Origin: Dechloromonas sp.
GTDB lineage: Bacteria; Pseudomonadota; Gammaproteobacteria; Burkholderiales; Rhodocyclaceae
Assembly (NCBI GenBank): GCA_028689015.1
Contig: JAQTXC010000014.1
Span: 1 to 56,124, forward strand
Length of the DNA stretch: 56,124 nt
Direction: 5' to 3'
The translations under genes were made by a program, and so were the position numbers. Positions 1-56,124 of this stretch are shown in pieces. Below the pieces are notes generated by a model, which was not told the origin of the DNA, did not search any database, and was given only the letters and a program-made list of their open reading frames with translations. Within the stretch, counting starts at the first letter, position 1; each line of letters starts with the position of its first letter.

Positions 1-116
1 AACAGCCCTTGGGCGCGGCTCACCTCGGCCATTGGGTTAGCCAGTGCTGCCAGATCGAAGCGCCAGTTCGGCCAGTCACTGAACTGCCAGATATATTCGT
101 AATCGCCGCTATTCAT
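1..116 (-). CDS. Fic family protein, N-terminal fragment (runs off the window)
   Basis: Reading the minus strand from an ATG at 116 gives 38 codons open to the window edge, starting MNSGDYEYIWQFSDWPNWRF and continuing to AEVSRAQGL. The pattern YIWQ..DWP.....D...L......V...QG is the hallmark of the DUF4172 domain at the N-terminus of many Fic (AMP-transferase type) proteins. The catalytic HPFxxGNGR motif would lie outside the window, so activity cannot be judged. The gene is last of the minus-strand signalling operon, 84 bases after the HD-GYP gene. An in-frame GTG six codons upstream is an alternative start; no clear ribosome binding site is visible. Fic enzymes modify proteins with nucleotide groups, usually AMP; a link to the upstream kinase and cyclase genes is inference. 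Confidence 0.75.
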   Translation of the reverse strand, partial: MNSGDYEYIWQFSDWPNWRFDLAALANPMAEVSRAQGL

Positions 117-200
117 GCGGAGATTATGAATCACAATCGCCGCATGCGCCAAGCTGGCCGTACATCATGCGACGATAAAGGTCGCTCAGCCCACGGCCCG

Positions 201-1787
201 TTAGCAGTCCACCTGCCCGGCATCAAGAAAGGCTTGGCCGTAGCGGCGGTAGACGCCTTGTCTGACGAAGACGTCGTAGAGATCGGGGTCGATGTGGCCG
301 TTGTTTTTGAAGTTTTCAAGTATTTGCATGGCTTGTGACAGCTTCATCGCGTCTTTGTAGGGGCGGTCTTTGGCGGTCAGGGCTTCGAAAATGTCGGCGA
401 TGCCCATCATCCGGGCCTGCCAGCTCATTTCATCGCGCTTCAGGCCGCGCGGGTAGCCGTGGCCGTCCATCCGTTCGTGATGGCCGCCGGCATATTCGGG
501 GACGTTTTTCAGGTGCTTGGGCCAGGGTAGCTGTTCCAGCATGCGGATGGTGGCGACGATGTGGTGGTTGATGGTCTGCCGTTCGTCATACGTCAGCGTG
601 CCAGCGCGGATGGTCAGATTTTCCAGTTCGTTGGCGTCGAGGAAGGGCTGCACGTCTCCGGCCGGGTTACGCCAGCGATAGGTTTGCGCGATGCGTTGAA
701 TGCGGGCGATGTCGTCGTCGTTCATTCTTTCGCTGCCGCGATTGGCCTGCCGAAGAAAGTCACGGTCGACGTCACATTGCCGGCAAAAATCTGCTCGCGC
801 CTGTTCGGCTTCGGCCGTCGGCATGCCGGCAGCAATGCGTTGCCACATCTGGATTTCGGCATCGCGTTTGACGATTTCAAAGCGGGTGTCGATCAGCACG
901 ATGCGGTCGAACAGGGTTTGCAGCTTGGTCGCCTTGTCGACGACATGGACCGGGGTGGTCACCTTGCCGCAGTCATGCATCAGGGCGGCGATATGGAGTT
1001 CGTAGCGGTCTTTGTCGCTGAGTTTGAAATCGGCCAGCGGACCATGGTCGACCGCGTCAACGGCATCGGCCAGCATCATGGTCAGCGCCGGCACACGCTG
1101 GCAGTGGCCGTAGGTGTGGGGTGATTTTTCGTCGATGGCGAGGTTGATCAACTCGATGAAGGATTCGAACAGCTTTTCGAGTTGGGCGACTAGTTGCTGG
1201 TTGGTGAGGGCCACGGCGGCCTGCGAGGCCAGCGACTCGGCCAAGCGCTGGTCAGCCAGCGAGAATTCAACCACCTGGCCAGTTTTCGGGTGAATGGCGT
1301 TGATCAGTTGCATGACGCCGATCAGTTCGCCAGCGTGGTTTTTCATCGGTACGGTGAGAAAGGATTTCGAGCGGTAGCCGCTCGCCGCATCGAAACGCCG
1401 GGTGCCGGAAAAATCAAAACCTTGTGCCGTGTAGGCATCGGCAATATTGACCGTTTTTCCCGATAAGGCGGCGTAGACCGCGACCATGCTGTTATTGGCG
1501 GTGCCGTCCGGCCGGTACAGGGAGAGGTCGGCAAAAACGGGGGAGCCGGTAATCTGGCTGGCCCCGCCAAAGGAAAAACCCAGCGAGTCAGTGCGAACGA
1601 TTTCAAAATGCAGGTGCTGACCATCTTCGGACAAGCGGTACAGCGTGCCGCCGTCCGCGTGGGTGATGCCCTTGGCCGCCAGCAGGATTTTTTCTAGCAA
1701 CAGGTTGATGTTGCGCTGGCTGGACAAGGAGGTGCCGATGTCGTTCAGTTGGTCGAGACGACGAATTAGATCTGCCGAGTTTTCCAC
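201..1787 (-). CDS. GAF-HD-GYP domain protein, probable c-di-GMP phosphodiesterase
   Basis: A 528-residue cytoplasmic protein. Residues about 20-200 form a GAF sensor domain. After a helical linker comes an HD-GYP domain with the metal-binding HD pair at H271-D272 (LMHDCGK) and an intact HHERMDGHGYP signature at 436-446. Between these two motifs is a longer than usual insert (about 290-400) rich in charged residues. HD-GYP proteins hydrolyse c-di-GMP to pGpG/GMP, so the protein is expected to lower c-di-GMP in response to a ligand of the GAF domain. The start is GTG, supported by GGGAAG just upstream; the gene follows the GAF-GspE gene by 11 bases and is clearly in the same operon. The GAF domain resembles the one on the neighbouring ATPase (both have SGYRS/TGYRSR and GVMQLIN/GVIQLIN), suggesting related ligands. 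Confidence 0.93.
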   Translation of the reverse strand: MENSADLIRRLDQLNDIGTSLSSQRNINLLLEKILLAAKGITHADGGTLYRLSEDGQHLHFEIVRTDSLGFSFGGASQITGSPVFADLSLYRPDGTANNSMVAVYAALSGKTVNIADAYTAQGFDFSGTRRFDAASGYRSKSFLTVPMKNHAGELIGVMQLINAIHPKTGQVVEFSLADQRLAESLASQAAVALTNQQLVAQLEKLFESFIELINLAIDEKSPHTYGHCQRVPALTMMLADAVDAVDHGPLADFKLSDKDRYELHIAALMHDCGKVTTPVHVVDKATKLQTLFDRIVLIDTRFEIVKRDAEIQMWQRIAAGMPTAEAEQARADFCRQCDVDRDFLRQANRGSERMNDDDIARIQRIAQTYRWRNPAGDVQPFLDANELENLTIRAGTLTYDERQTINHHIVATIRMLEQLPWPKHLKNVPEYAGGHHERMDGHGYPRGLKRDEMSWQARMMGIADIFEALTAKDRPYKDAMKLSQAMQILENFKNNGHIDPDLYDVFVRQGVYRRYGQAFLDAGQVDC

Positions 1788-1798
1788 AGCACTTCCCT

Positions 1799-4132
1799 TT
1801 ATTTGATGCAGACGGCCCGCACCTGTTTGATATCGGTCACGCCTTGCAAAATTTTCTCGATGCCATCCATTTTCAGGGTACGCATCCCTTCATTAAGCGC
1901 GCAGGCGAGAATTTCGGCAACCCGGGCCTTGTCCTGAATGAGCTTTTTGACCGGCTCGCTGCCGACCAGCAACTCGTGCAAACCCACCCGCCCCTTGTAG
2001 CCGGTTTCACTACAGGTTGGACAGCCGGCGGCTCGGTAGAGTTGAAACGCGCCCTGGGGCGCAAAGTGCTGCCGCCAACGCGCCAGCACGGCTTGTCGCG
2101 CCGCCTCTGCATCGGCCTGCCAGGCCGGGGTTTGCCGCAATTCGGCCGAATACTCGTCCAACAGGCGCTCAATTTCGGCTGCTTCCGGCGTATAGGCCAC
2201 TTTGCAGTCCTTGCACAGCCGCTTGCCAAGGCGTTGGGCCAGCACCCCCAGCAAGGCGTCGGCAAAATTAAATGGATCCATCCCCATGTCGAGCAGGCGA
2301 ATGACCGACTCGGGCGCCGAGTTGGTATGCAGGGTGGCAAAGACCAGATGGCCGGTCAGCGAGGCTTCAATGCCGATGGCGGTGGTTTCCGGGTCGCGCA
2401 TTTCGCCGACCATGATGATGTCGGGGTCGGCGCGTAAAAAAGCCTTCATCACCGTGGCAAAATCGAGCCCGGCTTTTTTGTTCACCTGCACCTGGCGCAG
2501 GCCTTTCTGGGTAATTTCTACCGGATCTTCAGCCGTCCAGATCTTGGTTTCCGGGGTATTCAGGTGGCCGAGCACCGAATGCAGGGTGGTGGTCTTGCCC
2601 GAGCCGGTTGGTCCACAGACGAAAAACAGACCGTAGGGTTTTTCAACACAACGCCGCAAATTGTCGTAATTGTGTTGCGACAGGCCCAGTTGATCGAGCT
2701 TGATCGGCTCGCCAGCGGCCAGAATGCGCATCACCACATCCTCGACCCCGCCGGCCGTGGGAATGGTCGCCACCCGCAACTCAATGTCGAGCGGGCCGAA
2801 TTTCTTGAACTTGATCTTGCCGTCCTGCGGCCGCCGTTTTTCCGAGATATCTAGATCGCACATGATCTTGAGCCGGGTCACCAGCGGCGAGCGATACGCC
2901 GCCGGAATTTCGATGTAATTGACCAGCGAGCCGTCCTTGCGGAAGCGGATGATGGTCTTTTCCTTGCCGGGCCGTGGTTCGATATGGATGTCGGAGGCGC
3001 CTTGCTGGTAGGCCTCGACGATGATCTTGTTGACCAGGCGAACCAGCTCGTTATCGGCAGCGGCGGACGCCTCATCAGGGTCAGCCGCCTCCGCCCCTTC
3101 TTCACCTTCATCAAGCCCAGAAAGCAGATCATCTACCGAGCCGATATTGGACAGGGCGCCAAAAAACTGGTCGACCGTCTGCTTGAATTCGCTTTGCGTG
3201 CTGACCCGGTAATGAATTTTGCGCTTTGGAAAAACATTCTCGACCACACGGGAAATGCGCAGCCGCTCCGGGTCCGGCGCCATGACCAGCAGGCCGTCGC
3301 TGTTTTCTTCAAGCGGCAGCCAGCCACTGGCGTCGACATAATCCCGCTTGATGTTGCGCAGCAGATCAACCGGCTTCAGACGGTCTGGCCGCATGGGTTC
3401 GTAAGGGACCGCGAAAAACTTTGCCAGGGCCGCACCGATCGTGGCCGGTTTAAGACCGAGGTCACGCACCAGCACATCTTCCAGATCCAAGGCCTGCTCA
3501 CGGGCCATTTTTCGGGCTTTTTCCATGTCGACCGCGGTCAACAGCCCATCGGCAATCAAATGGTCGTAGCGCGAGCGCACCTGAAACGTGGCGCCTTTGC
3601 GTCGTTGTTCGAAGGCGACCGCCAGGGTCTGGGCCAGATCAACGACGCCTTCTTCGGCGGTGTCGGGAAAAGCTTCATCCTTGTGATGGTTGATCAACTG
3701 GATGACGCCCAGCAACTCCCCTGCCTCGCTACTGATTGGCGCCACCAGCATTTGCCGGGAGCGGTAACCGGTGCGACGGTCGACCTCCTGCAAAAACGAT
3801 AATTTGTCGCTATGCCGGCGCAATTCGGCCAGATCGTAAACATCGTGCAGGTTCAAAGTCTTGCGCGTTGCTGCGACATAACCGGCAATGCTCTGCTCGG
3901 AAATCGGCAGGCGGATATCCTTGAAGGAATTCAGGCCGGTTTTGACCTTGGAAATGATGCTCTGCCCATCGTCGGCCAGAACGTAAATGGTCAGGCGATC
4001 GGCGTCGAAGAGTTGGCAGATCTCCTGCGACAATTCGAGCATGATTTCATCCACATTTGCGGCACTGTGAATGCGGTTGGTCACCCGTTGCAGGTTCTTG
4101 AGAAAAAGCAGTCGGAGTTGAATAGTGCTCAT
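1799..4132 (-). CDS. GAF domain-containing GspE/PilB-type secretion ATPase
   Basis: A 777-residue protein (from ATG 4132) combining an N-terminal GAF domain (about 10-180) with a type II secretion/type IV pilus assembly ATPase. Visible motor motifs are the Asp box ASDIHIEP (about 379-386), Walker A GPTGSGKTT (507-515), Walker B DPDIIMVGEMRD, the His box TGHLVFATLHT and a zinc tetracysteine pair CKDC and CPTC near the C-terminus. Residues about 185-330 look like the T2SSE_N domain, followed by a short acidic linker. Such ATPases power pilus extension or secretion, but no secretin or platform gene adjoins it here, so its partner machine must be elsewhere. A GTG at 4147 is an alternative start; ATG 4132 is preferred because GGATGA precedes it. 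It lies between the phosphodiesterase gene and the HD-GYP gene in the same operon. Confidence 0.93.
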   Translation of the reverse strand: MSTIQLRLLFLKNLQRVTNRIHSAANVDEIMLELSQEICQLFDADRLTIYVLADDGQSIISKVKTGLNSFKDIRLPISEQSIAGYVAATRKTLNLHDVYDLAELRRHSDKLSFLQEVDRRTGYRSRQMLVAPISSEAGELLGVIQLINHHKDEAFPDTAEEGVVDLAQTLAVAFEQRRKGATFQVRSRYDHLIADGLLTAVDMEKARKMAREQALDLEDVLVRDLGLKPATIGAALAKFFAVPYEPMRPDRLKPVDLLRNIKRDYVDASGWLPLEENSDGLLVMAPDPERLRISRVVENVFPKRKIHYRVSTQSEFKQTVDQFFGALSNIGSVDDLLSGLDEGEEGAEAADPDEASAAADNELVRLVNKIIVEAYQQGASDIHIEPRPGKEKTIIRFRKDGSLVNYIEIPAAYRSPLVTRLKIMCDLDISEKRRPQDGKIKFKKFGPLDIELRVATIPTAGGVEDVVMRILAAGEPIKLDQLGLSQHNYDNLRRCVEKPYGLFFVCGPTGSGKTTTLHSVLGHLNTPETKIWTAEDPVEITQKGLRQVQVNKKAGLDFATVMKAFLRADPDIIMVGEMRDPETTAIGIEASLTGHLVFATLHTNSAPESVIRLLDMGMDPFNFADALLGVLAQRLGKRLCKDCKVAYTPEAAEIERLLDEYSAELRQTPAWQADAEAARQAVLARWRQHFAPQGAFQLYRAAGCPTCSETGYKGRVGLHELLVGSEPVKKLIQDKARVAEILACALNEGMRTLKMDGIEKILQGVTDIKQVRAVCIK

Positions 4133-4168
4133 CGGTTTTTCATCCACGGCGTCATCGGCGGCAGGCGC

Positions 4169-4942
4169 TCAGAACGCGAACTGCTGCTTGACTTGCAGCA
4201 TGCGCGGCTGAAATTCAGCCAGACAGTGGGCAACTTCAGCCATCGTCAGCTCATCCTGGCCAGGCTTGAGATGGGTGATGTAAATGTCACAGCGTCGCTG
4301 CAGTTGAGCCAATTCGGCGGCCAGCATGTCAGGGCAAAGATGGTACGAAATTTCGGCCAACTGGCGCTGGCGATTGGGAAAGGCGCACTCGATGATCAGG
4401 TAGCGCAGGTTGTCAATCTGGTTAACCGCCTGCCAGAAGGCATCGCACGGCCCGGTATCGCCAGAAAAGACCAGGCTGGCAGCACCGGAATCGAGCCAGT
4501 AACCCACCGCCGGCACCGAGTGATCGACCGGCAAGGGGGTAATTCGCCGCTCGCCCAGCGTGATCGTCTCGCCTGGCAGCACGGCCTGGTAACGCAGGAA
4601 GGGCTGTTCCGGGGTTGGTATTTGTGAAAAATCCGGCCAGATCTGCCAATTGAAAATATGCGAACGCAAGATGTTCAAGACCGCCGCAGTGCCATAAACC
4701 GTCAGCGGCGCCTGCCGGCGCTCGACCACCGTGTCGATCATCAAGGGCAAATGGGCAATGTGATCCAGATGCGTATGAGTAATGAAGACGTGATCGATGG
4801 CCGCCAGTTCGGCAATTTCCAGATCACCCAGGCCGGTGCCGGCATCAATCAGAATATCGTGATCGACCAGCAGCGCCGTGGTGCGCTGCGCAGGACCCCC
4901 GATGCCACCACTACAGCCCAGAACACGCAGTTTCATTGTCAT
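4169..4942 (-). CDS. Metallo-beta-lactamase-fold protein, probable 3',5'-cyclic-nucleotide phosphodiesterase
   Basis: A 257-residue soluble protein with the metallo-beta-lactamase signature HTHLDH at 56-61, an upstream LIDAGTG strand, a GDTGPCD metal-bridging Asp region and a late ITHLKPGQ histidine. The overall pattern, with the THLDHIAHLP motif and no lactamase features, resembles class II cyclic-nucleotide phosphodiesterases (yeast PDE1/Vibrio CpdP type). Its start overlaps the stop of the adenylate cyclase gene as ATGA, which implies translational coupling and fits a role in degrading the cAMP made by that neighbour. That pairing is inference; a general MBL hydrolase is the alternative. 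ATG at 4936 is a second possible start. Confidence 0.8.
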   Translation of the reverse strand: MTMKLRVLGCSGGIGGPAQRTTALLVDHDILIDAGTGLGDLEIAELAAIDHVFITHTHLDHIAHLPLMIDTVVERRQAPLTVYGTAAVLNILRSHIFNWQIWPDFSQIPTPEQPFLRYQAVLPGETITLGERRITPLPVDHSVPAVGYWLDSGAASLVFSGDTGPCDAFWQAVNQIDNLRYLIIECAFPNRQRQLAEISYHLCPDMLAAELAQLQRRCDIYITHLKPGQDELTMAEVAHCLAEFQPRMLQVKQQFAF

Positions 4943-7149
4943 TTGCTCTCAAAATTCGTCACCCCATCCCAATCGGCCGCTAGCGGCTGGTCTTGCAGCT
5001 GCTGCAGACGCTGGGCGTAAAGTGCATATAAAGGGCGCGTTGTATCGGCGGCTCGCAGCCGGGCAAGATGCAACTCGGCGTCATCCCACAAACAGGCGCG
5101 ATAGAGGCGCAAAAAATGATGCCAGGCGGTCAGTGCCGCCTGCTGCTCGGACGTCAGGTCACGCTCCAGGCCGAGCGGCTCGTAAATGGCCACCGGTTCA
5201 GCCTTGCCCTTGACCCGAACGATATCGAGCTCGCGACAGGCCATCTCGGGGAAGGCTTGCCGGGTTACTTGACCGATGAGGATGCCGACGCCGTAAACCT
5301 TGGTCGCCCCCTCCAGGCGCGAGGCCAGATTCACCGCATCTCCCATCACGGTGTAGGCCTTGCGGACTGGCGACCCCATGTCACCCACCGTCACCACGCC
5401 GCTGTTGATGCCGATGCCGATCCGCAGCGAGGGCCAGCCCCGGGCGACGAACGATTCGTTGAGCTGTTGTAACTCGGCCTGCATGGCGAGCGCGGTCAAC
5501 ACCGCATGGCGGGCATTTTCCGGGTCAGCCACCGGCGCCCCCCAAAATGCCATGATGGCATCGCCGATGTATTTGTCGAGCGTTCCCCGCTGTCGCTGGA
5601 TGATCCGGGTCATCGCCCCGAGGTATTCGTTCATCAGTTGGGTCAATTCGCGCGGTGCCATGCCTTCCGACAAGGAGGTGAAGCCGCGAATATCGGCAAA
5701 CAGGATCGTTAGCGCTTCATTCCGGCCATCCATCGAATAACTTTCCGGATCATGCGCCATCTGATCGACCAGTTCTGGCGGCACGTACTGGCCGAACAGC
5801 TCGGAAAACTGGCGTTTGGTCCGCGACTCGACAAAATACCCCCAAGACATGTTGAGCGCGTACAACGACAGAATCAGCAACAGCCATGCCGCCATCGGCA
5901 ACACCAGATTAGCGCTCTGCCACAGCCAGAGATTGAAGCCGACACTGCCTAGCAGCGCCCCCACCGCCAGCAGGCTGGCCCGGAAGGGCGATAGCAAAGG
6001 GAGCAACAGGGCGAGCAGACCGCCCAACACCAGCACGACCAGGCCATCAATGGCCCCAACATAGCCCGGTTTGGCCTTGATGCTGCCCGACAACATGCCG
6101 GCGATCAGATTGGCATGGACTTCAACCCCCGGATAAGCCGCGCCGACCGGCGTCGTCCGCAAATCGTTGAGGCCAGGTGCGCTCGTTCCGACCAGGACGA
6201 TGCGCCCTTCTAGTTGCTCGACAGAAACCTTGCCGTCCAGCACGTCGACCGCGGACAGATAAGGAAAACTGCGCTCGCGACCGCGATAGGGCACCAAGGC
6301 TGCGACGTTGTCATCGACCGGGATGCGCAAGCGGCCACTGGGCGACTCGATATCCAGCCACTCAATGGCCGGACCATCATCGGGAAAACCAGCCTGCAGC
6401 GTGCTTTCGCCAATCAGGTGGCGCAGCATGGCCAGCGACAAGGCCTCGTAATAAGCCCCCTGGTATTCAACGACCAAGGGCACGCGCCGCGCACTGCCAT
6501 CAAAATCGACCATCGGATTGAAATGCCCGGCCCCGGCTGCCTGCGCCTGCAAGACCGGCAGATTGGCACCGTAGCCCGGCCAGCTGACCACCGCCACCTG
6601 CCGACCGGCAAACGCCGCCGCCTCAAGCACTGGCGCCGGCAAGGCACCAGCCTGCCCGGCCTGGGCGGCATTGGTAAAGTAATAACCGAGAATGACAGGC
6701 CGGTCGCGCAGGGTGGCCGCCAACTGACCGTCGTAATCCAGTTGCTTGCGCAACTTGCCGAGCAGCGCCTGGTAACTCGCCTCGTTTTTCAGTTCACGAC
6801 GACCCAGCGCCTCCAGGACCTTGAGCCCCGAACTCTCATCCGGCTCGGCAAACACCACGTCAAAACCGACAATCGCTGCCCGATAATCATCGGTCAATTT
6901 GCGGATCAGGGCCGCCACCTCATCGCGCCCCCAAGGCCAGCGCCCGCGCTGCGCCAGGCTTTTTTCATCAATATCGACAATGACCACCCGCTCGTCGATG
7001 GTATTGGACATGGCTAGACGGACGCGCGCATCGTAAAGATAGGCGTCCAGCGCGCTTAGAAAAGGCAGACGCCAGAAATGACCGGTATGCCCGAGCATGA
7101 CCAGCACGAGCAGACAGCCCAAGACGATACGGACGAGATGCTTGCTCAC
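4939..7149 (-). CDS. CHASE2 domain class III adenylate cyclase
   Basis: A 736-residue membrane protein. One transmembrane helix near residues 7-22 leads to a CHASE2 extracytoplasmic sensor domain (about 30-350, with VVIVDIDEKSL and GRWPW), then about three membrane helices (364-434) and a cytoplasmic class III cyclase domain (about 475-610). Both metal-binding aspartates are present (FADIRGF D486, KYIGD D530), as are the adenine-selecting pair K526 and D604 and the catalytic N607 and R611 in GDAVNLASR. These choices predict ATP to cAMP rather than cGMP. The start is GTG in a GTGA overlap with the FHA gene. The same CHASE2 type is found on the kinase encoded upstream, so both may read the same periplasmic signal. 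Confidence 0.93.
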   Translation of the reverse strand: MSKHLVRIVLGCLLVLVMLGHTGHFWRLPFLSALDAYLYDARVRLAMSNTIDERVVIVDIDEKSLAQRGRWPWGRDEVAALIRKLTDDYRAAIVGFDVVFAEPDESSGLKVLEALGRRELKNEASYQALLGKLRKQLDYDGQLAATLRDRPVILGYYFTNAAQAGQAGALPAPVLEAAAFAGRQVAVVSWPGYGANLPVLQAQAAGAGHFNPMVDFDGSARRVPLVVEYQGAYYEALSLAMLRHLIGESTLQAGFPDDGPAIEWLDIESPSGRLRIPVDDNVAALVPYRGRERSFPYLSAVDVLDGKVSVEQLEGRIVLVGTSAPGLNDLRTTPVGAAYPGVEVHANLIAGMLSGSIKAKPGYVGAIDGLVVLVLGGLLALLLPLLSPFRASLLAVGALLGSVGFNLWLWQSANLVLPMAAWLLLILSLYALNMSWGYFVESRTKRQFSELFGQYVPPELVDQMAHDPESYSMDGRNEALTILFADIRGFTSLSEGMAPRELTQLMNEYLGAMTRIIQRQRGTLDKYIGDAIMAFWGAPVADPENARHAVLTALAMQAELQQLNESFVARGWPSLRIGIGINSGVVTVGDMGSPVRKAYTVMGDAVNLASRLEGATKVYGVGILIGQVTRQAFPEMACRELDIVRVKGKAEPVAIYEPLGLERDLTSEQQAALTAWHHFLRLYRACLWDDAELHLARLRAADTTRPLYALYAQRLQQLQDQPLAADWDGVTNFESK

Positions 7150-7811
7150 GCCTTCAGGAAAAACTCCATTTTGATGCCGGCAATTTCAACCACATCGTGG
7201 TCATCGAGCGGGTAGGCCTGGGCGTCGATGGCGACACCATTCACCAGCGGAAAGCTTTTGCCCTCAACGTGGGTGATGAAATAGCCGTGCGGCCGCTTGG
7301 CAATCACGGCCACCTGCGTTCCCGGTTTACCCAGGGTGGTCAGCGTCTTGGTCAACAGCAGTTCCTTGCCGGCACTCGGGCCGTTCAACAACTGGATGGC
7401 GGCCGGCGGCAAACTGCCGGTCCGCGATACGCTGCCAGACTCTCCAGCCTTGCCAATCTCGCCGAGCGCCAGTTTGTCAGGCCGTTGCAACATGGTTTTA
7501 TCGTGATCGTCCGGTCGAACTGCGGCCTCGGCCATGTATTTCAGGCGGTACTTGCCCAGTTCGATCAAATCGTTGTTGCGCAAAATATGTTTCTTCACCG
7601 ACTGGCCATTAACCAGCGTGCCATTGGTGCTGTTCAAGTCCTCCAGAAAGGAGTCGTTGAGGATAGTCACAATCACCGCGTGCTCGCCGGAAATGGCCAG
7701 ATTGTCGATCTGGATATCGTTCTGCGGCTTGCGGCCAATACTCAGGCGCTCCTTGTCGAGCGCAATTTCCTTCAGGACCAGTCCATCCATGGACAGGATC
7801 AGTTTAGCCAT
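7146..7811 (-). CDS. FHA domain protein with a second, degenerate FHA-like domain
   Basis: A 221-residue soluble protein. Residues about 1-95 form a clear forkhead-associated domain (LSIGRKPQNDIQI, SGEHAVI, LNSTNGTLVNG), which binds phosphothreonine. After a linker, residues about 130-221 show a similar beta-rich pattern (TLGKPGTQVAVI, YFITHVEG, LVNGVAI, DDHDVVEIAGIKMEFF) but lack the canonical SxxH and NG..N arrangement, so this looks like a diverged second FHA copy. The ATG is preceded by GAGGAAGG. It sits between the PP2C phosphatase gene (15 bases away) and the cyclase gene (GTGA overlap), so it probably reads phosphorylation by the neighbouring kinase and passes it to an effector such as the cyclase or ATPase. 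Confidence 0.9.
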   Translation of the reverse strand: MAKLILSMDGLVLKEIALDKERLSIGRKPQNDIQIDNLAISGEHAVIVTILNDSFLEDLNSTNGTLVNGQSVKKHILRNNDLIELGKYRLKYMAEAAVRPDDHDKTMLQRPDKLALGEIGKAGESGSVSRTGSLPPAAIQLLNGPSAGKELLLTKTLTTLGKPGTQVAVIAKRPHGYFITHVEGKSFPLVNGVAIDAQAYPLDDHDVVEIAGIKMEFFLKA

Positions 7812-7826
7812 CTTGCCTTCCTCGAT

Positions 7827-8636
7827 TCACTTCAAAAAAACCTGCAGTGCCTGCCACCAACCGCGCCGCAAGGCAAAATCCCCATCAACCCGCACCACCA
7901 CTACCGAAATATTGTCCCGCCCACCCGCTGCGTTGGCGGCTGCCACCAGAGCGGCCGGCAAGGCACTCCAATCACCCTCGCCATGCTGGATCAACCGGCC
8001 GATCTGGCGATCGTCGAGCATGTCGCTCAAGCCGTCCGAACAAAGCAGCAGCATATCGCCCGACCGAATGTCATGGGTATGGATCTCGACATCGACCCGC
8101 GCCTCAATGCCGAGCGCCCGGGTCACCAGATTGCGATGCTCGGAGCGACGCGCCTCGGCGACTGTCATCATGCCACGATCAATCTGCTCCTGCAGAATCG
8201 AATGATCACGCGTCAATTGCTGCAGTTTTTGATTCCGCCAGCGGTAAAGCCGCGAGTCGCCGACATGTGCGACATGCAGTTGGTTGTCGAGCAACCAGGC
8301 CAGTACCAGTGTCGTTCCCATGCCTTCGTACTGCGGCTGACGATGTGCGGTATTAAAAACAGCCAGATTGGCTGCCTGAATTTCCTCGTCCAAGATACGG
8401 ACCGGGTCACATGAGGACAAATTCTGCCCCGCAGCCCGGTCGAGACGTGCCAGCAAATTGCTGGCCAGCAGATGGGTGGTCATACTGCTCGCCACCTCAC
8501 CCGCCTTGTAGCCTCCCATGCCATCAGCCAGAATGGCCAGCCCGTAGCCCGCGTCCACATAAACCGCATCTTCGTTATGCGAACGCTGCAAGCCGGGGTC
8601 AGAGGCGTAGGCCATGACAATCGCTGGCCGACTCAT
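7827..8636 (-). CDS. PP2C-family serine/threonine protein phosphatase
   Basis: A 269-residue cytoplasmic phosphatase of the bacterial Stp/PrpC type. It has the expected metal-binding and catalytic motifs in order: SHNEDAVYVD, ADGMGGYKAGEVAS, VGDSRLYRWR, SDGLSDML and GRDNISVVVV. These enzymes use two metal ions to remove phosphate from Ser/Thr and normally reverse a partner kinase. The start codon overlaps the kinase stop codon as ATGA, so kinase and phosphatase should be made together. The pair kinase plus PP2C plus FHA is a standard bacterial phosphosignalling unit, also found in type VI secretion clusters; no type VI genes occur here. Confidence 0.94.
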   Translation of the reverse strand: MSRPAIVMAYASDPGLQRSHNEDAVYVDAGYGLAILADGMGGYKAGEVASSMTTHLLASNLLARLDRAAGQNLSSCDPVRILDEEIQAANLAVFNTAHRQPQYEGMGTTLVLAWLLDNQLHVAHVGDSRLYRWRNQKLQQLTRDHSILQEQIDRGMMTVAEARRSEHRNLVTRALGIEARVDVEIHTHDIRSGDMLLLCSDGLSDMLDDRQIGRLIQHGEGDWSALPAALVAAANAAGGRDNISVVVVRVDGDFALRRGWWQALQVFLK

Positions 8637-11152
8637 GCGTTCTCCGCCAGACAGGCCCGTAGCGCATCGGCCATATCGCGACCACGCTGGTAGCGCTGGG
8701 CAAGGTCTTTCTGCAACGCCCGCTCGATGACCGCCAAAGCGCTGGCTGGCAAGTCAGGATTGAACTGGCGAATATCGCTCGGCGCCTCGTTGGCAATGCG
8801 AAACATCAATTGCGCCAGAGAGTCACCGGAAAAAGGCAGTCGACCGCAAGAGAGCTGATACAAGGTCACCCCCAGCGAGAAAAGGTCGGAACGACCGTCG
8901 ATTTTTTTGCCGGCCAGTTGCTCAGGCGACATGTAGGACGGTGTACCCAGCACCATGCCGGTTTTGGTGCGTGAGGCATCCGTGATACGGGCAATACCAA
9001 AGTCGGTCACCTTGACCTGATCGCTGCTCGGCTCGTACATGATGTTGGCCGGCTTGATGTCACGATGAACAACGTGCTGGGCGTGGGCGTAGTCGAGCGC
9101 TTCCGCCACCCGGGCGACAATCGACCAGACCTGAGGGAGCGGCAGCAGCTGGCCAAGCTTGGTCTGCGGCACCAGATCGCGACCGTGCAGGAACTCCATC
9201 GCAATGTAGGCCAGATCCTGCTCCTCGCCGGCATCGTACATGGTGACGATATGCGGATGATTCAGGCGGCCGGCGGTTTCGGCTTCGCGGAAAAAGCGCT
9301 GTTTGACGTCGTCGAGCTCGTCGGCGTCAAACGACTGCGCCAAGGCCATGGTCTTGATCGCCACCACCCGGTTGATCTTCGGGTCGCGCCCCAGATAGAC
9401 CACCCCCATCGCCCCTTTGCCCAACTCCTTTTCAATCAAATAACGGCCAAGCATGGGTTTTTCGACCTGACCGTCACCCAGAATCAATGTCCCACCAGCC
9501 GTCTGACCGCGCGCGCCGGCCAGCATCACGGTGTCCGCCATCTGTTTGGCCCGGGCAATCCGTTGCGCCAGATCGCGGAAACCCAGATCAAAATCAGCGA
9601 CGTAGCGAAATACCGCCTCCGCCTTGTTGAACTGACGCTTGCGCTCGTAATCCAGCCCCAGGTTGTACAAGTTTTCCATTAGCCCCTGGTCCATCGGGCA
9701 CTTGCGAAACTTGTCGAAGGCCATGTCCAGTTGACCCTGCCCCTGAAACGCCAGGCCGAGCATGCGATTGGATTCCGCCGACTCGAAATCGGACCGCTGC
9801 TTGCCACGTTCTGCACTAAGAAAATGCTTGGTCGTCAGCAGCAAGTGCCCCAGCACGCCCAGCACGGCAGCGCTCATCAGCGGCAGCCAGAGGCTGAAGC
9901 GCATCATCAACAGCGCGTGGGTGGCGAGCAGCAGGCTGACCAGCAGGAGCGTGCCCAGCGCACCGGCACCGGCACCCAGGCGCGGCAACAGCACAGCCAG
10001 ATAGAGGCCGACCAGAACGATCGCCGCCAGCGATGCCCAGGGGGCCCAAGGCGGGGTGACGATGAAATGCGCCTGCAGAATGCTGGAAACCGTATGGGCC
10101 AGTGCCAGCACCGGCGCCATGGCCGGCGACACCGGTGTCACCTGCTGATTGCCGACCCCGGCCGCCGTGGCACCAATCAGAACCAGCTTGCCGGCGTATT
10201 TGCTGGCTGGAATTTTGCCGCTCAGCACATCGTAAAAAGAATCGACCTGAAAAGGCGGTCGACCGTCGTGATCACGATAAAAGAAGGGCCACATCCGCGC
10301 CGCCGAATCCGTCACGATATGTAATCGCCCCAGATCGACCGACTGCCCCAGGTTAACCCGCAGGTCAGCCACCCCAAGATTGAGGCTGCGCGCGGCCAGT
10401 TGCAAGGACAAGGCAGGAAACAGACTGTCGTGATACTGAATCAACAAGGGCTCGCTGCGTACCGCACCATCGACATCCAGACTGCTGTTCAAATGACCCA
10501 AGGCCACCGCCGGTTCACCCAGCAGCGCAATCGGCCCTTGCAGGCGCGGCGCGGTCAGGGCATGGCCACCGCCGTCGCTAACCCGAGCAAGGCGGTTGCG
10601 CAGGACAAAATCCGGCAACGGGGCATCCGGCCGGCCCTGGATTTCGCCGAGTTCGAACAACATCGGCAACAAAACAGTGCCCGCCTGGGCATAACTGCGC
10701 GCCAGCCGACGATCGGTATTCAGGGCCGCTTCAGCCTCCTGCAGCAGCAGCGTCAATTCGGCCAATTCCGGCAAGGGCGCCACCGCCTCGGCCTGCCGCT
10801 GATTCACTTGGTCGAGCAGGCGGGTGATGTATTGATACCCGGGGTCGACCTGCGCTTCGGAGAAAAAAATCGTATTGCCGATGGCCTTGGCACCCGCCCC
10901 CGCCAACAAGTCGGTCAGGCGAGCGTGCAGATCGCGCGGCCAGGGCCAGCGGCCGAGATTGGCAATACTGGCGTCGTCAATCGCCACCACCGCAATCTGG
11001 TTGGTCGGGGTCCGCGTCGTCGCCTGCATGGCGAGATCGTAGGCCTTGCGCTCCAGGCTCTGCACCAGATCACTGCCGGCAGCCAGCAGCATGAACAGGC
11101 TGAGCACCAGGCCGAGAAACCAATCCCGTTTCCAGAACACCGTCTGCCCCAT
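8633..11152 (-). CDS. CHASE2 sensor serine/threonine protein kinase
   Basis: An 839-residue membrane kinase with an unusual order. A first membrane helix (about 11-29) is followed by a CHASE2 sensor (about 35-345), three membrane helices (about 370-440), a TPR-like helical region (about 455-535) and, at the C-terminus (about 570-835), a Hanks-type kinase domain. Catalytic elements are complete: glycine loop GKGAMGVV, K600 in VAIK, HRDIKPAN with D698, DFG at 717-719 and the GTPSYMSPEQ activation segment. Many bacterial Ser/Thr kinases place the kinase first; here the periplasmic sensor precedes it. GAGGAGAG lies just before the ATG. This is the first gene of the tightly coupled signalling operon, 73 bases after the ornithine-cyclodeaminase family gene, with which it may be cotranscribed. 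Confidence 0.95.
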   Translation of the reverse strand: MGQTVFWKRDWFLGLVLSLFMLLAAGSDLVQSLERKAYDLAMQATTRTPTNQIAVVAIDDASIANLGRWPWPRDLHARLTDLLAGAGAKAIGNTIFFSEAQVDPGYQYITRLLDQVNQRQAEAVAPLPELAELTLLLQEAEAALNTDRRLARSYAQAGTVLLPMLFELGEIQGRPDAPLPDFVLRNRLARVSDGGGHALTAPRLQGPIALLGEPAVALGHLNSSLDVDGAVRSEPLLIQYHDSLFPALSLQLAARSLNLGVADLRVNLGQSVDLGRLHIVTDSAARMWPFFYRDHDGRPPFQVDSFYDVLSGKIPASKYAGKLVLIGATAAGVGNQQVTPVSPAMAPVLALAHTVSSILQAHFIVTPPWAPWASLAAIVLVGLYLAVLLPRLGAGAGALGTLLLVSLLLATHALLMMRFSLWLPLMSAAVLGVLGHLLLTTKHFLSAERGKQRSDFESAESNRMLGLAFQGQGQLDMAFDKFRKCPMDQGLMENLYNLGLDYERKRQFNKAEAVFRYVADFDLGFRDLAQRIARAKQMADTVMLAGARGQTAGGTLILGDGQVEKPMLGRYLIEKELGKGAMGVVYLGRDPKINRVVAIKTMALAQSFDADELDDVKQRFFREAETAGRLNHPHIVTMYDAGEEQDLAYIAMEFLHGRDLVPQTKLGQLLPLPQVWSIVARVAEALDYAHAQHVVHRDIKPANIMYEPSSDQVKVTDFGIARITDASRTKTGMVLGTPSYMSPEQLAGKKIDGRSDLFSLGVTLYQLSCGRLPFSGDSLAQLMFRIANEAPSDIRQFNPDLPASALAVIERALQKDLAQRYQRGRDMADALRACLAENA
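10255..10266. repeat. GCGGTCGACCGT palindromic word, copy 1
   Basis: Exact copy of a 12-base near-palindrome that recurs at five exact sites in this window. This one lies inside the kinase coding sequence. Confidence 0.6.
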
Positions 11153-11225
11153 ATTTACTCTCCTCGCGCCGTCGACCGCAGCACTGGTTCAAGCGCTGTA
11201 TTGTCAGGCCACGGCCGGTAACAGG

Positions 11226-12188
11226 TCAAACAGCACCGAGCGAAATTTCGCGCCCCAAGCCCTGCTGCCGCGCCGCCTCCAGAACCCGGACGGCAACCGC
11301 CAGGTCCTGAATGGCCAGGCCCTGCGACTCGAACAAGGTGATGGCAGCAGCCTCACGCCGCCCCGCCTGGCGACCGATCAGGATATCGCCCAACTCCACC
11401 AGTTGCCGGGCATGCAAACGCCCCTTCTCCAGACTGGGCTGCAAATCGCCGGCTTCGGCCAAGGCAGTAGCCACCGTATCGACCACAATCAGGTCACAGC
11501 GTTTCAGGCAAGCCTCAGACAGTTCCTGGCGGATCAGGGCGTTGGAGCCGGCCGCATTGATATGCGTGCCTGCCGCCAGCCAGGCGGCATCGAAGAGTGG
11601 CAGGGCCGCCGTTGTGACCGTACCCAGCACGTCGCTATCACGCACCGTCTCCTCAGCACTTGCCGCTGGACGGACCCGTACCCCAGTCAGCTCACTCAAA
11701 CGCGCGCCAAAATCGGCCAGTTTGTCGGCGCGCCGAGCAAAAACCTTAATCTCCCGCAAGGGTAAAGCGGCACACAAGGCCCGGATATGGCCCTCGGCCT
11801 GCCAGCCACTGCCAAAAACACCGGCCACTTGCGCATCACCGCGAGCCAGAGCACGGGCAGCAACACCACTGGCGGCCCCAGTCCGCATCATGCCCAGAAA
11901 ATTGGCTTCAATGAGGGCCTGCAGGCCACCCGTGACGGCGTCATGGAGATGAACGAGAAAACGATTGCCGGATTTGTTGCTGGTATAGGCCTTGTAGCCT
12001 ATGACGCCTTGCGCCGGCAGAGCCCCTTGCAGAATATGCAGCACCGTTTGTGGCAGGCGACTGCGCTGGCGAGGCGTATCGAGCGCCTGCCCCAAGGCCA
12101 GGTCACGATGCGCTGACTCAACGCCCGCTAAAGCCATGTCCGCGGTCAACACCTGCTGAACATCCGTTTCGCTCAGGAATAGCGCCAT
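11226..12188 (-). CDS. Ornithine cyclodeaminase/mu-crystallin family protein
   Basis: A 320-residue soluble protein of the ornithine cyclodeaminase/mu-crystallin fold. It has the N-terminal substrate region (YKAYTSN, FLVHLHDAVTG), the conserved RTGAASGVAA stretch at about 102-111, and a Rossmann dinucleotide-binding motif GVFGSGWQAEGHIRAL. Family members include ornithine cyclodeaminase, alanine dehydrogenase and ketimine reductases. The sequence alone does not settle the substrate, and nothing in the neighbourhood points to proline or arginine metabolism. It lies between the sucCD terminator and the signalling operon on the same strand. Confidence 0.85.
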   Translation of the reverse strand: MALFLSETDVQQVLTADMALAGVESAHRDLALGQALDTPRQRSRLPQTVLHILQGALPAQGVIGYKAYTSNKSGNRFLVHLHDAVTGGLQALIEANFLGMMRTGAASGVAARALARGDAQVAGVFGSGWQAEGHIRALCAALPLREIKVFARRADKLADFGARLSELTGVRVRPAASAEETVRDSDVLGTVTTAALPLFDAAWLAAGTHINAAGSNALIRQELSEACLKRCDLIVVDTVATALAEAGDLQPSLEKGRLHARQLVELGDILIGRQAGRREAAAITLFESQGLAIQDLAVAVRVLEAARQQGLGREISLGAV

Positions 12189-12211
12189 GCTTCGCTCTCC
12201 AAAAAATTCGC

Positions 12212-12241
12212 AAAAAAAGGCGGACCAATGGTCCGCCTTTT
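12212..12241 (-). terminator. Rho-independent terminator of sucCD
   Basis: Stem GGCGGACC (12219-12226), three-base loop, GGTCCGCC (12230-12237), flanked by seven A on one side and four T on the other. On the minus strand it gives a strong hairpin followed by a U run, 22 bases after the sucD stop. It could also act on the plus strand, but no plus-strand gene ends here. Confidence 0.85.
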
Positions 12242-12263
12242 GGGTCGAGCCAGGCTCGAAAAC

Positions 12264-13157
12264 TTACAGCATGGCCTTCAACAGCTTGGCCATTTCGGAC
12301 GGATTGCGCGTCACGGTGAAACCGCAGGCTTCCATGATTTCCAGCTTGGCATCAGCCGTATCAGCACCACCAGAGATCAAGGCACCGGCGTGGCCCATGC
12401 GCTTGCCGGCCGGGGCGGTCACACCAGCGATGAAGCCAACGATCGGCTTCTTCATGTTTTCCTTGCACCACTGGGCAGCTTCGGCTTCGTCCGGACCGCC
12501 AATTTCGCCAATCATGATGACGGCGTCGGTATCCGGATCGTCGTTGAACATCTTCATGACGTCGATGTGCTTCAGACCGTTGATCGGGTCACCACCGATA
12601 CCGACAGCGGAAGACTGGCCGAGACCGATTTCGGTCAACTGACCGACGGCTTCGTAGGTCAGCGTGCCAGAACGGGACACGACGCCGATGCGACCCTTGC
12701 GGTGGATGTGACCCGGCATGATGCCGATCTTCACTTCGTCCGGGGTGATCAGGCCAGGGCAGTTCGGGCCGAGCAGCAGCGTCTTCTTGCCGCCCTTGGC
12801 TTCCTTTTCCTTCATCTTGTTGCGCAGCATCAGCATGTCGCGAACAGGAATGCCTTCGGTAATGCAGATGGCCAGATCGAGGTCGGCTTCAACGGCTTCC
12901 CAGATCGCAGCGGCAGCACCCGGGGGCGGCACGTAGATGACGGAAACGGTCGCGCCGGTTTCAGCAGCCGCTTCCTTGACGGAGGCGTAAATCGGAATGT
13001 TGAAGATCGATTCGCCAGCCTTCTTCGGATTCACACCGGCAACGAAACACTCCTTGCCGTTTGCGTATTCCTGGCACTTTTCCGTATGGAACTGACCGGT
13101 CTTGCCGGTGATGCCCTGGGTGATGATCTTGGTGTTCTTGTTGATCAGGATAGACAT
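12264..13157 (-). CDS. sucD: Succinyl-CoA synthetase alpha subunit
   Basis: A 297-residue protein with family-typical length. The CoA-binding Rossmann region opens with ITQGITGKTGQFHT, followed by GVNPKKAG, the GPNCPGLI motif and the phosphorylated active-site histidine H256 in MGHAGALISG. Together with SucC it forms the TCA-cycle enzyme that converts succinyl-CoA to succinate with formation of a nucleoside triphosphate. It follows sucC by 11 bases and precedes a strong terminator, defining a two-gene sucCD operon. Nothing is abnormal. Confidence 0.98.
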   Translation of the reverse strand: MSILINKNTKIITQGITGKTGQFHTEKCQEYANGKECFVAGVNPKKAGESIFNIPIYASVKEAAAETGATVSVIYVPPPGAAAAIWEAVEADLDLAICITEGIPVRDMLMLRNKMKEKEAKGGKKTLLLGPNCPGLITPDEVKIGIMPGHIHRKGRIGVVSRSGTLTYEAVGQLTEIGLGQSSAVGIGGDPINGLKHIDVMKMFNDDPDTDAVIMIGEIGGPDEAEAAQWCKENMKKPIVGFIAGVTAPAGKRMGHAGALISGGADTADAKLEIMEACGFTVTRNPSEMAKLLKAML

Positions 13158-13168
13158 TCGCTAGCTCC

Positions 13169-14329
13169 TTACTTGACCGCTTCGACGATCTTGGTGGCGG
13201 CCTCGGCCATGGAATCGGCAGAGATGATGGGCAGGCCGGAATCCTTGAGGATCTGCTTGCCCAGGTCTTCGTTGGTGCCCTTCATGCGAACAACCAACGG
13301 CACCGACAGATTGACTTCCTTGGCCGCAGCGACCACGCCGGTGGCGATGGTGTCGCACTTCATAATGCCGCCGAAGATGTTGACCAGGATGCCCTTGACG
13401 TCCGGGTTCTTGAGCATGATCTTGAAGGCTTCGGTGACCTTTTCGGTCGTGGCACCGCCGCCGACGTCGAGGAAGTTGGCCGGCTCGGCACCGAACAGCT
13501 TGATGGTATCCATCGTGGCCATGGCCAGACCGGCACCATTCACCAGACAACCGATGTTGCCGTCGAGCGAGATGTAGGCCAGGTCGAACTTGGACGCTTC
13601 GATTTCGTCGGCATCTTCTTCGTCCAGGTCGCGCATGGCGACGATTTCCTGCTGACGGTAGAGGGCGTTGGAATCGAAGTTGAACTTGGCATCGATCGCC
13701 TTGACGGTGCCATCACCTTCGTGGATCAGCGGATTGATTTCAGCCAGCGAGGCATCCGTTTCCATGTAGCAGGTGTAGAGTTTCTTCAGCGTGTCGATGC
13801 ACTGCGGAATGGAGCTTTCCAGCATGCCCATGCCCTTGGCCAGTTCCAGAGCCTGCTCGTCGGTCAGGCCGACCAGCGGGTTGATGAAGACCTTGACGAT
13901 CTTTTCCGGGGTCTTGTGGGCAACTTCCTCGATGTCCATGCCGCCTTCGTACGAAGCCATCATGGCCACGGACTGGGTAGCACGATCGGTCAGCGCGGCG
14001 ACGTAGTATTCGTGCTGGATGTCAGCACCTTCTTCGATCAGCAGGTGACGAACCTTCTGGCCTTCCGGACCGGTCTGGTGCGTGATCAGTTGCATGCCGA
14101 GGATCTGGCCGGCGTACTCGCGCACTTTTTCCAGCGAGGTTGCGACCTTGACACCGCCGCCCTTGCCGCGACCACCAGCGTGAATCTGCGCCTTGACGAC
14201 CCAGACCTTGCCGCCCAGGGTTTCAGCTGCCTTGACTGCGTCATCGACGGTCGTGCAGTGAATCCCGCGCGGAACCGTAACGCCGAATTTCTTCAGGAGT
14301 TGTTTACCCTGATATTCGTGAATTTTCAT
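13169..14329 (-). CDS. sucC: Succinyl-CoA synthetase beta subunit
   Basis: A 386-residue protein starting [17 protein letters not shown], with an ATP-grasp domain ([15 protein letters not shown]) in the first half and the C-terminal domain with [10 protein letters not shown] and VRMKGTNE that contacts the alpha subunit. The frame stays open further upstream, but ATG 14329 is the right start because AAGGAAAG lies just before it and the length matches the family (388 in E. coli). The upstream 134 bases must carry the sucCD promoter; no convincing consensus boxes were found there. Confidence 0.98.
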
Positions 14330-14463
14330 GCGCTTTCCTTGCGTTGAGTTGAGTTGCGAGCAATGAGCGGCGCCATACATCCCCCGACCCCGCCCGGTTC
14401 TACTTCTTCGAGCCAAAAATCTTACCACAGCCGCAACAAATTATTGCAGGCCAAAATTCATAA

Positions 14464-15177
14464 TTACAATGGGCGTGGTTGAATTTCAACCTGCAGTTCA
14501 GGCAGCCCAGCCACCCCCGCCGTCAAGACATCGCCCGGCAACAGCGGCCCGACACCCGCCGGCGTCCCAGTCAGGATCAGGTCCCCGGGCGCCAGCGCCA
14601 CCAGCATTGACAACTGGCTGATCACCTCGGTCACCGACCAGGTCATTTGCGCCAGATCGCCCTGCTGCCGTAGCTGACCACCCAGACTGAGCCAGATCCG
14701 TCCCTGATCAAGCGCTGCACATTGGGCGATGGGCTGCAGCGGACCACAAACCACCGACTGATCGAAGCCCTTGCCCATGTCCCAGGGATGTCCCTTGGCT
14801 TTGGCTGCGGCCTGCAAGTCACGCCGGGTCAGATCAAGGCCGACCGCACAGCCGAAAATCGCCTTGCCAGCCGCGTCGACCGTTAATCGCTCGCCACCGG
14901 CTGCCAGCGCCACCACCATCTCGACTTCGTGATGCAAATTGGTAGTCGCCAGAGGATAGACGACAACCAACGGACCAAGGCCGCTGACCAGCGCATCGAC
15001 CGGCTTGCTGAAGAAAAAAGGGGGCTCGCGACCATCAGCCTGGGCATCGGCCCCCATTTCACGCGCATGTTCAGCATAGTTTCGGCCCACGCAAAAAATT
15101 CGCCGGACCGGAAAGTACTGCGTCGAACCAGCAACGGGGACCGCAACAGATGCGGGCGGCGTGAAGACAAATTCCAT
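14464..15177 (-). CDS. Fumarylacetoacetate hydrolase family protein
   Basis: A 237-residue protein of the FAA-hydrolase fold (YcgM/FAHD1-like). Characteristic motifs are FCVGRNYAEHAREMG, FFFSKPVDAL, a metal-ligand region LHHEVEMVVAL, GCAVGLDLTRRDLQ and LILTGTPAGVGPL near the C-terminus. Members act on 2-oxo acids or acylpyruvates (oxaloacetate decarboxylase, acylpyruvase, isomerases of aromatic degradation); which one this is cannot be told from sequence. It is transcribed away from the FimV-like gene, with 83 bases between the two starts. Confidence 0.92.
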   Translation of the reverse strand: MEFVFTPPASVAVPVAGSTQYFPVRRIFCVGRNYAEHAREMGADAQADGREPPFFFSKPVDALVSGLGPLVVVYPLATTNLHHEVEMVVALAAGGERLTVDAAGKAIFGCAVGLDLTRRDLQAAAKAKGHPWDMGKGFDQSVVCGPLQPIAQCAALDQGRIWLSLGGQLRQQGDLAQMTWSVTEVISQLSMLVALAPGDLILTGTPAGVGPLLPGDVLTAGVAGLPELQVEIQPRPL

Positions 15178-15260
15178 GATGTGCGCAGCCTCGGTGGGAA
15201 CTGGCAGCGATTATGCAATACTGCGAGCGCTTTGCACCGTCTTCCCTGCCTGATTTATCC

Positions 15261-16148
15261 ATGCGTCCCAGCCCAAGTCACCGCCGCCGATCCCGCCTGC
15301 CAAGTATCTTGCTGCTGATCTGCATGCCCGGCCTGGCGTCAGCGATGGGTCTGGGCGAACTGACCCTGCACTCGCGCATCGGCGATCCGCTGTGGGCGGA
15401 AATCGCCCTGCCAGGCGCCGTCACCCGCACCGACTGTTTTCGCCTGGCGCCCGGCAACGACGACGGGCTGCCCAGTGTTCACCGGGCCGAATTACGCCTG
15501 GCACAACGCAATGGCCAATGGCTATTGCAAGTCATCCAGCGCCAAGCACTGACAGAACCGGCCCTGCACCTGGGCATCCATGCCGGCTGCGGCAGTCAGT
15601 TCGAACGCCATTACACCCTGTTACCAGCCGCCCCGGACAGCAAACCCGGCCTGCCAGGCCCATTGCCCACCGCCGTACCGCCAACACGACAATTTGTCGC
15701 CCACGGCCCCAGCCCGGCCGCTCCTGGCCGGCCGCAGCACGATCAAGTCCGCTCGCCCTCCGGCGCACGCGGCGACCGCCTGGAACTAAGCAACGAAACA
15801 CCTCCCCTTCTGCCGGAGGCGGCCTGGCACGACGATCGCATGGCAAACCTGCTCCGCCTCGATCAGCAACTATCACATCTGCAGCGCACCACCTCGGCGC
15901 TGGATCAGGCCATCCGCCTTGGCCGCGAGGCAGCACACTGGCGCAGCGCCATCAAACAGGCCAACGCCGTGATCGACCTGCCACAGGCCGCTGCCCAGCA
16001 GTTAAATACCCGCCGCCAGACGTGGCGCCCCTGGCTGGAACTCGGCGGTGGTCTGCTGCTGGGCGGCGGGCTGAGCGCCGGCCTGCTGCAGACGCTCAGC
16101 CCGCGCGCACGGTCGACTGGCAAAAAATCGATCAAACCGGATTGTTGA
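15261..16148 (+). CDS. Short FimV-like protein
   Basis: A 295-residue protein with a signal peptide ([21 protein letters not shown]) leading to a FimV N-terminal domain: [21 protein letters not shown], then a paired-cysteine region. A proline-rich linker follows (about 130-180), then a helical stretch with [19 protein letters not shown], and a glycine-rich membrane helix near the C-terminus ([19 protein letters not shown]). FimV proteins scaffold type IV pilus and polar assemblies, but usually exceed 600 residues and carry LysM and TPR/FimV C-terminal repeats, which are missing here. ATG 15261 gives a normal signal peptide; an ATG at 15213 would add 16 residues. The 3' end overlaps the convergent Nif3 gene by 17 bases. 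Confidence 0.75.
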
Positions 16149-16878
16149 TATCAACGAATTGGCAATCCAGACCGAACTGGGTCGCCAGATGACCGGCCAA
16201 GGCCTTGACGCCATAACGCTCAGTCGCATGATGACCGGCGGCGATGTAGGCCACACCGCTTTCATTGGCCAGATGCACCGTCTGCTCGGAGATTTCGCCT
16301 GATAAATAGGCGTCGACCCCGAGCGCGATGGCTTGTTCGAAATAAGATTGCGCCCCGCCGGAACACCAGGCGATACGCCGTATCTGGCGTGCACCATCGC
16401 CGATCAGCAAGGGTTGCCGACCCAGCAAGGCCGTCAATTGCGCCGCCAGTTCGAGCAAAACGCACGGCTGCTCCAGGCGACCGTACCAACCGATGTCCTG
16501 CTCGCCGAAACGACCTTCCGGCAGCCAGCCGGTCAGCCCGGCCAATTGGGCATTATTACCCAGCGTCGGATGCGCATCGAGCGGCAGATGATAGGCCAGG
16601 AGACTGATGTCATGACGCAGCAAGGTCTGCAGCCGGCGCTTGCGCAGGCCGGTCACCCGTCCATCCTCACCTTTCCAGAAATAACCGTGATGAACCAAAA
16701 TAGCCTGCGCACCGCGGTCGACCGCCACATCGAGCAAAGACTGGCTGGCGGTGACGCCAGCGACAATGCGGGAAATCTCGCCGCCACCTTCCACTTGCAG
16801 ACCGTTTGGGCAATAATCCCGAAACTTTGCCGGCTCGAGCAAGCTGTCGAGATAGCGAGTCAATTCTTCCAGTTTCAT
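16132..16878 (-). CDS. Nif3-like dinuclear metal centre protein
   Basis: A 248-residue protein matching the usual length of the YbgI/Nif3 (DUF34) family. It begins [19 protein letters not shown], then [11 protein letters not shown], the metal-ligand motif [28 protein letters not shown] and the C-terminal [12 protein letters not shown]. Members form toroidal hexamers with two metal ions per subunit; the substrate is unsettled, though GTP cyclohydrolase and maintenance roles have been suggested. The frame is open to 17049, but ATG 16878 matches the family N-terminus; ATG 16893 is a second option. Only 13 bases separate this start from the divergent protease start. Confidence 0.93.
16714..16725. 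repeat. GCGGTCGACCGC palindromic word (one-base variant)
   Basis: Perfect 12-base palindrome differing from the recurrent GCGGTCGACCGT word only in the last base. It lies inside the Nif3-like gene. Confidence 0.45.
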
Positions 16879-16891
16879 ATTGCGGATACTC

Positions 16892-18046
<1,155 letters not shown>

Positions 18047-18104
18047 GCCACACCGCACTCGGCCAGCGCCGGGCGCCATCACTGACTGAACGGGGACAAG
18101 GAAC

Positions 18105-18911
18105 ATGTGCCAGCTCTTGGGCATGAACTGCAACGTACCAACCGATATCTGTTTTTCCTTCACCGGCTTTCAGGCCCGAGGCGGCGCAACCGACGTCCAT
18201 GCTGACGGCTGGGGCATTGCTTTTTTCGAAGGTCGGGGCTACCGGCTGTTTCTCGACCCGCAACCCTCCTGCGCCTCACCGATTGCCGAGTTGGTCCGTC
18301 ATTACCCGATACGCTCCAAAAACGTCATCGCCCACATTCGCAAAGCCTCGCAAGGGGTGGTCGATCTGGAAAACACCCACCCCTTTCTGCGCGAAGCGTG
18401 GGGGCGTTACTGGATATTTGCCCATAACGGCAATCTGGTCGACTTTTCACCACCGCTCGACGGCAGTTTTTTGCCCGTCGGCAATACGGATAGCGAGCGG
18501 GCATTCTGCTGGTTACTGCAATCGCTGCGCCAACGTTTTGCCGACCAGTTGCCCGGTCGAGACGCCTTGTTCGATGCCATACACAATCTGACACTGGCCA
18601 TCTCGGCCCATGGTGAATTCAATTTTCTGCTCTCGAACGGCGATAGCCTGTTCGCCCACGCCTCAACGCGCTTGAGCTACATCATTCGCCGCGCGCCATT
18701 CACCCAGGCACACCTCAGCGATCAGGACCTGACTGTGGATTTCAGCGAACTCACCGGTCCGCAGGACCAGGTGGCTGTCATCGCCACCTTGCCGCTAACG
18801 GATAACGAAAGCTGGACGACCATGCCCGCCGGCAGCCTGTGGTGTTTCGAAGAGGGCGCGCCACACCAGCAACGCGCGACGCGCCCGGGAAGCCCCGCCT
18901 CGCCCAGTTGA
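18105..18911 (+). CDS. Class II glutamine amidotransferase (YafJ-like)
   Basis: A 268-residue protein starting MCQLLGMN, with Cys2 as the N-terminal nucleophile expected after removal of Met1. Other motifs are GWGIAFFEG, AHIRKAS, NTHPFLRE and FAHNGNL, all typical of the class II (Ntn) glutaminase domain standing alone, as in E. coli YafJ. Such proteins release ammonia from glutamine or hydrolyse related gamma-glutamyl bonds; the physiological substrate is not evident. ATG is preceded by GGGGACAAGGA. It ends exactly where tatC ends on the opposite strand (convergent, no spacer). Confidence 0.93.
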   Translation: MCQLLGMNCNVPTDICFSFTGFQARGGATDVHADGWGIAFFEGRGYRLFLDPQPSCASPIAELVRHYPIRSKNVIAHIRKASQGVVDLENTHPFLREAWGRYWIFAHNGNLVDFSPPLDGSFLPVGNTDSERAFCWLLQSLRQRFADQLPGRDALFDAIHNLTLAISAHGEFNFLLSNGDSLFAHASTRLSYIIRRAPFTQAHLSDQDLTVDFSELTGPQDQVAVIATLPLTDNESWTTMPAGSLWCFEEGAPHQQRATRPGSPASPS

Positions 18912-19742
18912 TCAATCGCCGGACAACTTACGGAACTGGGCTTCGGCTTCGTCCATTTCCTCGTCCATTTTTGCCGACTCAGACGGGTTGACCGCAGTCG
19001 TCTCGGCCGGTGCCGGACGCGTAACCAGCTTTGCCGCCAAGATGCCCAGTTCGTAGAGCAGACACATCGGAATAGCCAAGGCCAGTTGCGACACCACATC
19101 GGGGGGGGTGACCACGGCAGCAACGACAAAAGCACCCACAACAAAATAGGAGCGCCATTCCTGGAGCTTGGCAACGGTCACGACCTTGAGCTTGACCAGC
19201 ACAACCAAGGCCACCGGCACTTCAAAGGCAATCCCGAAGGCCATGAACATCGACATCACGAAGGACAGGTAAGCTTCGATATCAGGCGCTGGCGTAATAC
19301 TCTTGGGCGCAAAACTGGCGATGAAATGAAAGACCTGACCAAAAACAAAGAAGTAACAGAAGGCCATACCGAGCACGAACAAAAGGGTGCTGGAAATGAT
19401 CAGCGGGATCCCCAGGCGACGTTCGTGCGCATACAGACCGGGCGCGATGAAGGACCAGGCCTGGTAAAGGATGAAGGGCAGCGCGATAACGAAGGCCAGC
19501 ATGGCCGTCACCTTGAGTGGCACCATGAAGGGGGTGACGACGCCGATCGCCACCATCTTGGTCCCCTCCGGCAAGGCGCTGGTCAGCGGCGCAGCCAGCA
19601 AGTCGTAAATAGCGCCCGGGCCCGGATACAAGGCCAGAGCCCCAAGGACAACGGCCACCGCAATCAGGCTGCGCAACACACGGTCGCGCAACTCCACCAG
19701 ATGGGAAATAAATGAATCCTGGACGCTGCTGCTATCGCTCAT
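18912..19742 (-). CDS. tatC: Sec-independent protein translocase TatC
   Basis: A 276-residue inner-membrane protein with the six hydrophobic helices of TatC. It shows the N-terminal [16 protein letters not shown], the periplasmic/second-helix region [26 protein letters not shown] and [14 protein letters not shown]. TatC binds the twin-arginine signal peptide and recruits TatB and TatA. The ATG overlaps the tatB stop by four bases. A charged C-terminal tail ([14 protein letters not shown]) extends about 25 residues past the last helix, longer than in E. coli. Confidence 0.98.
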
Positions 19743-20116
19743 GCGGTTTTCTTGTCTGACGAATCGGCAACGGGCGGGGTGGGGCCCATGAAATCACTGG
19801 TCTGGCGAGCACTCGCCTCCAGTTCAGCAATGGCAGCCTGCGCCGGCGTACCGATGGCGCTGCGCGCCGCATCAAATTCCTGGCGAACCGAATCTTCGAG
19901 CGAACGCGCCGAGTCGGTCACCTGCGCCTGCAACTTCTTCAACTCATCCAATTGCATCTCGCGATTGATATCGGATTTGACATCATTGACATAACGCTGG
20001 GCGCGCCCCAGCAACAGGCCAAGGGTACGTGCCACTTTGGGCAAGCGCTCGGGACCGATGACGACCAACGCCACGACGCCGATCACGATGAGTTCGGAAA
20101 AACCAATATCAAACAT
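19739..20116 (-). CDS. tatB: Sec-independent protein translocase TatB
   Basis: A 125-residue single-span protein beginning [21 protein letters not shown], then [12 protein letters not shown] and a long amphipathic helix with a variable C-terminal tail. The E in the FSE motif and the GPERLP hinge identify TatB rather than TatA. It forms the signal-peptide receptor with TatC. It lies 73 bases after tatA in the tatABC order. Confidence 0.97.
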
Positions 20117-20189
20117 AAATTCCAGGATGAAGGATTCAGGGATGCGGGCTCAGCAAGATCTCGCGATCCGCGGCCCGAACGGAGTCATC

Positions 20190-20423
20190 CTAGCTCTTGG
20201 TTTTTTCCTGAACATCGACGTCGATGGTTTGGCCGGAAACTTTCTCGGCCGGCTTGCTGTTGTCAGCCGCTGCATTATCTGCTGAGGCTTCCTTCATGCC
20301 ATCCTTGAAACCCTTGACCGCACCGCCCAGATCCTGGCCGACATTGCGCAATTTCTTGGTTCCGAAAACCAGCATGACGATCACCAGAACGATCAGCCAG
20401 TGCCAAATGGAAAAACTACCCAT
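20190..20423 (-). CDS. tatA: Sec-independent protein translocase TatA
   Basis: A 77-residue protein with a short membrane helix ([17 protein letters not shown]), the FGTKKL hinge and an amphipathic helix [20 protein letters not shown]. This is the pore/multimer-forming subunit of the twin-arginine pathway. It follows the HIT gene by 11 bases, so the tat genes are transcribed as the tail of the his operon. Confidence 0.97.
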
Positions 20424-20434
20424 GATGTTGTCTC

Positions 20435-20785
20435 CTAGATTCGTTTGAGCATCGGGCCAACTGGCTCCGGACCGCCCACGATATGAATATGCAGATGCGG
20501 CACTTCCTGCTGCCCCACCCGACCGGTATTGATAATGACCCGGAAGCCATCCGGGCTCCCCTGTTCAACGGCGATGGCATTGGCACGAGCCAGCATGCGC
20601 CCCAGCACTCCGGCATCGTCCGCGGCCAGGGTAGCCAGCGAGGTAATATGCTTTTTCGGGATCAGAAGGACGTGAACCGGGCGCGCTGGCGCAATATCCT
20701 TGAAGGCCAACATATCGTCGTCCTCGTACACCTTGGCCGACGGTATCTTGCCTTCGACAATCTTGCAGAAGAGGCAATCGCTCAC
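20435..20785 (-). CDS. HIT family nucleotide-binding protein (HinT-like)
   Basis: A 116-residue histidine-triad protein. It begins [22 protein letters not shown] and ends with the triad [10 protein letters not shown], typical of HinT purine nucleoside phosphoramidases. The start is GTG in a GTGA overlap with hisE, so it is translationally coupled to the histidine genes. The location between hisE and tatA is common among Betaproteobacteria. Confidence 0.95.
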
Positions 20786-21108
20786 TTCTGGCCCCGCGCC
20801 GCCTTCTCGTCAATCCCTGAAATGCCCTCGCGGCGACGCATTTCCTGCGAGACGTCTTCGATCGACAATCCGTAAAAAGCCAACAGAACCAGGACATGGT
20901 AAATGACGTCGGTTGATTCCCAGACCACTTTCAGGCGCTTGCCTTCCTTACCCGCCATAATCAACTCGGCACACTCTTCGCCGATTTTTTTCAGAATGGA
21001 ATCCGGCCCTTCGGCAAACAACTTGGCGGTATAGGACTTTTCCGGGTCGGCGTTGCGACGGGAAGCCAGCGTCTCGGAGAGACGATGCAGGATGTCATGG
21101 GTGCTCAT
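20782..21108 (-). CDS. hisE: Phosphoribosyl-ATP pyrophosphatase
   Basis: A 108-residue alpha-helical protein of the MazG-like fold, with [28 protein letters not shown] and the VYHVLVLL-type helix (here [13 protein letters not shown]). It catalyses the second step of histidine synthesis, removing pyrophosphate from phosphoribosyl-ATP. It is a separate gene from hisI, overlapping it by ATGA. Confidence 0.97.
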
Positions 21109-21503
21109 GCGTAAATTTCCTTCGGGTCTTTAATAACCGGATCAACGGCAACCCAGTGTTCGCCGTTCAATTCATTGAAAAAACAGCTTTCACGGCCGGT
21201 ATGGCAGGCAATGCCGCCGACCTGCTCAATCGCCAGCAACAGCACGTCGCCGTCACAGTCGGTGCGAATCGAGCGGATTTTTTGCCAGTGGCCTGACTCT
21301 TCCCCCTTGCGCCAGAGACGCCGGCGGGAACGCGACCAGTATACCGCGTTGCCACAGCGCAGCGTTTCCTGCAGAGATTCGCGGTTCATGTAAGCGAACA
21401 TCACCACGCGACCATGCTCATCCTGAGCAATCGCCGGAATCATGCCATCAGCGTCCCATTTCAGGGCATCGAGCCAAGGCTGGGATGAATCGAGATCGGC
21501 CAT
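21105..21503 (-). CDS. hisI: Phosphoribosyl-AMP cyclohydrolase
   Basis: A 132-residue enzyme with [28 protein letters not shown], the metal-binding DCDGDVLL and the cysteine-containing [11 protein letters not shown] region. It opens the adenine ring in the third step of histidine biosynthesis. It starts within the hisF stop codon (TGATG, one-base overlap) and is followed by hisE. Confidence 0.97.
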
Positions 21504-22261
21504 CAGAGACGCACTTCGATACCGCGCTCGGCCATGTAGGCTTTGGCCTGACGGACGGTGTATTCGCCAAAATGAAAAATCGATGCCGCCAGCACGGCAT
21601 CGGCCCGGCCTTCGGACACGCCATCGGCCAGATGCTGCAGGTTGCCGACCCCACCGGACGCAATCACCGGAATACGCACGGCATCCGATACCGCACGAGT
21701 CAGCGCCAGGTCAAAACCATTCTTGGTGCCATCGCGGTCCATACTGGTCAGCAGAATTTCGCCGGCACCCAGCATTTCCACCTTTTTTGCCCAGTCGACC
21801 GCAGACAGGCCGGTGTCGTTACGGCCACCGTGGGTAAACACATGCCACTCACCGGGCGCCACCTGCTTGGCGTCAATGGCGACGACAATGCACTGCGAGC
21901 CGACCTTGCTCGACGCATCGAAGACCAGGTCCGGATTCTGCACTGCGGCCGTATTCATCGACACCTTGTCGGCACCGGCATTGAGCAGACGACGCACGTC
22001 CTCGACCTTGCGCACGCCGCCGCCGACGGTAAGCGGGATAAAAACCTGCTCAGCGCAGGCTTCGACGATGTGCAAAATGATGTCGCGCTGATCGGACGAG
22101 GCTGTGATATCGAGAAAGGTCACCTCATCAGCGCCCTGCTCGTTGTAGCGGCGGGCAATCTCGATCGGATCACCGGCGTCGCGCAGACCGACGAAATTTG
22201 TCCCCTTGACCACCCGGCCAGCGGTGACATCAAGACAGGGGATGATGCGCTTGGCGAGCAT
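21503..22261 (-). CDS. hisF: Imidazole glycerol phosphate synthase cyclase subunit
   Basis: A 252-residue (beta/alpha)8 barrel beginning [20 protein letters not shown], with catalytic aspartates in CLD (about 11) and [15 protein letters not shown]. It combines PRFAR with ammonia supplied by HisH to make IGP and AICAR. ATG 22261 shares one base with the hisA stop (TGATG); a TTG one codon upstream is not needed. Confidence 0.98.
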
Positions 22262-23001
22262 CAAGCGCCCAACTCGTCGGCCAGCTTCTGGGCAGCAGCA
22301 AAATCGAGCGAGCCATCATAAACAGCACGACCGGCAATGGTGCCGACCACGCCCTCGCCTTCGACTGCGCACAAGGCCTTGATATCGTCGAGGTTGGACA
22401 GGCCGCCGGAGGCGATCACCGGAATGGTCAGCGCCTGCGCCAAACGGACGGTCGCCTCGATATTCAGACCGGAGAGCATGCCGTCACGGCCAATATCGGT
22501 ATAGATGATGGACTCGACGCCGTAATCCTCGTATTTCTTGCCCAGGTCAACGACATCGTGGCCAGTGAGTTTGGACCAGCCATCGGTCGCCACCTTGCCA
22601 TCCTTGGCGTCGAGACCGACGATGATGTGCCCGGGAAAGGCGACGCAGGCATCGTGCAGGAAGCCCGGGTTTTTCACCGCCGCGGTACCGATGATGACGT
22701 AGGACAAGCCCCCATCCAGACAGGCTTCGATGGTATCGAGATCGCGAATACCGCCGCCGAGTTGGACCGGAATGTCGCTACCGACTTCCGCCAGAATGGC
22801 CTTGATGGCTGCAGCGTTTTTCGGCTTGCCGGCAAAGGCGCCGTTCAGGTCCACCAGATGGAGGCGACGAGCGCCCTGATCCAGCCAATGCCGGGCCTGC
22901 TCGGCCGGGCTATCGGAAAACACGGTGGCCTGTTCCATCAGGCCCTGCTTGAGACGAACGCACTGCCCGTCCTTGAGGTCGATCGCGGGAATAATCAGCA
23001 T
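22261..23001 (-). CDS. hisA: Phosphoribosylformimino-AICAR ribotide isomerase
   Basis: A 246-residue barrel related to HisF, beginning [20 protein letters not shown], with the catalytic Asp at about 8 and a second in [12 protein letters not shown]. It carries out the Amadori rearrangement of ProFAR to PRFAR. It lies 36 bases after hisH and overlaps hisF by one base. Confidence 0.98.
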
Positions 23002-23037
23002 GGGAATTTCAACAAGGGAGAGTTCGGCCGAGGCGGG

Positions 23038-23670
23038 TCAGGGGCGCCATTCGACAAAGTTTTTCAGGAGTTGCAAGCCGTCGCGGGCGCTTTTTTCAGG
23101 GTGAAACTGAACGGCAAAGATATTATCCCGCCCCACCGCACAGGTAAAGGGCAGGCCATACTCGGTCGTCCCGGTGGTCAGGCCCGGCGTCAGGTCCTGC
23201 ACGCAGTAACTATGCACAAAATAGAAGCGGGCGCCATCGTCAATCCCGGCCCACAGGGCATGCGGCACCTGCCACACTTCGTTCCAGCCCATGTGCGGCA
23301 CCTTGAGACGCAGGCCATTGCGGTCAACCATCTTTTCATCCGGGAAACGCCGCACCACACCGGGGAAAACGCCCAAACCGTCAACGTGGCCTTCTTCGCT
23401 ACGCTCGAACAGCATCTGCTCGCCAACGCAGATACCGAGAAAGGGCTTGTCCTGCGCCGCCTGCAGCACCGCTCCCCGCAGGCCACGGGCGTCGAGTTCG
23501 CGCATGCAGTCAGGCATCGCCCCCTGGCCGGGGAAAACCACCCGCTCGGCTGCCATAACAAGCGCCGGGTCGGCCGTGACAACGACCGGCGTACCGCCAG
23601 CGACATGTTCCAGAGCCTTGGAGACCGAGCGCAGGTTGCCCATGCCGTAATCGATGACCGCGATTGTCAC
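23038..23670 (-). CDS. hisH: Imidazole glycerol phosphate synthase glutaminase subunit
   Basis: A 210-residue class I amidotransferase starting [15 protein letters not shown]. The nucleophile is C81 in [12 protein letters not shown], and the His-Glu pair is in [10 protein letters not shown]. It delivers ammonia to HisF. The start is GTG within a GTGA overlap with hisB. Histidine genes here are coupled in the order B-H-A-F-I-E. Confidence 0.98.
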
Positions 23671-24254
23671 AGCGAGCCCTTCGTCGACGGCATCTGGCCG
23701 GCCATGCGCTCGTCGGGCGTCACGGCCATGCGCAAGGCACGGCCAAACGCCTTGAAAATAGTTTCGGCTTGATGGTGGGCATTCTTGCCGCGCAAGTTAT
23801 CGATGTGCAGCGTCATGCCGGCGTGATTAACCAGGCCATGGAAAAACTCGCTGAACAGGTCGACATCGAAACTGCCAATCACCGCCCGTGCAAACTCAAC
23901 ATTGAGCGTCAGTCCCGGACGCCCCGACAAATCGACCACCACGCGCGACAAGGCTTCGTCGAGCGGCACATAACTATGACCATAACGGGTCAAGCCTTTT
24001 TTGTCGCCCCAGGCCTTGGCCAGCGCCTGACCGAGCGTAATGCCCAGATCTTCGACCGTGTGGTGAGCGTCGATGTGCAAATCGCCCTGTGCCGAAATAT
24101 CGAGATCGATCAGACCATGACGGGCGATCTGGTCCAGCATGTGGTCGAGGAAAGGCACGCCGGTGGCGAATTTGCCCTGGCCGGTGCCATCAAGATTAAG
24201 ACGCACAGTGATCTGCGTCTCGAGGGTATTGCGTGTGACTTCAGCTTGCCGCAT
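23667..24254 (-). CDS. hisB: Imidazoleglycerol-phosphate dehydratase
   Basis: A 195-residue monofunctional dehydratase beginning [20 protein letters not shown]. It contains the two manganese-binding histidine clusters, [13 protein letters not shown] and [12 protein letters not shown] early, plus [17 protein letters not shown] late. The phosphatase domain found in enterobacterial HisB is absent, as expected outside gammaproteobacteria. ATG 24254 matches the family N-terminus; ATG 24299 would add 15 atypical residues. It heads the hisBHAFIE operon, divergent from hisC across 78 bases. Confidence 0.97.
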
Positions 24255-24332
24255 GGAGGATGGCTGCAAAAACGTGGAAACGGAGGGGCATGATACCATT
24301 TCGCTCGTCTTTTACGCCTTCGCGAAAACCCC

Positions 24333-25403
24333 ATGAGCCGCTTCTGGAGCCAGGTCGTCCGTGACCTCACCCCCTATATCCCGGGCGAGCAGCCCAAGAT
24401 CAGCAATCTGATCAAGCTGAACACCAACGAGCACCCCTATCCGCCATCGCCGCGCGTCGTCGCAGCCATCCAGGCTGAACTGGGCGACGACGGTAGCCGC
24501 CTGAGGCTTTATCCTGACCCCAACGCCGACCTGCTGAAAACGGCCATCGCCGCTCACTACGCCATCGAGCGCAACCAGGTGTTTGTTGGCAACGGTTCGG
24601 ACGAAGTTCTGGCCCACGTCTTCATGGCCTTGCTCAAACACGAACAGCCCATCCTTTTCCCGGACATCACCTACAGCTTCTATCCGGTCTATTGCGGCCT
24701 TTATGGCGTTAATTATCGTACCGTGCCGCTGGCCGACGATTTCAGCATCGACCCGGCCGACTATTGCGGTCAACCGAACGGCGGCATCATTTTCCCCAAC
24801 CCCAATGCGCCAACGGGCTGCCTGCTGTCACTAGCCGCCATCGAGCAGATCCTTGCCGCCAATCCCGATTCGCTGGTTGTCGTTGACGAGGCCTACATCG
24901 ATTTCGGCGGAAAATCGGCCATTTCGCTGGTCGACCGCTACGACAACCTGCTGGTCACCCACACGCTGTCCAAATCGCGCTCACTGGCCGGACTGCGTGT
25001 CGGTTACGCGGTCGGCCACCCGGCCTTGATCGAAGCGCTGGAACGCGTCAAGAACAGCTTCAATTCCTACCCGCTTGATCGTCTGGCCATCGTCGGCGCC
25101 GTCGCCGCCATCGACGATCAGGCTTATTTCGAACAAGCCTGCGCCCGCGTCGTCGCCTCTCGCGACCACTTGAGTAGCGCACTGACCACACTCGGCTTCA
25201 CCGTCCTGCCATCCGCTGCCAATTTCATTTTCGTGCGCCACCCCGAACACGACGCGAGCCAACTGGCCGCCGCCCTGCGCCAAAGAAACATCATCGTCCG
25301 CCACTTCAAGCTGCCGCGCATCGACCAGTTCCTGCGCATCACTATCGGCAGCGACAGCGAATGCCTGGCCTTGAGCGATGCCCTGCGCGAGGTCATCGCC
25401 TGA
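24333..25403 (+). CDS. hisC: Histidinol-phosphate aminotransferase
   Basis: A 356-residue PLP enzyme of aminotransferase class I/II. It starts [20 protein letters not shown] and has [39 protein letters not shown] and the PLP-lysine segment [20 protein letters not shown]. It is the eighth his function in this region but is inverted relative to hisB and hisD, reading on the plus strand. The same strand and close spacing suggest it is transcribed with the small ORF (2-base gap) and the GGDEF-EAL gene. Confidence 0.97.
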
Positions 25404-25405
25404 GC

Positions 25406-25621
25406 ATGGCCGAACACGACATTCTCTGGCGCCGGGCGGACGGTTCCATCGTCGCCTGCACGGAAAAAATCAAGGTGCTGCGCGAAAACCTGGCCGAACT
25501 TCGTCAGATAGCGCAAGATGCCTTCGAAGATGCCTTGCTGATGGAATGCAGCGAAGCCCAGATCCGCTCGGTTTTCCAGGAGGTGATCGATGAATTGGCC
25601 AACCCCTACCATCCCCGCTGA
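25406..25621 (+). CDS. Small uncharacterised protein downstream of hisC
   Basis: A 71-residue acidic, helical protein starting MAEHDILWRRADGSIVACTE. It has KIKVLRENLAEL and QDAFEDALLMECSEAQ, suggestive of a helical bundle or coiled coil, with no signal peptide or membrane segment. I do not recognise a family. The ATG lies two bases after the hisC stop, so translation is probably coupled to it; 33 bases separate it from the next gene. Coding status rests on the plausible composition, tight spacing and lack of competing frames. Confidence 0.7.
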   Translation: MAEHDILWRRADGSIVACTEKIKVLRENLAELRQIAQDAFEDALLMECSEAQIRSVFQEVIDELANPYHPR

Positions 25622-25654
25622 CCCACCCGGCCGCCGCGGGCAGGCAACCACCCC

Positions 25655-27352
25655 ATGATGATGTATCGAGCCCGACCGGAACTACCGGTCTTCGAGCGCA
25701 GCTTTTTTAAACTGCCAGATACGCTCTTACTGGTTTTTGACCAGAATTGGGCGTTGACCCTGATCAGCGACGCTTGGGCAAACACCCTGGGCTACCCAAC
25801 GGAAATCCTGCAATCACGCTCTTTCATCGACCTGTTTCACGATGACGACCGAGCACGCTGCATCGAGCAGGTCCAGCGCCTGCAGCGCGAGGCGCCGACC
25901 TTGCGCTTTGCTTCGCGCTGTAAACGCAGCGACGACAGCTACCTGGGCATTGCCTGGAATATCAGCTTTGATGCCGACAGCGGTTTTTACTATGCCTCGG
26001 CCCACGAAACGGCGCTCAACCTGAATGGCGAAGGCGCCCGTCTGCCTGACATGTTCCTCGATGGCCTGACCGGCCTGCCGAATCGCAGCCTCTTTCTAGA
26101 GCGCCTGCAGCACACCCAGCACCGCGTTCAGCGGCGACCGGACATGCAATACGCCGTGCTGTATTGTGGTGTCGACCGTTTCAAGGTCATCAACCACAGC
26201 CTGGGCCACAGGCAGGGTGACTTGCTGTTGATGGCCGTCGCCAACCTGTTTTATTCGATTATCCGACCGACCGACATGGCCGCCCGAATGAATGGTGACG
26301 AATTCGCCTTGTTGCTCGAAGACATCCGCGACATCAGCTCGACCCTGCAGGTGGTCAACCGCATTCAGCAAAAACTGGTTGTTCCTTTCATGCTCGACAA
26401 GCACGAGGTTTATTGCACCGTCTCATTCGGCATCGTCGCAGGGGATCATGGGAAAAAACCGCCCGAAGAACTGCTGGCCGACGCCAACCTGGCGATGATT
26501 GACGCCAAAAACCAGGGCGGCGGCAGCTACGTGTTGTTTGACAAACAAATGCACGATCGCGCCGTACAGCGACTCGAGCTGGAAATGAACCTGCGCCGGG
26601 CGATCGACAACCACGAATTCGAAGCCTATTACCAACCGATCATGGCTCTGGACAACGGGCGCCTGACCGGTTTCGAAGCCCTGGTCCGCTGGAACCATCC
26701 CGACAAAGGTCTGATTTCACCCGCTGAGTTCATTCCGGTCGCCGAAGAAACCGGCATGATCATCCCCATCGGCCGCCTGATGTTGCACGCCGCTTGCCAA
26801 CAGGCGCAGCAATGGAATACCCACCTCCAACCCGCACAACCGCTCAGCGTCAGCGTCAATATCGCCGCGCGCCAACTCAGCCACCCCGACTTGCTGAATG
26901 ACGTCGCCAGCGCCCTAAGTGGCAGCGGCCTGCCAGCCCATCTGCTCAAGCTGGAAATCACCGAGAGCGGGATGATGGCCAACGCCGATGACGCCATCGA
27001 GCTTCTCGGCAAACTCAGGGCACTCGGCATCCGCCTGATGCTGGATGATTTTGGCACCGGCTATTCATCGCTCAGTTACCTGCACCGCCTGCCAGTGGAC
27101 ACCCTGAAAATCGACCGCAGCTTTGTCCATCGCCTGCACGATCACGAGACCGATCGCCACTTTGTCGAGACCATCGTCGACCTGGCCCACAAGCTAGGCC
27201 ACAGCCTGGTTTGCGAAGGGGTCGAGCAAGCCTGTCAGGCCAGCATTCTCAAGGCCATGGGCGTCGAATTCGCCCAAGGTTATCTGTACTCCCGCCCAGT
27301 AACGGCCAACGAAGCGACCATGTTGATCCTAAACGACACCGGACAAACCTGA
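25655..27352 (+). CDS. PAS-GGDEF-EAL protein, probable c-di-GMP phosphodiesterase with inactive cyclase domain
   Basis: A 565-residue soluble protein. Residues about 15-120 form a PAS-like sensor (LLLVFDQNWALTLISDAW, FIDLFHDDDRA). The GGDEF domain (about 135-295) has NGDEF at 213-217 in place of GGDEF, and INHSLGH in place of the usual INDxxGH, so diguanylate cyclase activity is doubtful. The EAL domain (about 310-555) keeps FEALVRW at 340-346, SVNIAARQL, LEITESGMM, DDFGTGYSSL and LKIDRSFV, all needed for phosphodiesterase activity. Prediction: it degrades c-di-GMP, with the GGDEF domain as a possible GTP-sensing regulator. It converges on the chromate transporter genes with 11 bases between stops. 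Confidence 0.95.
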   Translation: MMMYRARPELPVFERSFFKLPDTLLLVFDQNWALTLISDAWANTLGYPTEILQSRSFIDLFHDDDRARCIEQVQRLQREAPTLRFASRCKRSDDSYLGIAWNISFDADSGFYYASAHETALNLNGEGARLPDMFLDGLTGLPNRSLFLERLQHTQHRVQRRPDMQYAVLYCGVDRFKVINHSLGHRQGDLLLMAVANLFYSIIRPTDMAARMNGDEFALLLEDIRDISSTLQVVNRIQQKLVVPFMLDKHEVYCTVSFGIVAGDHGKKPPEELLADANLAMIDAKNQGGGSYVLFDKQMHDRAVQRLELEMNLRRAIDNHEFEAYYQPIMALDNGRLTGFEALVRWNHPDKGLISPAEFIPVAEETGMIIPIGRLMLHAACQQAQQWNTHLQPAQPLSVSVNIAARQLSHPDLLNDVASALSGSGLPAHLLKLEITESGMMANADDAIELLGKLRALGIRLMLDDFGTGYSSLSYLHRLPVDTLKIDRSFVHRLHDHETDRHFVETIVDLAHKLGHSLVCEGVEQACQASILKAMGVEFAQGYLYSRPVTANEATMLILNDTGQT

Positions 27353-27363
27353 CCCGGAAACAA

Positions 27364-27882
27364 TCAGGCTAGGGCCAGGCCACCCAAGATCGCCCCCACC
27401 ACAATGAACCACAGCGGATGCAGCTTGCTGCGCAAATTAGCCAGCACCGTGGCCGCTACCAGCCCCCAACTCGCCCAGCCAAACTGCGCTGCCTGCGCAA
27501 TCAAGGTCGCCCCGGAGAAAATCAGGCCGATCGCCAGTGGCGCTACGCCCAGACTGACCGCCTTTTGCCAGCGGCAACCCGCAAACCCCTGCCAACGGTC
27601 GATCAACAGATAAATCAGCACACTCATCGGTAAGCACATGGCCAGCGTCGCTGCAATAGCGCCTGCCAGACCCGCCACCTTCCAGCCAATCAAGGTCACC
27701 ACCAGAACATTCGGCCCCGGTGCCGCCTGGGCAATGGCATACAGATGCGTGAACGTAGTGTCGTCCAGCCAGTGATGATGCTCGACCACCACGCGATGCA
27801 TCTCGGGCAACAAGGCTGTCGCCCCGCCAAAGGCAACGAAAGACAACAGGCCAAACTCCAGAAAAAGTTGCAGGACAATCAT
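27364..27882 (-). CDS. Chromate transporter, C-terminal-half subunit (short ChrA)
   Basis: A 172-residue membrane protein beginning MIVLQLFLEFGLLSFVAFGG, with the CHR-family motifs FGLLSFVAFGGATALLPE and AQAAPGPNVLV. About five to six hydrophobic segments are visible. It overlaps the preceding chr gene as ATGA. Short CHR proteins occur as pairs of opposite topology that together form a chromate (CrO4) efflux carrier. The frame extends upstream to 27972, but the ATGA junction identifies the start. Confidence 0.9.
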   Translation of the reverse strand: MIVLQLFLEFGLLSFVAFGGATALLPEMHRVVVEHHHWLDDTTFTHLYAIAQAAPGPNVLVVTLIGWKVAGLAGAIAATLAMCLPMSVLIYLLIDRWQGFAGCRWQKAVSLGVAPLAIGLIFSGATLIAQAAQFGWASWGLVAATVLANLRSKLHPLWFIVVGAILGGLALA

Positions 27883-28448
27883 CGCACTGAGTTCGAACCC
27901 AAGCGCCAGTAGGCCAGACCGCCGGCGCCAAGCAAGCCGAGCAACATCACCCAAGGCATCGGCCAGCGCCAAAAAGCGATGGCGAGCACGGTCAACGCCG
28001 TAAAAGGCAAAAAAACCGCTTTGTCACGAAGCGCACTCGCCATGCGCCAGGCCATGGCAAACAAGAGCCCGACTCCAACAGCCGCGACGCCACGCAACAC
28101 CCCCTGCACTACCGGCTGCCTACCGAAGGCGTCGTACAAGAGCGCCAGCAGCAAGGCGATCAGAAAGGGGCCAAGCAACAAGCCCACCGGCGCCACAATC
28201 GCGCCGGGCAAACCGCGATAGCGCTTGCCGACGACCACCGCCAGATTGACGACATTCGGTCCGGGCAAGAACTGACACAGGCCCAGCAGGGTATTGAACT
28301 CTTCGGCGTCCATCCAGCACCTTTCTTCGACCAGCATGCGCCGGGCGAAAGGCAACACACCACCAAAACCGGAGAGCCCAACCGATGAAAAAGCAAAAAA
28401 AAGCGCCCGGAGGTCCGGGCGGCTTTCGTGGTCGCTTGCGGTCAACAC
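27879..28448 (-). CDS. Chromate transporter, N-terminal-half subunit (short ChrA)
   Basis: A CHR-family membrane protein of about 189 residues with FFAFSSVGLSGFGGVLPFARR, LVEERCWMDAEEFN and LGLCQFLPGPNVVNLAVV, the conserved family signature, followed by several hydrophobic helices. It is paired with the next gene. The start is uncertain: GTG 28448 or TTG 28445 begin just after the hisD stop at 28459; ATG 28493 would overlap hisD. Whichever is used, the codons for about residues 9-18 coincide with a strong minus-strand terminator hairpin and U run. Confidence 0.82.
   Translation of the reverse strand: MLTASDHESRPDLRALFFAFSSVGLSGFGGVLPFARRMLVEERCWMDAEEFNTLLGLCQFLPGPNVVNLAVVVGKRYRGLPGAIVAPVGLLLGPFLIALLLALLYDAFGRQPVVQGVLRGVAAVGVGLLFAMAWRMASALRDKAVFLPFTALTVLAIAFWRWPMPWVMLLGLLGAGGLAYWRLGSNSVR
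28395..28421 (-). terminator. Rho-independent terminator after hisD, inside the chr gene start
   Basis: On the minus strand: stem CGCCCGG, loop ACCT, CCGGGCG, then C and eight T. It lies 38 bases past the hisD stop and within the 5' coding end of the chromate transporter gene, so it would end hisGD transcripts and limit entry into the chr pair. Confidence 0.8.
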
Positions 28449-28458
28449 GGGCAGCAAC

Positions 28459-29763
28459 TCAAAGGTCGAGCCGGAGTTCCGCCGACTTCGCATGCGCCGG
28501 CAGGCCTTCACCGTGCGCTAGTATCGACGCGATGCGACCGAGCGTCTGCGCCCCGGCTTGCGACACCTTGATCAGGCTGGTCCGTTTCTGGAAATCATAG
28601 ACACCGAGCGGCGACGAGAAACGCGCCGACCCCGAGGTGGGCAGCACGTGATTCGGGCCGGCACAGTAATCACCCAGCGATTCCGAGGTGTAGAGGCCGA
28701 TGAAGATGGCGCCGGCGTGATGGATTTTCTCGACCCAGGGATCGGGATCGGCCAGCGCCAGTTCGAGGTGTTCCGGGGCAACGCGGTTGGCAATGCTCAC
28801 CGCTTCCTCCAGATCACGGACCAGAATGAAGGCGCCGCGGTTGGTCAGCGAGGTACGGATCACTTCCTGTCGCGGCATGGTCGGCAGCAATTTGTCGATA
28901 CTCGCTTGCACCTGCTCGAGGAAAGCGGCATCGGTGCAGATCAGGATCGACTGCGCCAGTTCATCGTGCTCGGCCTGCGAGAACAGGTCCATCGCCACCC
29001 AGTCCGGATTGCCGGAACCGTCCGAGACGACCAGGATTTCCGACGGGCCGGCGACCATGTCGATGCCGACAATGCCGAACACCCGGCGCTTGGCGGTGGC
29101 CACGTAGGCATTGCCCGGGCCGACGATCTTGTCCACCTGCGGCACGGTCTGCGTGCCGTAGGCCAGCGCGCCGACCGCCTGCGCGCCACCAATGGTGAAC
29201 ACCCGGTCGACACCGGCCAGGCAGGCCGCCGCCAGCACCAGCTGGTTGTGCTCGCCGCCCGGCGTCGGGACGACCATGATCAACTCCTTGACGCCCGCCA
29301 CCTTGGCCGGAATCGCGTTCATCAGCACCGACGACGGATAGGCCGCCTTGCCGCCCGGCACGTAGAGGCCGACCCGGTCGAGCGGCGTGATCATCTGGCC
29401 AAGCAGGGTGCCGTCGGCTTCGCGATAGGACCAGCCCTCGAGACGCTGTTTCTCGTGATAAATGCGCACCCGCTGCGCCGCAGCCTCCAGCGCGGCGCGC
29501 TGGTCGGCTGGCAAGCCCTCCAGGGCCAGCTGCATTTCGACTGCCGACAATTCGAGATCGGCCATGCTGCTGGCACTCAGGCGGTCAAATTTATTGCTGT
29601 ATTCGACCACTGCCGCATCGCCGCGCCTTTTCACGTCGGCAAGAATAGCCGCGACAGTGCGCTCGATACCCTCATCCGCCGCCGCCTCGAAAGCCAGCAG
29701 CGCCTTCATGTGTACCGAAAAATCGGCGTCGACCGTGGACAGACGCTTGATCGCGACAGACAT
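28459..29763 (-). CDS. hisD: Histidinol dehydrogenase
   Basis: A 434-residue NAD- and zinc-dependent enzyme that performs the last two oxidations of histidine synthesis. It has [17 protein letters not shown], the [12 protein letters not shown] motif, [11 protein letters not shown], the zinc-binding FSQAEHDE and VAPEHLEL, and ends near [16 protein letters not shown]. Its ATG follows the hisG stop with no spacer. It is separated from hisC and hisB by the chr, GGDEF-EAL and small ORF genes. Confidence 0.98.
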
Positions 29764-30408
29764 TTACTTCTCCACCGCCTGGGCAAAGGCGTCGATGATC
29801 GGTTGCAAGGTGTCGCGCTTGACCTTCAGCGCGGCCTGATTGACTACCAGGCGCGAGGAAATATCCATGATGTGCTCACAGGCGAGCAGTTTGTTGGCCT
29901 TCAGCGTACCGCCAGTGGACACCAGATCGACGATGGCGTCGGCCAAACCGGCCAGCGGCGCCAGTTCCATCGAGCCGTACAGCTTGATCAGGTCGACATG
30001 CACGCCCTTGGCTGCAAAATGCTCGCGCGCCGTCTTAATGTACTTCGAGGCCACCTTGAGGCGTGCGCCCTGGCGAACGGCATGGTCGTAGTCGAAGCCT
30101 TCCTGAACTGCCACCATCATCCGGCACTGGGCAATCTTCAGGTCCAGTGGCGCATACAAGCCCTCGCCGCCGTGCTCGATCAGCACATCCTTGCCAGCCA
30201 CACCCAGATCAGCCGCGCCGTACTGCACATAGGTCGGGACATCGGTCGCGCGAACGATGACGACTCGAACGCCAGGCTGATTAGTTTCAATGATCAGCTT
30301 GCGGGAAGTTTCTGGATTTTCAGTGGGTACAATGCCTGCGGCAGCCAGCAACGGCAGGGTTTCGTCAAAAATGCGACCCTTGGACAGGGCGATGGTGATA
30401 CCAGTCAC
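29764..30408 (-). CDS. hisG: ATP phosphoribosyltransferase catalytic subunit, short form
   Basis: A 214-residue protein from GTG 30408, starting [20 protein letters not shown]. It contains [15 protein letters not shown] and the PRPP loop [16 protein letters not shown]. The C-terminal regulatory domain of long-form HisG is absent, so activity and histidine feedback should need the HisZ partner, which is not in this window. The frame is open further upstream to 30504 but that overlaps the cspA terminator and lacks family similarity. It catalyses the first step, ATP plus PRPP to phosphoribosyl-ATP. Confidence 0.96.
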
Positions 30409-30475
30409 GGGCAATCTCTGAGGCAAAGGGGCAATTTTAACGCAAAGGCGAAAGGCTGACCGACCCTCCAAAGCA

Positions 30476-30499
30476 AAAAGCCCGGCAAGCCGGGCTTTT
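30476..30499 (-). terminator. Terminator between cspA-like gene and hisG
   Basis: Symmetric hairpin AAAAGCCCGG, loop CAAG, CCGGGCTTTT. Minus-strand transcripts from the cold-shock gene would end here, 23 bases past its stop. The hisGD operon must then start from a promoter in the 67 bases that follow or from read-through; no clear promoter is seen. Confidence 0.85.
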
Positions 30500-30521
30500 A
30501 TCAACCAAACAATCCAGGCGC

Positions 30522-30728
30522 TTATTCAGCCGGGCGGATGTTGGCAGCTTGCTTACCCTTCGGGCCATTGACGACGTCGAAGGTGACCTTCTGGTTTTCA
30601 GCCAGGGTCTTGAAACCGTTGCCTTGAATGGCGGAGAAGTGGGCGAAGAGGTCTTCACCACCTTCGGACGGGGAGATGAAGCCAAAACCCTTGGAGTCGT
30701 TGAACCACTTAACGGTGCCAGTTGCCAT
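30522..30728 (-). CDS. Cold-shock domain protein (CspA family)
   Basis: A 68-residue single cold-shock domain protein, [20 protein letters not shown], with RNP1 KGFGFI and RNP2-like DLFAHF. It binds single-stranded nucleic acid and melts RNA structure. AAGGAA lies eight bases before the ATG. The gene stands alone between a terminator on each side, interrupting the murA-hisG neighbourhood that is contiguous in many Betaproteobacteria. Confidence 0.97.
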
Positions 30729-30754
30729 TTTTTATTTCCTTGGAAAAGATAGAC

Positions 30755-30766
30755 GGGCCGAAGCCC
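30755..30766 (-). promoter_or_regulatory. UUCG tetraloop hairpin in the cold-shock gene leader
   Basis: On the minus strand the leader reads GGGC-TTCG-GCCC, a four-pair stem capped by the very stable UUCG loop, 27 bases before the start codon and flanked by a T-rich stretch. It may stabilise or regulate the cold-shock mRNA leader; this is a visual call only. Confidence 0.45.
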
Positions 30767-30881
30767 AAAAAATTACGAGAATCAAGACCGAGGAGCTGAC
30801 AAACCGATTACGGTGCAGGAACAACACACTGCCTGGAAATCCCGAGCCTCGAAGTATGGGGCCACCGGCCAATTACGCAAA

Positions 30882-30930
30882 GCTTTTTTTGTGTTTTTCT
30901 GCGGTCGACCGTAAAAAAACACAAAAAAGC
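30882..30930 (-). terminator. Long AT-rich hairpin after murA, enclosing the GCGGTCGACCGT word
   Basis: Arms GCTTTTTTTGTGTTTTT and the complementary AAAAACACAAAAAAGC are matched except for one bulged T, and the loop is itself the palindrome CGGTCGACCG. On the minus strand it begins three bases past the murA stop and supplies T runs, so it probably terminates murA transcription; by symmetry it could also work on the plus strand. Confidence 0.7.
30901..30912. repeat. GCGGTCGACCGT palindromic word, intergenic copy
   Basis: Exact copy at the tip of the hairpin downstream of murA. With two further bases (TAA context) it matches the copies at 44068-44081 and 53954-53967 over 14 positions. Confidence 0.65.
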
Positions 30931-30933
30931 CAA

Positions 30934-32422
<1,489 letters not shown>

Positions 32423-32428
32423 GGCGAT

Positions 32429-33181
32429 TCAGGTTCTCAACTTCCAACCCTGCTGTAGCAGACGCAGCGTCAACAACGACACCACCGCCAGGCAGGCGAC
32501 AACCACCGCCAGGCTAAACTCGGGCGCCACATCAGAGGCACCAAAGAAGCCATAACGAAAGCCATCGATCATGTAAAAAACGGGATTGTAATGCGACAGT
32601 TGCTGCCAAAAAGACGGCAAGCTGTAAATTGAATAGAAGACACCGGACAACATGGTCAGCGGCATGATCAGGAAATTCTGGAAGGCGGCCAACTGATCAA
32701 ACTTTTCGACCCAGATGCCGGCAATCATGCCCAGCGCGCCGAACAAGGCCCCGGATAAGAGAGCAAACGCCAGCACCCAGAGCGGCGACACTAAAGACAA
32801 TTCGGCAAACCAGAGGCTGGCCAGCAGAACCCCCAGCCCAACCAGCAAGCCACGAACCACGGACGCCAGCACATAGGCCGCGAAAAAAGCACCGTAGGGA
32901 ATCGGTGGCAACAAGACAAAGACGATGGAACCGGTGATTTTGGCTTGAATCAGGCTGGACGAGGAATTGGCAAAGGCATTCTGCAGCACCTGCATCATCA
33001 CCAGGCCAGGAATCAGGAAACTGGTGTAAGGCACGCCATGGACCTGAACATGTGCATCAAGCACATGGCCAAAAATCAGCAGATAGAGCAAGGCAGTCAA
33101 TACTGGTGCCGCCACGGTCTGAAAACTAACTTTCCAGAACCGTAGGAATTCCTTGTAAAACAGGGTCAGAAAACCAATCAT
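32429..33181 (-). CDS. ABC-2 type transporter permease
   Basis: A 250-residue inner-membrane protein with about six hydrophobic segments (VAAPVLTALLYLLIFG, FFAAYVLASVVRGLLVGLGVLLASLW, LIMPLTMLSGVFYSIYSLP, LAVVVACLAVVSLLTLRLL). The sequence belongs to the ABC-2 family (NodJ/DrrB/YadH type). It is coupled to its ATPase gene by an ATGA overlap. Similar pairs follow mlaB in other Betaproteobacteria; their cargo is unknown. Confidence 0.93.
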   Translation of the reverse strand: MIGFLTLFYKEFLRFWKVSFQTVAAPVLTALLYLLIFGHVLDAHVQVHGVPYTSFLIPGLVMMQVLQNAFANSSSSLIQAKITGSIVFVLLPPIPYGAFFAAYVLASVVRGLLVGLGVLLASLWFAELSLVSPLWVLAFALLSGALFGALGMIAGIWVEKFDQLAAFQNFLIMPLTMLSGVFYSIYSLPSFWQQLSHYNPVFYMIDGFRYGFFGASDVAPEFSLAVVVACLAVVSLLTLRLLQQGWKLRT

Positions 33182-33909
33182 TGGCGCAGGGTCCGGACAA
33201 AAACCTCTTCCAGCGAGGCCCCCGGATAGGTGGCCAGCAAATTAGCCGTGGTATCGAGTGCCACCAACTGCCCCTGCTTCATCAAACCAATGCGGCCACA
33301 CAAGGCTTCAGCCTCCTCAAGGTAGTGCGTGGTCAGAATGATGGTGTGGCCCTCGCCATTGAGACGACGAATGAACTGCCACAAACCTTGCCGTAATTCG
33401 ACGTCGACCCCGGCGGTCGGCTCGTCAAGCACGATGACCGGCGGCTTGTGCACCAACGCCTGGGCGACCAGGACCCGGCGCTTCATACCACCAGACAAGC
33501 GACGCATATTGGCGTCCGCCTTGCTAGTCAGGTCAAGATTGTGGAGAATTTCGTCGATCCAGCGATCATTATTGCGGATACCAAAATAACCGGACTGGAT
33601 ACGCAAGGTCTCCCGCACACTAAAGAAGGGATCGAAGACCAGTTCCTGCGGCACCACCCCCAGACGGCGGCGTGCTTCACGAAAATCGCTGATCACATCA
33701 TGTCCCATGATGCGTAGAAACCCAGCATCCGGTCGCGAGAGCCCGGCCAGGGTCGAAATCAGCGTAGTCTTGCCAGCCCCGTTGGGGCCTAACAGGCCAA
33801 AAAACTCACCTTGGGCGATCTCGAGGGACACCCCGCGCAAGGCTTGTAACGAGCCAAAGCGCTTGACCACGTTAACGATGGAAACCGCCGCAGGAATCGT
33901 ATTCACCAT
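33178..33909 (-). CDS. ABC transporter ATP-binding protein (YadG/CcmA-like)
   Basis: A 243-residue nucleotide-binding subunit. Walker A is LLGPNGAGKTTL, the signature motif RLSGGMKRRVLVAQAL, Walker B VIVLDEPTAGVD, and the switch histidine TTHYLEEA. It partners the ABC-2 permease encoded next. The gene starts eight bases after the mlaB-like gene ends. Confidence 0.95.
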   Translation of the reverse strand: MVNTIPAAVSIVNVVKRFGSLQALRGVSLEIAQGEFFGLLGPNGAGKTTLISTLAGLSRPDAGFLRIMGHDVISDFREARRRLGVVPQELVFDPFFSVRETLRIQSGYFGIRNNDRWIDEILHNLDLTSKADANMRRLSGGMKRRVLVAQALVHKPPVIVLDEPTAGVDVELRQGLWQFIRRLNGEGHTIILTTHYLEEAEALCGRIGLMKQGQLVALDTTANLLATYPGASLEEVFVRTLRQ

Positions 33910-33917
33910 CGACGGCG

Positions 33918-34199
33918 TCAGGCCAGCGAGAGGAGTTCGCCAACCCCGTAGAGATCGGCCAGCGAGCGGACACCTGCCGGCACGTTAACAAATTGCAACG
34001 TCGCCTGACGCGCCGCCGCCACCCGCAACCAGCCGAGCATGACGGCAATAGCCGACGAGTCAGCCTCTGTCACCACCGCCAGATCAACACGCCAGGCGCC
34101 CGCCTGCAAAAGCGCAATACCCGCAGCCTGCAACAGCCGGGCATTGTCGAGCGTCATCGGGGCAGTGACCCGCAGGTCAGTGCCATCGCGTTCAATCAT
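33918..34199 (-). CDS. mlaB: STAS domain protein, MlaB
   Basis: A 93-residue protein with a STAS fold: GTDLRVTAPMTLDNARLLQ, VDLAVVTEADSSAIAVMLGW and FVNVPAGVRSLADLYGV. The conserved D-S-S at the helix start matches MlaB, the cytoplasmic subunit that stabilises the MlaFE transporter. Its ATG overlaps the mlaC stop. Confidence 0.9.
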   Translation of the reverse strand: MIERDGTDLRVTAPMTLDNARLLQAAGIALLQAGAWRVDLAVVTEADSSAIAVMLGWLRVAAARQATLQFVNVPAGVRSLADLYGVGELLSLA

Positions 34200-34816
34200 T
34201 TGCCAGCCTTGGCCGAGGCTTCGAGCGTGTCATTCTTGGTTGCCAGGGAGGCGATCAGGCCATCGATGCCATTGGCTCGCACTTCCCGCGTGAACTGGTC
34301 GCGATAATTGGTCACCAAGCTAATCCCGGCGATGATCACGTCGTACACTTTCCAGCCACCGCTCTGCAATTCAAGGTTGTAATCGATTTGAACCGGCTTG
34401 GCACCAGGCTGTAGCACTTCAGTGCGCACATAAACATCCGTCTCGCCAGCACTCATCGTGAACGGCAGGTAGCGGATGCGCTGCCCACGGTAGCCATCGA
34501 AGGAATTGGCATAGGTGCGAACCAACAGGTTGCGGAACTCTTCGCTCAAGCGCATCTTCTGCTGCGGAGTCGCCTTGCGCCACTCCTTGCCCAAGGCAAG
34601 TGCCGTCATGCGCTGAAAGTCAAAATTCGGCAACACCTTGGCGTCGACGAGAGCAATCAACTTGCTTTTATCGGCCCCCTGCAGGGTTTTGTCCTCACGG
34701 ACAATTTTCAGCACATCTTCAGTCACCCGTTTGACCAGGGCATCCGGCGCCTCCTGAGCGAGTACGCTGAACGAAAGCAGCAGGCCGGCCAACAATGTCA
34801 GAATTTTCTTCATCAT
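34196..34816 (-). CDS. mlaC: Periplasmic phospholipid-binding protein MlaC
   Basis: A 206-residue protein with signal peptide KKILTLLAGLLLSFSVLAQEA followed by the MlaC/Ttg2D domain (VLPNFDFQRMTALALGKEWR, RLSEEFRNLLVRTYAN, YDVIIAGISLVTNYRDQF). It ferries phospholipids between MlaA at the outer membrane and MlaFEDB at the inner membrane. Two successive ATG codons start the gene; the spacing from GAG upstream does not decide between them. Confidence 0.96.
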   Translation of the reverse strand: MMKKILTLLAGLLLSFSVLAQEAPDALVKRVTEDVLKIVREDKTLQGADKSKLIALVDAKVLPNFDFQRMTALALGKEWRKATPQQKMRLSEEFRNLLVRTYANSFDGYRGQRIRYLPFTMSAGETDVYVRTEVLQPGAKPVQIDYNLELQSGGWKVYDVIIAGISLVTNYRDQFTREVRANGIDGLIASLATKNDTLEASAKAGK

Positions 34817-34831
34817 GCGTTCAACTCACTC

Positions 34832-35557
34832 TCAATCGTCAAGGCGCGGCGGGCGACCATCGTAAATCTGGCTCGTACGACGCTGCAGATAAGCAGCCCG
34901 GATGTAGGAATACTTATCCAGTGCAGCCTCTTCAACCACCTTATCAGCCGGCAGCAGGCCCGCCCGTAGATCAACGATGCGCAGTCCGCGCACGCTGTTG
35001 CGTAGCGCCACTTCATCAATCTGACCGACCGGGTCGCTGAAACTATCGACCAGCAAACCCGCCGTGTCTCGAAGCGTGCGCGGCCCAAAAATCGGCAAAT
35101 AGAGATAGGCGCCGGAATCAACACCCCATACTGCCAGCGTCTGGCCAAAATCTTCATCATTACGGTAGTAGCCCAACTCGGAGGCAACATCGAACAAGCC
35201 AAAGATACCCAGCGTCGAATTGATCAGCAACCGGGCAAAATCGTTCCCGGCACTGGACACTTTTCCTTGCAAGGCGTTGTTGACCCCGACCATCAGATCA
35301 CCGGCATTCCCAAAGAAATTACCGACACTGGCCTTGACCGGCAACGGGGTCGCCACGTCATACACCCGGGCTAGCGGTCGTAGTGCGTACTGATCAATCA
35401 CTTCATTGGCCGAAAACATCGCCCGATTGAAGCTTTCGTAAGGATCCTGCGGATTACCCTGTGCCTGCACCGTACTCACCAGCACCAGGCCAAACAGCGA
35501 TGATGCGGCCAGACGACGGCCACAACAGGCCAGCGCATGCATGTTGATTTTCATCAT
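34832..35557 (-). CDS. mlaA: Outer-membrane MlaA/VacJ family protein
   Basis: A 241-residue MlaA protein: DPYESFNRAMFSANEVID, RPLARVYDVATPLPVK, NFFGNAGDLMVGVNNAL, and the conserved GVDSGAYLYLPIFGPRTLRDTAG. It forms a pore removing misplaced phospholipids from the outer leaflet. The leader (LAASSLFGLVLVSTVQAQG) looks like an ordinary signal peptide: no lipobox cysteine follows the hydrophobic stretch, unlike VacJ lipoproteins. It overlaps mlaD as ATGA. Confidence 0.95.
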   Translation of the reverse strand: MMKINMHALACCGRRLAASSLFGLVLVSTVQAQGNPQDPYESFNRAMFSANEVIDQYALRPLARVYDVATPLPVKASVGNFFGNAGDLMVGVNNALQGKVSSAGNDFARLLINSTLGIFGLFDVASELGYYRNDEDFGQTLAVWGVDSGAYLYLPIFGPRTLRDTAGLLVDSFSDPVGQIDEVALRNSVRGLRIVDLRAGLLPADKVVEEAALDKYSYIRAAYLQRRTSQIYDGRPPRLDD

Positions 35558-36024
35558 TTAGCGTCCTGAGATTCCGAAGCCTTGCTGAAAAGAAACTGTC
35601 CAATCAATTTCTCCAACACCACGGCTGATTGCGTTTTGGAGACGGTATCACCTGCCTGCAACATCCGTTCATCCCCGCCAGCATCCAGACCGACATACTG
35701 CTCACCGAGCAAGCCGGCGGTATAGATCGACACAAAAGTATCTCGCGGAAAACGATAACGACCATCGATCGTCATGGTCACCAACGCCTCGTAACGCTCA
35801 GCATCGAACCGAATATTAGCAATGCGGCCCACCACCACACCGGCACTCTTGACCGGCCCGCGCACTTTCAAGCCACCGATATTATCGAAACGGGCTTGCA
35901 GCGTGTAGGTATCGGACAATGCAGCACCAGAAAGGTTGCCGACCTTGAGTGCCAAAAAAAGGACCGCGGCAATACCCATTGCCACAAAAAGACCCACCCA
36001 CAGATCAAGTGCCGTGCGATTCAT
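35554..36024 (-). CDS. mlaD: MlaD, MCE-domain periplasmic subunit
   Basis: A 156-residue protein with an N-terminal membrane helix (LDLWVGLFVAMGIAAVLFLAL) and one MCE domain (YTLQARFDNIGGLKVRGPVKSAGVVVGRI, TAGLLGEQYVGLDAGG). It forms the hexameric ring of the Mla phospholipid transporter. The ATG overlaps the mlaE stop by four bases. Confidence 0.97.
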   Translation of the reverse strand: MNRTALDLWVGLFVAMGIAAVLFLALKVGNLSGAALSDTYTLQARFDNIGGLKVRGPVKSAGVVVGRIANIRFDAERYEALVTMTIDGRYRFPRDTFVSIYTAGLLGEQYVGLDAGGDERMLQAGDTVSKTQSAVVLEKLIGQFLFSKASESQDAK

Positions 36025-36815
36025 GAAGTACCCCGGAACATCAAGGAAGTAAGAACAAAGTCGAGCGCCAGAATGGCCATGGCCGACGTCACCACGGTAC
36101 GGGTAATCGCCCGCGACACCCCTTCCGCCGTTGGTACCGAGTCAAAACCTTCGAACACGGCAATCAGGGATACGGCAAAGCCAAAGACGATGCTCTTGAT
36201 CACGCCATTGACGATGTCGTAACGAAAGTCGACGCTCGCCTGCATTTGCGACCAAAAAGCACCATCATCAACCCCAATAAAAACAACACCAATCAGCCAA
36301 CCGCCCAGCACGCCCATCGCCGAGAACATGGCGGCCAACAAGGGCATGGCGATCACGCCACCCCAAAAACGCGGCGCCACGACACGAGCCAACGGATTGA
36401 CCGCCATGATGTCCATCGCCTTCAGTTGCTCGGTGGTCTTCATCAAGCCAATTTCCGCGGTAATCGACGAACCGGCGCGCGAGGCAAACAACAACCCCGC
36501 GACCACCGGCCCCAATTCACGGGTCAGCGACAAGGCAACCAGAACACCCAGCGCCTCGGTTGAACCATAGCGCTGCAAGGTCTCGTAACCCTGCAGGCCA
36601 AGCACCAGACCCACGAACAACCCGGACACCAGAATGATCAGCAGTGACAGGACACCGCTGAAATAGATCTCACGCATCATCAACGGCAAACGGCGAAAGG
36701 CCATCCCCGAATGCCGCAATACGGCAAAGAAAAAGCGGGTGGCAAATCCGAGGCGCCAGATGCGGTCGACCGTGCCATGCCCCAAAGCGCGCACCCAGTT
36801 CAGCAACTTAGTCAT
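36021..36815 (-). CDS. mlaE: MlaE permease
   Basis: A 264-residue inner-membrane permease starting MTKLLNWVRALGHGTVDRIW. Typical MlaE stretches are YGSTEALGVLVALSLTRELGPVV, AGLLFASRAGSSITAEIGLM and EGFDSVPTAEGVSRAITRTVV. ATG 36815 gives a length near the 260 of E. coli and overlaps the mlaF stop by eight bases; the frame is open further back but unrelated to the family. Confidence 0.97.
   Translation of the reverse strand: MTKLLNWVRALGHGTVDRIWRLGFATRFFFAVLRHSGMAFRRLPLMMREIYFSGVLSLLIILVSGLFVGLVLGLQGYETLQRYGSTEALGVLVALSLTRELGPVVAGLLFASRAGSSITAEIGLMKTTEQLKAMDIMAVNPLARVVAPRFWGGVIAMPLLAAMFSAMGVLGGWLIGVVFIGVDDGAFWSQMQASVDFRYDIVNGVIKSIVFGFAVSLIAVFEGFDSVPTAEGVSRAITRTVVTSAMAILALDFVLTSLMFRGTS
36762..36773. 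repeat. GCGGTCGACCGT palindromic word, copy in mlaE
   Basis: Exact copy inside the 5' part of mlaE, where it encodes part of the Thr-Val-Asp-Arg stretch. Confidence 0.55.
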
Positions 36816-37620
36816 GCGCGACTCCCGGCAGGAAATCATCAGCCACCGGTGGGGCAGGATAATCGAAATGCACGGGCCCATCCGGCTGGGCGTGAACGAA
36901 TTGGTAAACGAAGGGATCGGTCGACGCGCGAATTTCATCCGGTGTCCCCTGCGCAACCACCTGACCACCGTTCATGAAAAAAATGTAATCGACGATTTGC
37001 AGCGACTCCTGGATATCATGGGTCACCATGATCGACGTGGCGCCCAAGGCATCGTTGAGACGACGGATCAATTGGCCGATCACACCGAGCGCAATCGGGT
37101 CAAGGCCGGTAAAGGGTTCGTCGTACATGACCAGCATCGGGTCAAGCGCCACCGCCCGCGCCAATGCCACGCGACGTGCCATGCCCCCGGAGAGCTCACC
37201 CGGCATCAGTTGTCCGGCGCCGCGCAGACCCACCGCTTCGAGCTTCATCAGCACCAAGTCGCGAATCATCGCTTCGCTCAGGTCAGTATGTTCGCGCAGC
37301 GGAAACGCCACGTTCTCGTAAACCGACATATCGGTAAATAAGGCACCAAACTGGAACAACATCCCCATCTTGCGCCGCAGGCGGTACAACTCACGCTCCG
37401 ACATCCGGCTAACCACATGCGAACCAAAGCGCACCACGCCGGACGATGGACGTAATTGGCCGCCAATACAACGCAACAGCGTTGTCTTGCCACAGCCCGA
37501 CCCCCCCATGATCGCCACCAACTTACCACGAGGAATCTGCATGTTGATTCCCTGCAACACCGGCCGGCCATCGTAGTTGAACTCGAGCGCTTCGATATCG
37601 ACCAGAACGTCGTCCGACAA
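36808..37620 (-). CDS. mlaF: MlaF ATP-binding protein
   Basis: A 270-residue ABC ATPase: Walker A GGSGCGKTTLLR (about 39-50), signature ELSGGMARRVALARA, Walker B LVMYDEPFTGLDP, switch VTHDIQES. The C-terminal extension HAQPDGPVHFDYPAPP is the tail seen in MlaF. The start is TTG: GAGGG lies eight bases upstream and SDDVLVDIEALEFNYDG matches the family start, while the first in-frame ATG is too far in. It heads the operon mlaFEDACB, ABC pair, bolA-like, murA. Confidence 0.95.
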   Translation of the reverse strand: MSDDVLVDIEALEFNYDGRPVLQGINMQIPRGKLVAIMGGSGCGKTTLLRCIGGQLRPSSGVVRFGSHVVSRMSERELYRLRRKMGMLFQFGALFTDMSVYENVAFPLREHTDLSEAMIRDLVLMKLEAVGLRGAGQLMPGELSGGMARRVALARAVALDPMLVMYDEPFTGLDPIALGVIGQLIRRLNDALGATSIMVTHDIQESLQIVDYIFFMNGGQVVAQGTPDEIRASTDPFVYQFVHAQPDGPVHFDYPAPPVADDFLPGVAHD

Positions 37621-37722
37621 AGTCGTGCCCTCAAAAAAACTCGGAGGATTCTAACAGAAGCCCAGCTTTTCCAACATTTCGCATCGCCACGCTGATGCCA
37701 GCGAAAGATCCAGCGCAAAAAA

Positions 37723-37778
37723 ATAAATGACAAAGTAATTATTTGCCAATATCATTCAATAAACCATTTGTCATTTAT
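37723..37778. repeat. Perfect 12-bp inverted repeat bracketing the pilus operon promoter
   Basis: ATAAATGACAAA at 37723-37734 and its exact reverse complement TTTGTCATTTAT at 37767-37778, 32 bases apart (44 bases centre to centre, about four helical turns). The left arm overlaps the predicted -35 box; the right arm ends four bases before the mshL start codon. Candidate paired operator, or an RNA/DNA fold. Confidence 0.65.
37727..37755 (+). promoter_or_regulatory. Predicted sigma70 promoter of the MSHA-like operon
   Basis: ATGACA (37727-37732, five of six to consensus), 17-base spacer, TATCAT (37750-37755, five of six). The predicted start near 37762 leaves a leader of about 20 bases without a purine-rich ribosome binding site. 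Confidence 0.5.
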
Positions 37779-37782
37779 ATCC

Positions 37783-39387
37783 ATGCTTCGCTTGCCGCTG
37801 ATGATTGTTGGTCTTAGCCTTTGTCTCGGCGCCTGCGCAACGGGAACAGTGACGCATCGCTCGGCCGGTCACCTGACACACGCCAACAGATCGTACGCCA
37901 GCCCCATTCCCGAGATCGTGACCAGCGAACCGGCCAAGCCAAGTGCCGCCGAACAGCGTCGCCAGGATCGTTTCAGCGTCACCGTGCACCAGGTCCCGGT
38001 TCGCGATCTGCTTTTTGCCCTGGCCCGCGACGCCGGCATTGATATCGACCTGGCTGCAGACATCGACGACAAAATCACGCTCAACGCACAGGAACAAACC
38101 CTACCCACCTTGCTACGACGGATTGCGCGACACAGCGAACTGAATATCGAAATCGACCAGCAAACCCTTGTTGTCAGTCGCGACCAGCCTCACACCCGGC
38201 ACTACCCGGTTGATTACGTCAATCTCGCCCGCCGGGTCAGTGGCAACATCGCCAGCAACATGCTGATTGGCCCGTCACCCAGCACCAGCAGCGACCCGGG
38301 CGCCGGCAATTTGTCAAACACCCGTATCGAAAGCAGCTCGCGGCACGATTTCTGGCAACGTATCGAGCGAGATCTGCAAGCGCTGACCGGTGCCCTGATC
38401 CCTCAACCGACCGACGAGCGGGACAAAGCCGTGCCGCCAGGCAGGCCTGTCGTGCTCACGGTCAACGCCGAAAGCGGCCTGATTTCCGTCCATGCCCGGG
38501 CCGCCCAGCATCGCCAGGTGCAGGACTACCTGGATCGCCTACTCGACGCCGCCCGGCGCCAGGTATTGATCGAAGCCACCATCGTCGAGGTCAGCCTGGC
38601 CGAGGGTCATGAACAAGGTATCGACTGGAGCAGCCTGCTCGCCGGCGGACTGTTCGAGTTCGCCGGCAATCCGCTCAAGAACACTGTCAACCTGCGCTAC
38701 ACCCGCGATGACAATCCCAAGGCATTGATCAGCCTGCTCGACAGTTTTGGCCACACCCGCGTTCTGTCCAGCCCCCGTCTGTCGGTGCTCAACAACCAGA
38801 CCGCCCTGCTCAAGGTCGTCGAAAACTACGTCTACTTCACCGTCAAGGCAGACACCACCAGCACCGCCAACGTCGGCACCACGGTAACCTACACCACCGT
38901 ACCCCAAACCGTTTCGGTCGGCCTAGTCATGGGGGTCACGGCACAAATCGCCGCCAACGACAGCGTCACGCTGAACATCCGCCCGACCATCACCAGCATC
39001 GGCCGTGAAGTCGCCGACCCCAACCCCGATCTGCGCAAGAACGGTATTGAAAATCTGGTCCCAATGATTCGCACACGGGAAATCGAATCGGTCCTGCGCG
39101 TCAATAATGGGCAGATCGCCGTTCTCGGTGGTCTGATGGAAGACCGTGTCGATTACCAGACGCAACGCCCCCCGGCTCTGGGCGAGATTCCCATGCTGGG
39201 CGAAGCACTCACCAATCGCAACAATCGCAGCCGAAAAACCGAACTGGTCATTTTCCTGCGTCCGGTAATCATCCATGACCCCAGCCTGCACGGCGACTAC
39301 GCCGCCCTGAGCGCCCACCTGCCTGATCACAGTTTTTTCGCGGCACCCGCACATGCCCGGCCTTTTGGCCACTTTGTGGGGCAATGA
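37783..39387 (+). CDS. mshL: Secretin, MshL-like
   Basis: A 534-residue outer-membrane secretin lipoprotein. The signal is RLPLMIVGLSLCLGAC with lipobox LGAC. Next come an STN-type domain (VRDLLFALARDAGIDIDLA) and a secretin N domain (about 220-270), then the beta-barrel domain with VLSSPRLSVLNNQTALLKV, SVGLVMGVTAQI and RTREIESVLRVNNGQIAVLGGLMED. The context and layout match MshL/PilQ, the channel for a type IV pilus. ATG 37783 is preferred over TTG 37768 because it gives a proper lipoprotein signal. First gene of the pilus operon. Confidence 0.93.
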   Translation: MLRLPLMIVGLSLCLGACATGTVTHRSAGHLTHANRSYASPIPEIVTSEPAKPSAAEQRRQDRFSVTVHQVPVRDLLFALARDAGIDIDLAADIDDKITLNAQEQTLPTLLRRIARHSELNIEIDQQTLVVSRDQPHTRHYPVDYVNLARRVSGNIASNMLIGPSPSTSSDPGAGNLSNTRIESSSRHDFWQRIERDLQALTGALIPQPTDERDKAVPPGRPVVLTVNAESGLISVHARAAQHRQVQDYLDRLLDAARRQVLIEATIVEVSLAEGHEQGIDWSSLLAGGLFEFAGNPLKNTVNLRYTRDDNPKALISLLDSFGHTRVLSSPRLSVLNNQTALLKVVENYVYFTVKADTTSTANVGTTVTYTTVPQTVSVGLVMGVTAQIAANDSVTLNIRPTITSIGREVADPNPDLRKNGIENLVPMIRTREIESVLRVNNGQIAVLGGLMEDRVDYQTQRPPALGEIPMLGEALTNRNNRSRKTELVIFLRPVIIHDPSLHGDYAALSAHLPDHSFFAAPAHARPFGHFVGQ

Positions 39388-39393
39388 AAACCC

Positions 39394-39876
39394 ATGCGCA
39401 AAAACGATCACAAGCCGCATATTTTCATCAGCCTGTGCCTGTGCGGCCTGCTCGGCACCACACAGGCCGGCGAACCGGAGCACAGCGCCGACCGCATTGC
39501 CATTCAGCGCCACGATTGGCTGGCGCCCAGCCTGACCGAACTCGCCGGCCAGCCACCACTCAATCAAATTGGCTTATTGCGCCAACTACAGACACAACAC
39601 CCCACCGACCCCCGCCTGCCCGCCTTGCTAGGCACCTTGCTGGCCCGGCAACAACGCTGGCCAGAAGCCCGCCAAGCCTTTGAAGACGCCCTGCAACTGC
39701 GCCCAGCAGACCCGGACACCCGCTACAACCTGGCGATTTGCCTGGAACACCTCGGGCGACAGGACGAAGCGATCCAGCGTTACCAGCAAGCGCTGCGTCT
39801 GGCCGGCCAATCACCGTTCCGCTTTGAGCAGGCGCAAGTCTGGCAACGCCTGAATGAATTGGCGGCAATACCATGA
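39394..39876 (+). CDS. TPR protein of the MSHA-like operon
   Basis: A 160-residue exported protein with signal peptide (HIFISLCLCGLLGTTQA) and two to three tetratricopeptide repeats in the second half (ALLGTLLARQQRWPEARQAFEDALQLRPADP, YNLAICLEHLGRQDEAIQRYQQAL would be consecutive units). MSHA operons carry a TPR protein, MshN, between secretin and ATPase, so this is its positional equivalent though much shorter. The stop overlaps the mshE ATG. Confidence 0.8.
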   Translation: MRKNDHKPHIFISLCLCGLLGTTQAGEPEHSADRIAIQRHDWLAPSLTELAGQPPLNQIGLLRQLQTQHPTDPRLPALLGTLLARQQRWPEARQAFEDALQLRPADPDTRYNLAICLEHLGRQDEAIQRYQQALRLAGQSPFRFEQAQVWQRLNELAAIP

Positions 39877-41555
39877 ACCTCACCCCACCTCGCCCCCAGC
39901 GTCTCGGCGAACGCCTGCTGGCCAACCAGCACATCGACCGCGACCAACTGCGGATTGCCTTGCTTGAGCAGCAACAAACACGACAGCGCCTTGGGCAAAC
40001 ACTGGTTCAGCTCGGTTTTATGGACGAAGCCACGCTGCTCGACCACCTGGCTGAGACACTACCTTGTCCTCGAGCACAACTCGACGCCTCGATTCCTAGC
40101 GCCCAGGCCCTGGCCCTGTGCCCGGTCGAACAAGCACGCCTGCATCGCCTTCTCCCCCTCGTCCTCGACGCGGCCCGCCAGACACTCGTCGTCGCCATGG
40201 TTGACGTCAACGACCCGGCCGCCCTGAGCTATTTGCGTCATCGCCTGTCACCAGGCAGCCGGATCGAAGCACAACTGGCGGGGGAGGGCGAAATTGAAAC
40301 CGCCATTGATCGCCACTACGGCCATGCCCTGGCGATCGACCGCCTGCTACTGGCCTGCGAACCCCCCGGAGCAAGCGGCAACTGGCCAGACAGTAGCCGA
40401 CAGGCCTCAGCGATCCAAGTGGTCGATGCCCTGCTCAGCGATGCCGTCAAATGCAACGCCTCCGATATTCATTTCGAACCGGAAAGCACCAGCCTGCGTA
40501 TCCGTTACCGTATCGACGGCCGTTTGCAATCCATCCGCACCTTGCACCGCACGCTCTGGCCCGCCTTATGCGGTCGACTGAAGGTACTGGCCGGTATGAA
40601 CATTGCAGAACAACGACTGCCCCAGGATGGCCATCTGCAGCAAAAAATCGCCGGTCGACAAATCGATTTTCGAGCCGCCACCCACCCCACCCTGCATGGC
40701 GAAAACCTGGTGCTGCGCATCCTGGACCGGCAAAAAGGCATCTTGCCACTCCCCGCCCTCGGCCTGTCACCGCACCAGACTGGCCAACTGGAACAAATGC
40801 TCACTCGGCCACAAGGACTCTTGTTGATCACCGGCCCCACCGGTAGCGGCAAAACCACCACGCTTTACTCACTGCTCGGCACGCTGGACAGCAGCGCCAG
40901 TCACATCATGACGCTGGAAGACCCTGTCGAATACCCATTACCCCACCTGCGCCAGACGTCGCTCAATGAAACCGCGAAAATGGGTTTCGCCGACGGCATC
41001 CGCTCCATGCTGCGTCAGGACCCCGACGTCATGCTGATTGGCGAAATACGCGATGACGAGACTGCCGCCATGGCCATCCGCGCGGCAACCACCGGCCATC
41101 AGGTGTTTTCGACCCTGCACGCCCACAGCGCGATAGGCGCTTTTGCCCGGCTGGCCGATCTCGGCATTTCCAGCCGTCGGCTGAGCGACAACCTGATCGG
41201 CATCGTCGCCCAACGCCTGGTCCGGCGACTGTGCCCACAATGCAGCCAGACCCGGGCCAGTACGCCACAGGAACGCCAGCAATGGAACTTGCCAGAACAG
41301 ATCCCACAGGCCGTCGGCTGCCCGGCCTGCCATGGCCTGGGCTATCGCGGTCGACTGCCCTTACTTGAAATTTTGCGCATCACGCCAACTATCGACCGAC
41401 TGCTGGCTGATCACGCCAGCAGCGCTCAGTTATTGGCCGAAGCCCGTCTGAGCGGCTTCAGCAATCTGTCGGCAGCAGCACTCGACGCTGTTTGCGGTGG
41501 CCAGACCAGCTTGGAAGAAGCCGGCCGCGTCGTCGATCTCGGCGGAGGCGACTAA
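39873..41555 (+). CDS. mshE: MshE-type pilus assembly ATPase
   Basis: A 560-residue motor ATPase. The N-terminal MshEN domain carries two copies of the c-di-GMP-binding pattern, RLGERLL at 10-16 and RLGQTLV at 39-45, each followed by the Leu-rich helix of the motif. The motor has ASDIHFEP (196-203), Walker A GPTGSGKTT (321-329), Walker B DPDVMLIGEIRD (383-394), His box TGHQVFSTLHAH and the zinc cysteines CPQC (454-457) and CPAC (483-486). MshE drives pilus extension and in Vibrio is activated by c-di-GMP, which fits the c-di-GMP phosphodiesterases in this window. Confidence 0.95.
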   Translation: MNLTPPRPQRLGERLLANQHIDRDQLRIALLEQQQTRQRLGQTLVQLGFMDEATLLDHLAETLPCPRAQLDASIPSAQALALCPVEQARLHRLLPLVLDAARQTLVVAMVDVNDPAALSYLRHRLSPGSRIEAQLAGEGEIETAIDRHYGHALAIDRLLLACEPPGASGNWPDSSRQASAIQVVDALLSDAVKCNASDIHFEPESTSLRIRYRIDGRLQSIRTLHRTLWPALCGRLKVLAGMNIAEQRLPQDGHLQQKIAGRQIDFRAATHPTLHGENLVLRILDRQKGILPLPALGLSPHQTGQLEQMLTRPQGLLLITGPTGSGKTTTLYSLLGTLDSSASHIMTLEDPVEYPLPHLRQTSLNETAKMGFADGIRSMLRQDPDVMLIGEIRDDETAAMAIRAATTGHQVFSTLHAHSAIGAFARLADLGISSRRLSDNLIGIVAQRLVRRLCPQCSQTRASTPQERQQWNLPEQIPQAVGCPACHGLGYRGRLPLLEILRITPTIDRLLADHASSAQLLAEARLSGFSNLSAAALDAVCGGQTSLEEAGRVVDLGGGD

Positions 41556-41558
41556 GCC

Positions 41559-42746
41559 ATGTGGTTCAATTACAAAGCAATTGGCGCTGACCAGCAAATC
41601 GTGCACGGTCAACGGCAAGCCACCGACCAAAATGCCCTGGCCGCGGCCTTGTCCGACAACGATCAGGTCCTGCTGGCCGCACACCGCACATGGTGGCCAA
41701 AAAGTCCGAAAAAACTCGGTCGACCGCAAGTGACTGATTTTTGCTTTCAACTGACGCAACTGCTCAGCGCCGGCATTCCTCTGCTCTCCGCCCTCGATGA
41801 TCTGGCGCACGGCCTGGACCACGCCCTCGGCCGGCAGCTCGCCGCACGCCTGGCCGAGCGCGTCAGACAAGGCCAACCCTTATCCGAGGCGCTGACCAGC
41901 GAAGCCCATCAATTTGATGGCATTTTCATCGGTCTGGTCCGGGCCGGTGAGGACAGCGGCCAACTACCCGTCCTGCTCGACCGCCTGCATCAGTCGCTCA
42001 GCCGCCAGGACGCCCTGCTGGCACAAACCCGCCGCCTACTGCTCACCCCCTTGATCGCTGGCACCGTCGTCGGTCTGGCTAGCCTCTTCCTGTTACTGTT
42101 TTTGGTACCGCAAATCCGGACCTTCCTCAACGACAGTGGCCAACCCCTGCCCTGGATGACGCACGCGCTCTTTCTGGTCGCTGACACCCTGGCCATGCCC
42201 CAAGCCTGGCTAGGCGAACTGCTCATCGTCAGCCTGGCCGTCACCGCCGGGCAACGCCACCCCTGGAGCCGCGCCCACCTCGATTACTGGAGCATGCGCC
42301 TACCCGGCATTGGCCCCCTGCGCATGAAAGCAATCAGCGCCCGCCTGGCCGACACATTCGCCTTGCTGTACGGTGCGGGCATCCCGGTCATCGATGTGCT
42401 ACAGCGCTTGCGCGACCTGGCCGGCAGCCAGCAAGTTGCGCTTGCCCTGGATGGTATCCGCCAGGCCGTCGAAAGCGGCCAGCCCTTGTCGCGGGCCTTC
42501 GCCCATAGCCGACTGTTTCCACCACTGCTGGTCCGCATGCTGCAAATTGGCGAGCAAACCGGGCAACTGGACCGCTCCCTTGCCAATCTAGCCGAACTAC
42601 AGCGCCGCGAACTCGACCTGGCGCTGGAGCGACTGCAAACCCTGATCGAACCAGCGATGACCGTCAGCCTCGGCTTGCTGTTGGGCTGGATCATGCTCGC
42701 CCTGCTGCAGCCGATTTATAGCCTGATCGGCCAATTTCAGCCATGA
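41559..42746 (+). CDS. mshG: GspF/PilC-type platform protein, MshG
   Basis: A 395-residue inner-membrane platform protein with two GspF domains (FCFQLTQLLSAGIPLLSALDDL and FALLYGAGIPVIDVLQRLRD) and three membrane helices (about 165-190, 215-235 and 365-390). It holds the ATPase and pseudopilus together. It begins MWFNYKAIG three bases after mshE ends. Confidence 0.94.
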   Translation: MWFNYKAIGADQQIVHGQRQATDQNALAAALSDNDQVLLAAHRTWWPKSPKKLGRPQVTDFCFQLTQLLSAGIPLLSALDDLAHGLDHALGRQLAARLAERVRQGQPLSEALTSEAHQFDGIFIGLVRAGEDSGQLPVLLDRLHQSLSRQDALLAQTRRLLLTPLIAGTVVGLASLFLLLFLVPQIRTFLNDSGQPLPWMTHALFLVADTLAMPQAWLGELLIVSLAVTAGQRHPWSRAHLDYWSMRLPGIGPLRMKAISARLADTFALLYGAGIPVIDVLQRLRDLAGSQQVALALDGIRQAVESGQPLSRAFAHSRLFPPLLVRMLQIGEQTGQLDRSLANLAELQRRELDLALERLQTLIEPAMTVSLGLLLGWIMLALLQPIYSLIGQFQP

Positions 42747-42753
42747 GTCCGCG

Positions 42754-44085
42754 ATGAGTTCCGCCGTCATTCTGCTCATTGATACCGAAGGTTTGCATGT
42801 TTGGCGACCGGAAGACCGGCCGCCGCTGGCCCACAGCCACTTCCGAACCGACGCGAACGGACAACAAGCTTTCCGCGCATTTCTCGGGAAAAACCCCCAC
42901 GCAGCCTACACGTTAGTCATCAACCTGCCCGGCGAGCGCTATCTGAGCGAAAGCATCCCCCATCTGCGCGGCCAGGAGCGACAACGCCTGCAAAGCGACC
43001 GCCTGCAGCGTCACTTTCCGGACAGCCGCTGGCGCTGCGCCCATCTACTTAGCCACGGTCGCACCGACAGCGCACAATTATTGCTGATGAGTCTGGACGA
43101 GTCGCCGGCCATCAGCCTCTGGCTCCAGTTATTGCAGCGCCGACGCAGCGCCCTGCTGGCCATTCATAGTCTGGCGCAATGCGGGCCGCCCCTGGTGCAC
43201 CAGCACGCCCCGCACGAAGATGCTGTCTTGCTGCTGGCGCGCTACGGCGACACCCTGCGCCTCAGCTGGCTGGCTAACGGTGAGCTCATCGCCTCCAGCC
43301 TGCAAACACTCCCCGCCAGCACCGATCTAGCCGCACATTGCCGACACTTCCTGCAGCAATTATCCGGCGACGCACCGTGGCCACCGCCCTACGTTCTGGC
43401 GCTGGCCATTGACCCGCCAGAGGACGGTACCTGGGGTGCCTGGCAGCCCATTGAGACAGCTGACGATGCCACCCTTTCCAGCCTGAACGCCCTGCGCCGG
43501 CACCCGCCACGCGAACAATTTGCCCCCCTGAGCGAGCGCCAACACGGCCAACGCTATCGACGCGGCCAGCGACTCGAACAAGGCTGCTGGGCCGCAGCCC
43601 TCCTTGCCCTGCTGGCCTGCGGTGGACTGCTGACCGATCGCCAGGCGCAGCACGAAAAACTGATCCAGACCCTCGCCCAGCAACAGGAAAGTAGACAACA
43701 ACTTGCGGCACTAGACGCCGAAATCTCGACTTTGCCGCTCGCACCGGCCCCTCTGCAACGTCTGATCGACGGCTATACCCACCTGCGCTCGGCACAGCCA
43801 CGCCTGCGGGAAGGATTGCAAACACTGAGCCTGGCACTCGACGACAACCCCGCCATCACCTTGAATGCCCTTGGCTGGGACTACCTGCCCGCCACCCCCC
43901 AAACCATCCGACTACATATCGAGGCCCACTTTTCAGACCGGCAGATGACCGAGATAGCGGCCCATTTCCAGCGCCTGACCCGGCAACTCGCCAGCCATGG
44001 TGAACTCGAAATCGTCAGCAATCCTTGGCAAACCACGGCACCCGGGCACTTCATTCTTCGCCTGGTTTTACGGTCGACCGCATGA
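42754..44085 (+). CDS. Pilus assembly protein with cytoplasmic actin-like part and membrane helix (MshI/GspL-like)
   Basis: A 443-residue protein. The first 270 residues look like the cytoplasmic domain of PilM/GspL-type proteins (AVILLIDTEGLHVWR, LLLARYGDTLRLSWL). A single membrane helix follows (CWAAALLALLACGGLLT, about 283-299), then a periplasmic part with a coiled-coil start (QQQESRQQLAALDAEI) and a ferredoxin-like PilN/GspL end. This corresponds by position and layout to MshI or a fused PilM-PilN. The sequence is too diverged for a firm name. The last codons contain the recurring GGTCGACC word, and the stop overlaps the next ATG. Confidence 0.7.
   Translation: MSSAVILLIDTEGLHVWRPEDRPPLAHSHFRTDANGQQAFRAFLGKNPHAAYTLVINLPGERYLSESIPHLRGQERQRLQSDRLQRHFPDSRWRCAHLLSHGRTDSAQLLLMSLDESPAISLWLQLLQRRRSALLAIHSLAQCGPPLVHQHAPHEDAVLLLARYGDTLRLSWLANGELIASSLQTLPASTDLAAHCRHFLQQLSGDAPWPPPYVLALAIDPPEDGTWGAWQPIETADDATLSSLNALRRHPPREQFAPLSERQHGQRYRRGQRLEQGCWAAALLALLACGGLLTDRQAQHEKLIQTLAQQQESRQQLAALDAEISTLPLAPAPLQRLIDGYTHLRSAQPRLREGLQTLSLALDDNPAITLNALGWDYLPATPQTIRLHIEAHFSDRQMTEIAAHFQRLTRQLASHGELEIVSNPWQTTAPGHFILRLVLRSTA
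44070..44081. repeat. ACGGTCGACCGC, reverse-complement copy of the recurrent word
   Basis: Exact reverse complement of GCGGTCGACCGT, directly abutting the ATG of the next pilus gene (44082). It encodes part of the upstream gene's C-terminus. Confidence 0.6.
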
Positions 44086-44669
44086 ACCGCAGAATTTTCC
44101 GACAACTGGCGGCCTGGACACAGGACTTGCAACGCCCGCTCCGTCACCTGTTACTCAGCCTCCTGCTCGGCAGCGCTGCGGTTCTGACCTGCCAGCAGGC
44201 CAAGCAACACGTCGCTGACGCGCTTGCTACTGAAACACGACAGCAACAACACCTAGCCGCCAAACTCGCCGAGCAACGGACGCGCTTGGCACGCCTCAAG
44301 GAAGCAGGGCCGCTGATAGCCCGCTTTATCGAGACGCCAACAATCGATCGAACCCCCTCCGCACTGGCCGAGCATCTCCAATCAGCCTGGCCCGGCGCCA
44401 ATGCCCCCCGCCAGGCAATGGAACAGTTAGACGCCCGCACCCAACTGCTCGACTTGCCCGACGGCTGGCGACAACAGCACCTGGCACTGACCTTACAACC
44501 CTGGCATGCCGAACAACTCCTGCATTTCGCCGACGGTCTGGCCAGCCTGGCAGGTGGTTTCGGACGCCTCAATCACTGCGACATTCGCCGCCCAGACGGC
44601 CCGGGCACCCCCTTGCACGCCCGCTGCCACATCGCTTGGTTAAGCTTTGAAGTGGAGCCCGCACCATGA
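44082..44669 (+). CDS. PilO/GspM-like pilus assembly protein (MshJ position)
   Basis: A 195-residue protein with an N-terminal cytoplasmic segment, one membrane helix (LRHLLLSLLLGSAAVLTC), a coiled coil (TRQQQHLAAKLAEQRTRLARL) and a small periplasmic domain. The layout is that of GspM/PilO/MshJ. ATG 44082 overlaps the preceding stop as ATGA; an in-frame start at 44025 lies in the upstream gene. Confidence 0.72.
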   Translation: MNRRIFRQLAAWTQDLQRPLRHLLLSLLLGSAAVLTCQQAKQHVADALATETRQQQHLAAKLAEQRTRLARLKEAGPLIARFIETPTIDRTPSALAEHLQSAWPGANAPRQAMEQLDARTQLLDLPDGWRQQHLALTLQPWHAEQLLHFADGLASLAGGFGRLNHCDIRRPDGPGTPLHARCHIAWLSFEVEPAP

Positions 44670-44995
44670 AGCGTCCGCGCCGCTGGCTGGTACTGTTCTG
44701 CTGCCTGATGCAGCCAGCCCTGGCCGCTCCGCTGGGCCGGCTTTTTTTCACGGCCGAAGAACGACGGGTGATCGAACAACAACAGCCAGCGCGCGACAGC
44801 GCATCACTCGAACTGAACGGCCGCATCCGCTACCCCAATGGCCGTCTTGAATACTGGTTGAACGGCCAGCCGACCTCCCGCCCCGCCTCTCACCACCTGG
44901 CAGTCGGTGACCGCCTGCAGCCCGCCAGCCACACCCGCCAGCCTTTGCTCGGCGACGGCAAAATTCTTTATCAGCCAGGCGGCCCGCAACCATGA
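44666..44995 (+). CDS. Small exported pilus protein (MshK-like)
   Basis: A 109-residue protein with a signal peptide (WLVLFCCLMQPALAA) followed by PLGRLFFTAEERRVIEQQQ, a motif shared by many small proteins of pilus and type II secretion operons (MshK/GspB/PilP surroundings), then a short beta-rich region (LELNGRIRYPNGRLEYWLNG). It overlaps both neighbours by ATGA and probably bridges inner and outer membrane parts. Confidence 0.7.
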   Translation: MKRPRRWLVLFCCLMQPALAAPLGRLFFTAEERRVIEQQQPARDSASLELNGRIRYPNGRLEYWLNGQPTSRPASHHLAVGDRLQPASHTRQPLLGDGKILYQPGGPQP

Positions 44996-46941
44996 TGCTT
45001 CGTTCCTGCCAGTCCGGCGGCTCGCTACTTCCCGCCCTGCTACTACTCAGCCTGCTCAGCCTGGCGTACGGCAACTACCGCCACGTGCTGGCCGGCGGGC
45101 TCAACGCCGAAACCCAAGCCGCTCATCGCCTACAGCAAGCGGCGGAAGCTCTGCTGGCCCGGGCGGCCAATGACGACAACCGCCCCGGCAGCTTGCCCTG
45201 CCCCGACTTGCTTACCAATAACAGCGCCATGGGCAATCTCCCGGGTGACGGCAAGGCCGACTTGCTCACCCGCAACCAGTGCCCCACCCCGCTGGGCCTG
45301 CTGCCCTGGGCCACGCTGGCCCTGCCGATCCCCCATGATCCGCAAGGCAATACGCTGTGGTACATGCTCGCCCCCGGCCTGACCGACGATGACAGTAGCC
45401 AGCCGCTGCATGGCAATACCACGACCCGACTGCAATTCGATGCAGATCCCGAGGTCGCCGCCCTGCTCATCGCCCCAGGGCCACCGCAATCCGGACAACG
45501 ACGCCCGACTTTCGACCCCGCGCATTATCTTGAAGGGCAACTGTCCAGCACTAGCAATATCCACCATTACCAGCAACAAACCGGCAGCAACGACCGCATT
45601 CTGGCGATCTCCCGTCAAAGACTGCAGCACGCAGTGGGTCAGCGGGTAACACAGCAAGTCCGGCGCTGCCTGCAAGCACATGGCCACAATCGGGGCGCAT
45701 ACCCCTGGCCAGCGGCCCTTGGGGATGCCACAGCGCGCGGGGAAAGCCATCGCCTTTTCGGCCGACTACCACTCACCCAACCCAGCCCCGGGCTCGCTGA
45801 CGAAATCAGTCGTGCACACCAGCGACTCACCACTACTCGTCCGCCCGACCCAAGCAAGCTGGGCACCAACGACCAACTGGCCGCACTCGATGGCATCGAC
45901 GATGCACTGAGCTGGCACGACCAACTGTTTTACAACATCCGGCAAAGCACCCAGGCGATGAGCGATGCGGCCAGGTTCGCCGAAAGCAACCTAGCCAGCC
46001 TGTGGCTGGGCATCGAACAGGCCATTGCCAACAACCGCATTGCCCGCAGCGAAGGAAGCAACCTGCGCAGTCAAGGGCACAACACCCTGGCTGCCCTGAG
46101 CAGCCTGCTCGACGCCATTGACCGCCTGGGTTTCGATGCTCAGTCCTGGTCAGCAAGTGCTGGCGAAGGGCCGGCCAACACAACCGAAAACCGCAGCGGA
46201 CAGCAGTTACAAGCCATTCACTCCAGCTTCTCCGCGGCCCTCCAGTCCTTTGAACAACAGGATGGCGCCAATCCCCGCCCGCTGCAGCAAGCACTGGTTC
46301 CCTACGCCATGGCCCTGCAGACGACCACGGTCGACCTGCCCCACAACCTGGAAATCATCATCCAGCATGCGTTGAGCGCGAACAGTCAGGCCATCGAGGG
46401 ACAACAGCGCGTTGGCACCGCGAGGCTGTCCCTGAGCAACGCACAGAAAATCGTCCCGCAGCCACCCCCAAAATCAGGCACCAACACCGCAGCCCAGCAG
46501 GCCTGGACTGGCCTGAACAGCGATCTGGATGCCCTGCAAGTCGCCAACCGTCAGCAATTGCTGCTGGCACACGGCAGCGCGGCTCAAGCCTGGCCCATGA
46601 GTTGGGCCACGACACATTGCCGCTTCCTGTTCCCGAATACGGTGTCGTGGTGGCAGGCCAATCAATGGCACGACGACATTTTTTACCAGATTAGCCACCC
46701 GGATAGCGCCTTGACAGGCTCGTTACACAGCGACCATCACCGCGACCTGGCGTTGGTCGTCATCGCTGCCGGACCTCCGCTGCTCGGCCAGCAACGACCT
46801 TCCAGCGCCTTACATGACTACCTGGAAGGTGCGTTGGCCAACCCATCTCGGCAAGGTCCGGCCACCACCCCGGAAACCACACTGAACGCCTGCCCCGAAG
46901 CTGCGCACAACACCCACTGCAATGACCTGCTGGCCTTTTGA
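44992..46941 (+). CDS. Large PilX-like pilus protein with internal duplication
   Basis: A 649-residue protein. The N-terminus SGGSLLPALLLLSLLSLAYGNY resembles the GS-type leader of PilX/GspK/MshP minor pilins rather than the GFTLIE leader. The rest is periplasmic. Residues about 66-182 hold GSLPCPD, LGLLPWATLALP, LLIAPGPPQSGQRRP and HYLEGQL. A second, diverged set near the C-terminus holds WHDDIFYQISHPD, LVVIAAGPPLLGQQRP and HDYLEGAL. A helical linker (about 310-460) separates them. The next gene carries one copy of the same LPCP...LPW module on a classical prepilin. I do not recognise a named family; by context it is a tip or minor pilin-like subunit. Confidence 0.7.
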   Translation: MMLRSCQSGGSLLPALLLLSLLSLAYGNYRHVLAGGLNAETQAAHRLQQAAEALLARAANDDNRPGSLPCPDLLTNNSAMGNLPGDGKADLLTRNQCPTPLGLLPWATLALPIPHDPQGNTLWYMLAPGLTDDDSSQPLHGNTTTRLQFDADPEVAALLIAPGPPQSGQRRPTFDPAHYLEGQLSSTSNIHHYQQQTGSNDRILAISRQRLQHAVGQRVTQQVRRCLQAHGHNRGAYPWPAALGDATARGESHRLFGRLPLTQPSPGLADEISRAHQRLTTTRPPDPSKLGTNDQLAALDGIDDALSWHDQLFYNIRQSTQAMSDAARFAESNLASLWLGIEQAIANNRIARSEGSNLRSQGHNTLAALSSLLDAIDRLGFDAQSWSASAGEGPANTTENRSGQQLQAIHSSFSAALQSFEQQDGANPRPLQQALVPYAMALQTTTVDLPHNLEIIIQHALSANSQAIEGQQRVGTARLSLSNAQKIVPQPPPKSGTNTAAQQAWTGLNSDLDALQVANRQQLLLAHGSAAQAWPMSWATTHCRFLFPNTVSWWQANQWHDDIFYQISHPDSALTGSLHSDHHRDLALVVIAAGPPLLGQQRPSSALHDYLEGALANPSRQGPATTPETTLNACPEAAHNTHCNDLLAF

Positions 46942-47611
46942 TCCCCGGCCAGCCGCCGGCTTCACCCTGATCGAGATGAGTCTGGTCCTGCTCTTGTTCG
47001 GCCTTCTGGCCGGTGGCAGCCTGAGCACCCTTTATGGCTGGCAGAACCAGTTGGCCGACACTCGCGCCAGCAGCCAGTTGGATAACGCACAGGAAGCTCT
47101 CTACGGCCATGCCATCAGCCACGGCCGCCTGCCTTGCCCAGCCGACGGCAGCTTGAGCCACGACCAGATCGGCGCCGGCCTGGAAAACTGCACCCTGGAA
47201 CACGGCGTCCTGCCGTGGCGCAGCCTGGGGTTGCCAGAAACCGATCCCTGGGGCCAGCGCCTGAGCTACTTCGCTCATGCCACCTTTACCGCCCCGTTGA
47301 ACAATGGTGCCCGAGCCGCCTTCACCCTCGACAGCCAGGGCAATGCCTACGTGCGTCCCAGTGCCAGCGCCAACAGCAAGGACGCCGACAGTCTGCCCGC
47401 CGTGCTGGTCAGCCACGGTCGCAATGGCCTGGGCGGCTACCGCCACGATGGCCGGCGCAGCCCGACCAACAACAGCGACGAGCAGGAAAACGCCGATGCC
47501 GACCTGGCCTTTGTCAGCCAGCGCCCCAGCCCCAGCTTCGACGACCAAGTCCGCTGGCTCAGCAGCGACATCCTGAAAAGCCGCCTGCTGGCGGCCGCCC
47601 GACTGCCCTGA
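46922..47611 (+). CDS. Prepilin with LPCP/LPW module
   Basis: A 229-residue type IV prepilin. The cleavage site is after G13, giving FTLIEMSLVLLLFGLL with the conserved glutamate at +5 (E18). The body has GRLPCPADGS, GVLPWRSLGLPETDPWG and VLVSHGRNGLGG, shared with the preceding large protein. Probably a minor pilin. It overlaps the upstream gene by 20 bases. Confidence 0.88.
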   Translation: MTCWPFDPRPAAGFTLIEMSLVLLLFGLLAGGSLSTLYGWQNQLADTRASSQLDNAQEALYGHAISHGRLPCPADGSLSHDQIGAGLENCTLEHGVLPWRSLGLPETDPWGQRLSYFAHATFTAPLNNGARAAFTLDSQGNAYVRPSASANSKDADSLPAVLVSHGRNGLGGYRHDGRRSPTNNSDEQENADADLAFVSQRPSPSFDDQVRWLSSDILKSRLLAAARLP

Positions 47612-47639
47612 ATTTTTACCACCACTGAAAGGAAGCACC

Positions 47640-48296
47640 ATGAAACAGCAACACGGCTTCACCCTGATCGAAATTGCTATCGTCCTGGTAGTCATCGGTC
47701 TGCTACTTGGCGGCGTACTCAAAGGACAAGCGCTGGTGACCCAGGGCAAGATTCGTGCGGTCGCACAGGAACTCGAGAGCGTGGCGGCTTCCCTGCTCAA
47801 TTACCAAAGTCGGTACCAAGCCCTACCGGGTGACGATAATCGCGCCGCCGGACGATGGTCTGCGGTCAACGGCAATCTGGATGGCAATTTGAGCGGTAAC
47901 TTCAACTCGCTCACCGATACCGACGAAAGCCGCTTGCTGTGGAGCCATGTCCGGCACGCCGGCTTCATCGGTGGTGACACAGCCTCCCTGGTCCAACCGG
48001 CCAACGCTGCCGGCGGCATCATCGGCGTGGAAATGGATGCCGGCGTCTCCGGTAGTGGCAGCACCAGCAGCATTGATCTGCCTGGCCTGGTCGTCTGCGC
48101 CTCCAACCTGCCGGCAAAAATCGCCGAAGCGATCGATCAGCAGAGTGACGATGGCCTACCCGGCAAAGGCAGCATTCACGGCTTCAAGCAGAGCAGCAGT
48201 CTGACCCTCGGCGCCAGCAGCCCGACCGACAGTGCTTCGGCCAGCGCCTACGTCGACGAAGCAAACAATCTTTACACCGTCTGTCGCAAGGTCTGA
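47640..48296 (+). CDS. Type IV prepilin
   Basis: A 218-residue prepilin with a short six-residue leader, MKQQHG, before FTLIEIAIVLVVIGLLLGGV (glutamate at +5). The body has YQSRYQALPGDDNRA, a serine/glycine-rich middle and two cysteines (VVCASN, VCRKV) that could form the pilin disulfide loop. A good ribosome binding site, AAAGGAAG, precedes the ATG, better than any other in the operon, which would suit a more abundant subunit. Last gene of the operon, converging on the antiporter gene. Confidence 0.9.
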   Translation: MKQQHGFTLIEIAIVLVVIGLLLGGVLKGQALVTQGKIRAVAQELESVAASLLNYQSRYQALPGDDNRAAGRWSAVNGNLDGNLSGNFNSLTDTDESRLLWSHVRHAGFIGGDTASLVQPANAAGGIIGVEMDAGVSGSGSTSSIDLPGLVVCASNLPAKIAEAIDQQSDDGLPGKGSIHGFKQSSSLTLGASSPTDSASASAYVDEANNLYTVCRKV

Positions 48297-48302
48297 ACGC
48301 AA

Positions 48303-50255
48303 TCAGCGGTGCAACAAGCGCTCTTCGGCGGCGGTCACTGCCGCCGGTTCGCCCAGCACCACCACCACATCACCTTCGTTAAGGCGCGTTTCCGGTGCCG
48401 GCTCCACCGCCCGGATACCACGCCGGCGAATCGCGCTAACCTCACAACCCAGCGACTCCAGATTTAAATCAGCCAGCGTCTCACCAATCGAGGCCGCACC
48501 CGGCGTCAGCCAGACGGAATGCAGCCGTGGCTGGCGATCCTCATCCTCATCCCGGTCAGTCACCCCGCGATAAAACCCACGTAACAGACGATAGCGCTGC
48601 GAACGCGTCTGACGGATGCGTTTGAGCACGCGGTTGATTGGAATACCAAGCAAGACCAAGGCGTGCGATGCCAGCATCAGCGACGCTTCCAGCGTTTCCG
48701 GCACCACTTCGGCTGCACCGGCATCGCTCAAGCGGCTCATGTCACGCTCATCGGCCGTGCGTACCACCACGGGCAAGTCCGGACGCAACTCCTGCACATG
48801 GTGCAAGACTTTTTCGGCCAATGCGGTATCACTCATCGTCACGATAACGACGCTGGCCCGCATCAGGCCCGCCGCCATCAGCGCCTCCTTGCGACCGGCA
48901 TCACCGAAAACCACGCTCTCGCCACCCGCCGCCGCTTCACGCACCCGGTCCGGGTCCAGGTCCAGGGCAATCGACTGCACCCCTTCCTGAGCCAGAAAGC
49001 GGGCCAAGTACTGACCGTTACGGCCAAAACCACACAAAATGGCGTGCTTTTCCGAAGTCATCGAATGCGCGGCAATCTGTGTCAATTGCATCGAACGCAC
49101 CAGCCACTCACTGGCCACAAAGCGCATCACCAGCCGCTCGCTAAACTGGACAATAAACGGCGCAATGAGCATCGACAAAACCAGCGCGGTCAGAGCAACC
49201 TGCTCAATTTCCTTCGGCATGTGCGAGACCTCGCCCAGGAGCACAAAACCAAATTCGCCACCGGCACACAACCACAAGGCAGAACGGATGGCATTACCCG
49301 GTGTCCCCCCCAACTTCCAGGACAACAAGCCGACAATCAACGCCTTGACCACGAACAAGGCCAGCAAAACCAGCAGCACCTGCCACCACAGGCCAACCAG
49401 AATGTGCAGATCGAGTTTGACACCGATGGTGACGAAAAAAAGCCCCATCAAGACATCACGAAAAGGCTTGATGTCCTCCTCCACCTGCAGACGATACTCG
49501 GTCTCCGAAATCAGCATGCCGGCGACGAAAGCCCCCAAGGCCAACGACAAACCCGCCAGTTCAGTCACTGTCGCCAGACTGAGCGTGATCAGCAATACGT
49601 TGAGAACAAAAACCTCTGAAGACTTGGCTCGAGCCACAAAATAGAACCATTTGCGCATCAACTTCTGGCCAAAAACCAGAATCAACGCCAGCACGGCCAC
49701 CGCCTTGAGCATGGCCACCGCCATCAGCATAGCCAGCTTTTCCGGTGACTGGGTCAACGCCGGCAACAGCACCAGGAGCGGCACCACGGCCAGATCCTGG
49801 AACAACAGCACACCGATCACTTCGCGGCCATGATTGGAATCCAGTTCCATCCGCTCGCTCAGCAACTTGGTCAACACCGCGGTCGACGACATGGCAAACA
49901 CGGCCCCCAGGGCAATCCCCAACTGCCAGCCGATCCCCAGCGCCATGACCAGCAAGAGCACGAACAGCATGGTCAGCAAAACCTGCAGCAACCCCAGCCC
50001 GAACACAATACGTTTCATTGCATGCAACTTGGGCAATGAAAACTCCAGACCGATCGAGAACATCAGGAAGACCACACCGAATTCGGCCAGGTACTCCGCC
50101 GTATGGATATCCGACATCAAATTGAGGGCGTGCGGACCAATCACGCTGCCCACCGCCAGGTAACCCAGTACCGGTGGCAGATTGAAGCGACGGAAGAGAA
50201 CCACGGCCAAGACCGAGGCCCCCAAGAGAAGAAGGACGAGAGAAAGTGCGCTCAA
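48303..50255 (-). CDS. KefB/YbaL-type cation:proton antiporter with TrkA domains
   Basis: A 650-residue CPA2 transporter. About twelve membrane helices fill residues 1-380 (PPVLGYLAVGSVIGPHAL, MFSIGLEFSLPKL, GVLLFQDLAVVPLLVLLP). A TrkA-N/RCK domain follows (CGFGRNGQYLARFLAQEG, VVFGDAGRKEALMAAG) and then a TrkA-C domain near the end (LNLESLGCEVSAIRRRG). It probably exports K+ in exchange for protons. The start appears to be TTG 50255; no in-frame ATG lies near the first helix. It is divergent from kdsD over 52 bases. Confidence 0.93.
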   Translation of the reverse strand: MSALSLVLLLLGASVLAVVLFRRFNLPPVLGYLAVGSVIGPHALNLMSDIHTAEYLAEFGVVFLMFSIGLEFSLPKLHAMKRIVFGLGLLQVLLTMLFVLLLVMALGIGWQLGIALGAVFAMSSTAVLTKLLSERMELDSNHGREVIGVLLFQDLAVVPLLVLLPALTQSPEKLAMLMAVAMLKAVAVLALILVFGQKLMRKWFYFVARAKSSEVFVLNVLLITLSLATVTELAGLSLALGAFVAGMLISETEYRLQVEEDIKPFRDVLMGLFFVTIGVKLDLHILVGLWWQVLLVLLALFVVKALIVGLLSWKLGGTPGNAIRSALWLCAGGEFGFVLLGEVSHMPKEIEQVALTALVLSMLIAPFIVQFSERLVMRFVASEWLVRSMQLTQIAAHSMTSEKHAILCGFGRNGQYLARFLAQEGVQSIALDLDPDRVREAAAGGESVVFGDAGRKEALMAAGLMRASVVIVTMSDTALAEKVLHHVQELRPDLPVVVRTADERDMSRLSDAGAAEVVPETLEASLMLASHALVLLGIPINRVLKRIRQTRSQRYRLLRGFYRGVTDRDEDEDRQPRLHSVWLTPGAASIGETLADLNLESLGCEVSAIRRRGIRAVEPAPETRLNEGDVVVVLGEPAAVTAAEERLLHR

Positions 50256-50307
50256 AGCATCAATTTGAAGTCAGGTATACTGCGGCCATCATAACCTCTG
50301 GACCGTC

Positions 50308-51306
50308 ATGATCCCAAGCCCACCCTCCCGCCGCTATTCTGCAGAACGCGCCCTGGCCCTGGGGCGGCAGACGCTCGGCATCGAAGCGGCCGCGGTCGAC
50401 GCCCTGCAACATCGGATTAACGGCGATTTCGCACGCGCCGTTGCGTTGATCCTGGATAGCCAAGGGCGGCTGATCGTCAGCGGCATGGGGAAATCCGGCC
50501 ATATTGCGCGCAAGATTGCCGCCACCATGGCCAGTACCGGCACGCCGGCTTATTTTGTTCATCCGGCCGAAGCCAGCCACGGCGACCTCGGCATGATTAC
50601 CCGCGACGACATCCTGCTTGCTTTGTCCAACTCCGGAGAATCCGAAGAACTGCTGCGCATTGTCCCGGCCATCAAACGCCAAGGGGCTCGCCTGATTTCC
50701 ATGACCGGGGTCCCGACCTCAACCCTGGCCCGCGAAGCTGACGTTCACCTTGATGCCGGCGTGGCACAAGAAGCCTGCCCGCACAACCTCGCCCCGACGG
50801 CCAGCACCACCGCCGCCCTGGCTTTGGGCGATGCGCTGGCCGTCGCCCTGCTCGACGCCCGTGGCTTCGGCCCCGAAGATTTCGCCCGCTCCCATCCGGG
50901 CGGCTCACTGGGAAGGCGCCTGCTGACCCATGTCCGCGACGTCATGCGTCCGGCCGAACGCGTCCCGACCGTTGTGCCTGGCACGGTCATCGGCGACGCC
51001 ATTGTCGCCATGTCACGCGGCGGCCTGGGCCTGGTTGCCATTACTGATGACACCCAGCGACCGATCGGCATCTTTACTGATGGCGACCTGCGGCGCGCTT
51101 TTGAAAATCGTCTTGATTTGCGCGATGCCCGCATTGACCAAGCCATGCACCACGCACCACAAAGCATCGGCCCCGATCGCCTGGCCGTCGAAGCCGTCGA
51201 AATGATGGAACGCCTGCGCATCAATGCCCTGCTGGTCACCAACGAACACCAGCAATTGATTGGCGCCCTCAACATGCACGATCTGTTCACGGCTAAAGTC
51301 ATTTGA
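50308..51306 (+). CDS. kdsD: Arabinose-5-phosphate isomerase
   Basis: A 332-residue protein with an N-terminal SIS isomerase domain (VSGMGKSGHIARKIAATMASTG, HPAEASHGDLGM, SNSGESEEL) and a pair of CBS domains (about 205-330, PIGIFTDGDLRRAFE, INALLVTNEHQQLIGALNMHDL). It converts ribulose 5-phosphate to arabinose 5-phosphate for Kdo of lipopolysaccharide. The usual partner kdsC does not follow; lptC starts 26 bases after the stop. Confidence 0.96.
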   Translation: MIPSPPSRRYSAERALALGRQTLGIEAAAVDALQHRINGDFARAVALILDSQGRLIVSGMGKSGHIARKIAATMASTGTPAYFVHPAEASHGDLGMITRDDILLALSNSGESEELLRIVPAIKRQGARLISMTGVPTSTLAREADVHLDAGVAQEACPHNLAPTASTTAALALGDALAVALLDARGFGPEDFARSHPGGSLGRRLLTHVRDVMRPAERVPTVVPGTVIGDAIVAMSRGGLGLVAITDDTQRPIGIFTDGDLRRAFENRLDLRDARIDQAMHHAPQSIGPDRLAVEAVEMMERLRINALLVTNEHQQLIGALNMHDLFTAKVI

Positions 51307-51331
51307 TGCTCCAACATCGCACCGCCAACCG

Positions 51332-51913
51332 ATGAAACACTGGCCCAGCCAAGTCTTCCCACTCACCCTGCTGGCCCTGCTGGCCGGGCTGACGTTCTGG
51401 CTGCAATCCACTATCGATCCCGATTTGCCCCCATCAGACAGCAAGGCCCGCCACGACCCGGATGCGATTGCCGAAAATTTCGTCGTCCGGCGCTTTGACG
51501 AGCAAGGGCTACTGCGCTATCGCTTGACCGCGCCCTATATGGCCCATTTCCCGGACAACGATAGCTCAACGATTCGCCAGCCCCGTCTGCAAGCCTTTCG
51601 CCCCGGGGCCCCAACCCTGACCCTGCAAGCTGATGAAGCCGACGTCAGCGGCAAAGGCGAAACAGTCCAGTTACATCGGAATGTGCTACTGACCCGCGCC
51701 GGCCAAGCCGGCGGCCCGCCGCTCATCGCTCGCATGCCAGAATTGACCCTCTACCCCGAACAGGGTCTGGCCCATACCCGCAGTCCGGTCCATATCACGC
51801 AAGGCGCCTCCTGGCTCAAGGGGGTCGGCATGCAGGTAGACCAGAAAGCCTCCTCTTTTGTCCTGCTCTCAGACGTGCAGGGCGCCTACCTCCGCGCTCC
51901 CAGCTCACCATGA
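51332..51913 (+). CDS. lptC: LPS export protein LptC
   Basis: A 193-residue bitopic protein with an N-terminal membrane helix (VFPLTLLALLAGLTFWLQS) and a beta-jellyroll (DAIAENFVVRRFDEQG, YRLTAPYMAHFPDND, ADEADVSGKGETVQLH). It passes LPS from LptBFG to LptA. ATG 51332 matches the family start; the stop overlaps lptA as ATGA. Confidence 0.93.
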   Translation: MKHWPSQVFPLTLLALLAGLTFWLQSTIDPDLPPSDSKARHDPDAIAENFVVRRFDEQGLLRYRLTAPYMAHFPDNDSSTIRQPRLQAFRPGAPTLTLQADEADVSGKGETVQLHRNVLLTRAGQAGGPPLIARMPELTLYPEQGLAHTRSPVHITQGASWLKGVGMQVDQKASSFVLLSDVQGAYLRAPSSP

Positions 51914-52506
51914 CCCTACGCCTCACCTCCCTTGCCCTTTGTCTGCTGTGCAGCCTGCCCGCCCATGCTGAACGGGCAGATCGCGACAAGCCCATGCTGC
52001 TTGAGGCCAACAAGATTTCAATCGACGACGCCAAGAAAGTTCAGATTCTGGAGGGCGACGTCGTCGTCACCAAGGGCACCATGACCCTCAAGGCCGAGCG
52101 TATCGTGGTAAGCGAGGACGACAAGGGCTACCAGAAGGGGGTCGCCTTCGCCGGCAAAGGCGGCTTAGCCCGTTTTCGACAAAAACTGGAAGGCAAGCCG
52201 GAATACATCGACGGCGAAGCCGAACGCATCGAATACGACACCCAGCGAGAAATCGCCGAACTTTTCCAGCGCGCCTGGGTACGCAGTGGCCAGGATGAAG
52301 TTCGCGGCGACTACATCTGGTATGACGCAGTCAGCGAAAAATACTTGGTCACCGCTGGCGGCAAGACCAGTGACCCCAAATCGCCCCCCGGCCGCGTTCG
52401 GGCCATCATCCAGCCGCGCAATAAGGACAATGGCACCCCAAGCAGCGCCCCCCAAAGAGAAACGCTGGAACTCAAACGAGACGAACACAGCAGCGCACCA
52501 CGTTAG
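51910..52506 (+). CDS. lptA: LPS transport periplasmic protein LptA
   Basis: A 198-residue periplasmic protein with signal peptide (RLTSLALCLLCSLPAHA) and an OstA/LptA jellyroll (DKPMLLEANKISIDDAKK, ILEGDVVVTKGTMTLKAERI, IDGEAERIEYDTQREIAEL). It bridges LptC and LptD. In most relatives lptB and rpoN follow; here the next genes are phasins. Confidence 0.95.
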   Translation: MTLRLTSLALCLLCSLPAHAERADRDKPMLLEANKISIDDAKKVQILEGDVVVTKGTMTLKAERIVVSEDDKGYQKGVAFAGKGGLARFRQKLEGKPEYIDGEAERIEYDTQREIAELFQRAWVRSGQDEVRGDYIWYDAVSEKYLVTAGGKTSDPKSPPGRVRAIIQPRNKDNGTPSSAPQRETLELKRDEHSSAPR

Positions 52507-52559
52507 TGCCACCAAACAACCAACACCTCCAAGAGACTGATTTATATCGACAAAAATAA

Positions 52560-52574
52560 TTGTGCAGCGCACAA
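52560..52574. promoter_or_regulatory. TTGTGC-AGC-GCACAA inverted repeat upstream of the phasin promoter
   Basis: Perfect six-base arms around a three-base centre, ending nine bases before the -35 box. TGC/GCA-containing inverted repeats near phasin genes are the known type of target of the PHB-responsive repressor PhaR, so this is a candidate operator. Confidence 0.6.
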
Positions 52575-52582
52575 AATATGTG

Positions 52583-52610
52583 TTGACAATACGACAAGGG
52601 CTTCTATAAT
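52583..52610 (+). promoter_or_regulatory. Perfect-consensus sigma70 promoter of the phasin genes
   Basis: TTGACA (52583-52588), 16-base spacer, TATAAT (52605-52610). Both boxes match consensus at every position, as expected for a very highly expressed gene needing tight repression. Predicted start near 52617 gives a leader of about 85 bases. Confidence 0.9.
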
Positions 52611-52618
52611 TAGAGACA

Positions 52619-52661
52619 TGGTGCAGTGCAGCATCAACATCGATACAGGCACTGCCGCAGT
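52619..52661. promoter_or_regulatory. TGC-rich repeats in the phasin leader
   Basis: Just after the predicted transcription start come TGGTGCAGTGCAGCA (from 52619) and, at 52651-52661, the inverted repeat ACTGC-C-GCAGT. Together with the upstream repeat they bracket the promoter, which would suit repression by PhaR or a similar regulator. Confidence 0.5.
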
Positions 52662-52702
52662 CAATCACTGTTTGTCAGACTTTAATTATCAGGAGCCCTC
52701 CC

Positions 52703-53257
52703 ATGTTCAATACCCCCGAGCAATTCGCCGCCGCCAACAAGGCCACCGTTGATTCCCTGCTGTCGCTGGCCAACTCCGCCCTGGCCTCCGCTGAGCGCAT
52801 CGCCGCCCTCAACCTGAACACCGCCCGCTCGGTCGTCGAAGACTCCGTATCCGGCGCCAAGGCCCTGATGGGTGCCAAGGATGTCCAGGAAGCCTTGGCT
52901 ATCCAGGCATCGCTGGCTCAACCGAATGTCGAAAAAGCCGTTGCCTATTCGCGCTCGGTCTACGAAATTTCTGCCCAGACCCAGGAAGAACTGTCCAAGA
53001 TGGTCGAAGCCCAGTTTGGTGACTTCCAGAAAACCGTTGCTGACCTGCTCGACAAAGCCGCCAAGTCGGCCCCGGCCGGCTCCGATGTCGCCGTCGCAGC
53101 CGTCAAGAGTGCCGTTGCTGCAGCCAACTCGGCCTTCGACAACATGAACAAGGCCGCCAAGCAAGTCGCCGAAATCGCCGAAGCCAACGTGGCAGCTGCC
53201 ACCAACGCCACGGTCAAAGCCGTCAGCGCCACGGCGGCCGCTGCCAAGAAGAAATAA
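52703..53257 (+). CDS. Phasin family protein 1
   Basis: A 184-residue, alanine-rich, all-helical protein without signal or membrane segment: MFNTPEQFAAANKATVDSLL, ALNLNTARSVVEDSVSGAK, VAYSRSVYEISAQTQEELSKMVE. This is the phasin family that coats polyhydroxyalkanoate granules. AGGAG precedes the ATG. It lies behind a perfect promoter and ahead of a strong terminator. Confidence 0.95.
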   Translation: MFNTPEQFAAANKATVDSLLSLANSALASAERIAALNLNTARSVVEDSVSGAKALMGAKDVQEALAIQASLAQPNVEKAVAYSRSVYEISAQTQEELSKMVEAQFGDFQKTVADLLDKAAKSAPAGSDVAVAAVKSAVAAANSAFDNMNKAAKQVAEIAEANVAAATNATVKAVSATAAAAKKK

Positions 53258-53268
53258 TCAACGTCATC

Positions 53269-53294
53269 AAACCCCGCTGCGGCGGGGTTTTTTT
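53269..53294 (+). terminator. Terminator between the two phasin genes
   Basis: Stem AAACCCCGC, loop TGCG, GCGGGGTTT, then four more T. It begins 12 bases after the first phasin stop and ends 35 bases before the second phasin start. Confidence 0.88.
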
Positions 53295-53329
53295 AACTTT
53301 TACCCGATCAAACGAGACAGGAGATGATG

Positions 53330-53893
53330 ATGAGCAACCCGAATATCGAACAACTGACCGCTGCCCAGAAGGCCAATGCAGAAGTCATGATGGCCCTGCT
53401 GCGTACCGCCTTCAACGGCGTCGAACGCCTGACCGCCCTGAATATGGCCGCCTCGCGTGACTTCTTCAACAACACCGTGGCCAACGCCCAGCAGCTGATG
53501 GCGGCCAAGGATGCCAACGAAGTAGCCAAGCTGAACGGCGAACTGGCCAAGCCGAATGTCGACAAGCTGGTTAATTACTCGCGCAGCGTTTATGACCTAG
53601 TGTCTGAAATGCAGAAGGAAGTGACTTCGGTCATGGAAGCTCAGTACAGCACCTTCGCCCAGAACGCGACCACCGCCGTTGAAAAGGCCAAGGCCGCTGC
53701 CCCGGTCGGTGGTGATGTGTTTGCCGCCACCATGCAGTCCATGCTCGGTGCCTCGACCAAGGCTTTTGACCAGATGACCTCGATGGCCAAGCAACTGTCG
53801 GATATCGCTGAAGCCAACATCCAGGCAACGACCAAGCCGACCGCGCCGGCCAAGAGCGCCACCGCCGCCGCACGCAAGGCCGCTGCCAAGTAA
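53330..53893 (+). CDS. Phasin family protein 2
   Basis: A 187-residue paralogue of the preceding phasin (NIEQLTAAQKANAEVMMALL, ALNMAASRDFFNNTVANAQ, LVNYSRSVYDLVSEMQKEVT). The shared NYSRSVY/AYSRSVY segment and similar length show tandem duplication followed by divergence. Three in-frame ATG codons stand in a row at 53324, 53327 and 53330; only the third has proper spacing (six bases) from AGGAG, so it is taken as the start. No promoter is visible in the 35 bases after the intervening terminator, so expression may rely on read-through. Confidence 0.95.
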   Translation: MSNPNIEQLTAAQKANAEVMMALLRTAFNGVERLTALNMAASRDFFNNTVANAQQLMAAKDANEVAKLNGELAKPNVDKLVNYSRSVYDLVSEMQKEVTSVMEAQYSTFAQNATTAVEKAKAAAPVGGDVFAATMQSMLGASTKAFDQMTSMAKQLSDIAEANIQATTKPTAPAKSATAAARKAAAK

Positions 53894-53914
53894 GCGATGC
53901 CCCTGCCCCCAGCG

Positions 53915-53942
53915 AAAAGCCCGCGTCACTGCGGGCTTTTTT
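53915..53942 (+). terminator. Terminator after the second phasin gene
   Basis: Stem AAAAGCCCGC, loop GTCACT, GCGGGCTTTT plus two T. It can also serve the convergent cinA-like gene on the minus strand. Confidence 0.88.
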
Positions 53943-53953
53943 ACGTCCGTACA

Positions 53954-53965
53954 GCGGTCGACCGT
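53954..53965. repeat. GCGGTCGACCGT palindromic word, intergenic copy
   Basis: Exact copy between the phasin terminator and the end of the convergent cinA-like gene. Followed by AA as in the copy near murA. Confidence 0.65.
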
Positions 53966-53987
53966 AAGCAAGGGGCAAAAAGCGGAC

Positions 53988-54752
53988 TCAGGGCCGCCAG
54001 CACCAGGTAATACCCCGTTGCTCAATCTCCTGACGAATTTCCGCCATCGCCTGATCAACCAGCGCCGGCGCCCCTTCAACCCCCAGTTCGAGATGTTTAC
54101 GCTCCTGACCGACCAGGGACGGCAGGGAAAACAGGCGCAAGCGGGGATAGGCGACAACGATGCGTTCCATCAGATCAAGCAAGGCACTTTCGTAGGCATT
54201 TGGTCCGGTCAGCAGAAAAGCGCGTTCGACCATCTCGCCCACCGCCTGAAATTCGTCGCGGTAAAAAGTATCAAGCGCCCATTCGATCATCGGATGAGCC
54301 ATCTGCGGGAAGCCGGGAACGAAGTAGTGGTCGTTGACCATAAAGCCGGGGATACGGTTGAAGGGGTTGGGAATGATGTCGACCCCGGCCGGAAAGGTGA
54401 CCAGCAACTTGCGTTTATCGGTCATTTCTTCGTTGGCAAAGCGCGCCTGCAATTCTTTATAGCCCTCGGGATGCATTTCAAGATCCACCGCCAGCGCCGC
54501 TGCCACCGCTTGCCGCGTATGGTCGTCGGGCGTGTTGCCGATCCCGCCACAAGAAAAAACCACGTCGCCGGCCGCCATGGTGCGCTTGAAGGTAGCGGCC
54601 AGGCGCGCCCGGTCATCCCCCAGATAATTGACCCAACTCAGGCGTAGACCGCGAGCAGCCAGCAATTCGGCAATTTTTGCGAAATGTTTGTCCTGCCGTT
54701 TACCTGACAGGATTTCATCGCCGATGATGACGGCGCCAAAGGTACGACTCAT
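53988..54752 (-). CDS. CinA N-terminal domain/molybdopterin-binding-fold protein
   Basis: A 254-residue protein with the MoaB/Mog-like fold of the CinA N-terminal domain: AVIIGDEILSGKRQDKH, VNYLGDDRARLAATF, VFSCGGIGNTPDDHTRQAVA and PGFPQMAHPMIEWAL. The C-terminal amidohydrolase domain of full CinA is absent. Stand-alone versions are widespread and of unclear role; nucleotide (ADP-ribose/CoA) pyrophosphatase activity is known for some CinA-domain proteins. ATGA overlap with the upstream membrane protein gene. Confidence 0.9.
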   Translation of the reverse strand: MSRTFGAVIIGDEILSGKRQDKHFAKIAELLAARGLRLSWVNYLGDDRARLAATFKRTMAAGDVVFSCGGIGNTPDDHTRQAVAAALAVDLEMHPEGYKELQARFANEEMTDKRKLLVTFPAGVDIIPNPFNRIPGFMVNDHYFVPGFPQMAHPMIEWALDTFYRDEFQAVGEMVERAFLLTGPNAYESALLDLMERIVVAYPRLRLFSLPSLVGQERKHLELGVEGAPALVDQAMAEIRQEIEQRGITWCWRP

Positions 54753-55483
54753 AGACGTTCTCCTTCAAGGGTAACCAGAGCCCCGCCGCGCGAACGACGC
54801 AAGGCCTCCAGCCCGTAATGGACAAAAGACAGGGCCGCCAAGGCCGGCACCAGCAAGCCCAGCACCGGCACATGGGCCAGCAGCGCCATACTCAGACCCA
54901 GCATGAACAATGGCACTTTTTGCTGAGCGCGCAAGCTTTGCCATTCCGCCGTGCTTGCATGCATTGACAGCGCGTCATAGGCGAAGGTCCGGCGGTTCAG
55001 CCAGGCCATCAGCAGTAGCGGAATCAGTAGCGACATGCCAGGAATCAGCCACAACGGAATGGTCAGCAACCAGCCAGCAATGAACAAAACCGAGGCCAGC
55101 ACGCTGTTGACCGCAGCCGCGACGAAGCTGTCCTTGCCCATCGCTGCCACGTCGCGATATTCGTTCTCTGACAGGTGCTTCAACATCAGCGGCATGATGA
55201 CGATGGCGGCGATCAACGAGGCCGCCAGGTAGGCGACGGCAAAAATCGCCATCCAGCCGCCGAGGTAGGCCAGGATATGGGCCAACCAGACCAAACCCCA
55301 GCCAACCAGCAGGGTCATCGGTGGGTAATCCATCATCTGTTGCACCACCCAGCCGAGCGCCCAAATCGCCAGCGCGATGCTGAGCAGCAAGGAAAAAACT
55401 GCTGGGATCAGCACGTAAACCCAGACCTTGCCCTGTTTCAGGCTGGCCAGCGTGCGCCCCAGCGCCAACATGACATCACCCAT
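54749..55483 (-). CDS. EI24/CysZ-like membrane protein
   Basis: A 244-residue inner-membrane protein with about four to five hydrophobic segments (VYVLIPAVFSLLLSIALAIWALGW, IFAVAYLAASLIAAIVIMPLML, VLFIAGWLLTIPLWLIPGMSLLIPLLLM, VLGLLVPALAAL) and the family pattern LLMAWLNRRTFAYDALS. This fits the EI24 domain family that includes the sulfate transporter CysZ; no cysteine genes are nearby, so the substrate is unknown. It overlaps the hrpA end by eight bases. Confidence 0.85.
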   Translation of the reverse strand: MGDVMLALGRTLASLKQGKVWVYVLIPAVFSLLLSIALAIWALGWVVQQMMDYPPMTLLVGWGLVWLAHILAYLGGWMAIFAVAYLAASLIAAIVIMPLMLKHLSENEYRDVAAMGKDSFVAAAVNSVLASVLFIAGWLLTIPLWLIPGMSLLIPLLLMAWLNRRTFAYDALSMHASTAEWQSLRAQQKVPLFMLGLSMALLAHVPVLGLLVPALAALSFVHYGLEALRRSRGGALVTLEGERL

Positions 55484-56124
55484 GCTTGATCCCTTCCCAT
55501 TGTTTTTCCAGCCGTTTCACCGATACCGGCACCGGCGTGCGCAATTCCTGCGCGTAGAGGCCGACACGCAACTCCTCCAGCAGCCAACGGAATTGCTCAA
55601 CCTGCGGATCGACCGCCCCCAGCTTAGCCAACTGGATAGCGCGACGCTCGTAATGAGTCCACAACGACACAAAATCGGCCATCAGTTGCGCATCGCGAGC
55701 CGGGTTGGCTTTCAACTTGTCGAGGCGGACGCCGACGGCCTTGAGATAGCGCGGGTAATGCTGCAGACGCTCGAAGGGCGTATCGACGACGAAGGTCTTG
55801 CCGAGCAGTCGCTTCAACTGCGCCTCAATATCGGCGACAACCGCCCCCTGCGCCTTGTACGCTGGCAGTTTTTTCACCACTGCCTGCCACTCGCTCAGCA
55901 CCGTGCCGACCAGCCGGCAGACTTCCTGCATGATTAGCCCCAGCCGCGCCTTGGCCTCGGCACAGCGCGCCTTGAAGGCTTCCGGCGTGGTCGGCAGCGG
56001 CTCGGTCAGGCAGGCGCGTTCGAAAGTCAGTTCGACGATCTGCCGCTTCAACTCGTCGGTCGAGCCCAGCGCCATGTACTGCATGCCCATGTCGTTGAGG
56101 CCGGGCACGTTCTTGTCGAAGTAC
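55476..56124 (-). CDS. hrpA: ATP-dependent RNA helicase HrpA, C-terminal part
   Basis: The last 215 or so residues of a protein that enters from the right edge. The visible part contains YFDKNVPGLNDMGMQYMALG, FEALKARCAEAKARLG-like sequence (FKARCAEAKARLG), QHYPRYLKAVGVRLDKL and VEQFRWLLEELRVGLYAQELR, ending in VSVKRLEKQW. These are typical of the DUF3418 C-terminal domain of HrpA, a DEAH-box helicase that rescues stalled ribosomes. The helicase motor itself is outside the window. Confidence 0.93.
   Translation of the reverse strand, partial: YFDKNVPGLNDMGMQYMALGSTDELKRQIVELTFERACLTEPLPTTPEAFKARCAEAKARLGLIMQEVCRLVGTVLSEWQAVVKKLPAYKAQGAVVADIEAQLKRLLGKTFVVDTPFERLQHYPRYLKAVGVRLDKLKANPARDAQLMADFVSLWTHYERRAIQLAKLGAVDPQVEQFRWLLEELRVGLYAQELRTPVPVSVKRLEKQWEGIKHG

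Follow-up and report, generated by a model that had tools for sequence, protein, structure and literature searches.

According to a study of Acinetobacter baylyi, the type IV pili of this bacterium have two motors, TfpB and PilB (PMC8213720), and a review from 2024 left the role of several PilB homologues for further research (PMC11656802, section 11). The terms "GAF" and "FHA" are absent from the main text of that review. The operon of Dechloromonas sp. described here is a case of a PilB-homologue-type motor whose conserved gene neighbourhood links it to a kinase, to cAMP and c-di-GMP enzymes, and, in many relatives, to the pilin gene. Its parts are of known kinds, while the combination and the motor family look undescribed. 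No published description of the seven-gene set was found in the titles and abstracts of the CC-licensed PMC literature, in agreement with a preliminary description of this DNA, which knew of no such system. If the reading proposed below is true, Ser/Thr phosphorylation and cAMP would be coupled to a pilus motor with no transcription factor in between. The reading can be tested in free-living isolates, such as Azospira sp. I13 (L057), which has the full set, or Nitrosomonas sp. Nm51 (L111), which has MBL-ATPase only.

Organization and conservation of the operon

The window, that is, the whole stretch of 56,124 nucleotides analysed, is one entire contig (C5 of genome G000). Seven complete open reading frames lie on its minus strand between positions 11152 and 201, each with its named domain above the Pfam cut-off, and they are as tightly packed as was first reported. 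The kinase and PP2C genes (8633-8636), the FHA and cyclase genes (7146-7149), and the cyclase and MBL genes (4939-4942) overlap by 4 bases, and gaps of 15, 21, and 11 bases separate PP2C from FHA, MBL from the ATPase, and the ATPase from HD-GYP, respectively. A scan for sigma-70 sites and terminators stayed at chance level (4 found, 3.7 expected; 14 found, 12.3 expected), and an Rfam search gave no match. The seven genes are presumably cotranscribed. The contig ends downstream of the operon, because of which its likely client is not visible in the window.

The preliminary description had counted the N-terminus of a Fic protein as an eighth gene. This partial reading frame (116 to the contig end) matches the Fic-associated domain DUF4172 (E 1.2e-07). 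It begins 84 bases past the HD-GYP stop, and when the 38 residues that it encodes were searched by tblastn in 100 related loci no counterpart was found, the single match being at chance level (E 0.83). Because of the 84-base gap and the missing counterpart, it was excluded from the operon.

The order kinase, PP2C, FHA, CHASE2 cyclase, MBL phosphodiesterase, GAF ATPase, GAF-HD-GYP is conserved across betaproteobacterial families; confinement to one strain, which would have refuted the preliminary description, is thus not the case. All seven genes are in line in 12 of the loci of 20 relatives (44-78% identity). A larger set of 100 loci, reduced to 97 by the removal of three duplicates, comprised the 20 unselected relatives and the best 80 of 582 matches, so that its counts favour close relatives; gene neighbours were assigned to families with bit-score thresholds of our own. 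Among the 76 unique loci of this set with at least 8.7 kb upstream, 44 have all seven genes in line. Synteny across families puts the gene order beyond chance. Beyond the taxonomic order, the operon is absent around 19 of 20 related ATPases.

It might be supposed that the genes are cotranscribed for expression reasons only, with the kinase, cAMP, and c-di-GMP enzymes hitting separate targets. Partial loci do occur in the larger set, best 80 of 582 matches included (PP2C-FHA-MBL-ATPase in 8 of 76, the ATPase alone in 3 of 76). Correlations of evolutionary distance between the seven proteins are also uneven (0.19 to 0.87, lowest for HD-GYP); they give no clear support to joint evolution and leave room for the members of the set to have evolved separately. 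However, in the rearranged loci L062 (Noviherbaspirillum), L109 (Undibacterium), and L094, the cyclase, HD-GYP, and MBL genes have stayed next to the ATPase on the opposite strand, which, together with the association of an FHA motif with the kinase (see below), makes this explanation very improbable.

The kinase, phosphatase, and FHA protein

CHASE2 is a periplasmic sensor domain. In the first gene (8633..11152, minus strand), it precedes a Ser/Thr protein kinase (STK) domain (Pfam CHASE2, 179.4 bits; Pkinase, 179.3 bits), from which it is separated by a linker that, on our reading of the alignment, appears TPR-like. The catalytic HRDxKPAN and DFG motifs are conserved in all 14 aligned sequences. 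The next gene (7827..8636, minus strand) encodes a PP2C Ser/Thr phosphatase of the Stp1/IreP family (Pfam PP2C_2; NCBIfam NF033484, 245 bits, cut-off 230), and is followed by a gene (7146..7811, minus strand) for a protein with an N-terminal FHA domain (Pfam FHA, 75.2 bits), a linker with a conserved threonine, and a second half whose conservation is a further observation on this protein. Membership in the threonine phosphorylation pathway of type VI secretion was rejected, as the FHA protein scores well under the TagH cut-off (36.1 vs 120.25 bits).

The linker threonine, T106 (codon 7494..7496, minus strand, from the alignment), lies within DKTMLQR in Dechloromonas sp. and is a candidate target of the kinase. 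FHA domains have a preference for residue 3 after the phosphothreonine. Of 74 relatives, drawn in part from the best 80 of 582 matches, 64 have the motif. After removal of seven loci with a possible off-contig kinase, which left 67 of the 74 FHA proteins, the motif was missing at 6 of the 15 loci that lack the kinase vs 2 of the 52 that have it (Fisher p 0.001, a value that ignores kinship), and the other nine kinase-less loci still have it. The six motif-less, kinase-less loci may represent one or two events. This more frequent absence of the threonine without the kinase is the association that argues against cotranscription for expression reasons only.

Second-messenger enzymes

The second CHASE2 gene (4939..7149, minus strand) encodes a class III adenylate cyclase (AC; Pfam CHASE2, 195.7 bits; Guanylate_cyc, 80.0 bits), with the motifs DKYxGD and AYTxxGD in the 14 aligned rows displayed, of 15. 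The residues that specify adenine in cyclases are known. The two CHASE2 genes tend to occur, or to be missing, as a pair: in the 76 loci, drawn in part from the best 80 of 582 matches, both are present in 48, neither in 19, the cyclase only in 8, and the kinase only in 1.

The metallo-beta-lactamase-fold phosphodiesterase (MBL; 4169..4942, minus strand) has the metal motif H[TSA]H[LM]DH in all 19 sequences, and its match to PDEase_II (60.6 bits, cut-off 23.7; also Lactamase_B_2), together with this motif, places it among the putative class II cAMP phosphodiesterases. In many relatives a gene for a cNMP-binding/rhodanese protein lies between MBL and the ATPase; such a gene occurs in 33 of the 79 unique loci, drawn in part from the best 80 of 582 matches, where MBL is in line. 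It was not found in the window strain, where a genome-wide search returned weak partial matches only (best 3.6e-07, to the rhodanese part). Neither the operon proteins nor the cNMP-rhodanese protein gave a Pfam match to a DNA-binding domain.

The last gene (201..1787, minus strand) encodes a GAF-HD-GYP c-di-GMP phosphodiesterase (Pfam HD_5, 146.2 bits; GAF, 54.1 bits). Its catalytic residues are those of HD-GYP phosphodiesterases, with HDCGK in 17 of 17 sequences and HHERxDGxGY likewise in 17 of 17, the final P being present in 16, and its PDB relative is PmGH (4mcw, E 7.4e-28), presumably from Persephonella.

The GAF ATPase, a probable motor

The sixth gene (1799..4147, minus strand) encodes an extension-type motor ATPase, in which a GAF domain and an MshEN-like segment precede the T2SSE domain (Pfam T2SSE, 379.2 bits; GAF, 50.8 bits; MshEN, 40.4 bits). 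The MshEN-like segment is an addition to the preliminary description. The T2SSE domain, the Walker A motif, the catalytic boxes, and a tetracysteine zinc site place the protein in the type IV pilus/type II secretion (T2SS) class of motors, and GPTGSGKT, GEMRD, and C645/C648/C709/C712 are invariant in 21 of 21 sequences. Identity with the named families was rejected on score: 473.3 bits to PilB (TIGR02538, cut-off 675.65), 405.4 bits to TfpB (NCBIfam NF053534, cut-off 850), and 444 bits to GspE of T2SS (NCBIfam TIGR02533, cut-off 630.25). The GAF ATPases of two relatives likewise fell below the PilB cut-off of 675.65 (474.4 and 472.0 bits). In a phylogenetic tree the GAF ATPases form a clade of their own, with support of 100/99 for a 40-row clade and of 100/98 for the 21 order-level GAF ATPases; one of the 20 class-level rows (L183) was left out. 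The outgroup branches are long, and therefore only the unity of these two groups is used here. An AlphaFold model of the ATPase, built from 21 sequences, had a mean pLDDT of 66.4, fair for the GAF domain and the N-terminal part and below 50 for much of the ATPase part.

The preliminary description had proposed a single control circuit, in which phosphorylation and cAMP act on c-di-GMP and the motor. Synteny supports the grouping of the kinase/PP2C/FHA set, the cyclase and phosphodiesterase, HD-GYP, and the motor, but no support was found for an action of c-di-GMP on the motor. The 24-residue c-di-GMP motif of MshEN, RLGxx(LVI)(LVI)xxG(LVI)(LVI)xxxxLxxxLxxQ, is absent from the GAF ATPases in both its strict (0 of 21) and relaxed (0 of 21) form, while contig C1 of the Dechloromonas genome, as a positive control, has one strict and one relaxed-only copy. 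A c-di-GMP gate on this motor is thus not supported, and HD-GYP would therefore act elsewhere or set a local pool. The canonical PilB and TfpB of the genome also lack the motif, so that its absence alone is not special.

The closest PDB matches to the ATPase GAF are CyaB2 (1ykd, E 9.9e-30), PmGH (4mcw), PDE2, 10, 5, and 6, and others, and this kinship to CyaB/PDE GAFs suggests a domain of the cyclic-nucleotide-binding type. NKFDE is a motif of cNMP-binding GAFs. It is incomplete in the ATPase GAF (N and F present, K and D not) and in the HD-GYP GAF (N, F, and D present, K and E not). Because of the kinship of these GAFs and the cNMP-binding gene of relatives, cAMP may be linked to the motor in a more direct way than was first supposed.

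Probable link to type IV pili

At 40 of 84 loci a pilA-type start follows on the same strand, no more than 1 kb downstream, and at 0 of 70 one lies that close upstream; both sets were drawn in part from the best 80 of 582 matches. By subset, these are 6 of the 20 unselected relatives (4 of 20 with a stricter open-reading-frame filter) and 34 of 64 loci from the best 80 of 582 matches; L042 has a Pfam Pilin match. In the Dechloromonas genome itself, PF00114 found no pilin at E 0.01, a pilin query found the N-terminus of a PilA-type protein, truncated at a contig end (C21:3-62), and PilQ is above cut-off, as are true PilB (831.3 bits) and true TfpB (907.6 bits).

PilB was searched in 60 genomes and PilQ in 13. 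Eight of the 20 relatives that carry the GAF ATPase have no canonical PilB, their best other ATPases scoring 488-574 bits (cut-off 675.65), and all eight have PilQ above cut-off; in three of them (G047, G057, and G058) pilA lies no more than 1 kb from the operon. Together with the adjoining pilA genes, these carriers point to type IVa pili as the machine served by the ATPase. The "secretion-type ATPase" of the preliminary description is thus not a generic secretion ATPase. Canonical PilB is present in the other 12 relatives and in the Dechloromonas genome, so that the GAF motor is often an addition; in some lineages it may have displaced PilB. In G050, a single contig, the PilB model has just two matches with an E value of 1e-100 or lower: one is the GAF ATPase, and the other adjoins a T2SSF-like and a secretin-like gene. 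The operon of G050 is cut down to MBL-ATPase, and the roughly 29 kb to each side of its GAF ATPase revealed no PilC-like gene.

A role of the ATPase in a different system of the superfamily (type II secretion or an MSHA-like pilus), with the adjoining pilA a coincidence of local genome organization, is unlikely. Its core does score almost as high against GspE (444 bits) as against PilB (473), and an MSHA-like or T2SS-like cluster lies in the window (37768-48296), but this cluster already has its own ATPase, and GspE above cut-off was found in only 7 of 21 carriers and is lacking from the Dechloromonas genome and 13 of the 20 relatives. T2SS is accordingly not favoured as a general client. The exclusively downstream position of pilA and the retention of PilQ by the eight PilB-less carriers also speak against it.

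Alternatively, the ATPase might be a subunit for signalling or localisation and not a motor, and convey the ATP/cAMP state to the pilus or to genes for surface polysaccharide and glycosylation. PilB is reported to play such a role for EPS in Myxococcus (PMC5544727), and the regulatory GAF, the dense signalling context, and a GT41-type and a GT4-type glycosyltransferase gene in the flanks of L043 and L042 (with cluster kin in other loci) are in keeping with it. Such a role seems quite unlikely for an enzyme with invariant Walker A, GEMRD, and tetracysteine residues, and PilB-less carriers need some extension enzyme, though TfpB, a rival motor, is a candidate in at least G058.

Proposed mechanism

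Altogether, the seven genes probably form a unit dedicated to the control of type IVa pilus extension, with the GAF ATPase as an extension-type motor of its own family. This motor would drive, or help drive, polymerisation of the PilA-type pilin encoded after the operon in many relatives. Two inner-membrane CHASE2 sensors would read a periplasmic cue. In one arm, the kinase, opposed by PP2C, would set Ser/Thr phosphorylation, read by the FHA protein, probably via the linker threonine; in the other, the cyclase, opposed by the MBL phosphodiesterase, would set cAMP, with the GAF domains and, where present, the cNMP-binding/rhodanese protein as readers. HD-GYP would lower c-di-GMP and so favour the piliated, motile state. 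The motor role, substrates, and ligands, and the direction of every arrow, are what we infer.

A more specific version is offered tentatively. The ATPase would be a further family of type IVa extension motors after PilB and TfpB, in which the MshE-type c-di-GMP gate has been swapped for a GAF gate that reads operon-made cAMP, an FHA adaptor is switched by the CHASE2 kinase at the conserved EKTMVLR threonine, and the motor takes over from PilB in several betaproteobacterial families. The gate exchange would have left a trace, as the relaxed c-di-GMP motif is found in 11 of 20 class-level kin of the motor and in none of the eight whose match spans the GAF region.

Comparison with known systems

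As in the A. baylyi work cited above (PMC8213720), a second, phylogenetically distinct extension ATPase stands beside PilB; here, however, it is not TfpB, has a GAF domain, and sits in a signalling operon, in a genome that also has a true TfpB and PilB. With the MshE-type ATPases (PMC5013675), it shares an N-terminal MshEN-like segment ahead of the ATPase, but the 24-residue motif is missing in 21 of 21 sequences and a GAF precedes the segment. In the Pseudomonas Pil-Chp/CyaB/Vfr system (PMC11656802), cAMP from an adenylate cyclase is likewise tied to pilus production; that system acts via a transcription factor, whereas the candidate readers here are the GAFs and the cNMP-rhodanese protein. 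PpkA-Fha control of type VI secretion by threonine phosphorylation is reported (PMC3953482) to set, similarly, a kinase and an FHA protein on an envelope machine, but there is no type VI secretion gene among the seven, the FHA protein is under the TagH cut-off, and the kinase sensor is CHASE2.

The GAFs of the tandem-GAF cyclase CyaB2 and of PDE2/5/6/10 (1ykd, 3jab, 2zmf, and others) are, with 4mcw, the closest solved relatives of the ATPase GAF, in which, by contrast, NKFDE is incomplete and the domain is fused to a motor ATPase. The HD-GYP gene shares its domain order and catalytic residues with the GAF-HD-GYP protein PmGH (4mcw), and differs from it by about 100 extra residues between the HD and GYP halves.

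The Operon and Its Conservation

The seven operon genes span positions 11152 to 201 of the window (minus strand), which is one entire contig (C5) of the 2.87-Mb Dechloromonas draft genome (G000), and each named domain scored above its Pfam cut-off. Their order, 5′ to 3′, is CHASE2 kinase, PP2C, FHA, CHASE2 cyclase, MBL phosphodiesterase, GAF-MshEN-T2SSE ATPase (GAF ATPase), and GAF-HD-GYP. Three junctions are 4-base overlaps and the other three are gaps of 11, 15, and 21 bases, in agreement with the preliminary description of seven complete, close-packed genes on one strand. A Fic N-terminus had been counted there as an eighth gene; this partial ORF (DUF4172) lies 84 bases past the seventh gene, and no counterpart was found across 100 related loci searched, so it does not belong to the operon. 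An ornithine cyclodeaminase/mu-crystallin family gene (11226-12188, also minus strand) precedes the kinase by 73 bases, and its kin occupy this site in five same-genus loci (L034-L038; Pfam check in L035).

Conservation of the order beyond this strain, the check proposed with the preliminary description, was observed: all seven genes were in line in 12 of 20 relatives' loci (44-78% identity) and in 44 of the 76 unique loci having at least 8.7 kb upstream, most of the others holding gene subsets in unchanged order. The combined set comprised 100 loci (97 unique), and the contig scan of relatives, from which the best 80 of 582 were retained, favors close kin. The kinase and cyclase tend to be retained or missing jointly (both in 48, neither in 19, cyclase only in 8, kinase only in 1). 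The cyclase, HD-GYP, and MBL genes are divergent from the ATPase in Noviherbaspirillum (L062), Undibacterium (L109), and locus L094, as are the cyclase and HD-GYP genes, without MBL, in Rugamonas (L119) and L131. Correlations of protein distances among the operon proteins were uneven, which counts against the model proposed below. A third CHASE2 gene of this genome (contig C16, 17015-18064) encodes a protein with SpoIIE/SiaA-type phosphatase matches below cut-off. Most of the operon also occurs on two contigs (L081, L125) whose titles, Bordetella parapertussis (MAG) and Mycobacteriaceae bacterium, look misassigned.

In 33 of the 79 unique loci with in-line MBL, an additional gene separates MBL from the ATPase. 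The three copies tested encode cNMP_binding and Rhodanese domains, and 34 aligned copies have in common an FGEEAL...RNA(S/T)V cassette and a CxxGRRS loop. A search of the Dechloromonas genome did not find this gene, an absence that counts against the model. One relative (L045, 5758-8749) has two other genes at this position, for a SlipAM-like outer membrane protein and a FecR protein.

Identity and Distribution of the Motor ATPase

The GAF ATPase fell below the cut-offs of the PilB, TfpB, and GspE models. Separate from the operon, the genome encodes canonical PilB (831.3 bits, beside a PilC-like gene) and TfpB (907.6 bits), and two ATPases above the cut-off of an MshE-related c-di-GMP domain model, on contig C1 and at window 39873-41555. 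The MshEN motif, as defined in PMC5013675, was found in the C1 ATPase and, strict or relaxed, in none of 21 order-level GAF ATPases. Its absence alone is not special, because PilB and TfpB of this genome also lack it. The class-level pattern tells more: a relaxed copy occurs in 11 of 20 class-level kin, none of which belongs to the 8 with a match extending across the GAF region; Pfam GAF was present in the four tested of those 8 and absent in the four others tested. These loci (L180-L199) combine a GAF-type N-terminus with absence of the c-di-GMP motif, or a different N-terminus with a relaxed copy of it; L180 has neither. In a maximum-likelihood tree with long outgroup branches, order-level GAF ATPases and class-level kin formed a 40-row clade apart from PilB/TfpB (100/99), within which the 21 order-level proteins grouped together (100/98).

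Apart from the Dechloromonas genome, 20 of 59 relatives gave full-length matches of 61-77% identity (7 of 35 genomes of the same genus and 13 of 24 from other families). Other matches, among those listed, reached at most 48%, which sets the GAF ATPase cleanly apart from its paralogues. A wider order draw matched 147 of 399 genomes and 64 of 164 genera (E 1e-160 or better; a few partial), and a class draw matched 33 of 370 genomes at 1e-120 or better, counting G000 and relative G050; the 31 outside the order showed 40-61% identity. The operon is missing from 19 of 20 loci around class-level matches; among these 19, L184 and L192 have a weak cyclase match some kilobases off. In L198 (genome G535), which lies outside the order, MBL and HD-GYP genes diverge from a GAF ATPase with 42% identity, a layout resembling the Noviherbaspirillum and Undibacterium loci, and a cyclase match is truncated where the stretch ends. 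Second ATPases in three genomes (G162:C48, G071:C16, G115:C28), 69-74% identical in the core with the GAF end unmatched, are apparently the same motor with a different N-terminus.

Candidate Clients of the Motor

Canonical PilB was above cut-off in 45 of 60 sampled genomes and absent in 8 of 20 relatives carrying the GAF ATPase (G037, G040, G046, G047, G050, G051, G057, G058; all 96-100% complete), whose best other ATPases scored 488-574 bits. PilQ, sought in 13 genomes, was above cut-off in all eight, and pilA lies within 1 kb of the operon in three (L048, L044, L042). In some lineages the GAF ATPase may have replaced PilB. Most GAF ATPase carriers also have PilB, which counts against the model. 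Genome G058 encodes a true TfpB (909.1 bits), which may therefore share work with the GAF ATPase there. G050, a single contig, has PilM and PilQ above cut-off. At 1e-100 or better, the PilB model matches just two of its ATPases, one of which neighbors T2SSF-like and secretin-like genes. Genomes lacking both canonical PilB and the GAF ATPase were G001, G004, and G022 (70-79% complete), G052-G054, in which PilQ was not found, and G036, whose ATPase (591 bits, beside a PilC-like gene) looks like a diverged PilB.

Type II secretion is not favored as a general client because GspE was above cut-off in just 7 of 20 relatives and not in the Dechloromonas genome. An MSHA-like or T2SS-like cluster (window 37768-48296, plus strand) encodes a secretin, a TPR protein, an ATPase with a c-di-GMP domain (NF053729, 54.7 bits; cut-off 38), a T2SSF protein, and two prepilin-type proteins.

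A PilA-type pilin (GFTLIELMIVVAIIGILAA...) gave 55 matches in 44 of 100 loci, every one downstream of the operon. With a stricter pattern, counted without an ORF filter in unique loci over 632 kb downstream and 289 kb upstream, same-strand downstream matches occurred within 1 kb in 40 of 84 loci and within 5 kb in 41 of 67, and upstream matches in 0 of 70 and 0 of 23, respectively. By origin of the loci, this adjacency (same strand, up to 1 kb) was seen in 6 of the 20 relatives taken without selection and in 34 of the 64 from the scan; that it is partial counts against the model. In the Dechloromonas genome, a PilA-type start adjoining AbiEii nucleotidyltransferase and HTH genes (L145 1-1689, contig C21) is truncated where the contig stops, which makes its link with the operon unreadable.

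Signaling Domains

The solved structures nearest to the ATPase GAF were those of CyaB2 (E 9.9e-30), PmGH, and the PDE2, 10, 5, and 6 GAFs; PmGH was also nearest to the HD-GYP protein. The NKFDE motif of cyclic-nucleotide-binding GAFs is incomplete in both GAF domains, and cAMP binding by them is therefore a hypothesis. The kinase, PP2C, cyclase, MBL, and HD-GYP retain their catalytic residues in the aligned relatives displayed. The FHA protein linker carries [DE][KRQ]TxxxR, mostly EKTMVLR, in 64 of 74 copies, as against 13 of 508 other operon proteins. Among loci with adequate upstream sequence, the motif is absent from 2 of 52 that have the kinase and from 6 of 15 that do not (Fisher test, p 0.001, with no correction for kinship). 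Its Thr is the natural candidate target of the kinase. A GGDEF-EAL protein (window 25655-27352, plus strand) could act as a partner to the c-di-GMP part.

Proposed Model and Known Systems

From the observed gene content and order, the motifs, the pilA adjacency in relatives, and the absence of canonical PilB in eight carriers, we infer a signal flow in which the paired CHASE2 domains would read a periplasmic cue and set the level of Thr phosphorylation, via kinase, PP2C, and FHA, and that of cAMP, via cyclase and MBL. Both would act on a GAF-gated type IVa pilus motor, and HD-GYP would lower c-di-GMP. The literature searched yielded no description of this combination of controls and GAF motor, and it is the combination that would be new. 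Its elements are known. Pili with two motors have been described (PMC8213720), and the Dechloromonas genome, with PilB, TfpB, and the GAF ATPase, likewise has more than one extension-type ATPase. Known cAMP control of pili operates through transcription (PMC11656802, PMC7690835, PMC7076178), whereas in our model cAMP would act on the motor. In type VI secretion (PMC3953482), as in the model, threonine phosphorylation is directed at an envelope machine.
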